Assembly: GCA_036245525.1 (NCBI GenBank) | Contig: BTPG01000008.1 | Coordinates: 34,798,850 to 34,862,849 of the forward strand | From: Semisulcospira habei | Taxonomy: Eukaryota; Mollusca; Gastropoda; Semisulcospiridae | DNA: 64,000 nt | Reading direction: 5' to 3' | Part shown: positions 1-64,000 of the stretch, piece by piece | Position numbering within the stretch: the first letter of the stretch is position 1 | Layout of the letters: every line of letters begins with the position of its first letter | Notes under the pieces: model-generated | Seen by the model: the letters and a program-made list of their open reading frames with translations, nothing else | The model's database searches: none | What the model was told of the DNA's origin: nothing | Translations under genes and position numbers: made by a program

Positions 1-59
1 CAGCCCTCTGACTCTAGGAAAACATCCGGTGACTCCGCAGAGCCTGACAGCTGCATGAT
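1..59 (-). CDS. CFAP65: CFAP65 coding exon 20, cut by the window edge
   Basis: In phase 0 after exon 19, an AAAAAG acceptor opens a frame reading [19 protein letters not shown], typical of the end of an ASH repeat. The donor lies outside the window. The acceptor has a poor pyrimidine tract, so this exon is less certain than the others. Confidence 0.65.
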   Translation of the reverse strand, partial: MMQLSGSAESPDVFLESEG

Positions 60-3000
60 CTTTTTCACACAAAAAAGAAGAGAAAATCCACCCATTTACC
101 ATTTCATTACTGAACAACTGCAACACCAAGTGCAAGAGACATAGATCCTCATGAGCCCCCGCAGTTGCGGGGGCTCATGAGGATCTATGTCTCTTGCTGG
201 CTTATTTGTATCTGTATGCCTCTGGCACAGCTATCGGGGTTTATGGGGATCAGAGCCTCTGAGGGTATTCAACAACAACAAAAAGCTATGATGATTTTGT
301 AAGACATTGTGTCGTTCCCTTGCCAAAGAAAAATTTCTTTCCTACAAGATGCCCCCCCCCCCTCCCGCCATCCTGTGTGTGTGTGTGTGCACATGTGAGT
401 GTGTGCATGTATGTGTCTATGATATTTGCATGTGCGCTATTGTGCACCAATGAGAAACTTCTCTGCTCAACTTCACATCAATTAGATTTTATAAACATTA
501 ACACATTCTTCCCCAGGAAATCCCCAAAATTTGAAGTTGCCTTTTGAAGGACTATATAAGTGTATTACAATTCTAGAGACAGATCGACCATGAAGGACAG
601 TTCAAGGGTGGTGCCAGAATAGCTTGGCGCCTATGAGCGCCAAGCTATTCTGGCACCACCCTTGAACTGTCAAGCTTGATCCACGTCTCACTGTGGTGTG
701 TCGGGGATGAATGAGTTAAACCTTTAGGCTGTTGGTAGCAGTTTCTGTCCAGATGATTCCTGCAGGGATCATCGTGACAAAAAACACTACCAACCGCAAA
801 AGGGTTAGAATAGCAGCACAATAACATGTGTATGACTTTAAACATGTAGAACCATGAACGATAACTGTCTATGAAAGCAAAATTTTACATAAACCACATA
901 TCGAGTGAACAATCAATACATGCGGTTAGAACTCCAAATAACAGATTATCCATACCCAGAATCAAACATGCATTGTCAGATTCATCGCAATTAGGCATTG
1001 AATCGTCTCTGTTGGATTACTCTGAGGTTACATCGTGGTATTGTAGTCCGATGAAGATGATTATCAGACCAACGCGCCGAAGGTGCGGAGGTCTGATAAT
1101 CAGCTTCAGAGGATTACAAACCATGATGTAACCCGAGAAGTAACCGGCCAACACAGAGTGTTCAATGCCATTGTCGTTCAGTGTAAATTATGCACTATTT
1201 GAGCCTCGAATGTGTGTCTGATGTCAGTAGTAAAACAGCAAATATTTCTGTTAGACTGTATTTTGCAGGAAATACACAGGGTTTGTGACTCTTTGTGAAT
1301 AGGCTACTATGCCCAGTCGTGCAAATCTTGATTTTTGCCGCTGGAATTTCAAACGTTTTCCAGCGGTGTTGCTTCTAAGCAACCAGTGACCATCAGAATC
1401 TGTAGCAATCAAGTGCGGACATTTCTTACTGGGTTCAAGTGATAGAACTTCTAAATTTTTAGCGCAGGACTGTGTGGCAAGTGACTGGATGTACGGTAGA
1501 CCTGATTTCATACATGAAGCATGTATTGTTGGCATCTTTTGCCAACCAGTACTGAGCTCATAAATGCATTCAACAATGACTCGATTTTTTCAACAAAAAC
1601 TGAAATGTCATAGATCTGTCACATTTTCTTTAGTTATTTCTTTCTCTCTTACTGCACCAGTGGCAACAGTCTTTACTTTCTAAACAGCATACACTGATGT
1701 TGACATAGAGCACAATGGAAAGTTTCGAACTTCAGCTTCAAACGGCCTTCAGCTCTAGCCAGTTTATGTGTTTGCTGACGTGATCTTGCGGCCAGCTGCC
1801 CGAGGCTGTGATGAACTCCGGCAGTAGGTGTGCACCCCAGCCAACGCTGGAGGTGAGGCCTGACCAAAGGAGACACTGAAACAGGGGCCGTCAGATCGCC
1901 AGACGGGCGCCAGTGGAGGAGTAGATGCAACTGTACCGGCCTGGAGTAGAGTCTGCCGAGGGGCAGAAGGTCTGCCGCCGCGCTGAAGAGTCCCAGGAGT
2001 TGGAGCCATACCCTAGCCGGAACCGCCTCCGCACGCGAGACTTGGAGCACCAGTGCTGCCAGCTTCTGAATCTGAACCGCGGGAAGCCGGACTCGGTTGA
2101 GGTCGGTCTGAAATTCCATGCCGAGGTGTACGAATCGGCGAGATGGCGCAAGGCCCGACTTCCGAAATTGATCAGAAAACCGAGCTGGCGGAGGATGATC
2201 AGTGCTTCCCTGTCCCTCTCCAGAGCGGAGGCAATCTGATTCCGGAGGAGCAAATCGTCCAGATAGTTGGAAGTCAGTCGGACTCAAGGACGACCGGCGG
2301 AACTCTGCGACGACTGCATCGCGGATTCTGGTGAAAACCCAAGGGCTGAGGTTGAGGCCGAAGGGGAGCGCCCGGAACTGATACACCACTCCGCGGAATG
2401 CGAAGCGCAGATACCGTCGGGAGGCCGGATGCACAGGAACGTGTAAGTATGCGTCCGCCAGGTCGATACTCACTATTAGTCATGCCATCGGTAAGAGTTT
2501 TGAGAAAACAAAAGGTACATTTCTTTCATTTCCCTATCGTCTACCACCATTTGATCTTCGTGTTTTCCGGTTATTTATGATGTAAGGTGTTGGACAGCCC
2601 TGATCTAAGTGTTCAGACGAAAGACCTAGGACAGATGCGTGCGTGATACTAAAATTTGCGGATTGGCCAGCTGATTAAAAATTACAGGTACGGCAATGGT
2701 TCTATGAGGTAGGCATTGGGGCATTGAAGCCCCTGCAATTTTTAGATGCTGACCAATCACAGTGTCGGAAAATGGAGTGACTGAATGACAATCTGTATTG
2801 TTGCTTGTACCATAGATGTACAAGCGAAATACAACCCATATATCTATGAAGTCTGAAATAAACTCCTCATTTATGCTCAGTGTGAGCTGCTCATAACACA
2901 CAACCAAAACAACCACAACAAACAAAGAAAAAACAACAACACTGTGTGTAATGCACATTCATGCATCACAAAAATCAAATTTCAATCGTGATTAAAACCT

Positions 3001-6000
3001 CAGACAAACGTCATAAAATCATGCCTACAAGTACAGAGACAAAACATGCGTCAGTGAGAAACTTAACCTTGTGGGTGTCGGTGGCGAGTTTGGCGATTCC
3101 TGCAGGAATCACCTCAACCAAAATCGCTATCAACACACACAGGGTTAAGTGAGATGTCATGTACCGCAATGCGCGCTGCAAACTTCTTGTATTCCCCATC
3201 GTCTGGCTTGACAAATGGAAAGAACATGAAATATAGCTGTTACTGTGACAAGAACACCCAGCATAAGGCAAATGTCAGCTGCAGTCGGCCCCCCCCCCCC
3301 CCCCACAGCTGTGTGGGACAAATGCAGCTGAAATCAGTCTGAGGACCTTTTGCTCTCTGGGCATATATCTGTTAATGACAGCTGTCACTCAACCATTAAA
3401 ATTTCAGCTGGCATATATAAACAAACATGCAGTGCTTGCATGTCATTTGAATCCTTGCTGCCAATGCGAAAATATAGCGCCATCTATGCTGCAGCTGTAG
3501 CCGAAGGTTAATCTTTGAGACCTGACCCTTTAACCCCAATGTGCATGCAGCCACTGGTACTGTGTACAGTCCTGGAAGCTACATGCACAAAAAAGGGCGG
3601 GGGGGGGGGGGGGGAGGGGGGGGGGGGGGGGGGAGGGGAGGGGTATAATGTACTCAATATCAAACATAAAACCTGACATGAATAACTGACTAGATTTCCA
3701 CCCTTTTATCCAGGACCCCCCCCCCCCCCCCCCCCCCCCCTTCCCGAACCCCCCCCCCCTGTGCTGCTCTGTGATTTTGGACCCTACTGCTTTCAAAGCC
3801 GTAAAGTCCAAAATCACCAACAGCACACAAGTGTAGCAAAACTTTATATGATATAGCTTATCTTATTGGCATGACATACCTGGTCATATTTGTCATTATC
3901 GTTGAGGCGCATGATGAGTTCTTGTTTGTAGGTCTGCACTTTCTCGGGTAGGATGCGCACAACAAAGATCTGAAAGTGGGTGGACAGAAGGCCTCGCTGG
4001 GGTTTGAAGGAAAAGGTGCTGCAAAGTGAAAACATTGTAATCAGCTGCAAATTTAACCCCTTCACTGCCACTGGACACAGACTGTGTTTCTAAATCTTTG
4101 TTAATTCGCCAAGGAACCTCTCGTACGTCCAAGGAACATTGACAAAAGTGGGGTCAGCAAGAGACACAGATCCCCATGAACCCTGGTAACTGTGGGGGCT
4201 CATGAAGATCTATGTCTCTTGCAGTTGGATTGTGTTCAGTTTCTCAATTTCATCAGCAGTCACAGAATTATTGTGGTCCATCTTGGTGGGCAAAGAGGCG
4301 TAAATTCTCAAGAGCTCCTGCGACATTCATGTGATTTTTACATCTCATCAGCAAAACCAAAATGATCTGCGAGTTCTTACTTGGACGGGTCTTTGGCCAG
4401 ATCATACATGAGTGGCGTTGTGGCCGTGTTCGTGAGCAGCACTGTGCGGAATGCCGACTCCTTGGAGTTGACTGCTGGGAAGATGACGTGGGACGAATCC
4501 AACTTGTAACGCGGAAGGAAGGTTTCATTGTTCGGCTGGAATGTGTGACCTGCACAGACAATGTTGATAAAGATAGCTACAGGGCAGTTGTTCGTGATCA
4601 ATTAAGTAATTCCACTTAAGTATAGATACACAGCAAATGAAGTTGGTTCTTGAGACATGCCACATTTAAGCGGCATGTCTTAAGAGCTAACTTCATTTGC
4701 TGTGTATCTGTATGCTACAGTTCCCACACACAAAAAGTTTAGTTAAAGCACGCTGAGCATACTATAAATATTATCAAATCCATCAGAAGTCTTCGGTAAG
4801 AGTTTTCCTTTTGATCTTGTGCCATTACTGACTTGGTTTGCTCTAAGTCCCAAAATATGCAACCATGCAACTAGCAAAAAATTAAAAATAAAAATAAACA
4901 CCAAAACAACAACAAAGAAATATAAAGAAAGAAAGCAAGCATGAAAGAGCAGCCAACCAAGCAACCAATCAACAAACCAACCATTAACAAACAAATAGAT
5001 CACAAAAGATAAACAAGTGTGTTACCTGTACAAGTGAGGGTAAGGCACCATGGTGGACAGTGTGTGGTATCCTGCACCAGACGATAGTCTCGCAGACTTT
5101 TGTAGTAGACGTAACACTCTAGCTCTGAGCCAAACAGCTGATTTGGTGCCGTCTGCAAACAGATTCACTCAATTAAGACAAACATATATGTGGTTAAAAA
5201 AAAGAAGAGTAAACCCCTTGACTGTCAAGGAAAACTGAACACCTCTCAACTGCAAGAGGCATAGATCCTCATGAGCCCCCACAGTTGCGGGAGCGCATAA
5301 GGATCTATGCTTCTTGCGGAAACCGCTTTGTGTCCATGTTCCTTTTGATGGTGACATTGAATTCACAATGAATTTACAAGGATTGCAAACACACTCGCTG
5401 CATCAACTTTAAGTAAAGGGGTCAGGCAGTGAAGAAATGCTGTATCTTTTTCTGCTGATAAAGTCAGCATTTGAAACAAGCTGCACACTGTTCAGAAAGT
5501 AACTCACTGGTTGAAACTTGACTCTGAAGGAGCAGGTTTTCAGGGGTGGGATCTCCATGGTGGTTTGCAGGACGGTAAACACATGGCCAGGCTCTGCAAC
5601 AATCATTAACCCATATCATACTGAGGCTGAAAGCTTCAATTTTGTACACTGCTATATGCAAGCTACATTATAGTACTTACAGATAAGGATATAGACCAAT
5701 GGCTTTAGTTCAAGGGTGGTGCCAGAATAGCTTGGCGCCTAGATGCGCCAAGCTATTCTGGCACTACTCTTGAACTATTTTAGTCACACTTATTTCACAC
5801 ACTGGTCTATTCTGAATGATAAGGGTTAATTCCTTCACCGACATTTTATGGCAAACAACACTCGGTGCAAAATGCACAGATCATCAATAGCCTTCACATA
5901 ATCGGCTGGCGATTGGGTGCCATGAGGAAGGGTTCAGGGAATTTAACTTGCTGTTTGTCCAGCGATCCCTTGGTATGTGTACTACAATTTCAGATGGAGA

Positions 6001-9000
6001 TATATGTCTACATAAAACAGGAATCTTGGTACCACTGTTTCTGAAAACTACTCACTTGTGTTCCACTGGACAATGACTTTCCCGCGGGTGTGGTTCGTGA
6101 TGTTCACAGTCTGAGGAAGAAAAATAAAAATAATTTCAGCATAATAATAGCAACTCAACTTCTGCCTCATCATACCTCTCAAAGCAAGGTACGAGAAATG
6201 GCAGATGGCAGTTACATTGACGTAAATATTGACAATAATGCGGCGACTGTAAATCTTGTGTTACTTTGACCGATTTAAGCCTGCAGCCGCATTCTAGAGG
6301 TGTCACCTAACAACTTCTTTGCAGGAGATGGATCGACCATAACAATTCAAGGGTAGTGCAAGATTAGCTTGGCGCCATCAGGCGCCAAGCTACTCTGGTA
6401 CTACCCTTGCATTGTCATGGTTGATCCGTCGCCTGCTGTAGTGCATCTAGTATAACACATTCAAGACTCCCTGCATTCGAATACATGAGTTTATACTGTG
6501 CATTCAATGCAGCATATCTGGAATAAATTAACCATGAAGGCATGACACTACAACAACATATGTATTAACTATATCAAAGGGCATAACCAGAACAGAAAAG
6601 ACAGGTTAAAGGCTTGACCTGATGCATCCTTTTAGGGATATATATGATCGTCTTGTTCTTTACCTGCACATTTTTCTGTGGGCTGGGGATTAGGTGCCTG
6701 ATAGGCGGGGGCAGGGGATCTAACTGTTTGTATGTCCAGCGCTGAGTAATTCACCTTGGTATGTGTACAGAACAGCTTGGCACCTACAGGTGTTAAGCTG
6801 TTCTGGCACCACCCTTGAACTATCATCGTTAATATGCATCCTGATCTCTAACACAGTCTTCTGAGAGCAACCAGATTACACTGGGAATATCAGCCATAGG
6901 GCATAATGGCTGAACCATCAACATACCTTCTCCTCAATAGAACGCAGGTTCTGACAGTTACCAAAGTCAGCAAAATTGACATCTGCACTCACATGAGGAA
7001 CTGCATGCTGTAAAATAAAACAATTGTTAAAGAGACACTGCTATTAAATTAAACAGAGTAGTAAATCTGCATCGAAAATCATAGGTATCGATTTGCCTGC
7101 TTTGGAGTCCCTCTTCCATGAAAGAATGCTAAAAAAGGCTAGATCCATCCTCCAAGATGATTCCCACCCAGCCTGTGAGTTGTTTGAGATGCTGACATCC
7201 GGGTGCCGTTATAGAGTGATCGGAACACACACGAGTCGTTTTAAAAACAGTTTTTACACAACTGCTGTCAAGACTTTTAATGATGCAAACAAACGCCAAA
7301 CCTGACCCATCCATCCCACTGTTTACTGTATACATGTAATTTATATACAGTATTGTCCAGCTATCAGCATAATACTTCATCTATGATGCAAGTGACGTGT
7401 TTTTATATTACGATATGTCCTCTGTGATTTGTGTCACTGTGAAATCGTGTTTATTGCCTTTACGTTTAGACCAGAATAGTTTAAGGCATGCGGGTGTATG
7501 TGAGTGAATGTGTGTGTGTGAACGTGAGCAGCTTAACAATATTTTGATGTGTTTTATGTTCTTCTTTTTAAGTTGCGCAGCACCAAAACGATTTCCTAAT
7601 GTATTATTACATATGGCAATAAAGTTCTATCTTATCTTATCTTATTACACACACACACACTCACACTCACACACACACACACACACATACATACAGAAGC
7701 ATGCACGCACACACTCACACTAAAAAAATACCAAAAATCATGACACACTGAAAGACTGATCAAAGAAATGTACCATTATCATTAATTTGTGCACTAAAAA
7801 TAATACAGCTAACACACAGCATGTACAATGTAGGTCTAATCCCTAAAATAAACTGTAGAAGTCTTGCAGAAGCAATTGTTTACCAGGTATAAAAACATAA
7901 AATCCACGTGAAGACTTACCACAACGTCAGAATGGAATCCATCATTAAAGTATTCCTCAAATGGTGGGATATCTACAGGGACAGCTGGATTCTCCATCTG
8001 AAATTGTTACAAAATGAATACATTCTAAATAGCAAATGTAACAAAATTACCTTGTAACTGTATACCTAACTAGTGACTAACTCTGTCAACATCACCCAAC
8101 ACATCACTATCCAATGATCACTCTATTTTAGCAACAATACCCAAAAGCCCTATCATCAGAAAGGACTCACATCTGCTTACCACAACAACTTCATCAATAC
8201 AATCACTTTTTTTTTCGCAACTGTTTCTGTACTGCGCAACAAAAACAAAACAAAACAAAAAACACAACAAATCCCCCCCCCCCCACCCCCCCTCCCCCAC
8301 CCAAAAAAACCCCCAAAAAAACAAAAAAAAAAAAACACCACAAAAGGGATGAAACTAGGTATTATTAAATCTTTGTTTGACATGGAGGAAGAAAAATGCT
8401 TAGAAAAGACACAACACAACTGTGTTGTCACTGTCTTTTATAAGCACGTTTTTTTCTTCGTTGGGATGTTCTCTGCATTTTACATGTTTGGCAGTCACCT
8501 TTTTGGTCTAGATTTCTACACTTAACACATTTCACCCCTTCAAGGCTGCAACACATAATTTACAAATAATTTACCGAGAAGCACAAGGCTTTTGGGCACA
8601 AGCCAACAGTGGCCAAAGTTGCCTGATGACCTTTTGTGCATCCAAGTCTTAAAACTAGAATACAATGTTATCAGCAAGAGGCATAGATTCTCATGAGCCC
8701 ACGCATCTGCGGGCGCTCATGAGAATCAATATCTCTTGCAGCCGGGTAATGTTACTGCTTCTTTAGTGATAACAAATTGAAAAGAGTAATGGCTTACTTC
8801 TGACGAGACAAGGCAGCCTTCTTCATCTACCTCCAACTTTTGCTCTCGAACCAGCTCATTTAGTTGCTGAGGGAAAGAAAAAATAGCTCTTTTACTTTTG
8901 CAGAGCATAATCAAAACATGCACAAGTCATAGATAGTGCATGTATTTAGCATAAAAGCAAAGAGAGTCAATCAGGGCAGCTAGAGGTTATTCACTGATTA

Positions 9001-12000
9001 ACACCCCTTAATGAAAGTTGGTCCCTCTGCTGACCAATGGCAGAACGAACATCAGACACCAGATGGACAACACATGGCCCCTTACATAGACCCATTTTTG
9101 CTATCATAGTGAGCCAACAAAAAATTGGCTTCCCTGGTATTTTATTAACCCCTTTACTGCCAATATAAACAGGACTGTGTTTCTGAAATCTTTGTTAATT
9201 TAACACAAAAGAGCCCCAGCTGTCCAAGGAAAATGAATACGTGTGTGGCATCAGCAAGAGGCAGATCCTCAAGAGCCCTCGCAACTGTGTGGGCTCATGA
9301 TGATCTACATCTCTTGTAGCTGGAATGTGTTAATTTGTTCTCAGCAGAGAAGTGGTAAAATCCAAAGCTCACCGTACATGTAGACTTAAGACACAAAGTG
9401 CCAATAAAGTCACTAACACACCTCAGGTGGGTAGAAGGAGAATCCTCGCTGCATGTGGGTGCGGAATCGCTGAAGATGCTTGCTAAGCAGCACCGCAGGC
9501 TTAATCAGCTCGGAGTGGCATGTTCCTATCAGATCCAGGTACAGGGGTCCCTAGAGAAATAACAAGATCAGTAAGCAAAGGTCATCGGCCATCGTGGGCC
9601 CAAAGACGTTTTGTTACTGGTGTGTCTCATGTGCATGACCAATCCCATGATTTCTATAACCCTGATTTGTCAGACAGGTCGCTCAAAAGAGAAAGTGTTA
9701 AAGTACCATTACGTATAAATCCGAAGACACATTTCTGCACCATTTGTGTTTGTTATGTCTTGTCGACACACCTAATCAACTTTAACAGCAGTTTAGACAG
9801 GCAGCAACAGCACATGCGTAATCGCACTTATTTATTCTGTGCAGCTGTTAGCGTTTCAAACTAATTTAGCTGTTTCTCGTACTGATAGCATTGTATTTAT
9901 TTATAGAACGGAGTGGAGACATTGTCAGGTTACTTGATATTAAGACGACGTGTGCTGAACTGGATTCTCCTGTGTCTAAATGAACCATAACTAGACCTGT
10001 GTGTAGCGGTTCATAACCGTTTGTTACAGAAGTGTATCTTTGAACAGTTACGGCGGTAGTGGGCCTTCAAAATGTTATCACAACTGTGCCAACAGTTTTG
10101 TATTTGTTTTTTTGTTTGTTTTCGTTTTGTCTTTTGGTGGAGGTGGTGGTGGTGGTGGGGGGGGGGGGGGTGGGGGGGGGGGGGGACTTTTTGCCCTGTC
10201 CTTTAATCCTTTCCATTCTGATGATATACTCTTTCCTGAAATAATTTTGACTGATAGTTCAAAAGTAGTGCCAGAATAGCTTGGCGCCTGAGGTGCCAAC
10301 TATTCTGGCACTACCCTTGAACTAACATGGTTAATCTGTCTCCTAATCTGTAATGTAGCCTTCATAGGACAATAAGCAAATTTGAAAAACATTCAGCCTC
10401 AGGATGTAACAGGTAAACTCATTCAGCCCGACACACATATTTCCCAAATTTTGGAGGCGTCATCTAACGACTATGCACCTGTCGCAGGAGATGGATCGAC
10501 CATGATAATTCAAGGGCAGTGCCAGATTAGCTTGGCACCGACAGGCGCCAAGCTAATCTGGCACTGTCCTTGAATTATTATGGTCGACCCATCTCCTGCT
10601 GCAGTGCGCCAGGGCTGAATGGGTTAAGATAATATTTTTTTTTTGTAAAACAGGTGTTTGCTCAAAACAGGTTTTACAGGTATAAAAAACTGAACATGTT
10701 CCTCTCCTGCTCTTCACCCTTGCCTGGTTATGGACAAGACAGGTGACATGGCGGTGGTAGTTGATGGGGTGGTTGGGGGTGAACCTGATGGAGATCTTGA
10801 CACTGGAGTTGGCCTTCACCATCCCTGACACCTGCTGGAAGTAGAACACGCTCTCCTCGCAGTCGATCATGAACTGAAAACAACACAGACATTTGGATGA
10901 GTGATAAGACTGATGAATAAAAATGCATTAGAATTAAATAAGTAAACGTATTTGAGACGTGCTGCATCCAATTACACAGTTTCATGTCGCATATCTGAAT
11001 GCAGCATGTCTAAATGAGTTAAAAGTTTCCTGACCTGGAAGACAGCGTCAATGTCGGAGGTGTTGATGACGTCAACGGTCCTTGCTGCATGCTCCCCTTC
11101 CTCTATCTGCAGGAAGTTGACCACCGAGGCACTGAGCTGCACAACGGGGCCTAGTGAAAACACAAGAAAATACACAGGTTACAGCTCACTCTCCATCTGT
11201 CCTGACATGCTACAGTAGGAGATGAAAGTTCGACGGTGATGCCCATCAGCTTCGCACTATGCTTATCAATCAGGCACAACCCTTGAACAATGTTTCAACT
11301 GCAGGATAAACTAGAAAAATATCATGGCACTGTAGAACATATTTTCAGCAACCACCTTTCTTGCCAGAAAAAAAGTGGTCTTAACACATTCTAACCCAGG
11401 ACCGAAATCCCCACATTTTGAAGTTGCCCTCTGAAGGACTCTATTACAATTCTAGAGACATATCAAGCATGATAATTCAAGGTCGGTGCCAGAATAGCTT
11501 GGCGCCTATGGGCGCCAAGCTATTCTGGCACCATCCTTGAACTATCATGCTCGATCCATGTCTTACTGTGGTGTGTCGGGGGCTGAAAGAGTTAAAAGAC
11601 AGGTGCTCCCTACAGAGAAGTCTTGAATGGCAAAGAGTGCAACCTGTCATTAAAGACCATCATTTATGCGACTCATTCAAAGCTAAAGAGCTCCATCCAC
11701 CAAAGAAACATGGATCTTAACTTCTTCTCGAACACCGTCACACTTGGAGTTTGGCTCTCAAAATGAAATCTGTGGTCTTCTGTAGTGCCTCCACAGGCCC
11801 GTACAGTTTCTCTTGTAGAGTGGCGGGCTTCGGCCACATCTCCTCCCTCAGCAACTGGTGGTTCCCACAGTCCTTGAGGATGTGCTCTGTGGTCTGCTCT
11901 GCTTCTCCACAAGGGCACTGGGGAGATGAAACGAGGTGGAAGCGTCTGTGCAGGTGGAAATTGAGTCGGTTGTGCCCGGTCCTCAGACGGAAGATGGTCA

Positions 12001-15000
12001 CCTGCTCTTGTCTGGACAGCTGATGGTAACTGTGCCGTTGTGGTGGTCTGTACACAGACTTAATGATGGTCTTCATTTCTGTGAAGCTGACTCCATTTTC
12101 GTCATGTTCTTTCTCTGCGCCCACTTTTGCCATTCTGTCAGCTTCTTCATTGCCGTAGCAGTCTGGTGCACCTGGTGTTTTGCAGTCCCTCTTGTAGACG
12201 TGGCAGTTTGCTTGTTGTTGCTACCTTAAGGACAGACATGGCATCAGTCAGGAAGACAATCTGGGCATCAGGGTCTGCAGTGCCACTAAGGGTGTTTGTA
12301 GTGCAGACCAAGGCTTCCACCTCAGCTCTGTAATTTGTGCAGTGAAGGCCTCTGCCTGCAATTTTCCATTTGGGTACTGAATGTACACCCCAGCCCCTCC
12401 ATTCTGAACTGCATCTGTGGCTGATCCATCGGTGTATGCCTGTATCCATGCTTCCTGGGGATACTTTTCTTCGAGCATAGCCAGTGTCAGGGCTTTCTTG
12501 CTCACAGTGCTGTCCTCATCTTTGGTGGTGATGTAGGGTACCGTGGAAGAGATGGTGATGTTTTCTGGCTTACTTTCCCAAGGTGGAAGGTCGCTAGCAG
12601 GATTCAGAGCCTCTACCTGCGCAGGGAGCTTTGCCTGGTGTTTTCTCTGCAGTGCTCTTGTCTCCTTCACAAAGCTTGATCTGTTTAGTCTCCCTGAGGT
12701 TGGCTGTTTCATCCTGGCGTTCATAGGATGGTCTTTGGAAGACGACCTTTGTGGACTGTATCAAGGCTTTGCAATCTCTTCTCATACGCAGGGGTGGGAT
12801 GCCTGTTGTCTCTTCCATCTTTTCAATTGGTGTGGATCTCATTGCGCTGGTAATGATATGCAATGCCTAGTTCTGAACTCTGTCAATGGTCTGCTGGTGT
12901 GACTGGGCTGCCGTCAACCATGCATTGGATCCATACTCAAGGTGTGGTCTCACTGTGCCTTGATATACATTTTTGAGAATCTTTTCATTGGCTCCCCATT
13001 GTGTTCCAGCCAGCTTCCTCATGATGTTCAGCTTTCTTCTAGCTTTCGCTTCTGCGTTCCAGATGTGCGGCTTCCACATCAGCCTCTTGTCAAGGGTGAC
13101 TCCCAGGTATGTTTGTTGGTCTTCATACTGAAGTGGGGTGTCGCCCAGTGTTAGGTTGCCAGCCTTTGCTTTGTTGGAGAGAGAGAAGAGTGTGGCTGAT
13201 GATTTTTCTGGTGTTGATGGTCACACACCAGTTGTTGGTGCAGTCTGTCAGCCTGTCCAGCGCTAGCTGCATCCTGTATGTAGCAGTTGTTGCATACTCG
13301 TCTGTGCACCAGAGTACCAGGTCATCCGCATACAGGGCTGCATGGACTCCTTTTGGTAGGTCTGGTATAAGGTCATTGATGAAGAGTATAAACAGGGTTT
13401 GTGACAGGACTCCCTCCTGTGGCACCCCCTGACGCAGCAGTACTTTTAGCCACAGTACCCATCCACTATCACATGGGCTCTGTGATTGTACAGGTATGAC
13501 TTTGTCCACCGGTACATGCGCCCTTGGATGCCACTGCAAAGGAGTTTCACAAGGAGACCATCCTTCCACACCTTGTCGAAAGCCTTCTGTAAGTCAATGA
13601 AGGCAGCTAATGTCACCTTCTGATCTTGAAAGGCATCTTATATGACCTGTGCAAGGTGTGTTGTCTGGTCTTCTGTACTCTTGTAATCCCCACCAGGGTC
13701 TGCCCAGGGGGACTTGGGTGGGGTTAACTACTTTTTAGTTCCTAGGGTCACCCTGGTCAGCCCCACAGGGTGGGTTTTCCCTCTATTCTGGGGCATGTGT
13801 TTCTGTCTACCCTTGGTCCATTCACCTGTATTTGTCTTTTTAAAACTCTCCCAACTGTCTGCACTTCCTGTAGCTCTTTATATTGGATGTGTGTTGCTAA
13901 ATGGTCTTGGCTTTATTTCGGCCCCATGGCATAGGTTTATTTAACGTATTGGACTGGCTGGCGACATACATTGAATATTCTGGTTTTTTTTTTCACAAGC
14001 AGTGCAGGCACGTCCTGAGGAAGCCTTGTTGCTGTCGGGACGTTAAGCAATGTACAATCAATCAATCAATGTACTCTTGTAGCTTCTGAAGCCGGCTTGC
14101 TCTGGCTCGATAATGCTCTCGGAGTCCAGGTACCACTGCAGGCGCTTGTTGATGATGCACTCCATGGTATTGCACACACAACTTGTCAGGCTGATGGGGC
14201 AATAACTCAGGGCTTTGGACTTATTTTTCCCTTTCTTCAAAATTGGGGTTATCCTGGCTTCCTTCCATCACTGGGGTACCTGTCCTCCTCTCCAGCTGTG
14301 GTTAAAGATGTTCAGTAGCTTCATTAAGGCAGTGTTGCCAAGGTGTTGTAACATCTCATTTGAGATGCTGTCTGGACCTGGAGATTTTTTCTTCTTCAGC
14401 TGTTTGATGGCCATCTTCAGTTCTGGAAGGGCGATGTCCTTCTTCATTGCATCATGGATGTTTGCATCTCTTGTTCTCTCTCTTTCTTCCTGTCTGATTT
14501 CTTTCTCAAGCATTCGTGGGACAGTGATGCAACTTTCTTTCGCATAGATCTGTGCGAACATGTTTACAGCTTTCCTACCAGTCAGTGCTTTCCCTTCTTC
14601 TTCCAGGGTGATCTGTTCCCTGGTACCCTCATCGTTCAACGTCAGTCTCCACAACTTGGTGGTGTCCCTGTCCATGTTTAGTCTTGCAGTCTTCTCTCTC
14701 CAACTTCTTCTTGTGCACTCCAACTTCATCTTCAGATACTGGGCCTTACTGTGTTGTAGCGTGATGTTTTCTTGGCTGGGGTTGGTCTCAGCGTCTTCTC
14801 TGGCCCTAGTGAGGTTGTCATGTGCTTTCTGAAGATCTGTGGTCCAATATGGGGTGTAGTTTTTCCGGACCCCTCGAGGTATGGTTTCTTTGGCTGCCTT
14901 ACTGATGTGTCGTTAAACTCTCTGACCACATTGTTGATGTTCCTTCCAGACACAGCAAGGTCTTGCATTAGCTCATTTGTTTGGATACTGAACAAGCATC

Positions 15001-18000
15001 AGTCTGCCCTTCGGTAGTTCCATCTTGGCCGGTGTGGCGAGCTAGCTGATGTGCTTCCTTTTAGGGAGAGGAGGACAGGGTGGTGGTCACTTCCTCTTAA
15101 CTGTGGTCCTACTGTTCTGCTGAGGTGCTTATGAACATCTTCAGTGCAAAGCGCCAGGTCTGGTGTAGTGGTGGTGTGCCAGCGGCGAGAGTAGAAGGTA
15201 GGTTGGTCCTCAGGGTCATTGGCAAGTATCAGGTGGTTTTTATCTTGCCACTCCTCGATGTCTTCTCCTCTCTTGTCAAGTGTGCTACCTTGACCTGGAT
15301 GTATTCCACTTCTTCCATGAATCTCCTGGTTTCGCTGGCATTCAAGTTGTTTCTATCTAGGGTCATAACTCCCCCTTTCTTCCTCCCTTGGCAATCACTT
15401 CGGAAGACCTGATATCCTCTGACTTTAAAGGGTTTCCCTTCTTGCAGGTATGTCTCTTGTATACAGCAGATGTTTATGCTGTTTTCATGCAGAAAGTGCT
15501 CTAGTTCTGTTTTCTTGTTGGTAACCCCTTCTGCATTCATAATAAAAATAATAATAATTACGGTATTTATAATGCGCTTATCTTATAATAATTATAACTC
15601 TAAGCGCACACTTACAACTCGAGCACGCATGAGCACCCTTTAGACAATGACTCACGTACCACAAATAGTGAAATACACTACGACAGTCTGCTTAGTGTGG
15701 GGAGTGTGGTGGTATAGTGCTAGAACTGTTGAAAGAGGCGAGTTTTGAGGGCGGACTGGAAGGAGGAGAGAGAGTGTTTCTGACGGAGAGAGAGTGGGAG
15801 GGTGTTCCAGGTGGATGGACCATATACTGAGAAGGAGCGGGGGCCAAAAGTGCTGAGTTTGGTGCGGGGGAGTGGAGGCGGAGAGGGTCAGAGACAGAGC
15901 GAAGGGAGTGGGGAGGAGTGCAGGGGTGAAGTAAGTTTGAGAGATAAGCGGGAGCGCAGTTGTTCAGGGATTTGTAGCAGAGACACAGAATCTTGTATTG
16001 GATGCGTTGGGGGATGGGAAGCCAGTGAAGGAGTTTAAGCAGGGGAATGATGTGGTTGGATTTTTTCTTTCTGAGGATGAGGCGGGCAGCATTGTTCTGG
16101 ACGTGCTGGAGAATTTAAGTGGTGGAGTGAGGGAGGCCGGAAAGGAGAGAGTTGCAGTAGTCGATGCGAGATAGGATTTGAGAGACAGCAAGTTTCGTGG
16201 CAGCTTTGGTAGTGAGATATTTTCTGATCATTCCTGTGCATGATGTTCACATTGGCTTTTTCTTTGTCTCTGGTCTTGTTTTTTCGCTGGCCAGTCGCTC
16301 TACTTCCCCGTCCCCTGGCTCCCCAAGACAGTAAGGAAGGTCCTCCAGTCACTGGGGGTGGGCTCCGGAGAGGCGCAGAGCCCGGTACTGCACCTGCCTG
16401 GTGAGACTTCACAGGGTGAGCACCATTTCTGTTGAATCCATCTCCAAGTGTCATATGGCTGTGTATGCGTGGTACTGTGGCTTATTAGAGTGCGCTGTGC
16501 ATCCCAGTACCTCCGTCTTCAGCACTCAGGCTTTCTGTCAGGGTTACCTCACCCTTAACTCCTGGTCAAAAGGCCTTTCCTGGGAACACAGGATGGTTTA
16601 GTTTTGGAGTGTCCTTCTCCTAGATGGGTTGCCGACCAAGGCTTATGAGTCAAATCTACTCAGGTTTTTCCTTGGAGTTTTCCTTCTTGAAGGAGATCTG
16701 CCAACCAAGGCTATCGAGCATCCCTGCCCGGATTTGTATAGGGTTTACTCCCCTAGCCTTTGCCTCTCCCAAGGCACCCACAAGGCAGTGGGGCTATTTA
16801 CTCATAGCTGGGGATCTGGTTCATGGACATCAGGGCTTGTCCACACATCAATGGGCCTGCATGCCGCATGTCTGGGGGCCAGACCTCCAAGTCCTCTGTA
16901 GTTCAGCCCGAGTCTGTAAGGTGCTCGGTTACCGTGAGTCGCCAAGAGGAGGCACTACGTGAGGCTTGTTGATGGAGAGGCTATGTACTGGCAGGGAGAG
17001 ACTGACATACTCTACTCCCCTTTTTGCAAAACTGCTAGCCAGTGGTGGGAGCTGAAAGCGAGAGCGACAAGCACAGACGCTACACTACCACACTAGACGC
17101 ATCACAACAACCATTTGACCCACAGGAACATGGATAAAGCAAGAGACAAAGATCCTCATGAGCCCCCGCAACTGCGGGGGCTCATGAGGATCTATGTCTC
17201 TTGCACTTGGATTATATTCATTTTATTTTTGGCAGTGGAGGGCTTAAACTAAACATGCTATACTCTATGCTCTAATAAAGCTGACCTTTTGACGAGCCCA
17301 TGCACTTGATGACGCTTTTGCTGATGTTACCGATGGCCACAACATGGAAATAGTCAATACTGGTCGTGTCCACAGTGTTGGGGTTGAAAGTCACCTGTAA
17401 TACAAGAACGACACTTAAGTGTGAATACCTAGGACTGATCTAAAAACTGTGGTCATGTAAAAGATAAAATATACACTCTGGCAGAAAGAATAAAATGTTT
17501 TACAGCACAAGCTGAAGAAATGGATCGACCAAGACAGTCCATGCACGACTTGTTCTTAGTCATATTCTATTGTATGTTGTGTACAATTTTGACCACATCT
17601 TCATTTCAAGCCAAGTAGATTTATAAAGGCTTTTTTTCCTGTCTAACTTGTAGGGGAGTAAGTTTAGAGGGGTGACAGGGTTCAGTTAGTCACTGGGTAG
17701 CGATAGCATAGGTGTGTAGTATTTGGCCTGTACACGAGTATTTTTTGCCGTGCGAGAGTTCGGAGGTCGCGTGAAACACGTGGCCGCCCAGTCTGAACGC
17801 CATCGGGTGGTATCTGTTTCACGTGTTTCCACATCACATGATGTAGTGAGCAGTTTTTTGCCAACCTAACGTTATCCAAATTTTAGGGAGTCACATTTCC
17901 AACAGCGAACGAGGCAGTCGTCTTTTGCCTACAGTCTCCGAGGGTGGTTTTCCAGGCGTGGTTCGCCATTTGCTGGAGGCCACAAGCAGCTGTGTCGATC

Positions 18001-18198
18001 CTGTGTATCGGCCCTGCGATACGGTTCTGGTCGTCCCCGGAGCCGTTGTCCGAGGAAGGAGAGAGAGAGAAGAGAAGAGCTGCGACGACTTTACCCCTGG
18101 CTTGTCTTGACTTGTTTGTCTTCATCCTAGCCGGGGCGTCTTCACGGATGACAGTGAGTACAAGCAACAATTCTCTAGTGGCCATTTGCTCGAAGGGG

Positions 18199-18230
<32 letters not shown>

Positions 18231-21200
18231 GTTTGTTTGCGTTCGCTTGTTCTGTATTATTATTTTGGTTAGTGTACTGAGGGTCAGGTGTAAAAATAGA
18301 ATGTAGGAGTTAATGCCATCCGTCGTATTTTGTAATATCTAGAATAATGGGCGTCGAATTAGCTATTAGGATTTCACGCCAAGCAGGCGACTAAGGTCGT
18401 CTCAGTATTTAGCATTGGAGGGTGTATTCGGAAGTGAGTCATGGGGTGACGTGTAAATATGTATTTTGTTGAGTTTGAATTTATTGTTGCGGGAGAATGG
18501 TGAAGGGAGTATAAAAGATGGCAGTTAAAGTCGCGGGAAGGGTGATGGGATTATCTTGTTTCTTTTGTTAGTTATTTATGTGTGTATTTTTGCACCTATG
18601 TTTTAGTGCATCCTATTTCCGACTGGTTCCTATCCTAATCCATTGGTGTACTGAGAGTGGAGGCTGACTGTGTTACTCCGCCTTGTGGGGCTACGACGCC
18701 AATCCTGAGTGCCTTTGCGAGTGTTGCGGCGTGCCTCGTTTAGTCAGGTCGGGTCGTCCCGTTTATCATTTTCTAACCTGTTTAAGCGAAGTTTTGTTCG
18801 CCTATAATCTTGTAAAGAACATTGTGAGATTCTCCTCATGACTGTATTGTGAGAGGAGCTTTGTCACAGTGACAATTGGAGTTATTGTATTATTTAAAAG
18901 CAGACTATGTTGCGGAAGACCTTATCGCGAAAGCAAGAGCGTCGAGTTGAGCTGCGCTTAACGGTTGTGCTTCCAGCGAGAAGGTCCTGTTGACGTGAAA
19001 TATATTTTATTCAACTAACTTTCAGTCATGTTAGGTTAAGGACGTTTGCTCCATTTGTATACGTGATATTGTTTATTCTGAAACGTTGCTAGTTAAAGAA
19101 GCCTTGTTTATTCTGAAACGTTGCTAGTTAAAGGAGCTTTGTTTATTGTTAGTTGTAAAAGCTTTGTGCTGTGAATGTCTAGTTTGCTAGAGCATTAGCT
19201 TAATTCGAACTTGTGGTTCATGCTCCCGCTGAGGAGTAGTAGCTTATGAACAATATTCCTTTTTCTCGATCTTCATTTGTGTGTTAGTAAATATATTTGG
19301 TTGATCATATATTTGATATTGTGCTATTTGCCATACTATATTACTTAAGGAGCCACGTGCTGTTGAGGGACTCTTCGCGGAAGCAAAGGCGTTGGTCTAC
19401 TGGCGTTAGCGCCCGACGCTTGTGCTTCTGTCGGGGTCCGGTGGCTTTTGGGTTTAAGCTTTTCAGTTTCGTTGTATTAAGGATAGTAGTTTTATTATAT
19501 ATATCATTTTATACTTTATTTAGGATATTTTGTTTATCATACTTTAGTTCTCTCAACATTTTGTATTAGGGATACTTTGGTTTAATATATATTTTGTTAT
19601 TTCGCATTGTGCGTAGTGATTAATCGGTTTGGGGAGTTTAGACGTATGTGTGTGTGAATGTGACATGTGAGTGTGTGGTTAGGATTGAATGAGGGTATAG
19701 TTGTTTATTGTTAGGGTTTTATGTAATGTCGTCATCATTGTTCCTCTGGTGTTTGTGTTAGGTTTGTGTTAGTGTGGGTCGGGTGTGTCTCGAGCAGTAG
19801 CGCTCATAGTTCGCACCCCGGAAGTGGGATCGTGACACTCTGTAACTTTCTGGATACTCAGGATCACAAAAAATCCAAAGAAAATTAAACAGCAACCAGA
19901 AATGTGCACAAACACGAGTTCTAAGATCAAATTTCCACAACAGACTGCTGTAGAATGTTGCAGCCATGATGAATTTTGTGCATAGGCTGCAAAAAGCAAC
20001 AATGACTGCACGATGTGTGACCTAGAAGCACCGCTGATCTTCAACTCATGCCCGTGTAGCCTAGAAGCACCAATGAAGGCAACACTGCGCCATGCTAACA
20101 GCCTCAACCTTTACTCGAAAAATGAATTTTTCTCTAAAATGTATTTTTTCGAATAATACTTACTGATGGCATTGAAATCGGTAGCTAGGCGTATCTTCCT
20201 ATTACTAATGCCATCAGTAATGTTTTTTGAGGAAACAAAAATACTAGGCTAGGCCTATGGTATTCAAGATCATAGTCTTAGTAATTTAAAGCACAGAACT
20301 CTACAGAGGTCTATCTGGGAGTTGTCTTCTGAAGTCGAGACTACACATCCACCATGATAGTTCAAGGTATGTGACAAAAATAGCTTGGTGCCTTTCGGCA
20401 CCAAGCTATTCTGTCACCAACCTTGAACTATCATGGTCAATGCACATCTTGCTGGCATGTGTCAGAGCTGAAAGGGTTAATGTGCTGATGCAATTGTACA
20501 TGGAATATCAGCTTACTGGAATGCGAATTGCAGTGTTTGCTGGGACAACCCCATTCTGCTGGGGTGTGGCAAACACACGATCGATTTGATTGATGCCTCC
20601 CGCATGCTCCACACGGAAAGGGGCTCGCACCTGGAACACGATGACATGAAAGAGAAAGGATGAGGATTAACCCTCTGGCTGTCAACAGCACATTTGACAA
20701 AAAGCGCTTCTGACAGCCAAACAGTGAAGCAGTTTGATATTCTTTGAAATATTCATGAGGCTGAAGGTCACAATAAGCCTCAACTTCGATTTGTGAATAA
20801 CAAATGGAAAGAGAGGCTTAACTGATATAGTTTAAATTATTTTGAAGCTACGACTGTCTAAAGAACACGGACACAAAGCGGTCTCAGCAAGAGGCATAGA
20901 TCCTCATAAGCCCCCGCAGTCGCGAGGGCTCATAAAGACCTATGCTTCTTGCAGTTAGATCCCGTTCACCTTTCTGAGCAGTGAAGTGGTTAAAAAAGTC
21001 AATGTGACTGGAAAAATGAATTTTTCTGTAAAATGTATTTTTTCGAAAAATACTTACTGATGACATTACTGACAGGAATGTACACTTAGCTTACACAATT
21101 TCAGCCCCAAAATCCCATTATGTACCTACACGACAAGGGAGGTGATCCAAGGGCGCCGTAACACGGTACCTTGCGTAGCCTCCCTTCCCTCCCTATCGGG

Positions 21201-24200
21201 TCACGTGCCCAGTGGTGTCACGCCAGTCTGTTCGCTTAGCTGACTAGCGGCAAGCAGGAGGGTCCTCTGAGTAATGTCATCGGTAAGTATTTTTCGAAAA
21301 AATACATTTTAGAGAAAAATTCATTTGTTTCCTCAAAAACATTACCGATGACATTACTGACAGGAAGAATAGCGAAAAGGTGGTGGGTGCCGCGTAGAAC
21401 ACCCTGATCCCCTGAAGACTGCTAACAAGACCTGCCCTCCCCAGGGCAACCTCCCGACAATTCAGCTAAGTATTACCTACGACGCCTCTGGCTCCAGGAG
21501 GGAGTGTTGCGCCGGGGCGATGTCCCCCACCAAGGCTAGGTTCTCCCGCTGGCCCGAGAGATCCCTGAGGTAGAACCAGGCGAAAGTCGATTCAGTTCAC
21601 CAGCCCATGGCCACCACAATGTCTTTGATGGCGCAGTTGCGGTCAAGGGCAACGCTTGCGGCTATGGCTCTTACCTCGTGCGCCCTAATCTTCAGCCACT
21701 CCGCACCGGCAGGGGAGAGGTCCTGGTAGGCGGCGCGTATCACCCAGCGGAGCCAGGAAGATATCGTCTGGGCCGAGATGTCAGTTCTACCTGGGGACAA
21801 AGGCAGAAAGAGGCAGGAGCGACCTCTACAGAGAGGCTTGGTTCGGCGCAGGTACACTGTAAGAACCTCACCAGGTCCTGCTGTCTAGTCTCTCGTGTCA
21901 GGTGTATCGCCCTCAGCGGTCACATAGTGATCACCTGGGGTGCGGCCAATGGGGACCGGGTCTTGGCCAGGAAGGCCAGGTCAGTCAGTAGCTGCACAGA
22001 GCCATCTGTTCTGAACTGCAGGCAGTCGGGACATGTGGAGAGTGCGTGCAGTTTGCTCACCCTGGAAGCTGTGGCGAGGGCCAGGAGGAAGCAGGTCTTT
22101 CGGGTCACGCCGGCCAACCGCGCCAAGGGGAGCGATTCAAAGTGGTCTGAATTGAGCCACGTCAGCACCCAGGGTAGGTCCCATCGTGGAATCAGCGAGC
22201 AGGAGGGCAGACCGCTGGAGACCAAAGTGGGCCATAAGGTCGGCGAGGTCTATGCAATCGCAGGGGTCCGGCCGGCCCAAGTGGCGGTACATGTCGGCGA
22301 TCATGGCGAGTTAGCCCCTGATGGTGATCAGCGCCAAGTGCTGCTCGGCGAAGAGCCAAAGGAAGAATTCTGCGAGCTGTGGGACCGTCAGATCCGTGGG
22401 GGAGAGGTGCTTGTCATCGCACCAGGACCTCACGACTCACCACTTTCCCTCATAGGTATGCCGGGTCGAAGGTCTGCAGGCTGCAGTGATAGCTTCCACT
22501 GCTGCACGTGAGAAGCCTTTAGCGGCGAGGGTGTGCCGCACAATCTCCAGGCGTGGAGGAGGTGTCGCTCGGGGCACGGATGGTACAGCACCTGTCATGG
22601 TTGCTTGAGCATCGTGCGCGGGGTGGGGAGCCGCAGAGGGGGAGCAGTGGCGAGGTTCAGTAGGTTGGTGGTCCACGACTTGGTCCGGCAGAACGGGCCA
22701 CGAGAAACAGGATTGTGTTGCAACCCTTGAGCTTGAGCAGGACCTTGGGGACGAGCACCATGGGTAGATACGCATACGCGATGAGACCCTCCCAGGAGAT
22801 GGAGAGCACGTTGACTGCCCAGGTGAGGGGGTCCGGGATGGGGGAGACAAAGAGGGGCAGCTGGTGATTCCACCTCGTCAAGAAAAGGTCTATCATGGGC
22901 GTCTCCCATTGTGCGCAGATCATCTGAAAGATGTCCGAGCGGAACGTCCACTCGGTGTGGAGAAGCTGGCCGCGCCGCGAGAAGGAGTCGGCTAGGTCAT
23001 TCAGGTGGCCCGGGATGTATCTCGGAGAGAGATGCCGCGATCTTCGCACCACTGGAGGATCTGGTACAGGAGGATGCAGAGGGAGGGGGAGCGCATCCCA
23101 CCCTGCTTCTGGATGTAGGAGACCACGGTGGAATTGTCGGAGAGGACGAGCACCTTCTGGTGCTGGAGATGTGTCTCCCAGGTGATGAGGGCTCGCCAAA
23201 CCGCTTCCAGCTCTAACCAGTTGATGTGTCTGTCTGTGAAGTCTGGAAGCCAGTGGCTGGACGCCGTGACGAACATTGGAAGCAGATGTGTGCTCCAGCT
23301 GGCTTGCATCGACGAAGAGAGACAACTGGGGAGGGGGGGGGGGGGCAGCGAAGCGAGGGGTACTCCTGTCGTGAGTCACTCAGGATCCACCCAGCGGAGA
23401 AGATGTGGAAGGAAAATCGGCAGCACCGGTATGCGAGTCTCGAGGTCGCCAGCAGAAGGATGCCATTGGAGAAGCAGGTGCAGCTGAAGTGGGTGGTAAG
23501 AGAGTCAGCCGAGAGGAAGAAGGTCCGCCGCTGCGTTCATCAGGCCCAGGAGGTGTAGCCACACTCTGGCGAAGACCGCATCCTCTTGAGACACCTGCTG
23601 GGCTAGGTTCGCCAGCTTTTGAATCTGAGGCTCCAGGAGTCGCACCTCATTGAGATCGGTCCGAAATTCCATGCCCAGGTGCACGAAGTGGCGGGAAGGC
23701 GCGAGATCCGACTTGCCCACGCTGACCAGGAAGCCGAGCCAGTCGAGTAGATCGAGCAGAGCATCTGGGTCCTTCTCCAAGGCGGCCTCCGACTGGTTCT
23801 GCAAGAGAAGATCGTCGAGGTAGTTCCAGGTGGGGCTCGAGGAAGTCCGTCTGGCCCTGGCGATGACAGCGTCCATGATGCGAGTGAACACCCAGGGGCT
23901 GAGGTTGAGGCCGTAGGGCAGAGCGCGGAACTGGTAGATCAAGCCGCCGAAAACGAAGCAGAGGTAGCGGTGAGAGGTGGGGTGCATGGGAATGTGCAGA
24001 TATGCGTCTGACAAGTCTAGGCTGACGGCGAAGTCCATGGGCTGAACTGCGGACCAGAGGGCTCTGGCCATCTCCATGCGGAAGGTTGGCATGGCGATGA
24101 ACTTGTTCAGCGCTGAGAGGTCGAAGACGGGGCGCCACTTGCCGCCGGGCTTGGGAACCACGAAGAGGCTGCTGTAGAAGGCTGGAGAATCGTGACATGT

Positions 24201-27200
24201 AACCACCTCTGTGGCGGCCTTCTGCAGCAGGGCAGCGACCTCGCCGCAGAGGGCGTCAGCTCTGAGCTTAAAACAGTCGGGACCGCTGTCCACAGGGGAG
24301 GGCGCCGCAACGGGGGAGATCAGGAGGCGAGGCCCTCGGAGATGGTGGAGAGGACCCATGGGTCATCTGGAAGCAGCGAGCGAGCCCCCCGCCGACAGGA
24401 GACCCCGGAGCAGTCGGCGGGGGCTGGGGAGGGAGGCAGTCAGGGGGCCCTGCCCCGCCCTGGGAGTCGGGTGGGCTTGGGCCAGGTGGGGGCGGGGACC
24501 AGGGCGGCGCAGGGGCGGGCAAAGGCCGGAGCACGTGGTCGAGGTCGGGAGTGTCTGGAGACAACGCGAGCAGTGGGTCTGATGGTCTGCAGGGTGTGAC
24601 CCACGGCCTTGCGGGCTGCCTGAAAGTGGGTGGCGGCAGAGCGGCTGGGCCAGAGGTCTTCGTTGGACTCCTTCACTGTCTGCCAAGTCGGGCCAAAGAG
24701 CGGAGCTTGTCGGAGCTGTTTCTTTATCTCAGGGGGAGGCCCTCACAGGTGCGCAGAATTGCGTCCCGACGCATCAGGTCGCAGTTAGCAGCAGCGGCCA
24801 TGAAGTTGACGGAAGTGTGGTACGCCACGCGGTTGACCACAACCGCCAAGGCAAGGATGTCCCCTAGCAGCGGCGAGGTCGACGGGTGCCAAGCGTCCTC
24901 GATGTGCAGGACAACAGCTTGTGTGACCAGGCCTAGGAATCCCGCACAGGCCAGGGCGTTACGTATGAGGGTCGCCATCTTATCCAAACCGAGGGCAAAA
25001 TATCGCTGCGAAGTTCTCAAGCCGCCCGCTTGAGACTGCGCCGAGGTATCCACCGCTGGGAGGGGGCAAGCAAAGGACTGAGAGTGACTGGCGTACCAGC
25101 TCTGAAGGAAGGCAATATCCAAATCCGCGGGCCATCTGGAGTCGGAAAAAAAAAACCGTGTCGCCCAAGGAGCCCTGTTGTAGGTGCGTGGAAAAAGCTT
25201 TGCTCAGGTCCCGGAAACCAGGGGGCTGGGGAAGAGACTTGAAGCACTTGGGTCGCCTGTCGGCATCCACAAAGGCCGAGGCCTTCCTCTTAGCAGGGGT
25301 GGGGGGGGGGGGGGATGGAGGGCAGTCCTCAGGGGGAAGACAAGCAGCCATCAGGCGTGCAGCCTCGTCCAGGGACCGAGTGTCTCCATCCTTGGGCCCA
25401 GGGGGGCAGCTGGCGAAAAAGGGCCGTCTGGAGAGCATGAGCGCGGTGAGGCAGGGGGTGTGTGTGGGGGGGGGGGGGGTGGGCTGTCCTTCTCAAGGTG
25501 AGCTGAGACCAAGTCCTCCGGTAACAGACTGAGAGCGTCATCGTTGTTGGTGTGCACCGGTGGGCGACAGGGGGATCGGGCGGCGAAGGGGAGCGCCTGG
25601 ATGAGGGGACAGGATCTTACAGAGAGCTGGGAGGGAGCCGGGGAGGCGGAGGCCTCGCTAGCGTCATCACACTGTCCGGAAGTGGAGCTGGGGGGGGGGG
25701 GGGCCGACCGTCTCACCAGCAAGCTGCGCCGAGCGGGAGGAACCGAGACAGCCGGCAAAGAGTCCCTTGAAGCCAAATATGAAGAGGCCGCGCTCCGAGG
25801 CGAAGACCGGCGGTCACGAGGGGAGCGACTGCATCGCCGGGAACGAGGTCGGGAGGACGAGCGCCGGCGAGGGGAGGGGTGTCGGGAGCGGAGCCGCGTC
25901 GAACGGGGCAAACGTCTGGGGCTAGAGACACGCCGGGGCGAGTGAGGAGCCGGTCCCAGCCTCAAGAAGGGTGCAGTGGTCGGCCAAACAACGGAAGTAG
26001 AATCCGGAGAAGCTGTCTGCCGGTGGAGAGGACAGTCCTGTGCCTGGATGGGTGCTTGGTCTTGTAGCGTCATCCCTCCTAGTAGCCGCGTCTGAGCCCG
26101 AGGGAGCACGGGCCGAGTGTGGTAGGGGGAGTGCTGGGGGTACTTGTCACTGGCCCTGGTGCGGGACGAACATTGTCGGTGCTGGCCTGGGTCGTAATGG
26201 TAGGTGGACCGACCTCCCAAAGCCGCATCTGAGCCCGAGAGAACTCGGGCTTGGGGGATGCAGTCACGTCCATGGGCTTGTCGGGCCAACGTTCAGTAAC
26301 CGCGAAAACTCGGGCTGAGTGGCGGGGCGAGCAAGCTCACGTTTGGTTGGACTTGGGGGCAGCAGTCTCGTGCGCGGGCTTGTCGGGCCGACTTTTAGTA
26401 ACTGCGTCTGAGCCCGAGAGAACTCGGGCCGAAAGGCGGGGCAAGCGAGCTCGCACTTGGTTAGGCTTGGGGGCCACAGTCTCCTCTGCAGGCTTGTCTG
26501 GCCGACTTCCAGTAACCGCGTCTGAACCCGAGAAAACTTGGGCCGAGTGGCGGGACGAGCGAACTCGCTGTGTGTCAATCTTGGAGGAGTGCCTCATCCC
26601 ATCTGTGGTGGCAGTCCGGGGTGCTGCAGCGGGTGGCGGGTCTCGGGCCGGCGTGGGACGTTCGCATTGATAGAACCCCCAGAGCTGGGACCATTGCTCT
26701 TCCACCCAGGAGGCGCCGGTGTCGCAGTTGAGGCCAGAGGCACTGCCGAATCAGGGGAGGCATACTGCATGCGTGTCACTCGGCCATTGGAAGTCCCCAC
26801 AGCGCGTGTAGGTTCGCACCTGGTAACTGCAAGACATAGGAAGTTGAGAGGAGACCGAGCGTGGGCCCTGAGGCCACACAACGACGAGTGCACGTGCGCA
26901 TAAAGGCGAACTTCGGAACACTAACAATTTCACGGTTAGTGCCGTCGCGTGGTGCACCGAGCACCAGTCGAGGGCAACCAACAACTGAGGCCTTACCTTG
27001 TCATGGCGGAGAGGCCGGCTAGTAACCTGTGACGAAGGCCAAGGGACCAACCGTACGTCGCGGAGCAGCTTCTCTCTCTCCTCCCAGTCAAGGACGACCA
27101 CAAATCCAATGAAAGTACCACAAAATCCAATGGCAGCACAAGGACACACACATAAGTCCTCCCCACGAAAGTAATCCAAGGCAGGCACGGAACACAACGG

Positions 27201-30200
27201 TAGAGTCCAATCCATGGTATGATCGGTTACACCGTACACAGCTGAAACGGGCTGTAAGCAGAGCTTACAACCAGTCCCTGTAAGCTAAGTGAACAGACTG
27301 GCCTGACATCACTGGGCACATGACCGGATAGGGAGGGAAGGGAGGCTACTCAGAGTACAGGGTTACGGCGCCCTTGGATCACCTCCCTTGTCATGTAGGT
27401 ACACAACACAATTTTTTGGCTGAAATTGTGTAAGCTAAGTGTACATTCCTGTCAGTAATGCAGTGATGTTGCTAGAAATTTTCAGCATAGGCCAATTGAC
27501 CGATTCAGTCACAAACCTTTAGGACATTTTGAAAATCTTTCGGCCACCATTTCGAGTCCAATGTCGATGGCTCTGCATCACTTTGATTTGTCACAGAGTC
27601 TGAGAGGTTGTTCCACTCTCTTTCTTCTTTTCTTCTTTTCTTTCTCTCCAACACCAAACGAGAGGAAGCGCTGGCCACTGATAACTTTTGGTTTCTTTTT
27701 CGGCGGCATTTCAAAAACGAAACATGGTAATGCCGGAAGCACGCCGTTAGCAACAAGGGGAGTTTCTCTCTCTCTCTCTGCTGATGCATTTGTCGCCTGC
27801 TTGGCGCTTCTGATACGCGATGCTTGACAATAACTCTTAACTCATAACACCTTTATTTATCCGATAGGAAATTAATATGGCCAGAAACAATAATAACGAA
27901 ACAGACATGAGACAAGCAAACAAAAAACGGACAAAGGGTGGCCGAATGAGGCGTAAAACCTTAGCAGGCATGCCTACTCTCAATTTGAAGTTTCAGTATT
28001 AGCTATTTGAAATTTCAGTAATACTATTACAATTTCAGTAACACTATTACTATTGTTATTATTTCTGCACTGTTTTTTAAAATAAAAATGACACGCACAC
28101 ACATCACTGACCAGGACACATATAGTTTGCACATCTCTGTAATGGGTTAAATAATGGTTGGGCACCCCCCCCCCCTCCTCCACTTAATTTTTTTTTAAAC
28201 TTGCACATTGCGAAATTTTCTGATCATTGCACTTAGGTCCCACCAAGTAAAAGCAAACACCGACAGGTTGGTTTAAACAAAGGGACGTAATTGAGCAAAT
28301 TGACCTAGTGTGCTTACTCCCCTTGTTATTGTTTTAATTTGACTAACTCCAACAGTTACTTTATTTCTAGATTTAAAAGGCAACTAATATTAATGATAAA
28401 TTAGGAAATCATATAAATTATTATTTTATGTACTAATTTAAAACAAAATGCAAAATAATTGCATTTTTTTGTCAGATTAGAATATCTTTTATTGTACAAC
28501 TTCACCCACAGCTTTAAACTAAAATAAACACTTGGATTATGTTAACAACGATATTTGGTCATTCACAGTTCTCCACCCCCCCCCCCCCCCCCTGGACGAA
28601 ATCAGCGAAAGCTGGAAGTCCCGATCCCTTTTTAAACATCATCATCATCATCATTCATAGTTCGACCTTCGTAATTCATATTTTCAAAAGGAATGCAGCG
28701 AACATCTCAATATGAAAGATAAAAGCTGAGCTGCGTAGCTGTGTCGTGTGCGATGGCTAATACAACCTGTCAGGGCCAACGAGTTTTTTTTTTGTGTGTG
28801 TGTGTGTTTCCGTATTTTCCGTAGCGCTAGCTCGATTTTTACATTTTTTACGCCTTAGGACAGCGGGCCGATCAGAACGTCACTCTTTCGGACATTTTGG
28901 AATTTTATCGGTGAATGGCCGATTTGCCGACGAAAACGACATCACTGGTAATGTTTTTGAGTCAACAATGGCGTAGGTCAGATCATGCACAGAGTTAAAA
29001 CTGTGCATTTAACCAGCCCAACCCATCTGCAAGAGGCATAAATTCTCATGAGCCCCTGCAACTTGCAGGGGCTCATGAGAATGTATGCCTCTTATTAGCA
29101 AGGAGTAGCAAGGAGTTACCAGTTTTATCTCCAGTTTGAGTAATCATCTGAGGCCAGCTTTATAACTGTTATGAGGACGACACATGTTGCAGTGATCAAG
29201 TGATGTAACAAAAGGGGCTCATCAGAATATACATCACATGCTCGCAATGATTGAAACCATTTGCACCTCTGTTCCCAGAAGTGGCCGAAAGGGGTTTGCT
29301 TTCTGACTTACGGGAGACAGGTTATGGAGCTCGACCCATTTTGTGTTTGTAGAACCAACGGGCACAGGACCAAAGTTGACGATAGCTTCAAGGTTGTCAC
29401 GCGTCAGGTTATTGGACGGCTTGCCTCTTGTTGATACCAGCAGGTGAGGATATTTACCTGGTAAACAATTGGAACAAATGCAATGAAAAAACTCACACCA
29501 ATAATATATACACATTCAGCAAATATCAACATGTCATAAACCTAAATCCTTAGGGTACATGGAAATTTAGCTCTAGGCGGAGGCATGGAATGTATGCCCC
29601 TGCAGAAACCGCAGTAAAATGAATTTTTCATTAAAATGCATTTTTTTGAAAAATACTTACCGATGGTATGACATTGTGGAAAAGCCCTTAGCTAGCCTAA
29701 TTTTAGCCAAAATTTGGTTGTGTCCGTATAAGGGGGTGTTGGCAGGAGTGGAGCGCCATAGACCCGGTCATGGCCTGAATAGTCTCCCCTTATTCCCACC
29801 CGGTACGAGAATACCCGTCATCCCTCAGTTTAGTTCCTTAGCGCACTTGAGGCAAGCGGGGTAGGTGGGAGGGTCCTTCGAGTCATACCATCGGTAAGTA
29901 TTTTTCAAAAAAATGCATTTTAATGAAAAATTCATTTGTTTTCTCAAAACACATTACCGATGGTATGACATTGTGGAATTCCGAAGAGGAGGTGGGTGCC
30001 GAAAAAACGCCCCTCCTGCCAACCGACCAACCCTCAGACCCGCTCTCCCGGAGCAAACTCCCGATAATTTTAGTTAAGATACCTGCGGCGCCTAGGGCGC
30101 CGGGAGGGAGTGTTGCTCTGTAGTGATGTCTCCCACCAGCGAGAGGTTCTGCCGCTGGGTGGAGAGGTCCCTCAGGTAGAAGCGGGCGCAAGTGGTCTCT

Positions 30201-33200
30201 GCTCGCCCTCTCATAGCCGCCACAAAGTCCTTGACTGCACCGGTGCTGTCGAAGCGGGACTTGCGGTCAAGGCTCTGACCTCGTGCGCCTCGATGTTCAA
30301 CATGTGGCTGCAACAGGTCGAGGTCCTGGAAGGCCGGGCGGATCACTCCCCGGAACCAGGAGGAGCAGGTCTGGGCTGAGATGTCACGTCTACCTGTGGA
30401 CAAAGGGAGAAACAGGTGTGTGCGTCCTCTGCGCAAGCTTGGTCCGGCGCAGGCCCACACGTAAGGCTCTCACCAGTTCCTATTGTCTGGTCTACCGAGT
30501 GGAGTCTCGTAAGGGCGGAAAGTCATCAGCGGTATGACAGCCAAGGCGACCACTACTTGGCCCCGAAGGCTGGTAACGTTAGCAGTTGCACGGCGCCTTC
30601 TGTCCGTACCTGACAGCAACCCGTGTGTGACACCAGCGCGTACGTTCACTGGCCCTGGAAGAGGTGGCTAGGCCACATGTAAGGTTCTCACCGGGGCCTT
30701 AAGTCTGTTCTCCCGGGTGGAGTCCGTACACACGCAGGGCGAAACATCTGTCGCCGTCAGGGAGGCCGCCTCTTGTCCAGGAAGATGTTCAGGTAGCAGT
30801 AGCATGAAGCCGGTTGTCTGGCACTGCAAGCAATCTGGGTGTGTGGGCAGCGCGCGTAGTGTACTGACCCTGGAGGTAGAGTCAAGGACCGCCAGGAAGC
30901 ACTTCTTCCTAGATACATCCGTCAAGCGCGTCATGTGCCGGGTTCTAAGGACGGGGTTGAGACCACGTAAGCCCCCATGGTAGATCACTCTTGGCCCACG
31001 CGAAGCAGTGATGGGCATCCAGACCGAAGAGAGCCTCCGAAATGCGAGGTCTTACAGCCACCCGGGTCTAATGAGCGTAATCACCTGTAGGTGTCGGCGA
31101 TCATGGTTAGATAGTCCCGAACAGTGAAAGGAGACCGTCCCTGGGCGTTGAATAGCCCGAGGAAGCATTCCGTCAGCTGGGGCTTCGCCATGTCCGGAGG
31201 GAAAGAAGGCTGTCGTCAGTCCCGTCACCCAGCGCTCGTCGTCTTCCCTCGCAACTCGAACGGTTGAGGGTCTGCGGGTTGTCTCGGTAGCATCCATGGC
31301 CGCCCTAGGGAAGCCTCTGTGGTAGAGGGCTTGCTGCACAATCTCCAGGTGTGTCGGAAGAGTTCAGGGCCCGGTTGTTATGGCGGCTGTTCCAGTTGCT
31401 AGAGCCTCGTGCGAGTAGTGGAGAGCTGCAGAGGGGGGGCATGTGGTAACGAGCTGACCTCGACTGGTGAAGAGACAAGCGCCCCCAAGCCAGGAAAACG
31501 CCCACCTACCTCCGCAAACCTGCAACAAAAGGGAATGTCGGACAACCACGCGTATAACGCAGCATTCAATCTCGATGCGAGCAGTGAAGTTAAAAGATCT
31601 GGCCACAGCGACGCCTCCCCGCGCCGCCGGTCTCAAGCGCACTAGCATCTCCCATAATTACACCCTCCTTCTCCAAGCAGAAGAGGTGTCAGGTTGAACG
31701 GCGATCCCCTAGCATGTCATGAGTCCTAAGCGAACTGAAGAAGGTAATGATAGTCGCTGCTAGTCTGCCCTGCTCCCGTCCTACTGGGAGTCCCACTCGA
31801 ACAGGACGACCACGCACTCCATCCTCGACGGGATCCATGCGAAGAAACACGTAGTACCTGTCCCGTAGCGTAGGCAGCCTAGTCGACGGCGAAGAGGGCA
31901 GAATCCCAGCCTACCGCCCGGCTTGCCAACTGGTTAGGACTTCGAACATCGAGTTGTCCCAAAGTCCTGGAGACGCACCGCTGCTCTCAAGTCTTTGTCT
32001 AGCATCTGGCAAGATGTCGAGGCACTTGTGTCGAGTCGATAGAACGAAGACCGTGCACCATATCCACCGACTAGTGTACGAGAAGAGTCGACCATACTGC
32101 CGCGGAACTGAGCTCCAACCACCTCTCGGGAACTAATTTTGCCAAGCTGTCGTCACGTCTAACTCCCGGTACTTGCGCCCCCGGCCGCAGGATCTCCAGT
32201 GCCGAGCGGGTAACTTCACAAGGAGCTATCGAGGGCAAGTCCATCTGCTCCAGTCAGGCGCCGCAGCATGCCGGAACTCCAAGTCGTCTCCACCCAGGCA
32301 AACGAACGCTTCCGCTAGGTCCCGAAGCTGTCATCTTAGAAGAAGAAGACCGTAGTGCTTGGTCGCCGCTGACCACGGCTAGGCCAATGCGAAGTGGAGG
32401 GTAGCACCCCGCCGGAAGAAGGATACGACGAGCCGAGAACTCGTCTCAGCAGGGGCTTAATCTGAACTGTGTGCGCTACCCCCGATGTAGACCGAAGTCG
32501 GCCCCTGCAGTGAGGTCGGTCGGACCAGTCCTCAACCCGCGCTGACCTCTATGAAGGTAGACTGCTACTTGGTAGTCATCAATCGCACGCCTGGAGAAAG
32601 CTGCCACTGACGTTCCCGGGACTGTGTCGTCGGCGTCACAAAACGTCGCCTCCGTCCCTCGGATGTAAGCCACAAATCCGGTGCAGCAGAAGAACTGCGC
32701 CTCCGCAGAAGAGTGGTCCCTGCCAAAACTGTCCGACGGTCTGCGATGACCGCGTGCCTGTCCTGCATCAATGTTCCTGGAAGACTGCTACATCCAGCGG
32801 TGTAAGCAGCGTGTATCGGCTGTGCCAGAGTCCTTGTTAGGCTCCTTGTCGGTCTGCCAGGGGGGCCAGGGAAGTTGTCCATCGCGCGGTGCCCTGCGTG
32901 GCCGACTCTTCAACGCGGTAGGCCGCGAGAAAGTGTGCAGGACGGTATCCCGAATCATCAGATCACAGTCTGTAGCCGCAGCGAAGCGGTGGCAGCGGAA
33001 GAGAAGTAGGATCACAAAGTTGAAGCCACCAGTGCCTCCCCCGGCGCCCTGAAGCGGAGACAGAAGCCGGCGACAAGAATCCGGCACCCGAACGGATGAG
33101 GAAGGGACTTGAAATGCTTGGACGCGATGAGGGGACCTGCTTCGTCTAAAGCCCGAGGAGGCTCCCTCCTCTATCTCCACGCAGAAGGCGGCGAATCCAA

Positions 33201-36200
33201 GATCTCTCGGAACCGCGAGCGTAGCGACGTGGAGTAGCTATCATCGCCCAGCCACGGCGAACGACGTACTCTGGAATCAAGCGGAAAAGTCGTCTGTCTC
33301 GCACGCAGGAGAAGGGATGTCTAACTGCTCCGAAGTCCGGGGGACCCCGGGCGGCGGCGATCCAACGAAGGTGGACCCAGCACTTGGAAGGGACAGCGTA
33401 GCCTCAGAGGGCCGGTCCCACGAACTCGAACGGCGACGAAGATACTTCGGAGCGCCTGTCTTCCCGATGTGTAGCGACCCAACGGAACTGGGACGTCGTC
33501 TCCTGATCCTCTCGTACCCCTGGTCTCTGTGTAGTGAGCACATGCTTCCGAAGTCAGGCGAACTGAAAGATTGTGACCTATTGCCGGGAACGGAATCCCA
33601 TCGTGAAGTCGTCTCTCTGCACTGCATGTAGAGCGGGCTCTCGTCTGCACGGTCGGGGCGAGGCGTGGCCCAACATCACTGAGCCGGGATCTTGTCGTGT
33701 GAAGTGCAGCGGTCCTGTAGCACTTGCGGTTGCCGCAAGCCGTAGAAAGTGCCGGTGTAACCACGACGGGAGATGGCGCCAACGCGTGTATAGCCCGGGC
33801 GAGGGCGCCCCAAATAATCATAATCATAATAAAAAATTAATTAATTAATGCTTATTGAAAGAGCTTTATGTGATTGTAATTGCCCTTTCAGGGATAAATC
33901 AAGGTATTTGCATTAAATTGAACTATGAGAGTCAGAATACCACTCTGTGTCTCATCTCCATTTTCTCAAAACTGAAGTAATCGGTTCAGTGGTTCCAGGG
34001 TTATAGCCCCTTTAAGGATAAGAGGTGTTGCGCCCCAGCGGTCTGGCGAAACCGCTGCGCAGCTGGGAATGCAACATTTTAACACCTGTGGCAAAAGGGT
34101 TAAAACGCCTAGCTTGAAAGAAAGGCACTAGGTGCCCTAAAACGACAACAAACGAATCCCAATCTTGCACGCTACCGCGCAATATATGCTCTCACAACCC
34201 AGTCGTCACTGACCTGAGGCCGAGCTGTCGTCTCTAGGGCAGTACCCGCCGTCAGTGGGTCTGGGCGTGCCTCTCCGTTCGTCACGGTAAGGGGAACCTT
34301 AGGAGGGCCCTCCGCGTTAGTATGCGACAGTAGCTAACTGGCCCGTGACGTCATTGTCCCGGCGGGAGTGGACGAGTCTCGTGGCAAACCGTGCGACTCC
34401 CAGTACGTGGCCGCTTCTGCATGTCGCCTTGGCCCCACAGAACTGGTCCGCCGTAAGCAGTCTCTGCGTGTATCAGTGTAACCACTCGAGTCCGAAGGGT
34501 TACCCGCCTGAGAGCGGTAGCGGCGACCAGAAACCCGACGAGGCGACGGCCGTCGTCTCTCCGGGTTGCGTCTTGATAGTGGGTTGGGTCTACTGAACTA
34601 ACACAGTGGAAGAGATCGGAATGTCTCCACTAACCTGTGATCTAGGCGAGGATCGAGCCCTGGCATCTGGTTCGTCCGTCCGTCGTGTTTCCACTCTGGG
34701 CTGTCGGAGGGTGGAAGAGTGGTCATCTCTCGAGGCCGTGTCCCGGTGAAACGAGTCTCGTGTGTCACCGCGTGACTACTTGTACGTGGTCGTTCCCGCC
34801 TGTCATGTCTGCGATCCGCCATGTGTGTCTGGACTGGTAGCGTCGTAGATTTGGTTGCCGACGCCAGTCCGGGGGAAGGATCCTGTTGTCTGCCTCCTCC
34901 AGAGGCGTACAGACTGTAATCCCTTCCGCTGACATGGGTTCGGGCTCCGGTCTCATGGTCGCCACGGTAAGGGTAACCTCAGTGGGGCCCTCCGCGATAG
35001 TATGCGACTTGCCAGCTTTCTTTGTTCGGGACGCCTTAGCCACTGGTACCGGCTTGGTTCCCGTCTTGGTACTCCGCACCGGGTCTGTCAGTCGTTCCCT
35101 GACAGGAGTCGGTCGTTCTCGGCGGTAAAAGCCCCACAGCTGCGACCATCTTTCTTCCAGCCATGGGGCGCACACCACACACGTATTGTTCGAATCGCAA
35201 CCAGCACAGGGTAGGCAGACTGCATGCACGTCCGATGGCCACTGAAAGTCGCCACACAACGTGCCGGTACGAACCTGGTATCTGTAACAAGAGGGTACAA
35301 TGAAGAAACGAGCGAGCGTGGCCTCCGAGGTCACGCAAAATAAAAACGCGCGCGATGACGAAACGAACCTCATCGAATTCGAAAGAGTACAGCGCGTGCC
35401 TACGCTCGGCGCTCCTTCCCACCCTAGAGCGCCGGTCGAGGGCATTCACCGAGATATTACCTGTCCATGGCGACAAACGGTAGCAAACCCACGTCTCAGT
35501 CTCCACCGAAGTGGACCCACTGTCCGCCGGTTGCAGAAACTCGTCGCCAGTCACGACCGGCCAGGCTCCGAAGTCTCGTCACAGCGCCAGTCGAGTGAGC
35601 TCGAAGTCCCAAAGCTAACTCGTCGGCAAGAGAGTCCCCAAGTCGACGACAGAGAACCGGCCCAGCAGAGAGCACAAGCAGTCCCAACCGACTCAAGCTC
35701 CACAGTACACAAGTTCCAAGTACAAAGTCCAAGCTCACAACCACCAAGGTCAGAAGACCGGTCCAAGATCAAACGCAGAGCACGAACAGACACAACCTTC
35801 CTAGTGCTAGCTAAGAACTAAACTGAGGGATGACGGGTATTCTCGTACCGGGTGGGAATAAGGGGAGACTATTCAGGCCATGACCGGGTCTATGGCGCTC
35901 CACTCCTGCCAACACCCCCTTATACGGACACAACCAAATTTTGGCTAAAATTAGGCTAGCTAAGGGCTTTTCCACAATGTCATACCATCGGTAATGTGTT
36001 TTGAGAAAACAAATGTGGTCTTCTTTGCAGATGGGCAGAAGTTCCTTCTCTTCCTCCAGTGTTGCCAATGGTGTGCTGAAGAGGTCGCCTAGACGAAACA
36101 GCTGTTCACATTGGCTTAATATCTAGACGCCCCCTTAGAGGACCTAGATTTAAATTTCCATGCACCAAGGGGCTGGAAATCCAGTGGATATGATACGCCC

Positions 36201-39200
36201 CCCTTTGGGGGGGTGGGGGGCTTCCATATGCATTGCTTCCAGTCACTTTCCTATCTTTTTTGTGTGCTTTGACCAAAAGTAGATCTATGATCATTGGTGG
36301 ATCATGCACAATTCTCCCCCCTGACAGTGCTTTTTCCTACTCACTTGATAGTTTCTCCTAAATAACAAGCACTGGCAGTCAACCCTTTTGATCCAAATTT
36401 TTGTTGTAATAAATATCCACAGATCAAAATGTTTGTAGTTAAAGTAATAAGTGATGAAAAAGTTTGGGTAGACCTCTGAAAAGGTGTTGTTATGCCTGGC
36501 TTGTGTTATATCCAACAATGTTACAAGCATGTCCATTGAACATAGAACATATTGTGTGGTGAACTTCAGTCTGTGTTTGTAACATTATCTGAGAAATGCC
36601 ACTGTTGAATTAAATTGAAGTGTATCACAAAGAGACAACAAAAGGTGGACAGACTGATAAGTATATATTGGATGGATTTATTTCTCTGTACTTTTGTTAA
36701 CCCATTTAGCCCCAACGTCCTACAGCAGGAGATATTGGTAGTGCCAGATTAGCTTGGCGCCTGAAGGCACTACCAATGAATTATCATGGTCAGTCTGTCT
36801 CCTGCAAGTGTTAATTAGTCTTTCCATAACACCTCCGAAGTTTGGGAAATGCAGCTGTGGGGTTAAATGGGTTAAGATGAAGTGTATGATGGAGAGACAA
36901 CAAACGTTGGACAGACTGTGATATGTATTGGATGGCTTTATTTCTCTATACAAATTTGTTAACCCTTTGGCATTCAGTAGTGCTTTTCGCCCTGGTGATT
37001 TCTGCAGGAATGACTTCGACAAATGTGCTTTCAACAGCCAAAGGGCCAACAGACGAGTGCCAAAAAAAGAAAGTGCAATATGAAATGACAAAAACAGCAC
37101 AACATAAAAGGATGCAGTCCCAGCAAAGAAAACCAACTCACCAATACCCTTTAGGGTGACTGTGACTGATTGCTTCTTGTCCATTCCATACAAACACAGG
37201 GCCTCTAGCTCATACACTGCAGCCATCTAAAAACAGAGATATTTAGTCAGGTCAGTCACAGTACAGCAGAACCTGTTTTGAGTTACCACCCTTATGAAAC
37301 ACCTAAATGATGGTCATCAATAACAGGTGACACTTTATTGTATCTTTGCGCATGTTTCATTCAAAGCGTGTTTCTTTCTTGTCCATTCAAAGCATGTTTC
37401 TTTCTTTCTTGTTCAACCCATTTAGCCCCAACCCCCTGCAACAGGGGATGGATCGGCTATGATAATTCAAGGGTAGCGCCAGATTAGCTTGGCATCGACA
37501 GGCGCCAATCTAATCTGGCACTACCCTTGAATTATCACGGTCGATCCATCTCCTACAGCTGGTACATAGTCGTTAGGTGACACCTCCAAAACGTGGCTGT
37601 GGGGCTAAAGGGGTTAATTCTCTTTAAAACTACTTACTATAGGAATGCCTAAAACCATGCATGCAAAGTTACCCTTCATACAACATATCGTCAAGACCAG
37701 CTGACAAGGTGTTAGCATGTGAATCAACAAGAAACATGGATTGTCAGCAAAATCTCACAACTCACCTCGGGTCTGAAAGTAGCATAGAAATGACAAGAAG
37801 AATTGAACTTGATGAAGGCTTCCGGCGGTTCGATGGTAAATGGTGCTTCTGTCAGCCATGATACTGTTGTATCCAGGTCCCTAACACAGAAAGACAGTGA
37901 AGCATTAATATGCAATATTGGCATGCTTTTCATTAAAAAAAAAAAAAGTATTCTTATGAACATCGTCAACAATGAAACCAGACCAATATTGGCACGATAT
38001 CAAAAGTAACTCTGGGAAAACTTTCAATGGGTGGAGTTTCATGCACATGGGCCTTTTCGAGAACATAAATCTCATCTTGACCAAACTGACCTGTCCTTAA
38101 TTGAATGGCGATCTTAAAAATAATGATATCTGTAAAAAAAAAAAAATTCTAATACTGACAGAATTGCACATTGTGGAGAAAATGACTCCACAGTATCCTG
38201 GTGTCAAGCTAGATCAGGCACAACCCTACAGATACCAAGACTAATGCACTCAAACAGTTGAATGTTATCGATCTGAGTACCACCACTCCACTCCACAATG
38301 AGCATGCAGTTAACACATACACTGAGCCTCAAGACTGAAAGCGTGGAGTTGTCTCCAGCAAACTACATAACTGGGGAAAGATTTACCATGAAAGTTCAAG
38401 GGTGATGGCGGAATAGTTTGGCGCCAAGCTATTCTGACACCACCCTTGAACTATCATGGTCGATCCACACATTGCTCTAGTGTGTCAGGGGTAACTGGGT
38501 CAAAGTTACGGCTGTAATGATGTTCTTACCCATTGTTGATGACCTCAAACGTGACATCGACAAAGTCCTGAGATGCACACATGTTGAAGTTGAGAGTGTC
38601 GGGCACAGTGATGTCGTACACCGGCAGCACTGCAAACAGTGGCACGGAAAACTCTCCTTCCTGAAACAAACCAACAACAATAAAATAATTGTACAATCTT
38701 TGGATAAAACCTCCAAATATTCATTTGTTTCCTCAAAAACTTTACCGATGCCATTACTATAAGGAACTGTCTCTTAGCTTACATAATTTTAGCCAAAAAC
38801 TTACGATGTGTACCTATAGGGCCAAGGGAGGCAACCTAGGGGTGCCGTGACCAGGACCCTGAGTAGCCTCCGTCCCACCCCATATGGGTAACTGCCCTGT
38901 GCAGACACGCCAGTTTATTCTCTTAGCTTACGGAATACAGACGTGTGTTAGCCTGCTGCAGTGTTTAGCCTACGGCTGTGTATGGTTCTGCACCGGTTGT
39001 ACCTTCGAATTGGAGACTTGGTTCCCGGCTGTGTATTAGTAGCCTTGCCTCGGGAGCTCTTGAACTGTTGTTACTTGTGTGCTTCTTCTTCTGGTGCTCT
39101 GAAAGCACGTGAGGATGTGAAGTGCAGACGTGCGTTCGCCCTCTGCAGTTTCCCTACGGCTGTGTAGGGTTCTGCGTCAGTTGTGCCTGCGACTTGGAGC

Positions 39201-42200
39201 CTCGGTTCCCGGCTGTGTGTTTTTGCACTCGGGTGCCTTGAACTGTTGTTACTTCTGTGGTTCTTCTATGGGTGCCATTGGACAAGTTCGCATGTTTACC
39301 GGACCTCTGGGACTTCCGTCGCGGACTTGGCGCCCTTGCCCGACGTATGTGGCCCCCGGCTCCTTGGTGTGGCGCTCCCGCTTTCTGCGTGTCAGGTTTT
39401 TCCCTCCCCCCCAGCCTCTGGATGGCTAGGTAAGGTCTCAGTGTGTGCCAGCGACTGGCGGCCCTGGCACCGGGCAGCGGCATCACTGTTGTGATTTTTT
39501 TTGCTTACTCATCGGAGTTTTGCGTGCACGGGTGCACTCCTGATGTGGCGTAGCAGCCAGGACCGGTCGTTTCTTGATGATGATGATGTCCACCGGTTAT
39601 GCGCATCTACTCCATGCTAGCAGCATGCTCAGTGCATAAATAAATAAATGAATAAAACAATAAAAACAACACGCAACTTCTGGTGCACCGTAGTCCTTTT
39701 AGCCTATACATATGATATCAAGCATCCCTGTAGGAAGGCCCTGGCTTGTTATAAGCACTGTCAAATGCATCATTAGCAACTGATGCCGGCGGCGAGTGCT
39801 GTCCCCATTAAGAGGCGGTCAGCCATAGAAAGGGCTACTGGGATAGGTGCTTATATAGGTGCTTATTATGATATGCTGTTGCAGTTGTCAAGTCTGCACC
39901 TGCACCTGATGTGGCGATTTCCAGTGGCCGAGTGATACGCATGCAGTGTGCCTCTCCTGCACCCCTTGTGCCTCCGGTCGCGCCTGCGATGTCTGCGCGC
40001 CCTGGTTAGAGGAGCTGGTCCCAGCTCTGGAGCTGCTACTGGCGTGAACGTCCACCGCAGCCTCACGAATGCCTCGGCCCCTGACCGACGAAGAAGCACC
40101 CACACTGCTGTTGGGGGACAGCATAGGAAGGATCCCCCCTTGCGCACCAACTCGCTCGAATCTGGTCCGCAGCGAGTTTGCTTGGCCCACTTTGCAGAAA
40201 ACAAATGGCTGCCAAGCCCTGACGTTGGGGGACCTACTCTCCCCTTGTGCACCAGCTCGCTCGAGCCTGGCCCGCAGCGAGCTAGCTCGCCCCGCCTTGC
40301 GGAACACAAGCATCACAAGGAAAGAGAAAGCAGTAAACCACGCACCGTCCTGATGCCGGACCTTCGGCATCATCTTGCAGCCCACGACAGGCGACCCCTG
40401 GAACGGACACAGCTTGGACCTTGGATGCCTGCTCGCGCGTTTGGAGCCCCGGTCGACACGTTCCTTCACGGACTACGGTCAGGAGCCAGCAGTTCCACGG
40501 CTCCGCGATCCCGGACCCTCAGCGTCATCGCCCGCCCCGCTCCTCGGTCTCTGCCCGTATTTTCTGCACTCCCCCTCCCAGCGACCAGGTCAGCGTCGGG
40601 TTCCTTGTTTCCTGACACCTCGACCTTGGCCTCGGACTTCCCCGCAGGTCTCGGAGGATTCCTGCTCGCCCCCTCGCACTCGCTCTCCTCGGATTCGCTC
40701 CTCGTCACGGCGGAGCCCGCCACCTTGCATCCTCAGCACCGGCCTCCCGTGCCTCCCGAGGATGATGACGCCCTCAGCGTTTTCCCGGACGATTCCACTT
40801 CAGCGCTCCTTAGCCGTTCGGCCTCCCCTCCCACATGCTTGTCGGATGCTCCTTCGGCGCTGACAGCCCTTCTGACAACTAGGTCGGAGACTCTTCGCTC
40901 CCTGGTTGAGGAGGCACACCTTGTCACTTCTTTTCTTTCTTCCCCGCCCCCCCCCCCCAACCCCCCCCCAGAGGAAGCTCGGCCTGGTGGATGCTGATCG
41001 CCCTTCCGGGAGGTTCAGATCCTTGCTGCAACCCCCGGGGTTCCGGGATCCTCGTGATGCCTTCTCCGATCTCCTACAGCAGGGCTCCAGTGTGGATGGG
41101 GTCTTCTTCTTCTTCTCCGATGGCCGGCTGATTTGGTTATCGCCTTTCACCAAGTTGGTACGTCGGTCATTCGCAGAGCTTCGCTAATGCCCTCCCAGAG
41201 GTGGACCCTCCAGCACAGCTACGTGGAGGTGGACTTCACGCTTCACAGCGTTGCATCCCACCGGGTCTGGAATGGACAGCGTCCCTCTTCCGCAACGCCC
41301 TCACCTGTGCAGGAGTTCTCGACATGGCTACGCAAGCTGTCATCTCTCGTGTGGAGGAGGCCTGGCACCCGTCAATCACACTGCTGTTAGGGGACCTCCT
41401 TGCCTTAGCCCTGGCCACCCGGGTGGCTTACCATGCTTCCGTCAGCACCATGGCTGCTGCCGCGTTTGCGGCCTGCTACGCCGAACCTACGGAGGTAGCT
41501 GCTACTGGCCCCTTTCAGCGTACTGCTCCACTTCGATCCCGACAGATGCTGCAGGACGTGAACAGGGACCTCTGGCCCGCCCGCGCCGTCTCCACCCGGT
41601 TTCAAGCTGCCCACAGGCCGTGCGTCTCGCCCAGTGGACTGTTGGACCCTCCTCTCGCCTGCCCTCCAGGCGTGGGGCCGCCCACCCTCCAGGCATGGGG
41701 CCGCCTGCCCCTGCCGCCGGACGTCCCCGGCAGCCCTCCATCCCTGGCCGCCTCCTGCGACGCAGCCTTGTGCGGACTTCCGTCCCTTCGGACCGGCTCA
41801 GGCAGCCGCTCTACGAGGAGAGATCGCAGAAGGACGCCACGGAGGTGGTGCCGCGTCACGGCTTTCCAGCCTTCTACAGCTGGTCTCCTTCAGGTCTCCA
41901 AGCCCGGAGGCAAGCGGCGCCCTATCTTCAACCTCTCGGCGCTGAACAGGTTCATCGCCGCGCCGATCTTCCGCATGGAATCCGCCAGAGCCCTTCGGTC
42001 CTGAGCCTGGACTTTCGCTCGCTTCCGGCTTGTGCCCGTTCACCAGGTCTCCAGATGCCTTCGGTGGCGTGGTCTACCAGTTGCGGGCTCTTCCTTTGGC
42101 CTCAACCTCAGCCCCTGGGTTTTCATCTGCATCATGGGTGGCGTCGTTGCCAAAGCCAGACGGACGTCCCCGAGCCCAATTTCGTATTCCTTGACAATCT

Positions 42201-45200
42201 GCACCTGCGCAACCAATCGGCGGCCGCCTTGGAGAAGGACCGAGACGCCTTGCTGGACCTTCTCGACATCCTCAGCTTCTTAGTCCACGTGGGCAGTTGG
42301 ACCTCGCCCCGTCCCGCCGCTTCGTTCACCTGGGCTTGGAGTTCCGGACTGACCTCAACCTGGTGAGGCTACCGGAACAACAGATACAGAAGTTGGCGAA
42401 CCTGGCTTGGCTAGTGTTTCAACAGGAGTTGGTCTCTGCCATAATGTGGTTGCAGCTCCTGGGCCTGATGAGTGCGGCAGCGGACCTATTCCCCCTTGGC
42501 CGTCTCTACTCTCGTCCGCTTTAACTGCCCCTACTTCTTCACTGGCAACTCTTGGCTGGTGACCTCGAGACTCGAGTACCAGTGCTTCCGCTGCTCCTCC
42601 CGCACCTCCTCCGTTGGGCGGATCCTAATGGTTCGCAACCAGATACCTCTCTACTCTCCCCCCCCCCCCCCAGTTGTCCGTCTGTGTCAACGCCAGCCGC
42701 ACCGGCTGGGGCACGCACCTGCTGCCGACGTTCCCCACAGCTTCCGGCAGCTGGACCATGGACCTCGCGGACTAGAACATCAACTGGTTGGAGCTGCGCG
42801 CGGGTTGGCAAGCCCTCTTCACCTGGGACGGCTCTTGGACTCCAGGATCTGCTCATCCTTTCCGACAACTCCGCCGTGGTCTCCTACACCCAGAAGCAGG
42901 GCGGGACTCACTCCCCCACCCTCTGCATTCTTCTCTACCAGCTCCTCCGGTGATGTGAAGATCGTGACATCTTTCCGATGATCTATACGGTGTGGGGGAC
43001 TCCCTGATCGACCTCTTCGCAATGAGGTGGAACCGCCAGCTGCCCCTCTTCATCTCACCCATGCCAGACCCCTTAGCCTGGGCAGTCGCTGCGCTCTCCA
43101 TCTCCTGGGAAGGTCTCATTGCGTATGCCTACCCTCCCACGGTCCTGGTCCCCAAGGTCCTGCTCAAGCTCAAGGGATGCAACGTGATTCTGCTGCTAGT
43201 GGCCCCGTTCTGCTGGACCAAGTCTGGGGCCACTGACCTTCTGATCCTCGCCACGGGGCCCCCCTCTGTGGCTCCCCACACCACGCTCCATGCTCAAGCA
43301 ACCATGGCAGGCACTATACCTTCCTGTCCCGAGTGACTCCTACTACACGTCTGGAGATGGTGGGGCACGCCCTCTCCGCTAGAGGCTTCTTGAATGCAGT
43401 GGTGGAAGCTATCGCTGCAGGCTGCAGACCCTTGACCCTTCAAGGCTATGAAGGAACGTGGCGAATCCTGGAGTCTTGGTGCGGCGACCGACACCTCGCT
43501 CCTACCGATCTGACATCCCCCAGCTGGCCGAGTTCTTCCTCTGGCTTCGCCGAGCAGCACTTGGCGCCAATCACCATCAGGGGCTACCTCACCTCATTGC
43601 CGACACGCCCCAACCCTTGGGCCGCTCGGACCCCGGCAAGTGCAAAGACATCGCTGACCTGGTGGCGGACATAACGCAGAAGACCTGCTTCTTCTCACCC
43701 TTGCCATGGCCTCCAGAGTGAGTGAGCTGCATGCGCCTTTGGCGCACCCCTCCTGCTGCAGCTACTGACGGACCCGACCTTCCTGGCCAAGACGCAGTCC
43801 CATTGACCGCCCCCAGGTGATCGCCATACGGCCGCTGATGGGGATAAGCCTCAACCAGGAAGCCAGACAACTGGACCCGCTGAGAGCCTTACGCGTGTAC
43901 CTGCGCCGAACCAAGCCGCTCCACACGTGACGCGCCCGCCTTTTTTCTCTTTCTGTCCCCAGGTAGATCTGACATCTCGGCCCAGACGATTCTGTCCTGG
44001 GTCCAATGGGTGATATGCTCTGCTTACCAGGACCTCTGCCCCGACACTCCCTATCGGCTACACATCAGGGCGCACGAGGTCAGAGCCGTCGCCGCAAGCA
44101 TTGCCTTCGACCGTAACTGTGCCATCAGAGACATTGGGGTGGGTTTGGGCTGGCGAACAGAGTCGACCTTCACCTGATTCTACCTCTGAAACCTGGCTGG
44201 CCAGCGAGACAACCTGGCCCTGGTGGGGGACGTAGCTGCAGTGCAACACTCCTTCCCGGCACCCTCGGTGCCGTTGGTAACTCTTAACTAAAATTATCGG
44301 GAGTTTGCTCCGGGGAGGGCACGTCTAGCTAGCTTGGTCGGGTCATGGGGTTTTCTGCGGCACCCACCTCCTTTTCGCTATTCTTCCTTATAGTAATGGC
44401 ATCGGTAATGTTTTTGAGGAAACAAATGAATTTTTCTCTAAAATGTATTTTTTCGAAAAATACTTACCGATGCCATTACTCGGACGGCCCTCCCACCTGC
44501 CCCGCTTGCCGTTAGTCAGCTAAGCGAATAAACTGGCGTGTCTGCACAGGGCAGTTACCCTATGGGGTGGGACGGGAGGCTACTCAGGGTACTGGGTCAC
44601 GGCACCCCTAAGTTGCCTCCCTTGGCCCTATAGGTACACATCGTAAGTTTTTGGCTAAAATTATGTAAGCTAAGAGACAGTTCCTTATAGTAATGGCATC
44701 GGTAAGTATTTTTAAAAAAAAAAATACATTTTAGAGAAAAATTTATATCACTAGTAATAACAGTCAAACGTGTGAAAGGCAACCACTGAAAGGACTTTAA
44801 GACAGGTGGCCTCCTTACAAAAGGTCAGCTAAGTACAACGCAACAGAGAAAGACTGTGGGGCAAAAAAATGGGTTGTCTGCTTAGACAGGGGGAAGGCCT
44901 GTGAAGTTGGAGTGTGGCCACCTAGATGGTGTGATAATTAAAACCAGCTGCACATGTAACCTAAAACCCTCTACTAAACTTGCCTACATGGTGACGCAAT
45001 AAAAAGCAGCCACATGCAATCCTCTCAGTCTACTGAGTGACTCTGGGAGTGTTCAGCCCAGGAATGCAACAACAACAACAACAATATACAAGAGATGGAT
45101 CAGACATAACAGCTCAAGCATAAAGCCAGATTCGCTTTGTACCACAAGGAGCCAAGCAAATCAGGCTCTATGCTTGAGCTGTGCAGTGTTTGTCTTGCAC

Positions 45201-48200
45201 TGTATTTGTGATCAGTGTGTTAGTGAATTCAGATGCTTCACAGGAGTGTGCATATTGGGCTCAGTTCGCGGCGCTTAGAGCTGATTCATAGATAATGACT
45301 GTTATTATTATTATTATCATCATTATCCTAAAAGTGACAGCAAGTCAGGCTCTGCCCTTCAGCTATCATGGCTGATCGATCTTTTGTGGTTAGTGCTGGA
45401 ATCAAAATCAGAAAAACAAATGTTGTACCTTCGTACGGAACGTGATGCTGTCCTCATACTTGATTTTCTCCAGAGGCCGGAAGGTGACAGGGAGAGTGAA
45501 GCTGGTGCCAGCGCTGAGCACAACTTGCTTGGGGTACAGGGTGGTGAAGAAGCGTGTCTTGGGTGCACTGGACATCATTAAAATATTGCAAGTAGAATAA
45601 TCACAGTGGAATAATGTTCTGTTAAAGATCATCACTACTTTAGAGCATATTATAAGCAACCATCTATTTTGCAAGAAAAATGTGAACTTAACCCATTTAA
45701 TCCCAAAGACACATTTCCCAAATGTTGAAGGTGTCACCTCATGACTATGTATCAGTTGCAGGAGATGGATCAACCATGATAATTCAAGTGTAGTGCCAGA
45801 TTGGCTTTTGTGCCTGATGGCACCAAGCTAATCTGGCATACCCTTGAATTATCATAGTTGATCCATCTCCTGCTGTAGGTCGTTGGTGCTAAATGGGTTA
45901 ACAGACAGGTGCTGTCTCAAAAGAAGTCTTTATGGGCAATAAGTGTCACCTGTCTTTAAAGCTGAGAAACAGTCAAAAAACTCCGCCCCGCACGTGTTTT
46001 AAAAAAACTTTGCAGGACCCAGCGAGGGCCCTGTCGTGAACGTTCGGCTAACTTCGGCAAACCGGTTAGGAACTCAGTTGACTCAGTTTTCAACTGCGTT
46101 TGTCGTGCTGGCAAAACTCCCGTGAAAAAGACAGGCCACTTCCTGTATGCAGCGCGGAGTGGGCACCGCGATCACTGATCTAAACCAGCGATATTTCTAC
46201 TGACAGCAACAGTAGCAGACGACACTCGACCACCCGACGGACAGAGCAGGCCATTTGTGTCTTGCCTGGACGCACACTGGATATGGACCAGGCCGAGCTA
46301 TCCGTAAGTTACACAGCACAGCCTGAAGCTTTATTCGATATCGGAAGGGTGAGGAAGGAGGGGTTATTTGTCGTTTTGTGTTTGTTGTTATATCTTTTCA
46401 TCTGGAGTGGCCTACAGCAAAAAAAATTCTCCATACGAAGGGCAGCTACTAAAAAATCAGCTTGACCCATGGCGACCTTGTATCTTTTGGCATCTATGTA
46501 AACAGTCGATTCTCTCTCTCTCTCTCTCTCAGCCTCTCTCTCTCTCTCATCCAATTTACTGTGTTGGTTGTACATCACAATGCTTCTTTATTTATTTATA
46601 TTAGCCTATATTGGACTGGATGTACGTGTTGAAAAAATTCGTTCACAACTACAAAATGTCAGGAGTCATACTTACAGCATGTACAGCCGTACATTCTGCC
46701 ATCATAGTCCCCAACGCGTAAAATCCGTGGCTGTTGGTCTGTTTCAAAGTGTCACAGAATCGTCTGCTGTTGTCCGATCTGCTAATCGCGATGATTTCCG
46801 TGCAACAGGAAGTGGTCTGTCATTTTCCGAGAGTTTTGCAAGCTCGGGATACGCAGTTGCCAACTCCGTCAACTGTGTTACGAACCGATTTGACCCACTT
46901 AGGGGCAGGGCCCAAGCTGGGTCCTGTAGAGTCTTTTTAAAACACGCGCTGGGCGGGTTTTTCTCATTGCACCTCAGCTTTAAATATCACCATTTAGGTC
47001 AATGCTGCCACTTAAATGATGGTCTTTAATGACAAGTGGTCTCTCATAGGATGGTCACTCCAAACAGGTTTAAAATTGTTGTTGTGCCACCTAGCTATCT
47101 TTCCAAATCAAATACCTCAATAAGGTTTCCCCCAAAACACAATGCAGCATATCTTTAAAATGTGACTCACATTTTACATGTCTGTTGTTAACTTTTTGGT
47201 CCATTCTCACCTCATAATCATATCAACTTCTTCAGGTTTTAACAGCGTAAACAACATAGGTAACCCTTTGTGTGCTGGTACAGGAATCATCATGACAAAA
47301 ACCACTACTGATATTCAAAGGGTTAACATTGTAAAAGACAGACTCTAATAACCTAAATCTGTCATAGTATAATTTAGTTTCACCACCGCCATCATCATTG
47401 TCAATGTCTACAGTATAAAACAACAAAATACAGGTCAACCTCAGTATCCAGCATACCGCTGTGTCTGACATAATGTGCACAGGTTTTCGGCTCCTGCAGG
47501 GATGCCCAGTGATGAAAAGGTCGTTGGGCTGATAGCAGCCTTACCTGACCCACGCACACCATGCCAGTAGTTTTTCTTCACAAGTAATTTCATGACTACA
47601 ATAATGCAGGCATGCAGCCCTGAAAGTCTAAAATTTTGCCCACCAGCCTTTGGCTAGTGACTTCCAAATTTTACTAGCCAAACTGAAAATGTTACTAGCC
47701 AAAACTAAACAATTTACTACTGAAAATAGCCCAACTCAACAATATAATGTACCACATGTGTTGACGCCCAATGTTAGAGAGTGTTTGACGCCCAGAGGCA
47801 TTGAGAACAAATATTTGAACAGACAATCATAACCAAGTTAATGTTTATGTCCTGACTTCAGGCTTTTGATAGTATCAAGTGGAGAAATAACTGACGAAGT
47901 CCCCATGTGAACTGTGGTGGGATGTTTATTTATTTATTTTTTGTAAGTAGAGCTGGGCTTCTGTTTTCACAACAGGTTAAAGGGTCTGTAGACCCCCAGG
48001 TATAAATTTTAGAGGGTACACAGACCCCCATCCTAGCATTATAGAGGGTCTGCAGATTTATTTAAGAAAAACTGCATCATCTTATGTTCCTTAAAATAAA
48101 TTAACTCATTTCGCTCTCTCCTCTTTAAATGTGTTGTGACAGTGTGTGTGTGTCCTTTCCATGATACTGATTCTTTAACTGGTGAGCTATCGCGAAAAAG

Positions 48201-48343
48201 CCTGTCTCCCTCACTCTCTCACACATAGAAAAACATATATCTATTTATTTATTTGTATGAACGTTTGATAATGTATTGCAACAGAGAATACAGCATTTTC
48301 TGCTGAACGCGGCAGATTGACAACCAAAGTGTGACTTGTCTAA

Positions 48344-48411
<68 letters not shown>

Positions 48412-49664
48412 TGTGTGTGTGTGAACTGATGTACTTAAAAGTTCGTTTCAACCCGTTTAACCACTCAGAAAGACGTGTTTCTCCAATTTTTGCCTAATAA
48501 CTGTGTACCAGAAGATGGATCGACCACGATTAAAAAAAACTGACAAACTTATTTCTGTTTAAATTTCTGGACTTGCTTTTTGAGTTTGCCTCAGTGAACA
48601 TTGCACATGCCATTCGAGTGCCATGAAAATGCACGCAGCACAGCCATGAACTCTAAAAACTGCGTCGTAGCGGCGGTGCCACACACGGCCCAGGGGTAGC
48701 ATTTCTGGTACTGTCGCTTGTCGATGGAGATGGCTGTGTCGAAGTGTAACTTTCTTCTTAGTGATTATCAAGATCAGACGGTGCCAGATTGAAGAATCCA
48801 GCATTCCAGCTTCCTTTGCTTTTTCTCCGCCATGTACAACTTCGTTCAAGATCGAAAGTGAAACGCACGATGCCGTATCCCATAATACTATGTATGGTGA
48901 CGTCACAGCAAGTAACGCGTTCAACATGTAGCGCGCACTTTGTAATAACATGCTGACACCACACATAAACTAACAGCTTGCCCGCCCTGTTACACTCGCA
49001 CGGACCCCGGCGTTGGGTCGATTCTGAACGCAGCCGCGACTTAGCGAGCAGCTAAACGAATCACTAAAAATAGAACGACTGTCACCGACCTCTGTTATGG
49101 TACGCACAGTTCGAGTGACGTGTTCGGCTACTGCTGTAAAGTGATGTTAGAGGCAGCTCGTGGTGCGATCAGGTCACACGCCGGCATACCTGATGTTCGG
49201 CTGGCAGTTCGCCGTTGGATTGGAAAATGCACGAGCGCACTCACATTTGGCGAGTGTTTTTTTTTTTTACTCGCCCCCAAAAAAATTCACTCGCCATGGC
49301 GAGTAAATTAGTCGCCATTTTCAGGGCTGGCATGAATAATGTGGTTTGACTATATGGCTCCTGGGTACTGCGATATACTTAGGCTGACCTGTATCATACA
49401 ACTTACCTGAATTTGAGTTTCTGCGTTGAGACAACCACATTTTTCAGCACAATGTTCTTGGTGAACTCTTGCCCTGGATCCCATCCTTGCCACACAACTT
49501 GTTGCGCCACCTCCAGTCCGTAGATGATGCGCTTGTCTGTCTGGACGGGAGAGATACCTGTGGGGGTGGGGACGCCTGTCTTGTTGCCATCCCCAGGGAA
49601 TGTCTCCGAGAAATTGATCTGGCGTGCTGGGTCAGCAGTCGGCATGATGAATGGTCTATCTTAT
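1..49664 (-). CDS. CFAP65: CFAP65 (CCDC108)-like gene, 5' part, 20 coding exons, runs off left edge
   Basis: Cilia- and flagella-associated protein 65 is a large axonemal/sperm-flagellum protein built from ASH/MSP-like immunoglobulin-fold repeats. I traced twenty coding exons (listed separately) from ATG 49645 down to position 1, joining in phase for about 780 codons, so this is under half of the usual protein of roughly 1,900 residues. The recognisable parts are the N-terminal stretch ending KLKFR, followed by a segment with [10 protein letters not shown] and then repeated ASH-type signatures ([29 protein letters not shown]). Introns are 0.1-9 kb and carry nearly all the transposons in the left 50 kb. 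No disabling stop or frameshift is seen in any exon. Family identity is from recalled similarity of the exon translations, not from a search. Confidence 0.85.
132..197. repeat. Palindromic repeat family B, copy 1
   Basis: Perfect 66-bp palindrome: GCAAGAGACATAGATCCTC ... GAGGATCTATGTCTCTTGC with a GC-rich centre. Other copies show it sits inside a longer, poorly conserved repeat that begins near TTAACCCCTTCACTGCC. Confidence 0.8.
498..719. repeat. Palindromic MITE family A, copy 1
   Basis: Family A is about 200 bp, flanked by TTAA, with ends like CCCATTTAGCCC / GGGCTAAATGGG and a central hairpin whose arms read TTCAAGGGTGGTGCCAGAA TAGCTTGGCGCC and its complement. This copy's hairpin (about 598-670) is near-perfect. 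No coding capacity; non-autonomous. Confidence 0.8.
719..806. repeat. Palindromic MITE family C, copy 1
   Basis: About 88 bp; ends AACCTTTAGGCTGTTGG / CCGCAAAAGGGTT; symmetric about GATTCCTGCAGGGATC. Abuts MITE A copy 1. Confidence 0.7.
1017..1143. repeat. Isolated 127-bp foldback element (family E)
   Basis: TTACTCTGAGGTTACATC at the left pairs with GATGTAACCCGAGAAGTAA at the right. The inner 13-bp arms TGATTATCAGACC / GGTCTGATAATCA are perfect. Confidence 0.7.
1745..2512 (-). pseudogene. DIRS-type retroelement fragment (reverse transcriptase)
   Basis: Translations in two minus frames give a tyrosine-recombinase-retroelement [34 protein letters not shown] block and [15 protein letters not shown] frameshift falls at the YLDD catalytic box, so the frame ORF reads through without it. 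At 2481-2512 lies a piece of the same element's inverted repeat (GCCATCGGTAAGAGTTTTGAG), so an internally deleted copy was left behind. It lies in CFAP65 intron 19. Confidence 0.8.
3064..3147. repeat. Family C, copy 2
   Basis: Centre GCGATTCCTGCAGGAATC, ends TAACCTTGTGGGTG / CACACAGGGTTA. Confidence 0.7.
3880..4018 (-). CDS. CFAP65: CFAP65 coding exon 19
   Basis: 139 nt, phase 2 to 0; TTGCAG acceptor, CAG|GTATGT donor. Encodes [18 protein letters not shown] and ends [10 protein letters not shown]. Confidence 0.85.
4157..4222. repeat. Family B, copy 2
   Basis: Several arm mismatches. Upstream flank (from about 4053) shares TTAACCCCTTCACTGCC and GACTGTGTTTCT with copy 5. Confidence 0.7.
4381..4549 (-). 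CDS. CFAP65: CFAP65 coding exon 18
   Basis: 169 nt, phase 1 to 2; GTGCAG acceptor, CAA|GTAAGA donor. Encodes [33 protein letters not shown] and [14 protein letters not shown], a full ASH repeat core. Confidence 0.86.
4623..4712. repeat. Isolated 90-bp foldback element (family F)
   Basis: Arms start ATAGATACACAGCAAATGAAG and end with the complement; the centre is GACATGCC...GGCATGTC. Confidence 0.75.
5026..5152 (-). CDS. CFAP65: CFAP65 coding exon 17
   Basis: 127 nt, phase 0 to 1; TTGCAG acceptor, CAG|GTAACA donor. Encodes [19 protein letters not shown] to CLTLTCTG. Confidence 0.84.
5252..5317. repeat. Family B, copy 3
   Basis: Arms GCAAGAGGCATAGATCC / GGATCTATGCTTCTTGC. Confidence 0.75.
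5508..5593 (-). CDS. CFAP65: CFAP65 coding exon 16
   Basis: 86 nt, phase 1 to 0; TTGCAG acceptor, CCA|GTGAGT donor. Encodes [17 protein letters not shown] to SFRVKFQP. Confidence 0.84.
5707..5776. repeat. MITE family A core hairpin, copy 2
   Basis: GTTCAAGGGTGGTGCC arm and its inverted copy around a loop with AGATG. Confidence 0.75.
6056..6110 (-). CDS. CFAP65: CFAP65 coding exon 15
   Basis: 55 nt, phase 0 to 1; CCTCAG acceptor, CAA|GTGAGT donor. Encodes [18 protein letters not shown], which continues the ASH repeat of exon 14. Confidence 0.82.
6322..6435. repeat. MITE family A, copy 3
   Basis: Longer arms than copy 2, starting at GCAGGAGATGGATCGACC. A few mismatches fall in the right arm. 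Confidence 0.75.
6767..6826. repeat. MITE family A, degraded copy 4
   Basis: Only the inner part (CAGAACAGCTTGGCACC and inverse) is recognisable. Confidence 0.55.
6927..7007 (-). CDS. CFAP65: CFAP65 coding exon 14
   Basis: 81 nt, phase 0 to 0; TTACAG acceptor, AAG|GTATGT donor. Encodes [17 protein letters not shown], the start of another ASH repeat. Confidence 0.82.
7093..7646 (+). mobile_element. 5'-truncated LINE 3' end with (CTTAT)n tail
   Basis: Encodes only the last about 70 residues of a CR1/Tx1-like ORF2 ([38 protein letters not shown]) and then a 3' UTR with AATAAAG. It ends in repeated CTTAT units at 7628-7646, the kind of microsatellite tail left by target-primed reverse transcription. 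Confidence 0.65.
7920..7997 (-). CDS. CFAP65: CFAP65 coding exon 13
   Basis: 78 nt, phase 0 to 0; TTTCAG acceptor, GTG|GTAAGT donor. Encodes [17 protein letters not shown]. Confidence 0.77.
8673..8739. repeat. Family B, copy 4
   Basis: Arms GCAAGAGGCATAGATTCTC / GAGAATCAATATCTCTTGC; lies 58 bp from CFAP65 exon 12. Confidence 0.72.
8798..8866 (-). CDS. CFAP65: CFAP65 coding exon 12
   Basis: 69 nt, phase 0 to 0; CCTCAG acceptor, GAA|GTAAGC donor. A short acidic linker, [17 protein letters not shown]. Confidence 0.75.
9253..9317. repeat. Family B, copy 5
   Basis: Eroded arms, with the best-preserved flanks of the longer unit (about 9149-9355). Confidence 0.65.
9422..9550 (-). CDS. CFAP65: CFAP65 coding exon 11
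   Basis: 129 nt, phase 0 to 0; CTCTAG acceptor, GAG|GTGTGT donor. Encodes [14 protein letters not shown], a strongly family-like motif, and ends GFSFYPPE. Confidence 0.87.
10256..10327. repeat. MITE family A core hairpin, copy 5
   Basis: Arms AGTTCAAAAGTAGTGCC and GGCACTACCCTTGAACT. It lies 80 bp from poly-G/T sequence. Confidence 0.7.
10413..10626. repeat. MITE family A, full copy 6
   Basis: Full-length, with ends CTCATTCAGCCCG and GGGCTGAATGGGTTAA and a long central palindrome. It lies about 90 bp from the GC donor of CFAP65 exon 10. Confidence 0.8.
10724..10873 (-). CDS. CFAP65: CFAP65 coding exon 10, GC donor
   Basis: 150 nt, phase 0 to 0; TTTCAG acceptor. The reading ends ...CLVHNQ at CAG|GCAAGG, a consensus GC-AG donor. 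The nearest GT alternative, nine bases on, would add three codons-worth of sequence without a good consensus. Contains [15 protein letters not shown], an ASH edge strand. Confidence 0.82.
11035..11150 (-). CDS. CFAP65: CFAP65 coding exon 9
   Basis: 116 nt, phase 1 to 0; CACTAG acceptor, CAG|GTCAGG donor. Encodes [18 protein letters not shown] and [12 protein letters not shown]. The intron before it contains the nested LINE. Confidence 0.85.
11381..11595. repeat. MITE family A, full copy 7
   Basis: TTAA at both ends; hairpin at about 11471-11550. Confidence 0.8.
11738..12133 (-). pseudogene. LINE ORF2 C-terminal domain
   Basis: 131 residues with [19 protein letters not shown] and the cysteine/histidine cluster [17 protein letters not shown], which ends RNase H-bearing LINE polyproteins. 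Confidence 0.7.
12147..12724 (-). pseudogene. LINE RNase H domain region
   Basis: [19 protein letters not shown] carries the first RNase H aspartate block; ITELRWKP corresponds to the conserved E-containing helix region. Two overlapping frames show at least one frameshift. Confidence 0.65.
13686..14069 (+). mobile_element. 384-bp SINE-like insertion inside the LINE RT
   Basis: Flanked by a perfect 12-bp target duplication TGTACTCTTGTA (13674-13685 and 14070-14081). It ends on the right in (AATC)n after GTCGGGACGTTAAGCAATG. No ORF of note; the absence of coding sequence and the tetranucleotide tail fit a SINE or a short LINE 3' end mobilised by an RTE/CR1-type machinery. Confidence 0.75.
14268..14729 (-). 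pseudogene. LINE reverse transcriptase, N-terminal half
   Basis: Longest intact piece of the LINE ORF2, 153 residues, with the motif [15 protein letters not shown] (RT block 1-2 region). It continues in other frames at 14058-14240 ([19 protein letters not shown]) and, beyond the 384-bp insertion, at 13123-13569 with YADD. Confidence 0.75.
15539..16228 (-). mobile_element. 690-bp CR1/L2-like LINE 3' fragment inside the first LINE's endonuclease
   Basis: The minus-strand reading has the classic CR1/Rex/L2 RT tail [22 protein letters not shown] and [18 protein letters not shown], then a short 3' UTR ending in (ATT)n. It is bounded by CATTC at 15534-15538 and 16229-16233. Removing it restores the reading NIMHRN followed by AEGV of the host LINE. 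Confidence 0.8.
17139..17204. repeat. Family B, copy 6
   Basis: One mismatch over 66 bp; 82 bp from CFAP65 exon 8. Confidence 0.78.
17286..17394 (-). CDS. CFAP65: CFAP65 coding exon 8
   Basis: 109 nt, phase 0 to 1; TTACAG acceptor, AAG|GTCAGC donor. Encodes [18 protein letters not shown] and ends KCMGSSKG. Confidence 0.83.
17649..19842. mobile_element. Possible solo LTR or non-coding TE, about 2.2 kb
   Basis: Non-coding block starting TGTAGGGGAGTAAG and ending GTGACACTCTG, with TAACT on both sides (17644-17648, 19843-19847). Contains a poly-G run at 18198-18230 and a tandem duplication around 19068-19150 (GTTTATTCTGAAACGTTGC twice). A 5-bp duplication and terminal TG fit an LTR, but the right terminus lacks the usual CA. 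I see no RT, gag or tRNA-like primer site. Confidence 0.35.
20121..20239. repeat. DIRS inverted-repeat remnant
   Basis: About 120 bp with AATGAATTTTTCTCTAAAAT at the left and CCATCAGTAATGTTTTTTG at the right, i.e. both ends of a DIRS element with the interior lost. Confidence 0.6.
20351..20480. repeat. MITE family A, copy 8
   Basis: Hairpin arms CATGATAGTTCAAGGT... with loop TTTCGG; right end GAAAGGGTTAA is 37 bp from CFAP65 exon 7. Confidence 0.72.
20517..20630 (-). CDS. CFAP65: CFAP65 coding exon 7
   Basis: 114 nt, phase 0 to 0; TTCCAG acceptor and CCA|GTAAGC donor. Encodes [15 protein letters not shown] to NTAIRIP. The intron before it holds the 21.0-27.5 kb DIRS element. Confidence 0.82.
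20670..20726. repeat. Family C-like partial copy 5
   Basis: TTAACCCTCTGGCTGTCAAC and GACAGCCAAACAG ends around GACAAAAAGCGC, without the CTGCAG centre. Confidence 0.45.
20887..20952. repeat. Family B, copy 7
   Basis: A few mismatches; the loop region is CAGTCGCGAGG. Confidence 0.7.
21540..22850 (-). pseudogene. DIRS 1 tyrosine recombinase
   Basis: Pieces in three frames: N-terminal [19 protein letters not shown] (22437-22850), middle [15 protein letters not shown] with the catalytic arginine (21920-22225), and C-terminal [18 protein letters not shown] with the H-x-x-R box (21597-21857). A TGA at 21597 precedes FYLRDLSGQ, which holds the nucleophilic tyrosine. Inactive. Confidence 0.8.
22900..24359 (-). 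pseudogene. DIRS 1 reverse transcriptase and RNase H
   Basis: An intact 284-codon stretch (23505-24359) carries [48 protein letters not shown] and the catalytic YLDD (23811-23822), then [13 protein letters not shown]. After a frameshift, RNase H blocks follow: [13 protein letters not shown] and [17 protein letters not shown] (about 23001-23309). Best-preserved RT of the four DIRS copies. Confidence 0.85.
24724..26960 (-). pseudogene. DIRS 1 gag-like ORF region
   Basis: In several minus frames: a Cys/His-rich start ([29 protein letters not shown]), a long serine/arginine/proline-rich middle (about 25351-26289) and a C-terminal part with [18 protein letters not shown] and [17 protein letters not shown]. 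The same blocks recur in the other two elements, so this is the element's own protein, not a host gene. Broken by frameshifts. Confidence 0.65.
27461..29311. other. Intronic stretch without genes
   Basis: CFAP65 intron sequence. Holds a poly-C run (28575-28592), a TG tract near 28795, and AT-rich sequence at 28200-28560. The 28850-28975 block has weak inverse likeness to 27515-27600 and may be an old TIR element. No exon with supported splice sites apart from family B copy 8. Confidence 0.5.
29029..29093. repeat. Family B, copy 8
   Basis: Arms GCAAGAGGCATAAATTCTC / GAGAATGTATGCCTCTT. Confidence 0.72.
29312..29457 (-). CDS. CFAP65: CFAP65 coding exon 6
   Basis: 146 nt; TACCAG acceptor, CCC|GTAAGT donor, phase 1 to 0. 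Encodes 49 codons including [19 protein letters not shown], a typical ASH motif. The intron before it (29458-37141) contains the 29.6-36.0 kb DIRS element. Confidence 0.87.
30092..30460 (-). pseudogene. DIRS 2 tyrosine recombinase C-terminus
   Basis: 122 codons with [19 protein letters not shown] and [19 protein letters not shown], including the catalytic tyrosine. The H-x-x-R box is mutated ([11 protein letters not shown]). The preceding domain is at 30668-31018. Confidence 0.75.
34765..35445 (-). pseudogene. DIRS 2 gag-like N-terminal region
   Basis: 226 codons with the clearest cysteine pattern of the three elements: [20 protein letters not shown] followed by [19 protein letters not shown], a probable zinc-binding module. 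The downstream half of the protein is at 32788-33180 in another frame. Confidence 0.65.
36697..36875. repeat. MITE family A, full copy 9 with collapsed hairpin
   Basis: TTAACCCATTTAGCCCC at the left and GGGGTTAAATGGGTTAA at the right give the clearest terminal repeats of the family. Half of the central palindrome is deleted. Confidence 0.8.
36959..37049. repeat. Family C, copy 3
   Basis: Ends TTAACCCTTTGGC / GCCAAAGGGCCAA, centre TTTCTGCAGGAAT. Confidence 0.7.
37142..37226 (-). CDS. CFAP65: CFAP65 coding exon 5
   Basis: 85 nt; TTTTAG acceptor, TTG|GTGAGT donor, phase 0 to 1. Encodes [14 protein letters not shown] to VTVTLKGIG. The final G joins exon 6 (GT AAA TAT) to give the continuous [11 protein letters not shown], which fits an uninterrupted ASH linker. 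Confidence 0.85.
37412..37617. repeat. MITE family A, full copy 10
   Basis: Ends AACCCATTTAGCCCCAA / GGGGCTAAAGGGGTTAA; central palindrome with loop ATCGACA. Confidence 0.8.
37766..37880 (-). CDS. CFAP65: CFAP65 coding exon 4
   Basis: 115 nt; GTTAG acceptor, GAG|GTGAGT donor, phase 2 to 0. Contains [12 protein letters not shown] and ends FYATFRPE, an ASH-domain edge-strand signature. Confidence 0.85.
38386..38467. repeat. MITE family A, copy 11
   Basis: Short loop; arms join directly at GGCGCCAAGC. Confidence 0.7.
38530..38660 (-). CDS. CFAP65: CFAP65 coding exon 3
   Basis: 131 nt; TTTCAG acceptor, GG|GTAAGA donor, phase 0 to 2. Translation begins [17 protein letters not shown] and ends FEVINNG. 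It lies only about 60 bp from the left end of a DIRS element in the upstream intron. Confidence 0.85.
39948..41560 (+). pseudogene. DIRS 3 gag-like region
   Basis: A 349-codon Ser/Pro/Arg-rich ORF (39948-40997), then a frame change into [20 protein letters not shown] and [19 protein letters not shown] (41201 onward), matching the C-terminal block of DIRS 1 gag. Confidence 0.6.
41850..42960 (+). pseudogene. DIRS 3 reverse transcriptase and RNase H, catalytic box lost
   Basis: [34 protein letters not shown] and [15 protein letters not shown] lie in three frames. The YLDD position reads FLDN (about 42191), so the RT is dead. RNase H block [18 protein letters not shown] at 42552-42953. Confidence 0.75.
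43322..44280 (+). pseudogene. DIRS 3 tyrosine recombinase
   Basis: N-terminal [19 protein letters not shown] (43333 onward), a frameshift after QKTCFFSPL, and near the end [17 protein letters not shown] (about 44068) with the H-x-x-R box. Stops interrupt the tyrosine region. Confidence 0.75.
45111..45182. repeat. Diverged palindrome related to family A, copy 12
   Basis: Arms AGCTCAAGCATAAAGCC / inverse, loop ACCACAAGG. Sequence differs from family A but the layout is the same. Confidence 0.5.
45429..45567 (-). CDS. CFAP65: CFAP65 coding exon 2
   Basis: 139 nt; GTCCAG acceptor and AAG|GTACAA donor, phase 2 to 0. Encodes the first ASH-type strand pair, including [13 protein letters not shown] and [11 protein letters not shown]. 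Its donor is weak (GTACAA), which could be checked by RNA-seq. Confidence 0.85.
45688..45901. repeat. MITE family A, full copy 13
   Basis: TTAA at both ends (45688 and 45898). The neighbour on the right is a different MITE plus a 1-kb TIR element. Confidence 0.78.
45957..46992. mobile_element. About 1-kb DNA transposon-like element with long terminal inverted repeats
   Basis: TTTAAAGCTGAGAAACAG... GTGTTTTAAAAAAACT...CAGGACCCAGC at the left (45957-46110) recurs inverted at 46855-46992, about 75 percent alike. It interrupts a short repeat (ACAGGTGCTGTCTC ... AATGATGGTCTTTAATGACA) also seen near 11.6 and 52.1 kb. No transposase. Confidence 0.55.
47261..47326. repeat. Family C, shortened copy 4
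   Basis: Ends TAACCCTTTG / CAAAGGGTTAA; part of the left arm is deleted. Confidence 0.6.
47615..49329. mobile_element. Non-autonomous TIR element (hAT-like), 1.7 kb
   Basis: Ends CAGCCCTGAAA at 47615 and TTTTCAGGGCTG at 49329, flanked by GCATG on both sides. The interior has a (GT)n run and a GC-richer block at 48.9-49.2 kb; no transposase is recognised. Confidence 0.45.
48347..48422. repeat. (GT)n microsatellite
   Basis: About 38 GT units with one interruption. The translated threonine/histidine ORF across it is an artefact. Confidence 0.95.
49407..49645 (-). CDS. CFAP65: CFAP65 coding exon 1 (start codon)
   Basis: Starts at ATG 49645 (MPTADPARQ) and ends in phase 2 at a CAG|GTAAGT donor. 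A TTTGCAG acceptor ends the exon upstream at 49664, so 19 nt of 5' UTR precede the ATG and at least one non-coding exon lies upstream. The segment [17 protein letters not shown] is the part most typical of the family. Confidence 0.85.
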
Positions 49665-49712
49665 CTGCAAACAGTCATTTGAAAAATATGTAAAGAAATT
49701 TGGTGATGCTCT

Positions 49713-49901
49713 CTTAAACGATTTAGCCCCAAGGCCACATTTCCCAAAGTTTGGATGCGTCATTTCACATCCATGTACAAGTCCCAAGAGACAGATCTAC
49801 CACCATAATTCAAGAGTAAAGCAAGATTAGCTTGGTGGTTGATGGTGCCAAGTTATCATGGTTAACCTCCTGCTGTAGTGCATCAGGGCTAGACTAGTTA
49901 A
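49713..49901. repeat. MITE family A, copy 14
   Basis: Hairpin eroded (GTAAAGCAAGATTAGCTTGG); ends still TTAA...GTTAA. Adjacent to copy 15, sharing the TTAA. Confidence 0.6.
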
Positions 49902-50013
49902 CCCATTCAACCCTAACACATAACATCCAGGTATGGATTGACCAAGATTAGTTCAAAGGTAGTGTGCCTGTACAAGCAAAGCTATTTTGGCACCATCTAA
50001 AGACTGTCATGGC
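49898..50013. repeat. MITE family A, degraded copy 15
   Basis: Starts TTAACCCATTCAACCC, tandem to copy 14; the hairpin is poor. Confidence 0.5.
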
Positions 50014-50665
50014 AGCCTTCATCTGTGATTTCAACACCATAATAAAAACAGGGATCTGGAGATGAAACTGGATTTACAGGACCTAATTGAAAATGGAACC
50101 ACTTTGAAAGGTATCCCTCTCCCCTCATCCTGCAGCCACCCTTAAGTCAGCCTTCAAGATCTGATTTAAAGGCTGAGGATGAGATGTACTGCAGCAGAGG
50201 CATCTGAGGGAAGGGAATTTCAGAGGTGCATAGCTGAAGGAAAAAATGAACGAATGTTGGTGTCTTCAGGAACAAATAAAAGCTCACAGAGTTGGAAGTT
50301 TTGACTGCTGGTCTCACTGGTTGAACTGTGAGAACCTTTCAATCACCTTGCACAAACACTCAACTTACAGGTTACAAAGTCAAAATCAGCAACGTACACA
50401 AGTAATCGAATTTGTATACAACAAAACAGCATAGTGTATTTTAAATGGAATGCACGCTGGTCATTTGAGTATTGACAGAATTTACCAATAACAATGATGA
50501 CAGGAACGATGCGTTGTTCGTATACCATCTAGACCTACGTACACTATCTCGAACTACCACGCCGAGCCCTCCACACCTTCAATTTGCGTTACGAAGCAGC
50601 CCACAGAGCGAAATAGGACAGATAAAACAGGAGTGTGAAATAGATTCTACTAAATGAATACTCAC

Positions 50666-50820
50666 ATGTACACTTCTGTTCCAGAATATGCTTTCATCAC
50701 AAGACTTTTTCTGAAGCGATACCGTTTCTATGACGGCCTCTCTAATCTCCAGCAGCCGCCGCCATTTTGGCTTGGTGTTCACAACAAAGATGGCGGCTTA
50801 GCAACGATGAGCGTAGTTGT
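50666..50820 (-). promoter_or_regulatory. CFAP65: Probable CFAP65 5' UTR exon and promoter
   Basis: A strong minus-strand donor (ACAT|GTGAGT) at 50665/50666 follows GC-rich sequence with an AAAATGGCGGC motif on the minus strand and AAGATGGCGGC on the plus strand. Both are YY1-type initiator-proximal sites. A 7-codon upstream ORF (50742-50765) would sit in the leader. An AGCAAC half of an RFX X-box (expected for cilia genes) is at about 50800. The 5' limit is an estimate. Confidence 0.45.
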
Positions 50821-51078
50821 CTCCCATATGGCTGCTGGAACCGCGATGGCCTTCAGGTTCCGGTCATAGCACAAAGAGTTGAGCATTCACGCGCCGTGCA
50901 TTATATATTTTTTTATCGCCCTCAGTAAATCTTATTATCGTCGTAGTTACGATTTGAGGTGTTGATTGAGGTATGTGATGCAGACATCAACAGTGTGTGT
51001 GTGGATAAAACCAGTGAAAAGCTCACATGATTGCAAGATTGTAAAATTCTAGTGCCAGGCAAGTCACTACACAGTCTG

Positions 51079-51084
51079 TATAAA
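51079..51084 (+). promoter_or_regulatory. Candidate TATA box of the secreted-peptide gene
   Basis: TATAAA about 175 bp upstream of ATG 51258, in the region between the divergent CFAP65 leader and this gene. Confidence 0.35.
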
Positions 51085-51257
51085 TTCCAAAATGTAAACT
51101 ACTCGAGAGACAGATGGTGTTTCCCGCGCCATGCTATCTGAGGACACTGTCACTGTCCGAGGGTACGCAAGATAAGATTAGCTGGCAATGTATGAAAAAG
51201 CAGCCCACATATTGTAATAATGTACAGTCAGTTAGAAGTATCAGGGAAAGTAGCATC

Positions 51258-51306
51258 ATGGTCAAGACAAGTGTTGCGGTTCTCGGCCTCATCCTAGCAT
51301 TCTCTG
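51258..51306 (+). CDS. Small secreted Cys-rich protein, exon 1 (signal peptide)
   Basis: ATG 51258 opens MVKTSVAVLGLILAFS, a textbook signal peptide (short basic n-region, hydrophobic core, small residue at the end), and the frame reaches a TCTG|GTATGC donor in phase 1. The family is not recognised. It is head-to-head with CFAP65 across about 0.45 kb. Confidence 0.55.
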
Positions 51307-51586
51307 GTATGCACCAGCATGTACGGAAGCAAAAAAAGAAAGAAAAAAAAAAGAGGGAAAAATACACATATTTGCTTCCAAATACTGATGGAGTATGGAA
51401 TGAAAGCTGTATATACAATATTTATGGTATTTCCTTGCAGTATTTGAGAAAGTATTGTTTATTGCACACCAGCATTTTAATTCGTGATCAGCGTGCACAG
51501 CTAAAGCGTGCAAATGCTCCAAATACCAAAACTATTACTTTATGACTACAAATTATGTAACCTGGTTTATGCGTATGATGATTATA

Positions 51587-51790
51587 TTAACTCATTCAGC
51601 CCGATAGTCGTATTTCCCAAATTTTGCAGGCGTCACCTAACGACTATGCACCAGTTGCAGGAGATGGATCAGCCATGATAATTCAAGGGCAGTGCCTGAT
51701 TAGCTTGGTGCCAAGCTAATCTGGCACTACCCTTGAATTATCATGGTCAACCTATCTCCTGCTGAAGGGTGTCGGGGCTGAATGGGTGAA
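51587..51790. repeat. MITE family A, full copy 16
   Basis: In the first intron of the secreted-protein gene. Long near-perfect arms; ends CTCATTCAGCCCG / CGGGGCTGAATGGG. Confidence 0.8.
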
Positions 51791-51867
51791 ACTCAATTGC
51801 ACCTAATATTGATTTCACAATTTAAGCAAGCATCTACAGTGACTGTGTACTAGAAGAGATGGACTAG

Positions 51868-51955
51868 CCATGATAATTCAAGTTTAGTGCCAGATCAGCT
51901 TGACGCATTCCCAAGAGCCAAGCTAATCTGTACTAACTTTGAACTATCTTGGGTG
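51868..51955. repeat. MITE family A, degraded copy 17
   Basis: Arms TGATAATTCAAGTTTAGTG / partial inverse. Confidence 0.55.
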
Positions 51956-52403
51956 ATTATCTGTCACTAGTGGGTTCTTAAGGGTGACTGTTGCATTTAG
52001 TGCTGAACTTGCATTTGTATTTATTTTGCAGCAGAATATATTTCCAATATGAGTGATCACCTGTCATCAAAAACCACTGAAGTGGCTTTATCCACCTAAA
52101 TAATGGTCTTTAATGACAGGTGGCACTTTTTTGCCCTTCGAGACTCCTCTTGAGATAGCACCTGCCTTTTAGAACCAATCTTTTTTTGCAATCAAGGTAG
52201 CTGCTCAAAAATTGATCTAATGTATAGTGGATTAACATAGTAAAAAATAAACAATGATGAGGAGGGTTTTATAAAGGCATCAACCTTAATAGTAATACTA
52301 AGACAGCTTGACATCTTTTTTGAAATCTGTTATAATCTTTATCTGTTTTTTAATGTCCAGCACCTTCAATGTGTACATTTTGTATTTTTTTTGTGTCGTG
52401 TAG

Positions 52404-52539
52404 TGAGTGTGCAATGTCAGCTGGTTCTACCGCAACAGATGTGTGAAATGGAGTGCTTGAGAAACGTGGGCGCACCATCCTCGCTCACATATGATGATCC
52501 TCGAGCTCAGAAATGTCGCGAATACTGCTGGCAGCATGC
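52404..52539 (+). CDS. Small secreted Cys-rich protein, exon 2; later exon(s) not found
   Basis: TTTTTTGTGTCGTGTAG acceptor, phase 1 in, phase 2 out (CATGC|GTAAGT). Joined to exon 1 it encodes a short mature region with five cysteines: one near the signal peptide end, then MCEMEC and, 19 residues later, KCREYC. Two C-x3-C pairs spaced like a helical hairpin are seen in several families of small secreted proteins, but I cannot assign one. The final exon and stop are not identified; it could lie in 52.6-54 kb, beyond the viral element, or be lost. Confidence 0.55.
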
Positions 52540-52657
52540 GTAAGTTAGTCATATACAAAAAATTGTATTGTTTAACCCATTTAGCCCCGAGTACCTACAA
52601 CAGGAGATGGAGAGATAGTAAAGTGGACAGTTGATGGGCACCCCTCCCCCCAATCTA

Positions 52658-52820
52658 TAGATTTATTTGATCCTCTCCGTATTTAGACAAACGAACTCCC
52701 AACACTTACCGCCAATGCCTTAATCGCCCAGCCATTTTAGTTCCACTCCAGAAATCATTCAAGCTACGTTTTTTGATCAGCTACCAACCCGCGATTATTA
52801 AGCCAGATCCCCCACTCCCA
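52658..52820. repeat. Direct repeat, left copy (about 160 bp)
   Basis: CTATAGATTTATTTGATCC ... TTTTTTGATCAGCTACC ... GATTATTAAGCCAGAT; second copy at 53548-53710, about 85 percent alike. Confidence 0.75.
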
Positions 52821-53084
52821 CCTAAATTATTAATGCTGTCATTGACTTTTTTAAACAAAGGCTAATTATTCAATCGGCATTTACAGTTTTACCTTTGTCA
52901 ATGTAAACGACTCATTTACGATCAGCTGTTTTCGGGAAATGACTACTTGCGCCATTGTGGGAATTCTCGTTAGGCATTATTGCCGCAACCCCCCCACATA
53001 GAAGTAAGTGACGTCAATGTTGCTATTAGCAACTGAGGGTAGGTTTCACTTTTTAATACAGTTAAACCTGTCTTTGTTTAGACA

Positions 53085-53210
53085 GGCACACTCAAATACA
53101 TGTGACATACGCATTACACACAGCACACGCGACATATTTACCATACTCAAAATACATGACACACGCGGCACACTCTCCATACTCAAAATACATGACATAC
53201 GCGGCAGAGA
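53085..53210. repeat. Short tandem array of about 40-bp units
   Basis: Repeated ATACTCAAAATACATGACA and ACACGCGGCACA segments; related words (CACGCGGCATAC, ATATGCGGC) recur at 53815-53885. Confidence 0.6.
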
Positions 53211-53439
53211 ATAATCCTTTCCGTAAATAAACAAACGCACTTGACCAAATACATTTAACAGCATTATCTGCCCAGTCAGGTCCCCCAACCCCTTGGAAAC
53301 AAAAGGCTAGTTAAAATATCTTCCCGAGAAATAGTGACTACCGTACACACCACCCACCACTCAATGCTGTCAGAGTTGGCCTTCCTGAGAATACTTCCTG
53401 TTCATGGTAAACAATAGTCCTCTATGCCCAAATAGTGTG

Positions 53440-53480
<41 letters not shown>

Positions 53481-53547
53481 GACGCCAATAGTTTTACCCC
53501 CAGAGAATAATAATGTGGGCTCCTGAGAATCCTATTTAAGAATCTAT

Positions 53548-53710
53548 AGATTTATTTGATCCTCTCCGTATTTAAACTAACGCGCTCCAGCACTTACCAC
53601 CAATGTCTTAATCGCCTAACCGTCCTAGTTCCATTTCAGAAATCATTCAAGCTACGTTTTTTGATCAGCTGACAACACACGATTATTAAGGCAGATACCC
53701 GACCCCACCT
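53548..53710. repeat. Direct repeat, right copy
   Basis: Pairs with 52658-52820. Between the two are the tandem array and a (CT)n run at 53441-53480; the spacing of 890 bp suggests two fragments of one unknown repeat. Confidence 0.75.
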
Positions 53711-54083
53711 AAACACACGCCTTGGCTGAGAGGTGTTTACGCGGCTGTTATTACTGAAAAACAAACAAGGCTGCCAAACCCCACCTATTTAAAGTGTCGA
53801 GGTAAAATCGTATGCGACACACGCGGCATACATTGTACAGACACACGTAACATGTGCCGTACAGACATATGCGGCTTATGCGGCACACACACAGCAAGAG
53901 AAAACAAAAGCTAATTAAACTACCGACGATTACAACACAGTCAGTATATAGTACTGAATACCTAGTCAAGCCGTCACGCGTCACCGGTTTATAACACACA
54001 CACCCGCTTAGTGTACATAAAGCGGAACAGCCAGCTGGCTAATTTTGGCTCATCATAGGCGAAAAATCTTTCTCGAGCAGTGA

Positions 54084-54191
54084 AGAACATTCTCGATTCT
54101 AAAACTGTCCCCCTACTACTGAAACGGTCCCCACACCACTGAAACTGTCCCCATCAAAACAAGGGGGACAGTTTTGCATTCTAGAATGTTC
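54084..54191 (+). promoter_or_regulatory. Heat-shock-element-like sites
   Basis: TTCTAGAATGTTC (54179-54191) is three perfect alternating nTTCn/nGAAn units, the binding consensus of heat-shock factor. AGAACATTCT (about 54085-54093) gives two more. Between them a hairpin AACTGTCCCC...GGGGGACAGTT. A related but weaker block (CTAGGATGTTCC ... ACGTGTTTGCT) recurs at 54546-54590 just before the TATA box. Confidence 0.45.
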
Positions 54192-54290
54192 TAAAGCACG
54201 TGTTTGCTGTTGTAATCGTCCCATAAATAGCGTACATGACGTAGTTGGCTACATGTCAGCATTTGCTGATTCACAGCTCCAGTAACCTGT

Positions 54291-54523
54291 TCCCACGAAA
54301 GGGACCTTAAGTCGCTTTTGACCGAATGGAGCTACAGACCAAAAAGTGTGCAGGGGGTCATCTTGGATTAGTTCGAGTGATCAACTTTAAATGCTTGTTT
54401 CTCACTTAATAACCAATCTACAACAATAGTCTGTACATCAAATTAATTGGTTTTGATAGTAGATTGTAATGGTGTAAATATTTCAAAACTCAAAATTTCC
54501 GACTTATGGTCCCTTTTGTGGGA
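54291..54523. repeat. 233-bp MITE with TIRs
   Basis: TCCCACGAAAGGGACCTTAAG at the left and its near-complement CTTATGGTCCCTTTTGTGGGA at the right. It separates the two promoter-like blocks. Confidence 0.65.
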
Positions 54524-54604
54524 TATAGAGGTATAAAGTCGACTCACAGTCTAGGATGTTCCAAATGACGTGTTTGCTTATGAAATCGTTTGCAATACTG
54601 TAGG

Positions 54605-54612
54605 TATAAAAG
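54605..54612 (+). promoter_or_regulatory. TATA box upstream of the 97-aa ORF
   Basis: TATAAAAG, 86 bp before ATG 54698; transcription would start near 54635-54640. Confidence 0.55.
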
Positions 54613-54697
54613 TAAACCAACAGCCAATAATCATTCTTTCCCGATTACATCCGTACCAGTAGGACAGTAAGCAGGGCCAAACGATAGCCAGGCATAA

Positions 54698-54991
54698 ATG
54701 GCGAGCCACCAAAACAAATATGTTGAGGAAATGGAGATTGGTGAAAAAACGTACACTCAAGCTTTTTTAGACGAGCTGACAAAAGACGAGACTCTTGCTA
54801 AAAGTCGCCTACGCATAGACTTAGCAAGAGCGAAAAATAGAAAGGAAACATGTTTTCAAAACATGAAAAAGACAAAAAAGAGAATTAAAATTATGGTTGA
54901 AAAGCTACGTGAGCAACAATCATCGTTTGACGCAGCGGTAGCTGACATACAGAGGCTAAAAGGTCTCCTTAAAGAAGAAAAAAGTGGCTAA
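54698..54991 (+). CDS. 97-aa coiled-coil protein of unknown family
   Basis: Intronless ORF, MASHQNKYVEEMEIGEKTY to the C-terminal KGLLKEEKSG. It is highly charged, with a Lys/Arg-rich stretch at residues 46-70 (NMKKTKKRIKIMVEKLREQ) and heptad-like spacing of hydrophobic residues, so a helical coiled coil is likely. The sequence favours a real gene: TATA box at the right distance, an in-frame start, and no simple-sequence bias. It is followed at once by an 18-codon ORF (54992-55048) whose stop codon contains the ribozyme cleavage site. It could belong to the viral element or to a separate ribozyme-bearing unit. Confidence 0.55.
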   Translation: MASHQNKYVEEMEIGEKTYTQAFLDELTKDETLAKSRLRIDLARAKNRKETCFQNMKKTKKRIKIMVEKLREQQSSFDAAVADIQRLKGLLKEEKSG

Positions 54992-55039
54992 ATGTGGCAG
55001 TGGTTTTTTCTACACGTCTTTGGCATACCTCGCGAGGGG

Positions 55040-55094
55040 GAGCCATAAATACCTTCAAGGTATTCTGATGAGACCTAACAGGTCGAAATGGCTC
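55040..55094 (+). ncRNA. Hammerhead ribozyme (type III layout)
   Basis: All core elements are present in order. Stem III 5' strand GAGCCA (55040-55045); cleavage triplet A-U-A with cleavage after 55047; stem I hairpin AATACCT/AGGTATT (55048-55064, 3-nt loop); core CTGATGA (55065-55071); stem II GACC/GGTC with loop TAACA (55072-55084); GAAA (55085-55088); stem III 3' strand TGGCTC (55089-55094). Every stem is fully paired: 7, 4 and 6 bp. Stem III is open, which is type III. The RNA would cut itself in cis within the TAA stop of the preceding 18-codon ORF. Tertiary loop I-loop II contacts are possible but not demonstrable by eye. Confidence 0.88.
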
Positions 55095-55336
55095 ACAGGT
55101 TAGTACTCTATTTTTCATAGTTTGAGATCTTTCTTTCTCATATGGTGTCTAATCTGTGACACTAACCTTTGAAAGCTCTGACATTTCCAAATCAACTCCA
55201 GCGTTATCCAGGGCCTTTTGAAAGCATTTGTGTACCCAGGTAAGGGAACAGTGTAATTTAGTGTAACACATGACCGCTTTTTAATACCAGGAAGGTGTTC
55301 GCTTTCAATAGACGTGTAGTGAAATAAACACCATTA

Positions 55337-55434
55337 CAAGTAGGGACAGGAATATCCGAGACAGACGGAAGGGGACTTCACCCCCCAAGTAGGGACAGGA
55401 ATATCAGAGATAGGCGGAACGGGACTTCACCCCC
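55337..55434. repeat. Two tandem 49-bp units
   Basis: CAAGTAGGGACAGGAATATC begins each unit (55337 and 55386); both end in GGGACTTCACCCCC. Four or five substitutions separate them. Confidence 0.85.
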
Positions 55435-55457
55435 GTGCTGGGAAAAAAAGTAAATTA

Positions 55458-55538
55458 CAAGTACATGATAAGTAACAAGTAACCTATAAGTTACTTTCAA
55501 CTGACACATAACTTATAGGTTACCTTATCATGTACTTG
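55458..55538. repeat. Long imperfect hairpin at the left margin of the viral element
   Basis: 15 bp (CAAGTACATGATAAG) plus 14 bp (GTAACCTATAAGTT) pair perfectly with 55510-55538, with a 6-nt bulge and a 17-nt loop. Flanking sequence to about 55630 is rich in ACAAG/AAGTT words. Confidence 0.8.
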
Positions 55539-55686
55539 CTAGTTAGTTGTCACAAGTTCTAATAAGTAATTAAAATAAGAACTTTTAAGAACCTAAACAT
55601 AACAATTTACAAGAACTTGACCCTAGTCAACAACTTACTTGGACAGAATTTCCAAGTTACAAGGACAACAAGAAAACTTTTTTTTC

Positions 55687-55887
55687 TCAGTAGTACTCTG
55701 GTGGTGGGGCTGATGGCGTCAAATGAGCAGGCATAAAAGGCATGACATCTCTTTGTGAAGAGTATTTCAGAATTAATGAATGATTACCAAAACTGATCTT
55801 TACTTGCCTAACAGTCCGTAAACTTTTTTCATAGTTTCTTCTACGCCTATTTTCTTTCCTTCCTCTAAAAAAGATTGCTTTAGCTCT
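55687..55887 (-). CDS. -1-frame extension with PPxY tail (no ATG for its first two thirds)
   Basis: Open frame overlapping the 3' end of the 211-aa gene in the -1 frame and running 113 bases beyond its stop. The distal part reads like real protein (e.g. VKISFGNHSLILKY) and ends SAPPPEYY, a PPxY motif recognised by Nedd4-family WW domains. It has no upstream ATG, but the overlapped gene carries UUUUUUA (55872-55866) in the phase required for -1 frameshifting, 59 codons before this frame's stop. Splicing or an internal start at 55742 are alternatives. Confidence 0.5.
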   Translation of the reverse strand, partial: RAKAIFFRGRKENRRRRNYEKSLRTVRQVKISFGNHSLILKYSSQRDVMPFMPAHLTPSAPPPEYY

Positions 55888-56435
55888 TCAACATTCGCGG
55901 GTTGACTACGCATCTTATTCTGTATTTCAGACTTCTGTTGCTTGTAATTTGCTAAATCATCCTGGACTCTTTTAAATTCGTTATCGTCAATTTCATTATT
56001 TTCCAAAGATTTACTAATAATAAGTTTCATACTCGTCAGCTTAGCTGCTGCGAGCGTACTTAATGCTTCATGCTTCTGCAACTTAGTATAAAATTTTTTG
56101 TTAAGGGCTTCCATACCAAAGCATGCCAGGTTTGTGGCAAGGCCAACAGCTTCAACAGCAATTCCTACGACACTTCCCACCCCCGTTGCAAACAGAGTTA
56201 TACCTCCTACAGATAATCCGGCCGAAACCACCCCCATGGCCATTGATGTGTTGTGTACAGAATTGAAAACCGTATTGTAACGGCGTTTACACCTCGAGTA
56301 TTTTGCTTGTTCTTCTTCCAAATACTTCAACGCTTCTGTAATATTCATTAAACGGAATGAATCTGCCTTTAATGTTTTATCACGCTCAATAGGCTCAAGC
56401 TGCTCAGGTGGTATTTGTGGATACAAGTTCACCAT
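55800..56435 (-). CDS. Viral-element protein, 211 aa, central hydrophobic domain
   Basis: MVNLYPQIPPEQLEPIERD start; a charged helical stretch (residues 34-55); a long glycine/alanine-rich hydrophobic region at about 65-108, long enough for two membrane passes; then a helical, Lys/Glu-rich tail. I recall the same layout in uncharacterised proteins next to Polinton-like genes of invertebrates, without a known function. A virion membrane or membrane-active protein is plausible (inference), and the PPxY extension would strengthen the analogy with adenovirus protein VI. Starts 21 bp after the upstream gene's stop. Confidence 0.7.
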   Translation of the reverse strand: MVNLYPQIPPEQLEPIERDKTLKADSFRLMNITEALKYLEEEQAKYSRCKRRYNTVFNSVHNTSMAMGVVSAGLSVGGITLFATGVGSVVGIAVEAVGLATNLACFGMEALNKKFYTKLQKHEALSTLAAAKLTSMKLIISKSLENNEIDDNEFKRVQDDLANYKQQKSEIQNKMRSQPANVEELKQSFLEEGKKIGVEETMKKVYGLLGK

Positions 56436-56456
56436 TTTTTATGACAAATATTTTTT

Positions 56457-57335
56457 TTAATCAGCAATTACATTTTGCAACTCTTCAAAAGTATACAATT
56501 TGCTAGCATAATAAAATGCAACAAGATCAATGTGTTCAAGGTTTATGTAAGTTAGACGAACAAAAGTTGTTTTGTCAACCACCACCTTGACAGTGGGAAT
56601 ACTGCTTGAAACATTAATAACATCATTATTTTTTGTAATGGCAATAAAGACCTTTGATGATTCTGTTACTGTTTCATTCCATGTAAGTTTAATTCCTTGT
56701 GCTATATTTGCCTCTTTTGCAGAAGCAACAGATTTCATGATAATTTCAAATACTATTGTCGCTTCTCTAGCCACGACTAAGCTTGCTGGCATAAACACAA
56801 CAGAAGTATCTGATCTACCCTTTCTAGTTGTAAGAAGATATCTCCGTCTCTCATAATTTTCAACTTTCAGTTTTTCTCTGCTATTGTTGTCTGGGGCAAA
56901 ACTTGGAACAAGGCTTACAATAAGCGGCCCAGAATTAACAACCTTCCTAAACACTAAGGCGCCTTCATCATCAGTGTATACATAAGGACTAATAAATTCA
57001 ATCTTTATGTCCCAGTCAATTGTGGGTGGTGGTGCCGGTACAGGTGAAACAACCCACTTACTACCCACATGTATTAAGTTGTAAGGCGCATTATTTACAG
57101 GTGGAGTAGGTACAGTAACATCACGCAGCTGACCAAGTTTAGGAATCTGTTTTTCACCATCTTTCATGTCAACAATTACTTTCCTCTTGTACATGCCATT
57201 TGAATCAAGTTCAAAACCATATATTTCTCCAATTTCCCCTTCCTTCTCAAAATCCTGTACGTCTGCCAAATCTTTCAACTCTGTTACTGGACACGCAACT
57301 GGTATGATTCTAGGCTTTGGACCAAGACCACTCAT
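56457..57335 (-). CDS. Viral-element protein, 292 aa, probable structural protein
   Basis: I take ATG 57335 (MSGLGPKPRIIPVACPV), since the four upstream codons begin with TTG. The N-terminal third is linker-like with PTPPVNNAP and PVPAPPPTIDW. The rest is predicted largely beta (alternating hydrophobic strands such as GPLIVSLVPSF, KVVVDKTTFVRLTYI), as in capsid-associated or fibre-type proteins. Family not recognised. It lies between the penton candidate and the 211-aa gene, all on the minus strand with about 20-bp gaps. Confidence 0.65.
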   Translation of the reverse strand: MSGLGPKPRIIPVACPVTELKDLADVQDFEKEGEIGEIYGFELDSNGMYKRKVIVDMKDGEKQIPKLGQLRDVTVPTPPVNNAPYNLIHVGSKWVVSPVPAPPPTIDWDIKIEFISPYVYTDDEGALVFRKVVNSGPLIVSLVPSFAPDNNSREKLKVENYERRRYLLTTRKGRSDTSVVFMPASLVVAREATIVFEIIMKSVASAKEANIAQGIKLTWNETVTESSKVFIAITKNNDVINVSSSIPTVKVVVDKTTFVRLTYINLEHIDLVAFYYASKLYTFEELQNVIAD

Positions 57336-57355
57336 TTTTATAAACAAAAATAAAA

Positions 57356-58066
57356 TTATTTAATTTCCAACACTACACTAAAATCATGCATCACAACTGG
57401 TTTGCCATCCTGATTAGTTACATATAAACACAGTGATTCAAAGAAACTGGAACCTAATTTCTTAAACTGTAAAGGAAATCTAACAACCACACTTTCACAA
57501 TAGGGAGCAGTTCCTGGCGGAAAGCATCTTAACAAAGTTGAAGGCTTTCCATTGTGAACATTTTCAGTTGTGTTTAGTTCTTTTAAATAAACATTTAGTA
57601 CTGTGTGTACTGGCAAATTGACAGGATATCTTCCAATTACTTTTTGTTTATTTGGTTTCAATAGACCTTCGTCTGATAATGACCAATCCTCATCTGGATG
57701 TATTATTACTTGGCCTAAAAAACCAAGTAGCCTTACAAGCCTATCTGATAATGAATACTGACTACCTTTCGGAAATTCCAATGTAACAAGTAAGTTAGCC
57801 TGATTAATAGTTGCTTTAATTTTAAATTCATTTTGAAACCATTCAGCTAAAGTACAAAAGTCATAATACCCAGATCGTAAAGCATCACTCTTCTTTCCAC
57901 CATCAAGAGTTCCATATACAAAATAATTATCATCTGTTACATTAAACCACTTTACAGTGTAAAACATTTCATGGATAGCTACAGCCTTACTACCATCACG
58001 ATTATCAATCCCATTAGTTAACCACACTGGTTTGCTTGTGTCAAGATTTGTTAAGGTAATAAACAT
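57356..58066 (-). CDS. Probable penton / minor capsid protein (single jelly roll), 236 aa
   Basis: MFITLTNLD start; beta-rich throughout. The segment VAIHEMFYTVKWFNVTDDN and the block YYDFCTLAEWFQNEF fit the early strands and the conserved helix of Polinton/adintovirus penton proteins, in which a GxY-x-L/C-x2-L-x2-W/Y motif follows strand C-D. The size is in the penton range. ATG 58066 is 26 bp from the divergent ATG at 58093. Assignment rests on layout and recalled motif; structure prediction should settle it. Confidence 0.6.
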   Translation of the reverse strand: MFITLTNLDTSKPVWLTNGIDNRDGSKAVAIHEMFYTVKWFNVTDDNYFVYGTLDGGKKSDALRSGYYDFCTLAEWFQNEFKIKATINQANLLVTLEFPKGSQYSLSDRLVRLLGFLGQVIIHPDEDWSLSDEGLLKPNKQKVIGRYPVNLPVHTVLNVYLKELNTTENVHNGKPSTLLRCFPPGTAPYCESVVVRFPLQFKKLGSSFFESLCLYVTNQDGKPVVMHDFSVVLEIK

Positions 58067-58092
58067 TTTTATTATCTCATATAAAAAGAAGA
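58067..58092. promoter_or_regulatory. 26-bp divergent intergenic spacer
   Basis: Contains TTATTATCTCATATAAAAAG. The TATA-like word is too close to both ATGs to place a start site 25-30 bp downstream within a leader, so either leaders are near zero or the signals overlap coding sequence. Confidence 0.5.
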
Positions 58093-59346
58093 ATGGAATT
58101 TAAATCACCAACCATTACCACTACAAACGCATTTCAATTTAATGTAGATGCCAAATATAATGTCGCACCAACTTATGAACAGAAAATAATTCAACTAAAT
58201 CAGCTTGACATGGCTGTGTCTGAACAAGATCTATTCCAAGTCAAAGTACCAAATCCGTTTGACCATTACCTAAACCCTCCAATAACAGATGACTCTACTG
58301 CAAGAAAGTGGTCTTCTAGCCCACTACAGATGTTTCAAAATCAACTCAACTTTGCAATACTATGTTCAACTACAGGCTGTGGTGTTTCATTCACAGATCA
58401 TTTGAATCACTCAAACAAACTGATTAGATCTGTGTATCGTTTTCATGTTTATTACCAGCTTAGACGTATTCTGTCAGAACTGCATACCCCACTGCCCACT
58501 GAATCCAGTTTCAACAGGTATAACAACCCCATGGATATGAAAGCATTTGAACGCATCTGTAATGAATTTAACATCAGTACAAAGTATGATTTCACACAAA
58601 AACTTGATGATCACAAAGGCATGGGTACATTGTATTATGCTTTGAGTCACAGAAAATACCCTCAAGATTATTACCCTGGTTACACTTCATTCTCATCAAA
58701 ATCACAAGTCTGGTTAGGATCAATAGAGCAGAAACAGTCTAACGCCTGGACCACATTTATTTTAGATAAATCAGACGGGTTTACTCAAGCGGGAGTCGAG
58801 CGCGTCAATGAGTCTATCAGAACATATGTCTGGTGTTTACTAGGAGCACAATCACTAACAAAATCAAACATTTTGAATGGAAGTGGTAAATTTGAAGCAC
58901 AAAAACAGTTTCTTGCAAATCTTGAAGATTCAATTAACTCAACAGTTGATCTCCCATCAAGCATACAGCGTTACCAAGACGTTTTAAGATATGCCAGATC
59001 AAAAGTTGACTTTGTAGTTGGCATCGGGTTATACATGTTACCATCTGACCTTCACCTCCAAATGGGTACAATAACAAATTATAATAATGAAATCATTGTT
59101 GCAGGTGTTGGTCAGAAATTAGGACTCAATCAATCTGTAAACTTGGGGGCCACAACCACACATGTACAGACATTAAAACCATTAATGACACCAGCACCAG
59201 TAACGTCATCACCCGTACAGACAGTAACAACCCCGGTCCCAACACCAACACCAACCCCAACCCCTGACACCCATGAGTCAGAGAGAACAGCATTGGTAAT
59301 AGGTCTCACTGGATTAGGGGTATTACTTCTTTACCTGTTTCATTAA
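58093..59346 (+). CDS. Viral-element protein, 417 aa, tail-anchored
   Basis: MEFKSPTITTTNAFQFNVD start. A globular domain (residues about 70-345) contains GVSFTDHLNHSNKLIRS, RFHVYYQLRRILSEL and GVERVNESIRTYVWCLLGA. A Pro/Thr stalk (357-392) follows and a C-terminal transmembrane helix (ALVIGLTGLGVLLLYLF). I recall close relatives as uncharacterised proteins in cnidarian and other invertebrate genomes adjoining the same capsid and ATPase genes. The stalk plus anchor suggests a surface protein of a membrane-bearing particle (inference). Last 24 bases overlap the convergent gene. Confidence 0.72.
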   Translation: MEFKSPTITTTNAFQFNVDAKYNVAPTYEQKIIQLNQLDMAVSEQDLFQVKVPNPFDHYLNPPITDDSTARKWSSSPLQMFQNQLNFAILCSTTGCGVSFTDHLNHSNKLIRSVYRFHVYYQLRRILSELHTPLPTESSFNRYNNPMDMKAFERICNEFNISTKYDFTQKLDDHKGMGTLYYALSHRKYPQDYYPGYTSFSSKSQVWLGSIEQKQSNAWTTFILDKSDGFTQAGVERVNESIRTYVWCLLGAQSLTKSNILNGSGKFEAQKQFLANLEDSINSTVDLPSSIQRYQDVLRYARSKVDFVVGIGLYMLPSDLHLQMGTITNYNNEIIVAGVGQKLGLNQSVNLGATTTHVQTLKPLMTPAPVTSSPVQTVTTPVPTPTPTPTPDTHESERTALVIGLTGLGVLLLYLFH

Positions 59347-60543
59347 ATAACCCACTATTAACCCTCCTACTGTCACCAAAAAGACCCACACATGTTCTGC
59401 CATAAACCCTACTGCCTTTGCCGCTGTACTAATCAGCCAACTGACAACAGTGCCTATAATGCCAGGCAAAGCGTCCATTGCTTTCACAGCCAATTTCTTA
59501 AGCAAGTCTGATATGTGAGACAGTTGTTTCTTTACCCACGACTGTAAGTCTTTTGGATCTGTGGGGACTGGGGTTGGTGGTGCTGGAGGTGGAGAACCAC
59601 CCCCGGAGACAGCCAACACAACTGTACTGATAATAAACCCCAGAGCTGTAATTAAACTGGCAACTGTGATACCCTGTTCTCTGAAAAGTGTTTTTAGTCT
59701 CTCAGCCAGAGTAGTGTCTTCGTGAAGTATTTTCTGAATAGTTTCTCTAATCCTGTTGACCTGTGATTTTAGTTTTTGTCTTCCAATACTAATCGCTTCT
59801 AACCTTCCTGATCTTTCTATCTGCAAATCATTTAATCTGTGCTGTATTCTTTCTTTCATTTCTGTGTCAAGATTCTCATTGTCTGCTGTAGCCAGTTTCT
59901 CTTTTTCACGTTCTATGTGTTTATCAAGCTCTCCTAGTTTGGCTAAATTATTTACCATCTCACCTCTTATTGTCTGCAGTGATTTATCCAACCCTATAAT
60001 CTCTCTCATTGACAAAGGTGGATCATCTATTGTTTTCAAAGCGTCATTTATTTGTCCTTCAGTAAATGAAGTTTCTTGTATCACTGTGTTTGCTATTTCT
60101 GGTAGGCTTGTTACTGGTGCCATTTCAATTTGTTGCCCTGTTGGCAACTTTGTTTGCGTGTCGTGAAGCGCACTAACAAGTCTTGGGGGAACAGGAGACC
60201 CTCCAATACCAAGGTATCTTGCCAACCCAGAGTTACCACCGACTTCACCTTTAATTGTACTTAAAGCCCTAAACTTAGAAGGATTATTTTTATGTGTTAG
60301 ATTTATTTTCCCTCTGTCTGTATTTACAAATAAGTGTCCTTTATCATATTCAAACTGATTAGGATCTATTACATCTGGGCGCGCTCCAACACTGTCATAA
60401 AATGAGTTTACTTTGTCTTTTAACAGTTCATGATGCATACTACTACTACTAGTTACCATTCCAGTCATATCTGTGATACTGGTATCATAGTCATTCATGT
60501 CATCCATTTCAAAATCTTCATGATTAAATCCTCCCGCTGCCAT
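59323..60543 (-). CDS. Viral-element protein, 406 aa, coiled coil with C-terminal membrane segments
   Basis: Acidic N-terminus (HEDFEMDDMNDYD); coiled coil at about 185-265 (GEMVNNLAKLGELDKHIERE onward); then TTLAERLKTLFREQGITV, a motif I recall as highly conserved in this family, directly before a hydrophobic segment (291-313). A proline linker and two more hydrophobic stretches (about 361-381, 385-401) end the protein. Probably membrane-associated; role unknown. Its ATG is 40 bp from the divergent major capsid ATG. Confidence 0.72.
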   Translation of the reverse strand: MAAGGFNHEDFEMDDMNDYDTSITDMTGMVTSSSSMHHELLKDKVNSFYDSVGARPDVIDPNQFEYDKGHLFVNTDRGKINLTHKNNPSKFRALSTIKGEVGGNSGLARYLGIGGSPVPPRLVSALHDTQTKLPTGQQIEMAPVTSLPEIANTVIQETSFTEGQINDALKTIDDPPLSMREIIGLDKSLQTIRGEMVNNLAKLGELDKHIEREKEKLATADNENLDTEMKERIQHRLNDLQIERSGRLEAISIGRQKLKSQVNRIRETIQKILHEDTTLAERLKTLFREQGITVASLITALGFIISTVVLAVSGGGSPPPAPPTPVPTDPKDLQSWVKKQLSHISDLLKKLAVKAMDALPGIIGTVVSWLISTAAKAVGFMAEHVWVFLVTVGGLIVGYLMKQVKK

Positions 60544-60583
60544 TGTTTTATTAATTTATTATTTTTTATTGTGCATAATAAAA
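60544..60583. promoter_or_regulatory. 40-bp divergent AT-rich spacer
   Basis: Almost only A and T (TTTTATTAATTTATTATTTT), flanked by the 406-aa gene and the major capsid gene. Start-proximal AATAAAAATG on the plus side and AATAAAACAATG on the minus side. Confidence 0.5.
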
Positions 60584-61867
60584 ATGACACAGTCTTACGG
60601 ATCAAAGTTAGACCCATACAGAAAACTACGTGAGCCCCTGGGTGTTAAGGCCATTCGACAATCAATCGTCATCACAAACAATCCAAGTACCATAGACCAG
60701 AACCAAACACTTACAGTCAAGTTTCCAAACCTAGGCCCCAGTGACGTTATTGTTCCTGGCACTGCACGCCTTGCTTTTAATATTGAACTATCATCAGACG
60801 CAGACGTGAACAGAACACTAGTTAACAATCTTGGTAGAGCAATTGTTAGAACTATTAAAGTAAAACTTGAAGGACAGGAAGTGTTTAGTCTTGATGACTC
60901 AGATGTATTCTACTGTTACAAAGACCTTTGGCTAACAAGAGAAGAACGAGAAGACCGTATTTACAAAGGCATACAGCCAGATAATGTTGGTAAACTTCGA
61001 ATTGACGCCGGAGATAAAGTAACTAATACAGCCATGGATGTTATAATGGCTGAAACATATGGATCCAGATTCTACATTCCACTTGAGTTTGAAATCCTAA
61101 CAGCTCATCTGCCTTATTATCAAGGAGCACTGAATGACCGTCTGAGTTTTGAACTAACCTTCAATGACTACTCCAAAGTTATTAAATCATCTGATCTTAG
61201 TGCAACATATAAGATCTCTAACATTTCCTTGGAATATGAAATTGTCACACATACTGAACTAGCCAGACTCATTCAAAATCAGTACCAGTCAAGACTTCCA
61301 ATTTATTATGATAGGGTGATTAGACATAGTTTAATACCTAAAGACAAAAGCGACCCAATGTGGAACATAAACTTAAACACGCCAGCTAGGTCACTGAAAG
61401 GTATTCTTATGTTGTTTGTTGAACCTGTGAGTCCATACAAACGGGATTCAGAAAAATTCTACAATCCTAAGATTACACATTTGTCCTGTACAATCGAAGG
61501 CCGTCCTAATCAAGTGTACGCGTCTGGAATGTTACCTTATCAACACTACGATGAGATCACAAAGTATTTTGCGGGTGGAAGGATTAGAGATAAACCAGCA
61601 AACATTGCGTGTAAAGATCTACATCTGTATGACGTTAGGATTGGACAATACCTTACAAACAAATACGCACTGTGGCTAGACCTTCGTAGTACAGATGATG
61701 ACTACCTTCATGGGTCAGGACGAACTGTTGAGAATGGTAGTGATGAAATAACAATTCAGATACAAAAGAAGGTTGAAACTGCTGCAGCCATAAACATATA
61801 TTTGTACCTGATATATGACGCACAACTCAATATACAAGACAGTAGACTGAGTGGACACATATATTAA
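60584..61867 (+). CDS. Major capsid protein (double jelly roll), 427 aa
   Basis: I take ATG 60584 (MTQSYGSKLDPYRKLREPL); the frame is open further up only through TTG. Beta-rich with the family-type N-terminal strand region TITNN-like (VITNNPSTIDQNQTL), VIVPGTARLAFNIEL, then LVNNLGRAIVRTIKVKLEG and DDSDVFYCYKDLW, and a second barrel beginning near residue 170. The place beside the packaging ATPase and penton matches the morphogenesis module of Polintons and adintoviruses. It is much shorter than adenovirus hexon (about 950 residues), consistent with small surface loops. Confidence 0.8.
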   Translation: MTQSYGSKLDPYRKLREPLGVKAIRQSIVITNNPSTIDQNQTLTVKFPNLGPSDVIVPGTARLAFNIELSSDADVNRTLVNNLGRAIVRTIKVKLEGQEVFSLDDSDVFYCYKDLWLTREEREDRIYKGIQPDNVGKLRIDAGDKVTNTAMDVIMAETYGSRFYIPLEFEILTAHLPYYQGALNDRLSFELTFNDYSKVIKSSDLSATYKISNISLEYEIVTHTELARLIQNQYQSRLPIYYDRVIRHSLIPKDKSDPMWNINLNTPARSLKGILMLFVEPVSPYKRDSEKFYNPKITHLSCTIEGRPNQVYASGMLPYQHYDEITKYFAGGRIRDKPANIACKDLHLYDVRIGQYLTNKYALWLDLRSTDDDYLHGSGRTVENGSDEITIQIQKKVETAAAINIYLYLIYDAQLNIQDSRLSGHIY

Positions 61868-61886
61868 AATTATATTGTGTATTAAA

Positions 61887-62492
61887 ATGAACCTAATGAC
61901 CCTTGACCCACACTGTGGCTTATTTTGTGGTGCGACAGGGTGTGGTAAAACTGAATTTGTACTTAACCTCTTACAAACAAGATACATACACCACTTTGAA
62001 AACATTGTAATATTTTGTCCTACAATCAAACACAACAAAGCTTATCACAACCGTTTATTCATTTGGACTGATCATAACATTTACTTAATTGATCCTGAAA
62101 AGAAACTGAATGAATACCTACAATATTTTTACAAGAAATTTGAAGGACAGTCAACTTTATTTATTGTCGATGATTGCTCTGCAGAGAAAGACATTGTCAA
62201 AAAGAGAAATACTTTAGCAGAACTTGCCTTCAGTGGTAGACACGCAAACATCAGTGTTTGGATTCTCACTCAGAAATATAATGCTGTACTAAAAGATTTT
62301 CGAGAACAGTTAAAGTTTATCTGTTTGTTTTACTGTAAGGATCGTGACAGCTTTGAAGACTGTCTCAGAGAAAACGATGTTATACCAAATAAACATGAAC
62401 GAGACTGTGTAAAAAATAAACTGAAATCAACTAAGCATCTAAAGCTTATTTTAAAGACAGATCAGCCCACTGGGTATGGGTTAGTAAATTAA
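61887..62492 (+). CDS. Genome packaging ATPase (A32/FtsK-HerA type), 201 aa
   Basis: ATG 61887 (MNLMTLDPHCGLFCG). Walker A GATGCGKT at residues 15-22, Walker B LFIVDD at 91-96, then the A32-type motif FSGRHANISVWILTQKY whose glutamine is the sensor residue. No membrane segment, as in the short Polinton/NCLDV form rather than full FtsK. The enzyme pumps genomic DNA into the capsid. Starts 19 bp after the major capsid stop, so co-expression is likely. Confidence 0.92.
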   Translation: MNLMTLDPHCGLFCGATGCGKTEFVLNLLQTRYIHHFENIVIFCPTIKHNKAYHNRLFIWTDHNIYLIDPEKKLNEYLQYFYKKFEGQSTLFIVDDCSAEKDIVKKRNTLAELAFSGRHANISVWILTQKYNAVLKDFREQLKFICLFYCKDRDSFEDCLRENDVIPNKHERDCVKNKLKSTKHLKLILKTDQPTGYGLVN

Positions 62493-62519
62493 TTTATCTT
62501 TTTGGTTTGTCTTTAAAAA

Positions 62520-62915
62520 ATGATGGACGGACAAGAGGATCAAAATTGGCCTATTGGTAAATTCATGGATATTACATCGAGTTTCAGGGGTTTTATGCTT
62601 ATTAGTGACTTAAAAACACAAGTTAGACACCCTTTTTCAACACTTCCAACACCAATGAAAATATATATGACATATAGTTTTTATCTTGGATATTCTAATA
62701 ATTTTCCATGTTATAATAATAGGACAAAAGATTTTTTAGTTTATGATGCTAAATCTGACTGGTTTAAGATTATGTGTTTACAAATATACCATCAAATAAA
62801 AAAAGAAAATAAAAATTTTAAATTTATTACTGTAAATAAAACGATATTACACATGCAAAAGATTGAACATGATACAACAGAAGACATATCTATGAAGTGG
62901 CTTATTAGTTGGTAA
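62520..62915 (+). CDS. Viral-element protein, 131 aa, unknown
   Basis: MMDGQEDQNWPIGKFMDI start (a second ATG follows at once). Mixed alpha/beta, no membrane segment, no recognised motif; contains MTYSFYLGYSNNFPCYNN. Lies 27 bp after the ATPase. A polyadenylation signal AATAAA follows at 62946-62951. Confidence 0.55.
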   Translation: MMDGQEDQNWPIGKFMDITSSFRGFMLISDLKTQVRHPFSTLPTPMKIYMTYSFYLGYSNNFPCYNNRTKDFLVYDAKSDWFKIMCLQIYHQIKKENKNFKFITVNKTILHMQKIEHDTTEDISMKWLISW

Positions 62916-62945
62916 TTAATTTTGTCTATTATATAGGTTTTAGTC

Positions 62946-62951
62946 AATAAA
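62946..62951 (+). terminator. Candidate polyadenylation signal
   Basis: AATAAA between the 131-aa ORF and the polymerase gene; would end the capsid-ATPase-131-aa transcripts. Confidence 0.5.
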
Positions 62952-63007
62952 GTGCCATTTTCATTATGTAATTTTCTATTTATTTTTTTGTCGGACAAAT
63001 AAAAAAG

Positions 63008-64000
63008 ATGGACAACCGTCAAAGATTAAGAAATGTGTTTCACACAACTGACTTACCTATATCTAATATTTACAATGTCTATGAATCAATAGAAAGATCT
63101 TTTTTAGTCATACAAAATAACCTTCTTTCTGATAGTGTAAAGATTCAGATTGTTGCAAAAATAGAATTTGCCAGAGATGTTGGTGAAGTTATTGTAACAT
63201 ATATCTCGACAAGGCAGCACACAGTTAATTCGAGAAGAGAACTAGAGAAAGTGTTTAGAGAAAGATTGTTACCAGACTTCCATGAAGCAATTGACAGAGC
63301 AGAAATGCAAGGGTCTGGCTGGCATGAAGGCCTTGTACATGAACTACAACTGAAGCAGTCAAGATATCATCCTATACTAGGTAAATCATGGATACCACTT
63401 CCAACTGAGGTTGCAAACAAAAAGGCTGTAGTCAATATTCAAAACAATGATAATTTATGTTTTATGTGGTGTGTGCTTGCTAAACTTCATTTTGTAAGAG
63501 TAAAACCTGATCGTGTATCTAACTATACCAAATTTGTAAATGAACTCAACTTCAGTGGCATTGAGTTCCCTGTTAAAATAGAGGATATAGACTTGTTTGA
63601 AAAACTAAATCCTGGTATATCTGTGAATGTGTTTGTGTGGGAAAATGAATCTGAGAATAAGTTACAGCCAATTAGAGTATCTCCAATTGCCCCAACCTAT
63701 GGGCAGTCAGAAGATAGACATGTTGACATGTTGCTAATAAGATCTGGTGATAACTTTCACTACACAATTATCAGAAGTATGTCAAGACTAATTCATCATA
63801 CAACAAAACATGACGGTAAACAGGAATTTTGTAAAAAATGTTTACAGAGGTTTTCCTCTATTAAAGTAGCACACAAACATGTGCAGCACTGCAGGTCGGC
63901 TGATGACATTCAAACAATACTGAGATATCCAGATCCTGGTAGTCAAGTGTATTTTAAGAACTATGGGAATCAGCAAAAGCTGCCGTTTGTAGTGTATGCA
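63008..64000 (+). CDS. Protein-primed family B DNA polymerase, N-terminal 331 aa, cut by window edge
   Basis: MDNRQRLRNVFHTTDLPI start. Residues about 125-290 match the pre-exonuclease region found in Polinton/adintovirus-like polymerases and their relatives in animal genomes: SWIPLPTEVANKKAVVNIQ, NNDNLCFMWCVLAKLHF, LNFSGIEFPVKIEDIDLFE, then HVDMLLIRSG and a zinc finger FCKKCLQRFSSIKVAHKH followed by C. The exonuclease and polymerase motifs (DIE, SLYPS, DTD) lie beyond position 64000 and cannot be checked. Start codon preceded by AATAAAAAAG. Confidence 0.87.
   Translation, partial: MDNRQRLRNVFHTTDLPISNIYNVYESIERSFLVIQNNLLSDSVKIQIVAKIEFARDVGEVIVTYISTRQHTVNSRRELEKVFRERLLPDFHEAIDRAEMQGSGWHEGLVHELQLKQSRYHPILGKSWIPLPTEVANKKAVVNIQNNDNLCFMWCVLAKLHFVRVKPDRVSNYTKFVNELNFSGIEFPVKIEDIDLFEKLNPGISVNVFVWENESENKLQPIRVSPIAPTYGQSEDRHVDMLLIRSGDNFHYTIIRSMSRLIHHTTKHDGKQEFCKKCLQRFSSIKVAHKHVQHCRSADDIQTILRYPDPGSQVYFKNYGNQQKLPFVVYA

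Follow-up and report, generated by a model that had tools for sequence, protein, structure and literature searches.

Type III hammerhead ribozymes are best known from plants and viroids, and the question raised by the present locus is what one of them would do inside a DNA transposon of the gastropod Semisulcospira habei, whose 1.98 Gb genome contains the window studied here (the whole stretch analysed, 64,000 nucleotides). Excerpts of two papers (PMC7761336, PMC6155905) assign type I hammerheads to animals, type III to plants and circular RNA agents, and all three types to bacteria and phages; the earlier note on this DNA, which took type I as the usual animal kind, agrees with the first of them. 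The animal hammerheads are mostly tied to retroelements or RNA replicons, in which the cut serves RNA copying (PMC7761336, in excerpt). A conserved hammerhead in a DNA transposon has no such copying job and points to mRNA processing.

The ribozyme and its predicted fold

The invariant core of the ribozyme (CUGANGA ... GAAA) is intact, its stems are without mismatch and its stem III is open to both ends (Table 1), which is how the earlier note had described core and stems. The cleavage triplet, AUA/A, fits NUH, and the cut predicted from it falls at the position given before. Stem I would count 7 bp with the addition of a U-A pair closing a 3-nt loop, and stem II 5 bp with its closing U-A. The covariance-model check that had been proposed gave a divided answer: Rfam RF00008 (Hammerhead_3) aligns with the ribozyme along the entire model (38.7 bits, E 1.5e-6; cmscan, stretch of 1.2 kb), but under the curated gathering score of 48.5 bits. 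At the gathering threshold, the Rfam search of the whole window returned no match, and the hammerhead was also missing from a search that covered 11.4 kb and admitted E-values up to 0.5, an omission probably due to speed filters. As a technical observation, Rfam scans can overlook ribozymes of this kind when filters are applied to long sequence, the present one being found in 1.2 kb and missed in 11.4 kb.

A strict descriptor (stems I, II and III of at least 4, 4 and 5 bp, plus the exact core) picks out one place when both strands of the window are scanned, and 350.08 Mb of first-order Markov sequence contain no match, in keeping with the earlier view that such a co-occurrence is unlikely by chance; by itself, the loose word CTGANGA...GAAA is no rarity (6 found, 4.5 expected). 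The 55 nucleotides also fold far better than their shuffles (z -4.9, with none of 200 as good). Their minimum-energy structure is a mispaired rival at -19.5 kcal/mol, versus -19.0 kcal/mol for the hammerhead fold (0.5 apart), ACCU/AGGU being common to stems I and II; co-transcriptional folding should favour stem I. We regard 55040-55094 as very probably a genuine type III hammerhead, for which self-cleavage is predicted. The complete type III ribozyme with an open stem III claimed in the earlier note is thus borne out by the sequence, the covariance model, the descriptor, the diverged copies and the compensatory changes relative to a second ribozyme.

The nearest known relatives in form are the type III hammerheads of plant satellite RNAs, viroids and LTR retrozymes (RF00008), which, according to excerpts of PMC7936874, have the same core, the open stem III and stems I and II of 6 and 4 bp. 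They differ in having a loop I of 6-8 nt (5 nt here) and a loop II of 4 nt (5 nt here), and the window's copy stands singly in a DNA transposon rather than in a circular RNA or an LTR pair. Type III is also the form of the hammerheads of toad and termite HDV-like RNAs and of dipteran genomes; as described in the same excerpts, these have longer helices I and II and a loop-loop pseudoknot, whereas the stems in the window are short.

Table 1. Positions of the ribozyme, its parts and the neighbouring features in the window
Feature	Position	Strand	Basis or remark
Type III hammerhead ribozyme	55040..55094	+	Sequence, RF00008, strict descriptor, diverged copies; predicted cut 55047/55048
Stem III, 7 bp	GAGCCAT 55040-55046 with ATGGCTC 55088-55094	+	Count takes in A15.1-U16.1
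A17	55047	+	
Stem I, 6 bp	AATACC 55048-55053 with GGTATT 55059-55064	+	
Loop I, UUCAA, 5 nt	between AAUACC and GGUAUU	+	
Core CTGATGA	55065-55071	+	
Stem II, 4 bp	GACC 55072-55075 with GGTC 55081-55084	+	
Loop II, UAACA, 5 nt	between GACC and GGUC	+	
Core GAAA	55085-55088	+	
Left terminal inverted repeat, ~249 bp	52611..52859	+	Starts AGAGATAG; inverted partner ends C8:34868823
TATA-like box GGTATAAAAG	54603..54612	+	~90 nt before ORF ATG; motif match only
97-codon ORF, upstream of ribozyme	54698..54991	+	Best Pfam E 0.023, under cut-off
Splice-donor-like 12 nt, CACAG/GTTAGT	55095..55106	+	GT at 55099-55100; predicted from sequence
Convergent 211-codon ORF, after ribozyme	55800..56435	-	ORF list
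Capsid protein ORF	60584..61867	+	Via relatives only
Packaging ATPase ORF, Pox_A32 type	61887..62492	+	PF04665, E 5.7e-16

The host element and the surroundings of the ribozyme

The ribozyme sits 2.4 kb within an element of about 17.36 kb, which runs from window position 52611 to C8:34868823. This element has GATGG at either flank, as in a possible 6-bp target duplication whose sixth base at the left, A, also opens the repeat. In 12 of 12 copies inspected by eye, the element junction carries AGAGAT and the flanks are unlike. The capsid ORF has 3680 relatives at E <= 0.001, and among the 120 listed, P0083 (44% identical) bears PF16903. An rve integrase lies near the right end (PF00665, E 4.6e-10), and the element pieces searched gave no family match to a protein-primed family B DNA polymerase. 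Judged by its terminal inverted repeats beginning AG, its capsid, its Pox_A32-type ATPase and its rve integrase, the host is a Polinton/Maverick-type element, and its size is likewise that of such elements. The "autonomous" layout of the earlier note did not hold, the ribozyme being one part of a Polinton of about 17.4 kb. A location inside the terminal repeat was also rejected, since the ribozyme lies well beyond its ~249 bp. For the 301 bp around the ribozyme, all 40 matches scored (a first look had 209 candidates) are 99-100% identical over the full length, which suggests recent activity of the element; therefore, the host's RNA may still show the cut.

Other mobile elements were considered as hosts and rejected. 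Against a retrozyme, in which two or more hammerheads bound a unit copied as circular RNA, and against a satellite, the window has one hammerhead and the integrase side of its element (L021) none, all but about 3.1 kb of the element being covered. Penelope-like elements, among them Terminons, carry hammerheads (PMC6431247, in excerpt). The arrangement expected of such an element is a type I hammerhead in terminal repeats next to a reverse transcriptase; here the ribozyme is of type III and outside the terminal repeat, and no reverse transcriptase was seen among the ORFs of 52611-64000. The hammerheads of animal retrozymes and Penelope-like elements resemble the present one in standing in a mobile element (excerpts of PMC7761336 and PMC6431247), but they are of type I, in retroelements copied via RNA. 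PMC6431247 also mentions Polintons, and its excerpts on hammerheads concern retroelements; no ribozyme in a Polinton is described in these or in excerpts of PMC8969392 and PMC6361761, and no report of one was found in the open full-text literature, a scope that excludes preprints. A hammerhead beside a splice-donor sequence in a Polinton thus appears to be a new context within the literature searched.

The ribozyme starts 48 nt past the stop of the 97-codon ORF, on the same strand and on its 3' side, and the predicted cut lies 56 nt past that stop. The ORF belongs to no known family at the Pfam cut-off. The earlier note had placed the cut inside the TAA of an 18-codon ORF. That ORF exists, its ATG at 54992 abutting the TAA of the 97-codon ORF in frame and its own TAA lying at the cut, but it is more simply an in-frame, untranslated tail after the longer ORF, and we rejected it as a gene. 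The GT of a donor-like sequence begins 4 nt past the ribozyme, and acceptor-like runs follow further downstream (e.g., 55679-55690). The convergent 211-codon ORF belongs to no family at the cut-off. The host Polinton, the upstream ORF and the donor sequence go beyond the earlier note, and host and donor raise the interest of the ribozyme.

Several further repeats were seen. The region 55337-55434 and 55448-55548 has a twice-repeated 49-bp unit holding CAGAGATAG, with the 8-mer AGAGATAG of the element ends, and adjacent to it a long palindrome between the convergent genes. Upstream of the 97-codon ORF, 54099-54192 and 54291-54523 hold three repeats resembling CTGAAACTGTCCCC, to which there is an inverted counterpart, and a 24-nt inverted repeat (92%) with arms 185 nt apart. 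Elsewhere in the window, the ORFs 23505-24359 (-), 41272-42366 (+) and 14268-14729 (-) look by eye like reverse transcriptases of DIRS-like and LINE-like elements, and 26300-26568 and 38938-39267 consist of tandemly repeated units, 114 and 184 bp long.

Near copies, diverged copies and a second hammerhead

Besides the window, 39 near copies were compared, in which 5 of the 55 ribozyme sites vary. A loop site is changed in 12 copies, in 9 the G-C pair that closes stem II has become G-U, two further single changes each leave a wobble pair, and the core is lost in one copy (L047). Among loci L054-L083 (n=30, a set that overlaps the 39 and includes the window's own locus), the core is kept in all 30 and the stem II G-U is found in 19. 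A G-U at the stem II pair adjoining the core may lower the activity of a hammerhead. For the 97-codon ORF, changes in the near copies number 39, 10 and 28 at codon positions 1, 2 and 3; there being no excess at third positions, the ORF shows no evident sign of purifying selection at this depth.

More distant copies were reached through the 97-amino-acid sequence, for which 150 matches were scored, from 100% down to 53% identical, 23 of them with a stop. From 20 diverged copies (ORF 87-53% identical), the 471 bases after the ORF were taken. The ribozyme model R1 matches 16 of these 20 stretches and gives no match in L084, L096, L097 and L099. The strict fold is kept in nine (L089, L090, L091, L092, L098 and L100-L103), whose ORFs are 53-82% identical to that of the window, and seven of the 16 matched copies are without it. 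For the nine strict-fold stretches, L087 and the window (n=11), the gapped identity is 0.96 over the ribozyme, a value biased upward as these sequences were picked by the core word, and 0.96 over the next 12 nt, where the donor lies and to which this bias does not extend; it is 0.68 over the 60 nt before, 0.73 from about 22 to 150 nt after, and 0.59 in a shuffled control. After the 16 matched ribozymes, GTGAGT is present in 11 stretches and GTTAGT in 2, and no GT donor is found in L086, L093 and L095, in which the ribozyme is damaged too. In the same DNA, AGGTRAGT has a chance of about 0.0004 of occurring in a stretch of 15 nt, an estimate in which the case of the second ribozyme is itself included.

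Two of the diverged copies, L100 and L102, have their upstream side in common and differ directly past the ribozyme-donor block, and therefore elements exchange sequence at this block. Its sameness may partly come from such exchange. The compensatory variation sought in the earlier note is absent within the window's lineage, in which the stem sequences are almost invariant, and is present relative to a second ribozyme, with 7 of 16 pairs changed.

This second type III hammerhead, at 1501-1558 of L022 (C7:82786300-82786357), scores 47.4 bits with RF00008, also under the gathering score. It was the sole match returned by a genome search in which 68 of 316,933 candidates were scored, a search far from complete, since the window's own ribozyme was missed. 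Its host is a decayed sister Polinton that has inverted repeats of about 0.6 kb along with pieces of an ATPase (PF04665, E 4.6e-12), a capsid protein and an integrase, and whose matching DNA is 71-83% like that of the window's element. Compared with the window's ribozyme, all 16 counted pairs are kept and the seven changed ones are changed on both sides and spread over all three stems, in a comparison of two sequences only that assumes homology and is equalled by 8 of 500 shuffles; slid pairings do far worse than the true one. A donor-like AAAAG/GTAAGT follows 10 nt after it.

The second ribozyme has a small open frame upstream and stands on the integrase side, at the opposite element end from the window's, and the gene after it has a homologue that starts just inside the terminal repeat of the window's element; the ribozyme cassette seems to have changed element ends. 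R1 gave no match in L021, which is the integrase side of the window's element, or in L025 and L026, the capsid side of the decayed Polinton, and L021-L026 have no hammerhead beyond the single L022/L024 site. A common gene before both ribozymes was rejected, the 97-amino-acid ORF aligning with neither of the open pieces tried on the L022 side. No relationship was detected between the small ORFs that precede the two ribozymes, and therefore the shared unit is ribozyme plus donor.

Outside this genome, the capsid protein, the capsid alignment (37 rows, 36 from the 120 listed relatives) and the ATPase had no relatives in the viral contig collection, the capsid alignment had none in the genome contig collection, and the 97-amino-acid ORF had none in the protein collection. 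The exact ribozyme word was absent from the viral contigs; a core-plus-donor pattern in eight of them was put down to chance, as the flanks misfit by eye and R1 gave no match. Among the collections searched, the ribozyme trait is seen in one genome only.

Candidate roles of the ribozyme

Going by sequence and copies, we lean towards a ribozyme that would cut an early Polinton mRNA where its first exon ends. The TATA-like promoter would drive a first exon with the 97-codon ORF inside it and the donor just past the ribozyme as its end. The ribozyme would fold while leaving the polymerase and cut in cis at 55047/55048; the cut would leave an ORF mRNA with a 2',3'-cyclic phosphate end and without a poly(A) tail, and would take the donor off the leader exon, which would then be neither spliced nor read on into the downstream genes, of which the first is convergent. 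Support for this cutting role comes from the fold and core, the rarity of core loss (1 of 39 near copies), the place of the ribozyme 3' of the ORF on its strand, and the persistence of the ribozyme-plus-donor block in copies with a diverged ORF, together with the second ribozyme and its like neighbour. Against it speak the Rfam score under the cut-off, the favoured misfold and the common G-U of stem II, as well as the donor of the window, GTTAGT being weaker than GTGAGT, the diverged copies that have no R1 match (4 of 20) or are matched without the strict fold (7 of 16), and the unlikeness of the ORFs upstream of the two ribozymes.

The conservation of the donor hints that cutting and splicing are alternatives, and an active hammerhead might be mainly a splicing switch, in which folding or cutting competes with U1 at the donor and set the share of the leader exon that is spliced to later exons, the formation of the 3' end being secondary. 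Such a switch would fit the conservation of donor and ribozyme as one block, the presence of a donor 4 and 10 nt past two unlike ribozymes and the acceptor-like runs downstream. We judge it rather unlikely, however: splicing would leave the ribozyme in, given its place on the exon side, and 3 of the 16 matched stretches are without the GT, although their ribozymes are also damaged. A comparable tie to mRNA processing has been proposed for the hammerheads of amniotes (PMC6155905, in excerpt), but these are intronic, whereas the window's ribozyme would be on the exon side of the donor.

It is less likely again that the hammerhead is a passenger from a retrozyme-like element, maintained by recent spread and by exchange between elements and without a job in the Polinton. 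The youth of the near copies, the exchange at the block seen in L100 and L102 and the lack of compensatory stem variation within the window's lineage would agree with this. The window has no second hammerhead, though, and nor do L021-L026 beyond the known site; moreover, the ribozyme persists where the ORF is only 53-82% identical, and a different ribozyme has the same donor neighbour. A block conserved for its DNA or simply for splicing, with an inactive hammerhead fold, might account for the almost invariant stems and the slightly favoured misfold, and is very improbable given that the second ribozyme keeps fold and core despite differing stem sequences. Finally, chance resemblance, for which the score under the Rfam cut-off could be cited, is practically negligible in view of the absence of matches in 350 Mb of random sequence, the persistence of the fold in diverged copies and its second copy.

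Returning to the cutting role and its possible alternation with splicing, we tentatively propose that Polintons carry a cut-or-splice module of ribozyme plus donor, in which the hammerhead at the close of the first exon would determine whether the leader is released as an mRNA without poly(A) or spliced onward to later genes, a possibility that we hold to be open to doubt. If it is true, the occurrence of unlike ribozymes in two families, at opposite element ends, would make the module old and selected. Beside a splice donor, the hammerhead would offer an example from nature of a ribozyme that controls splicing or the formation of 3' ends.
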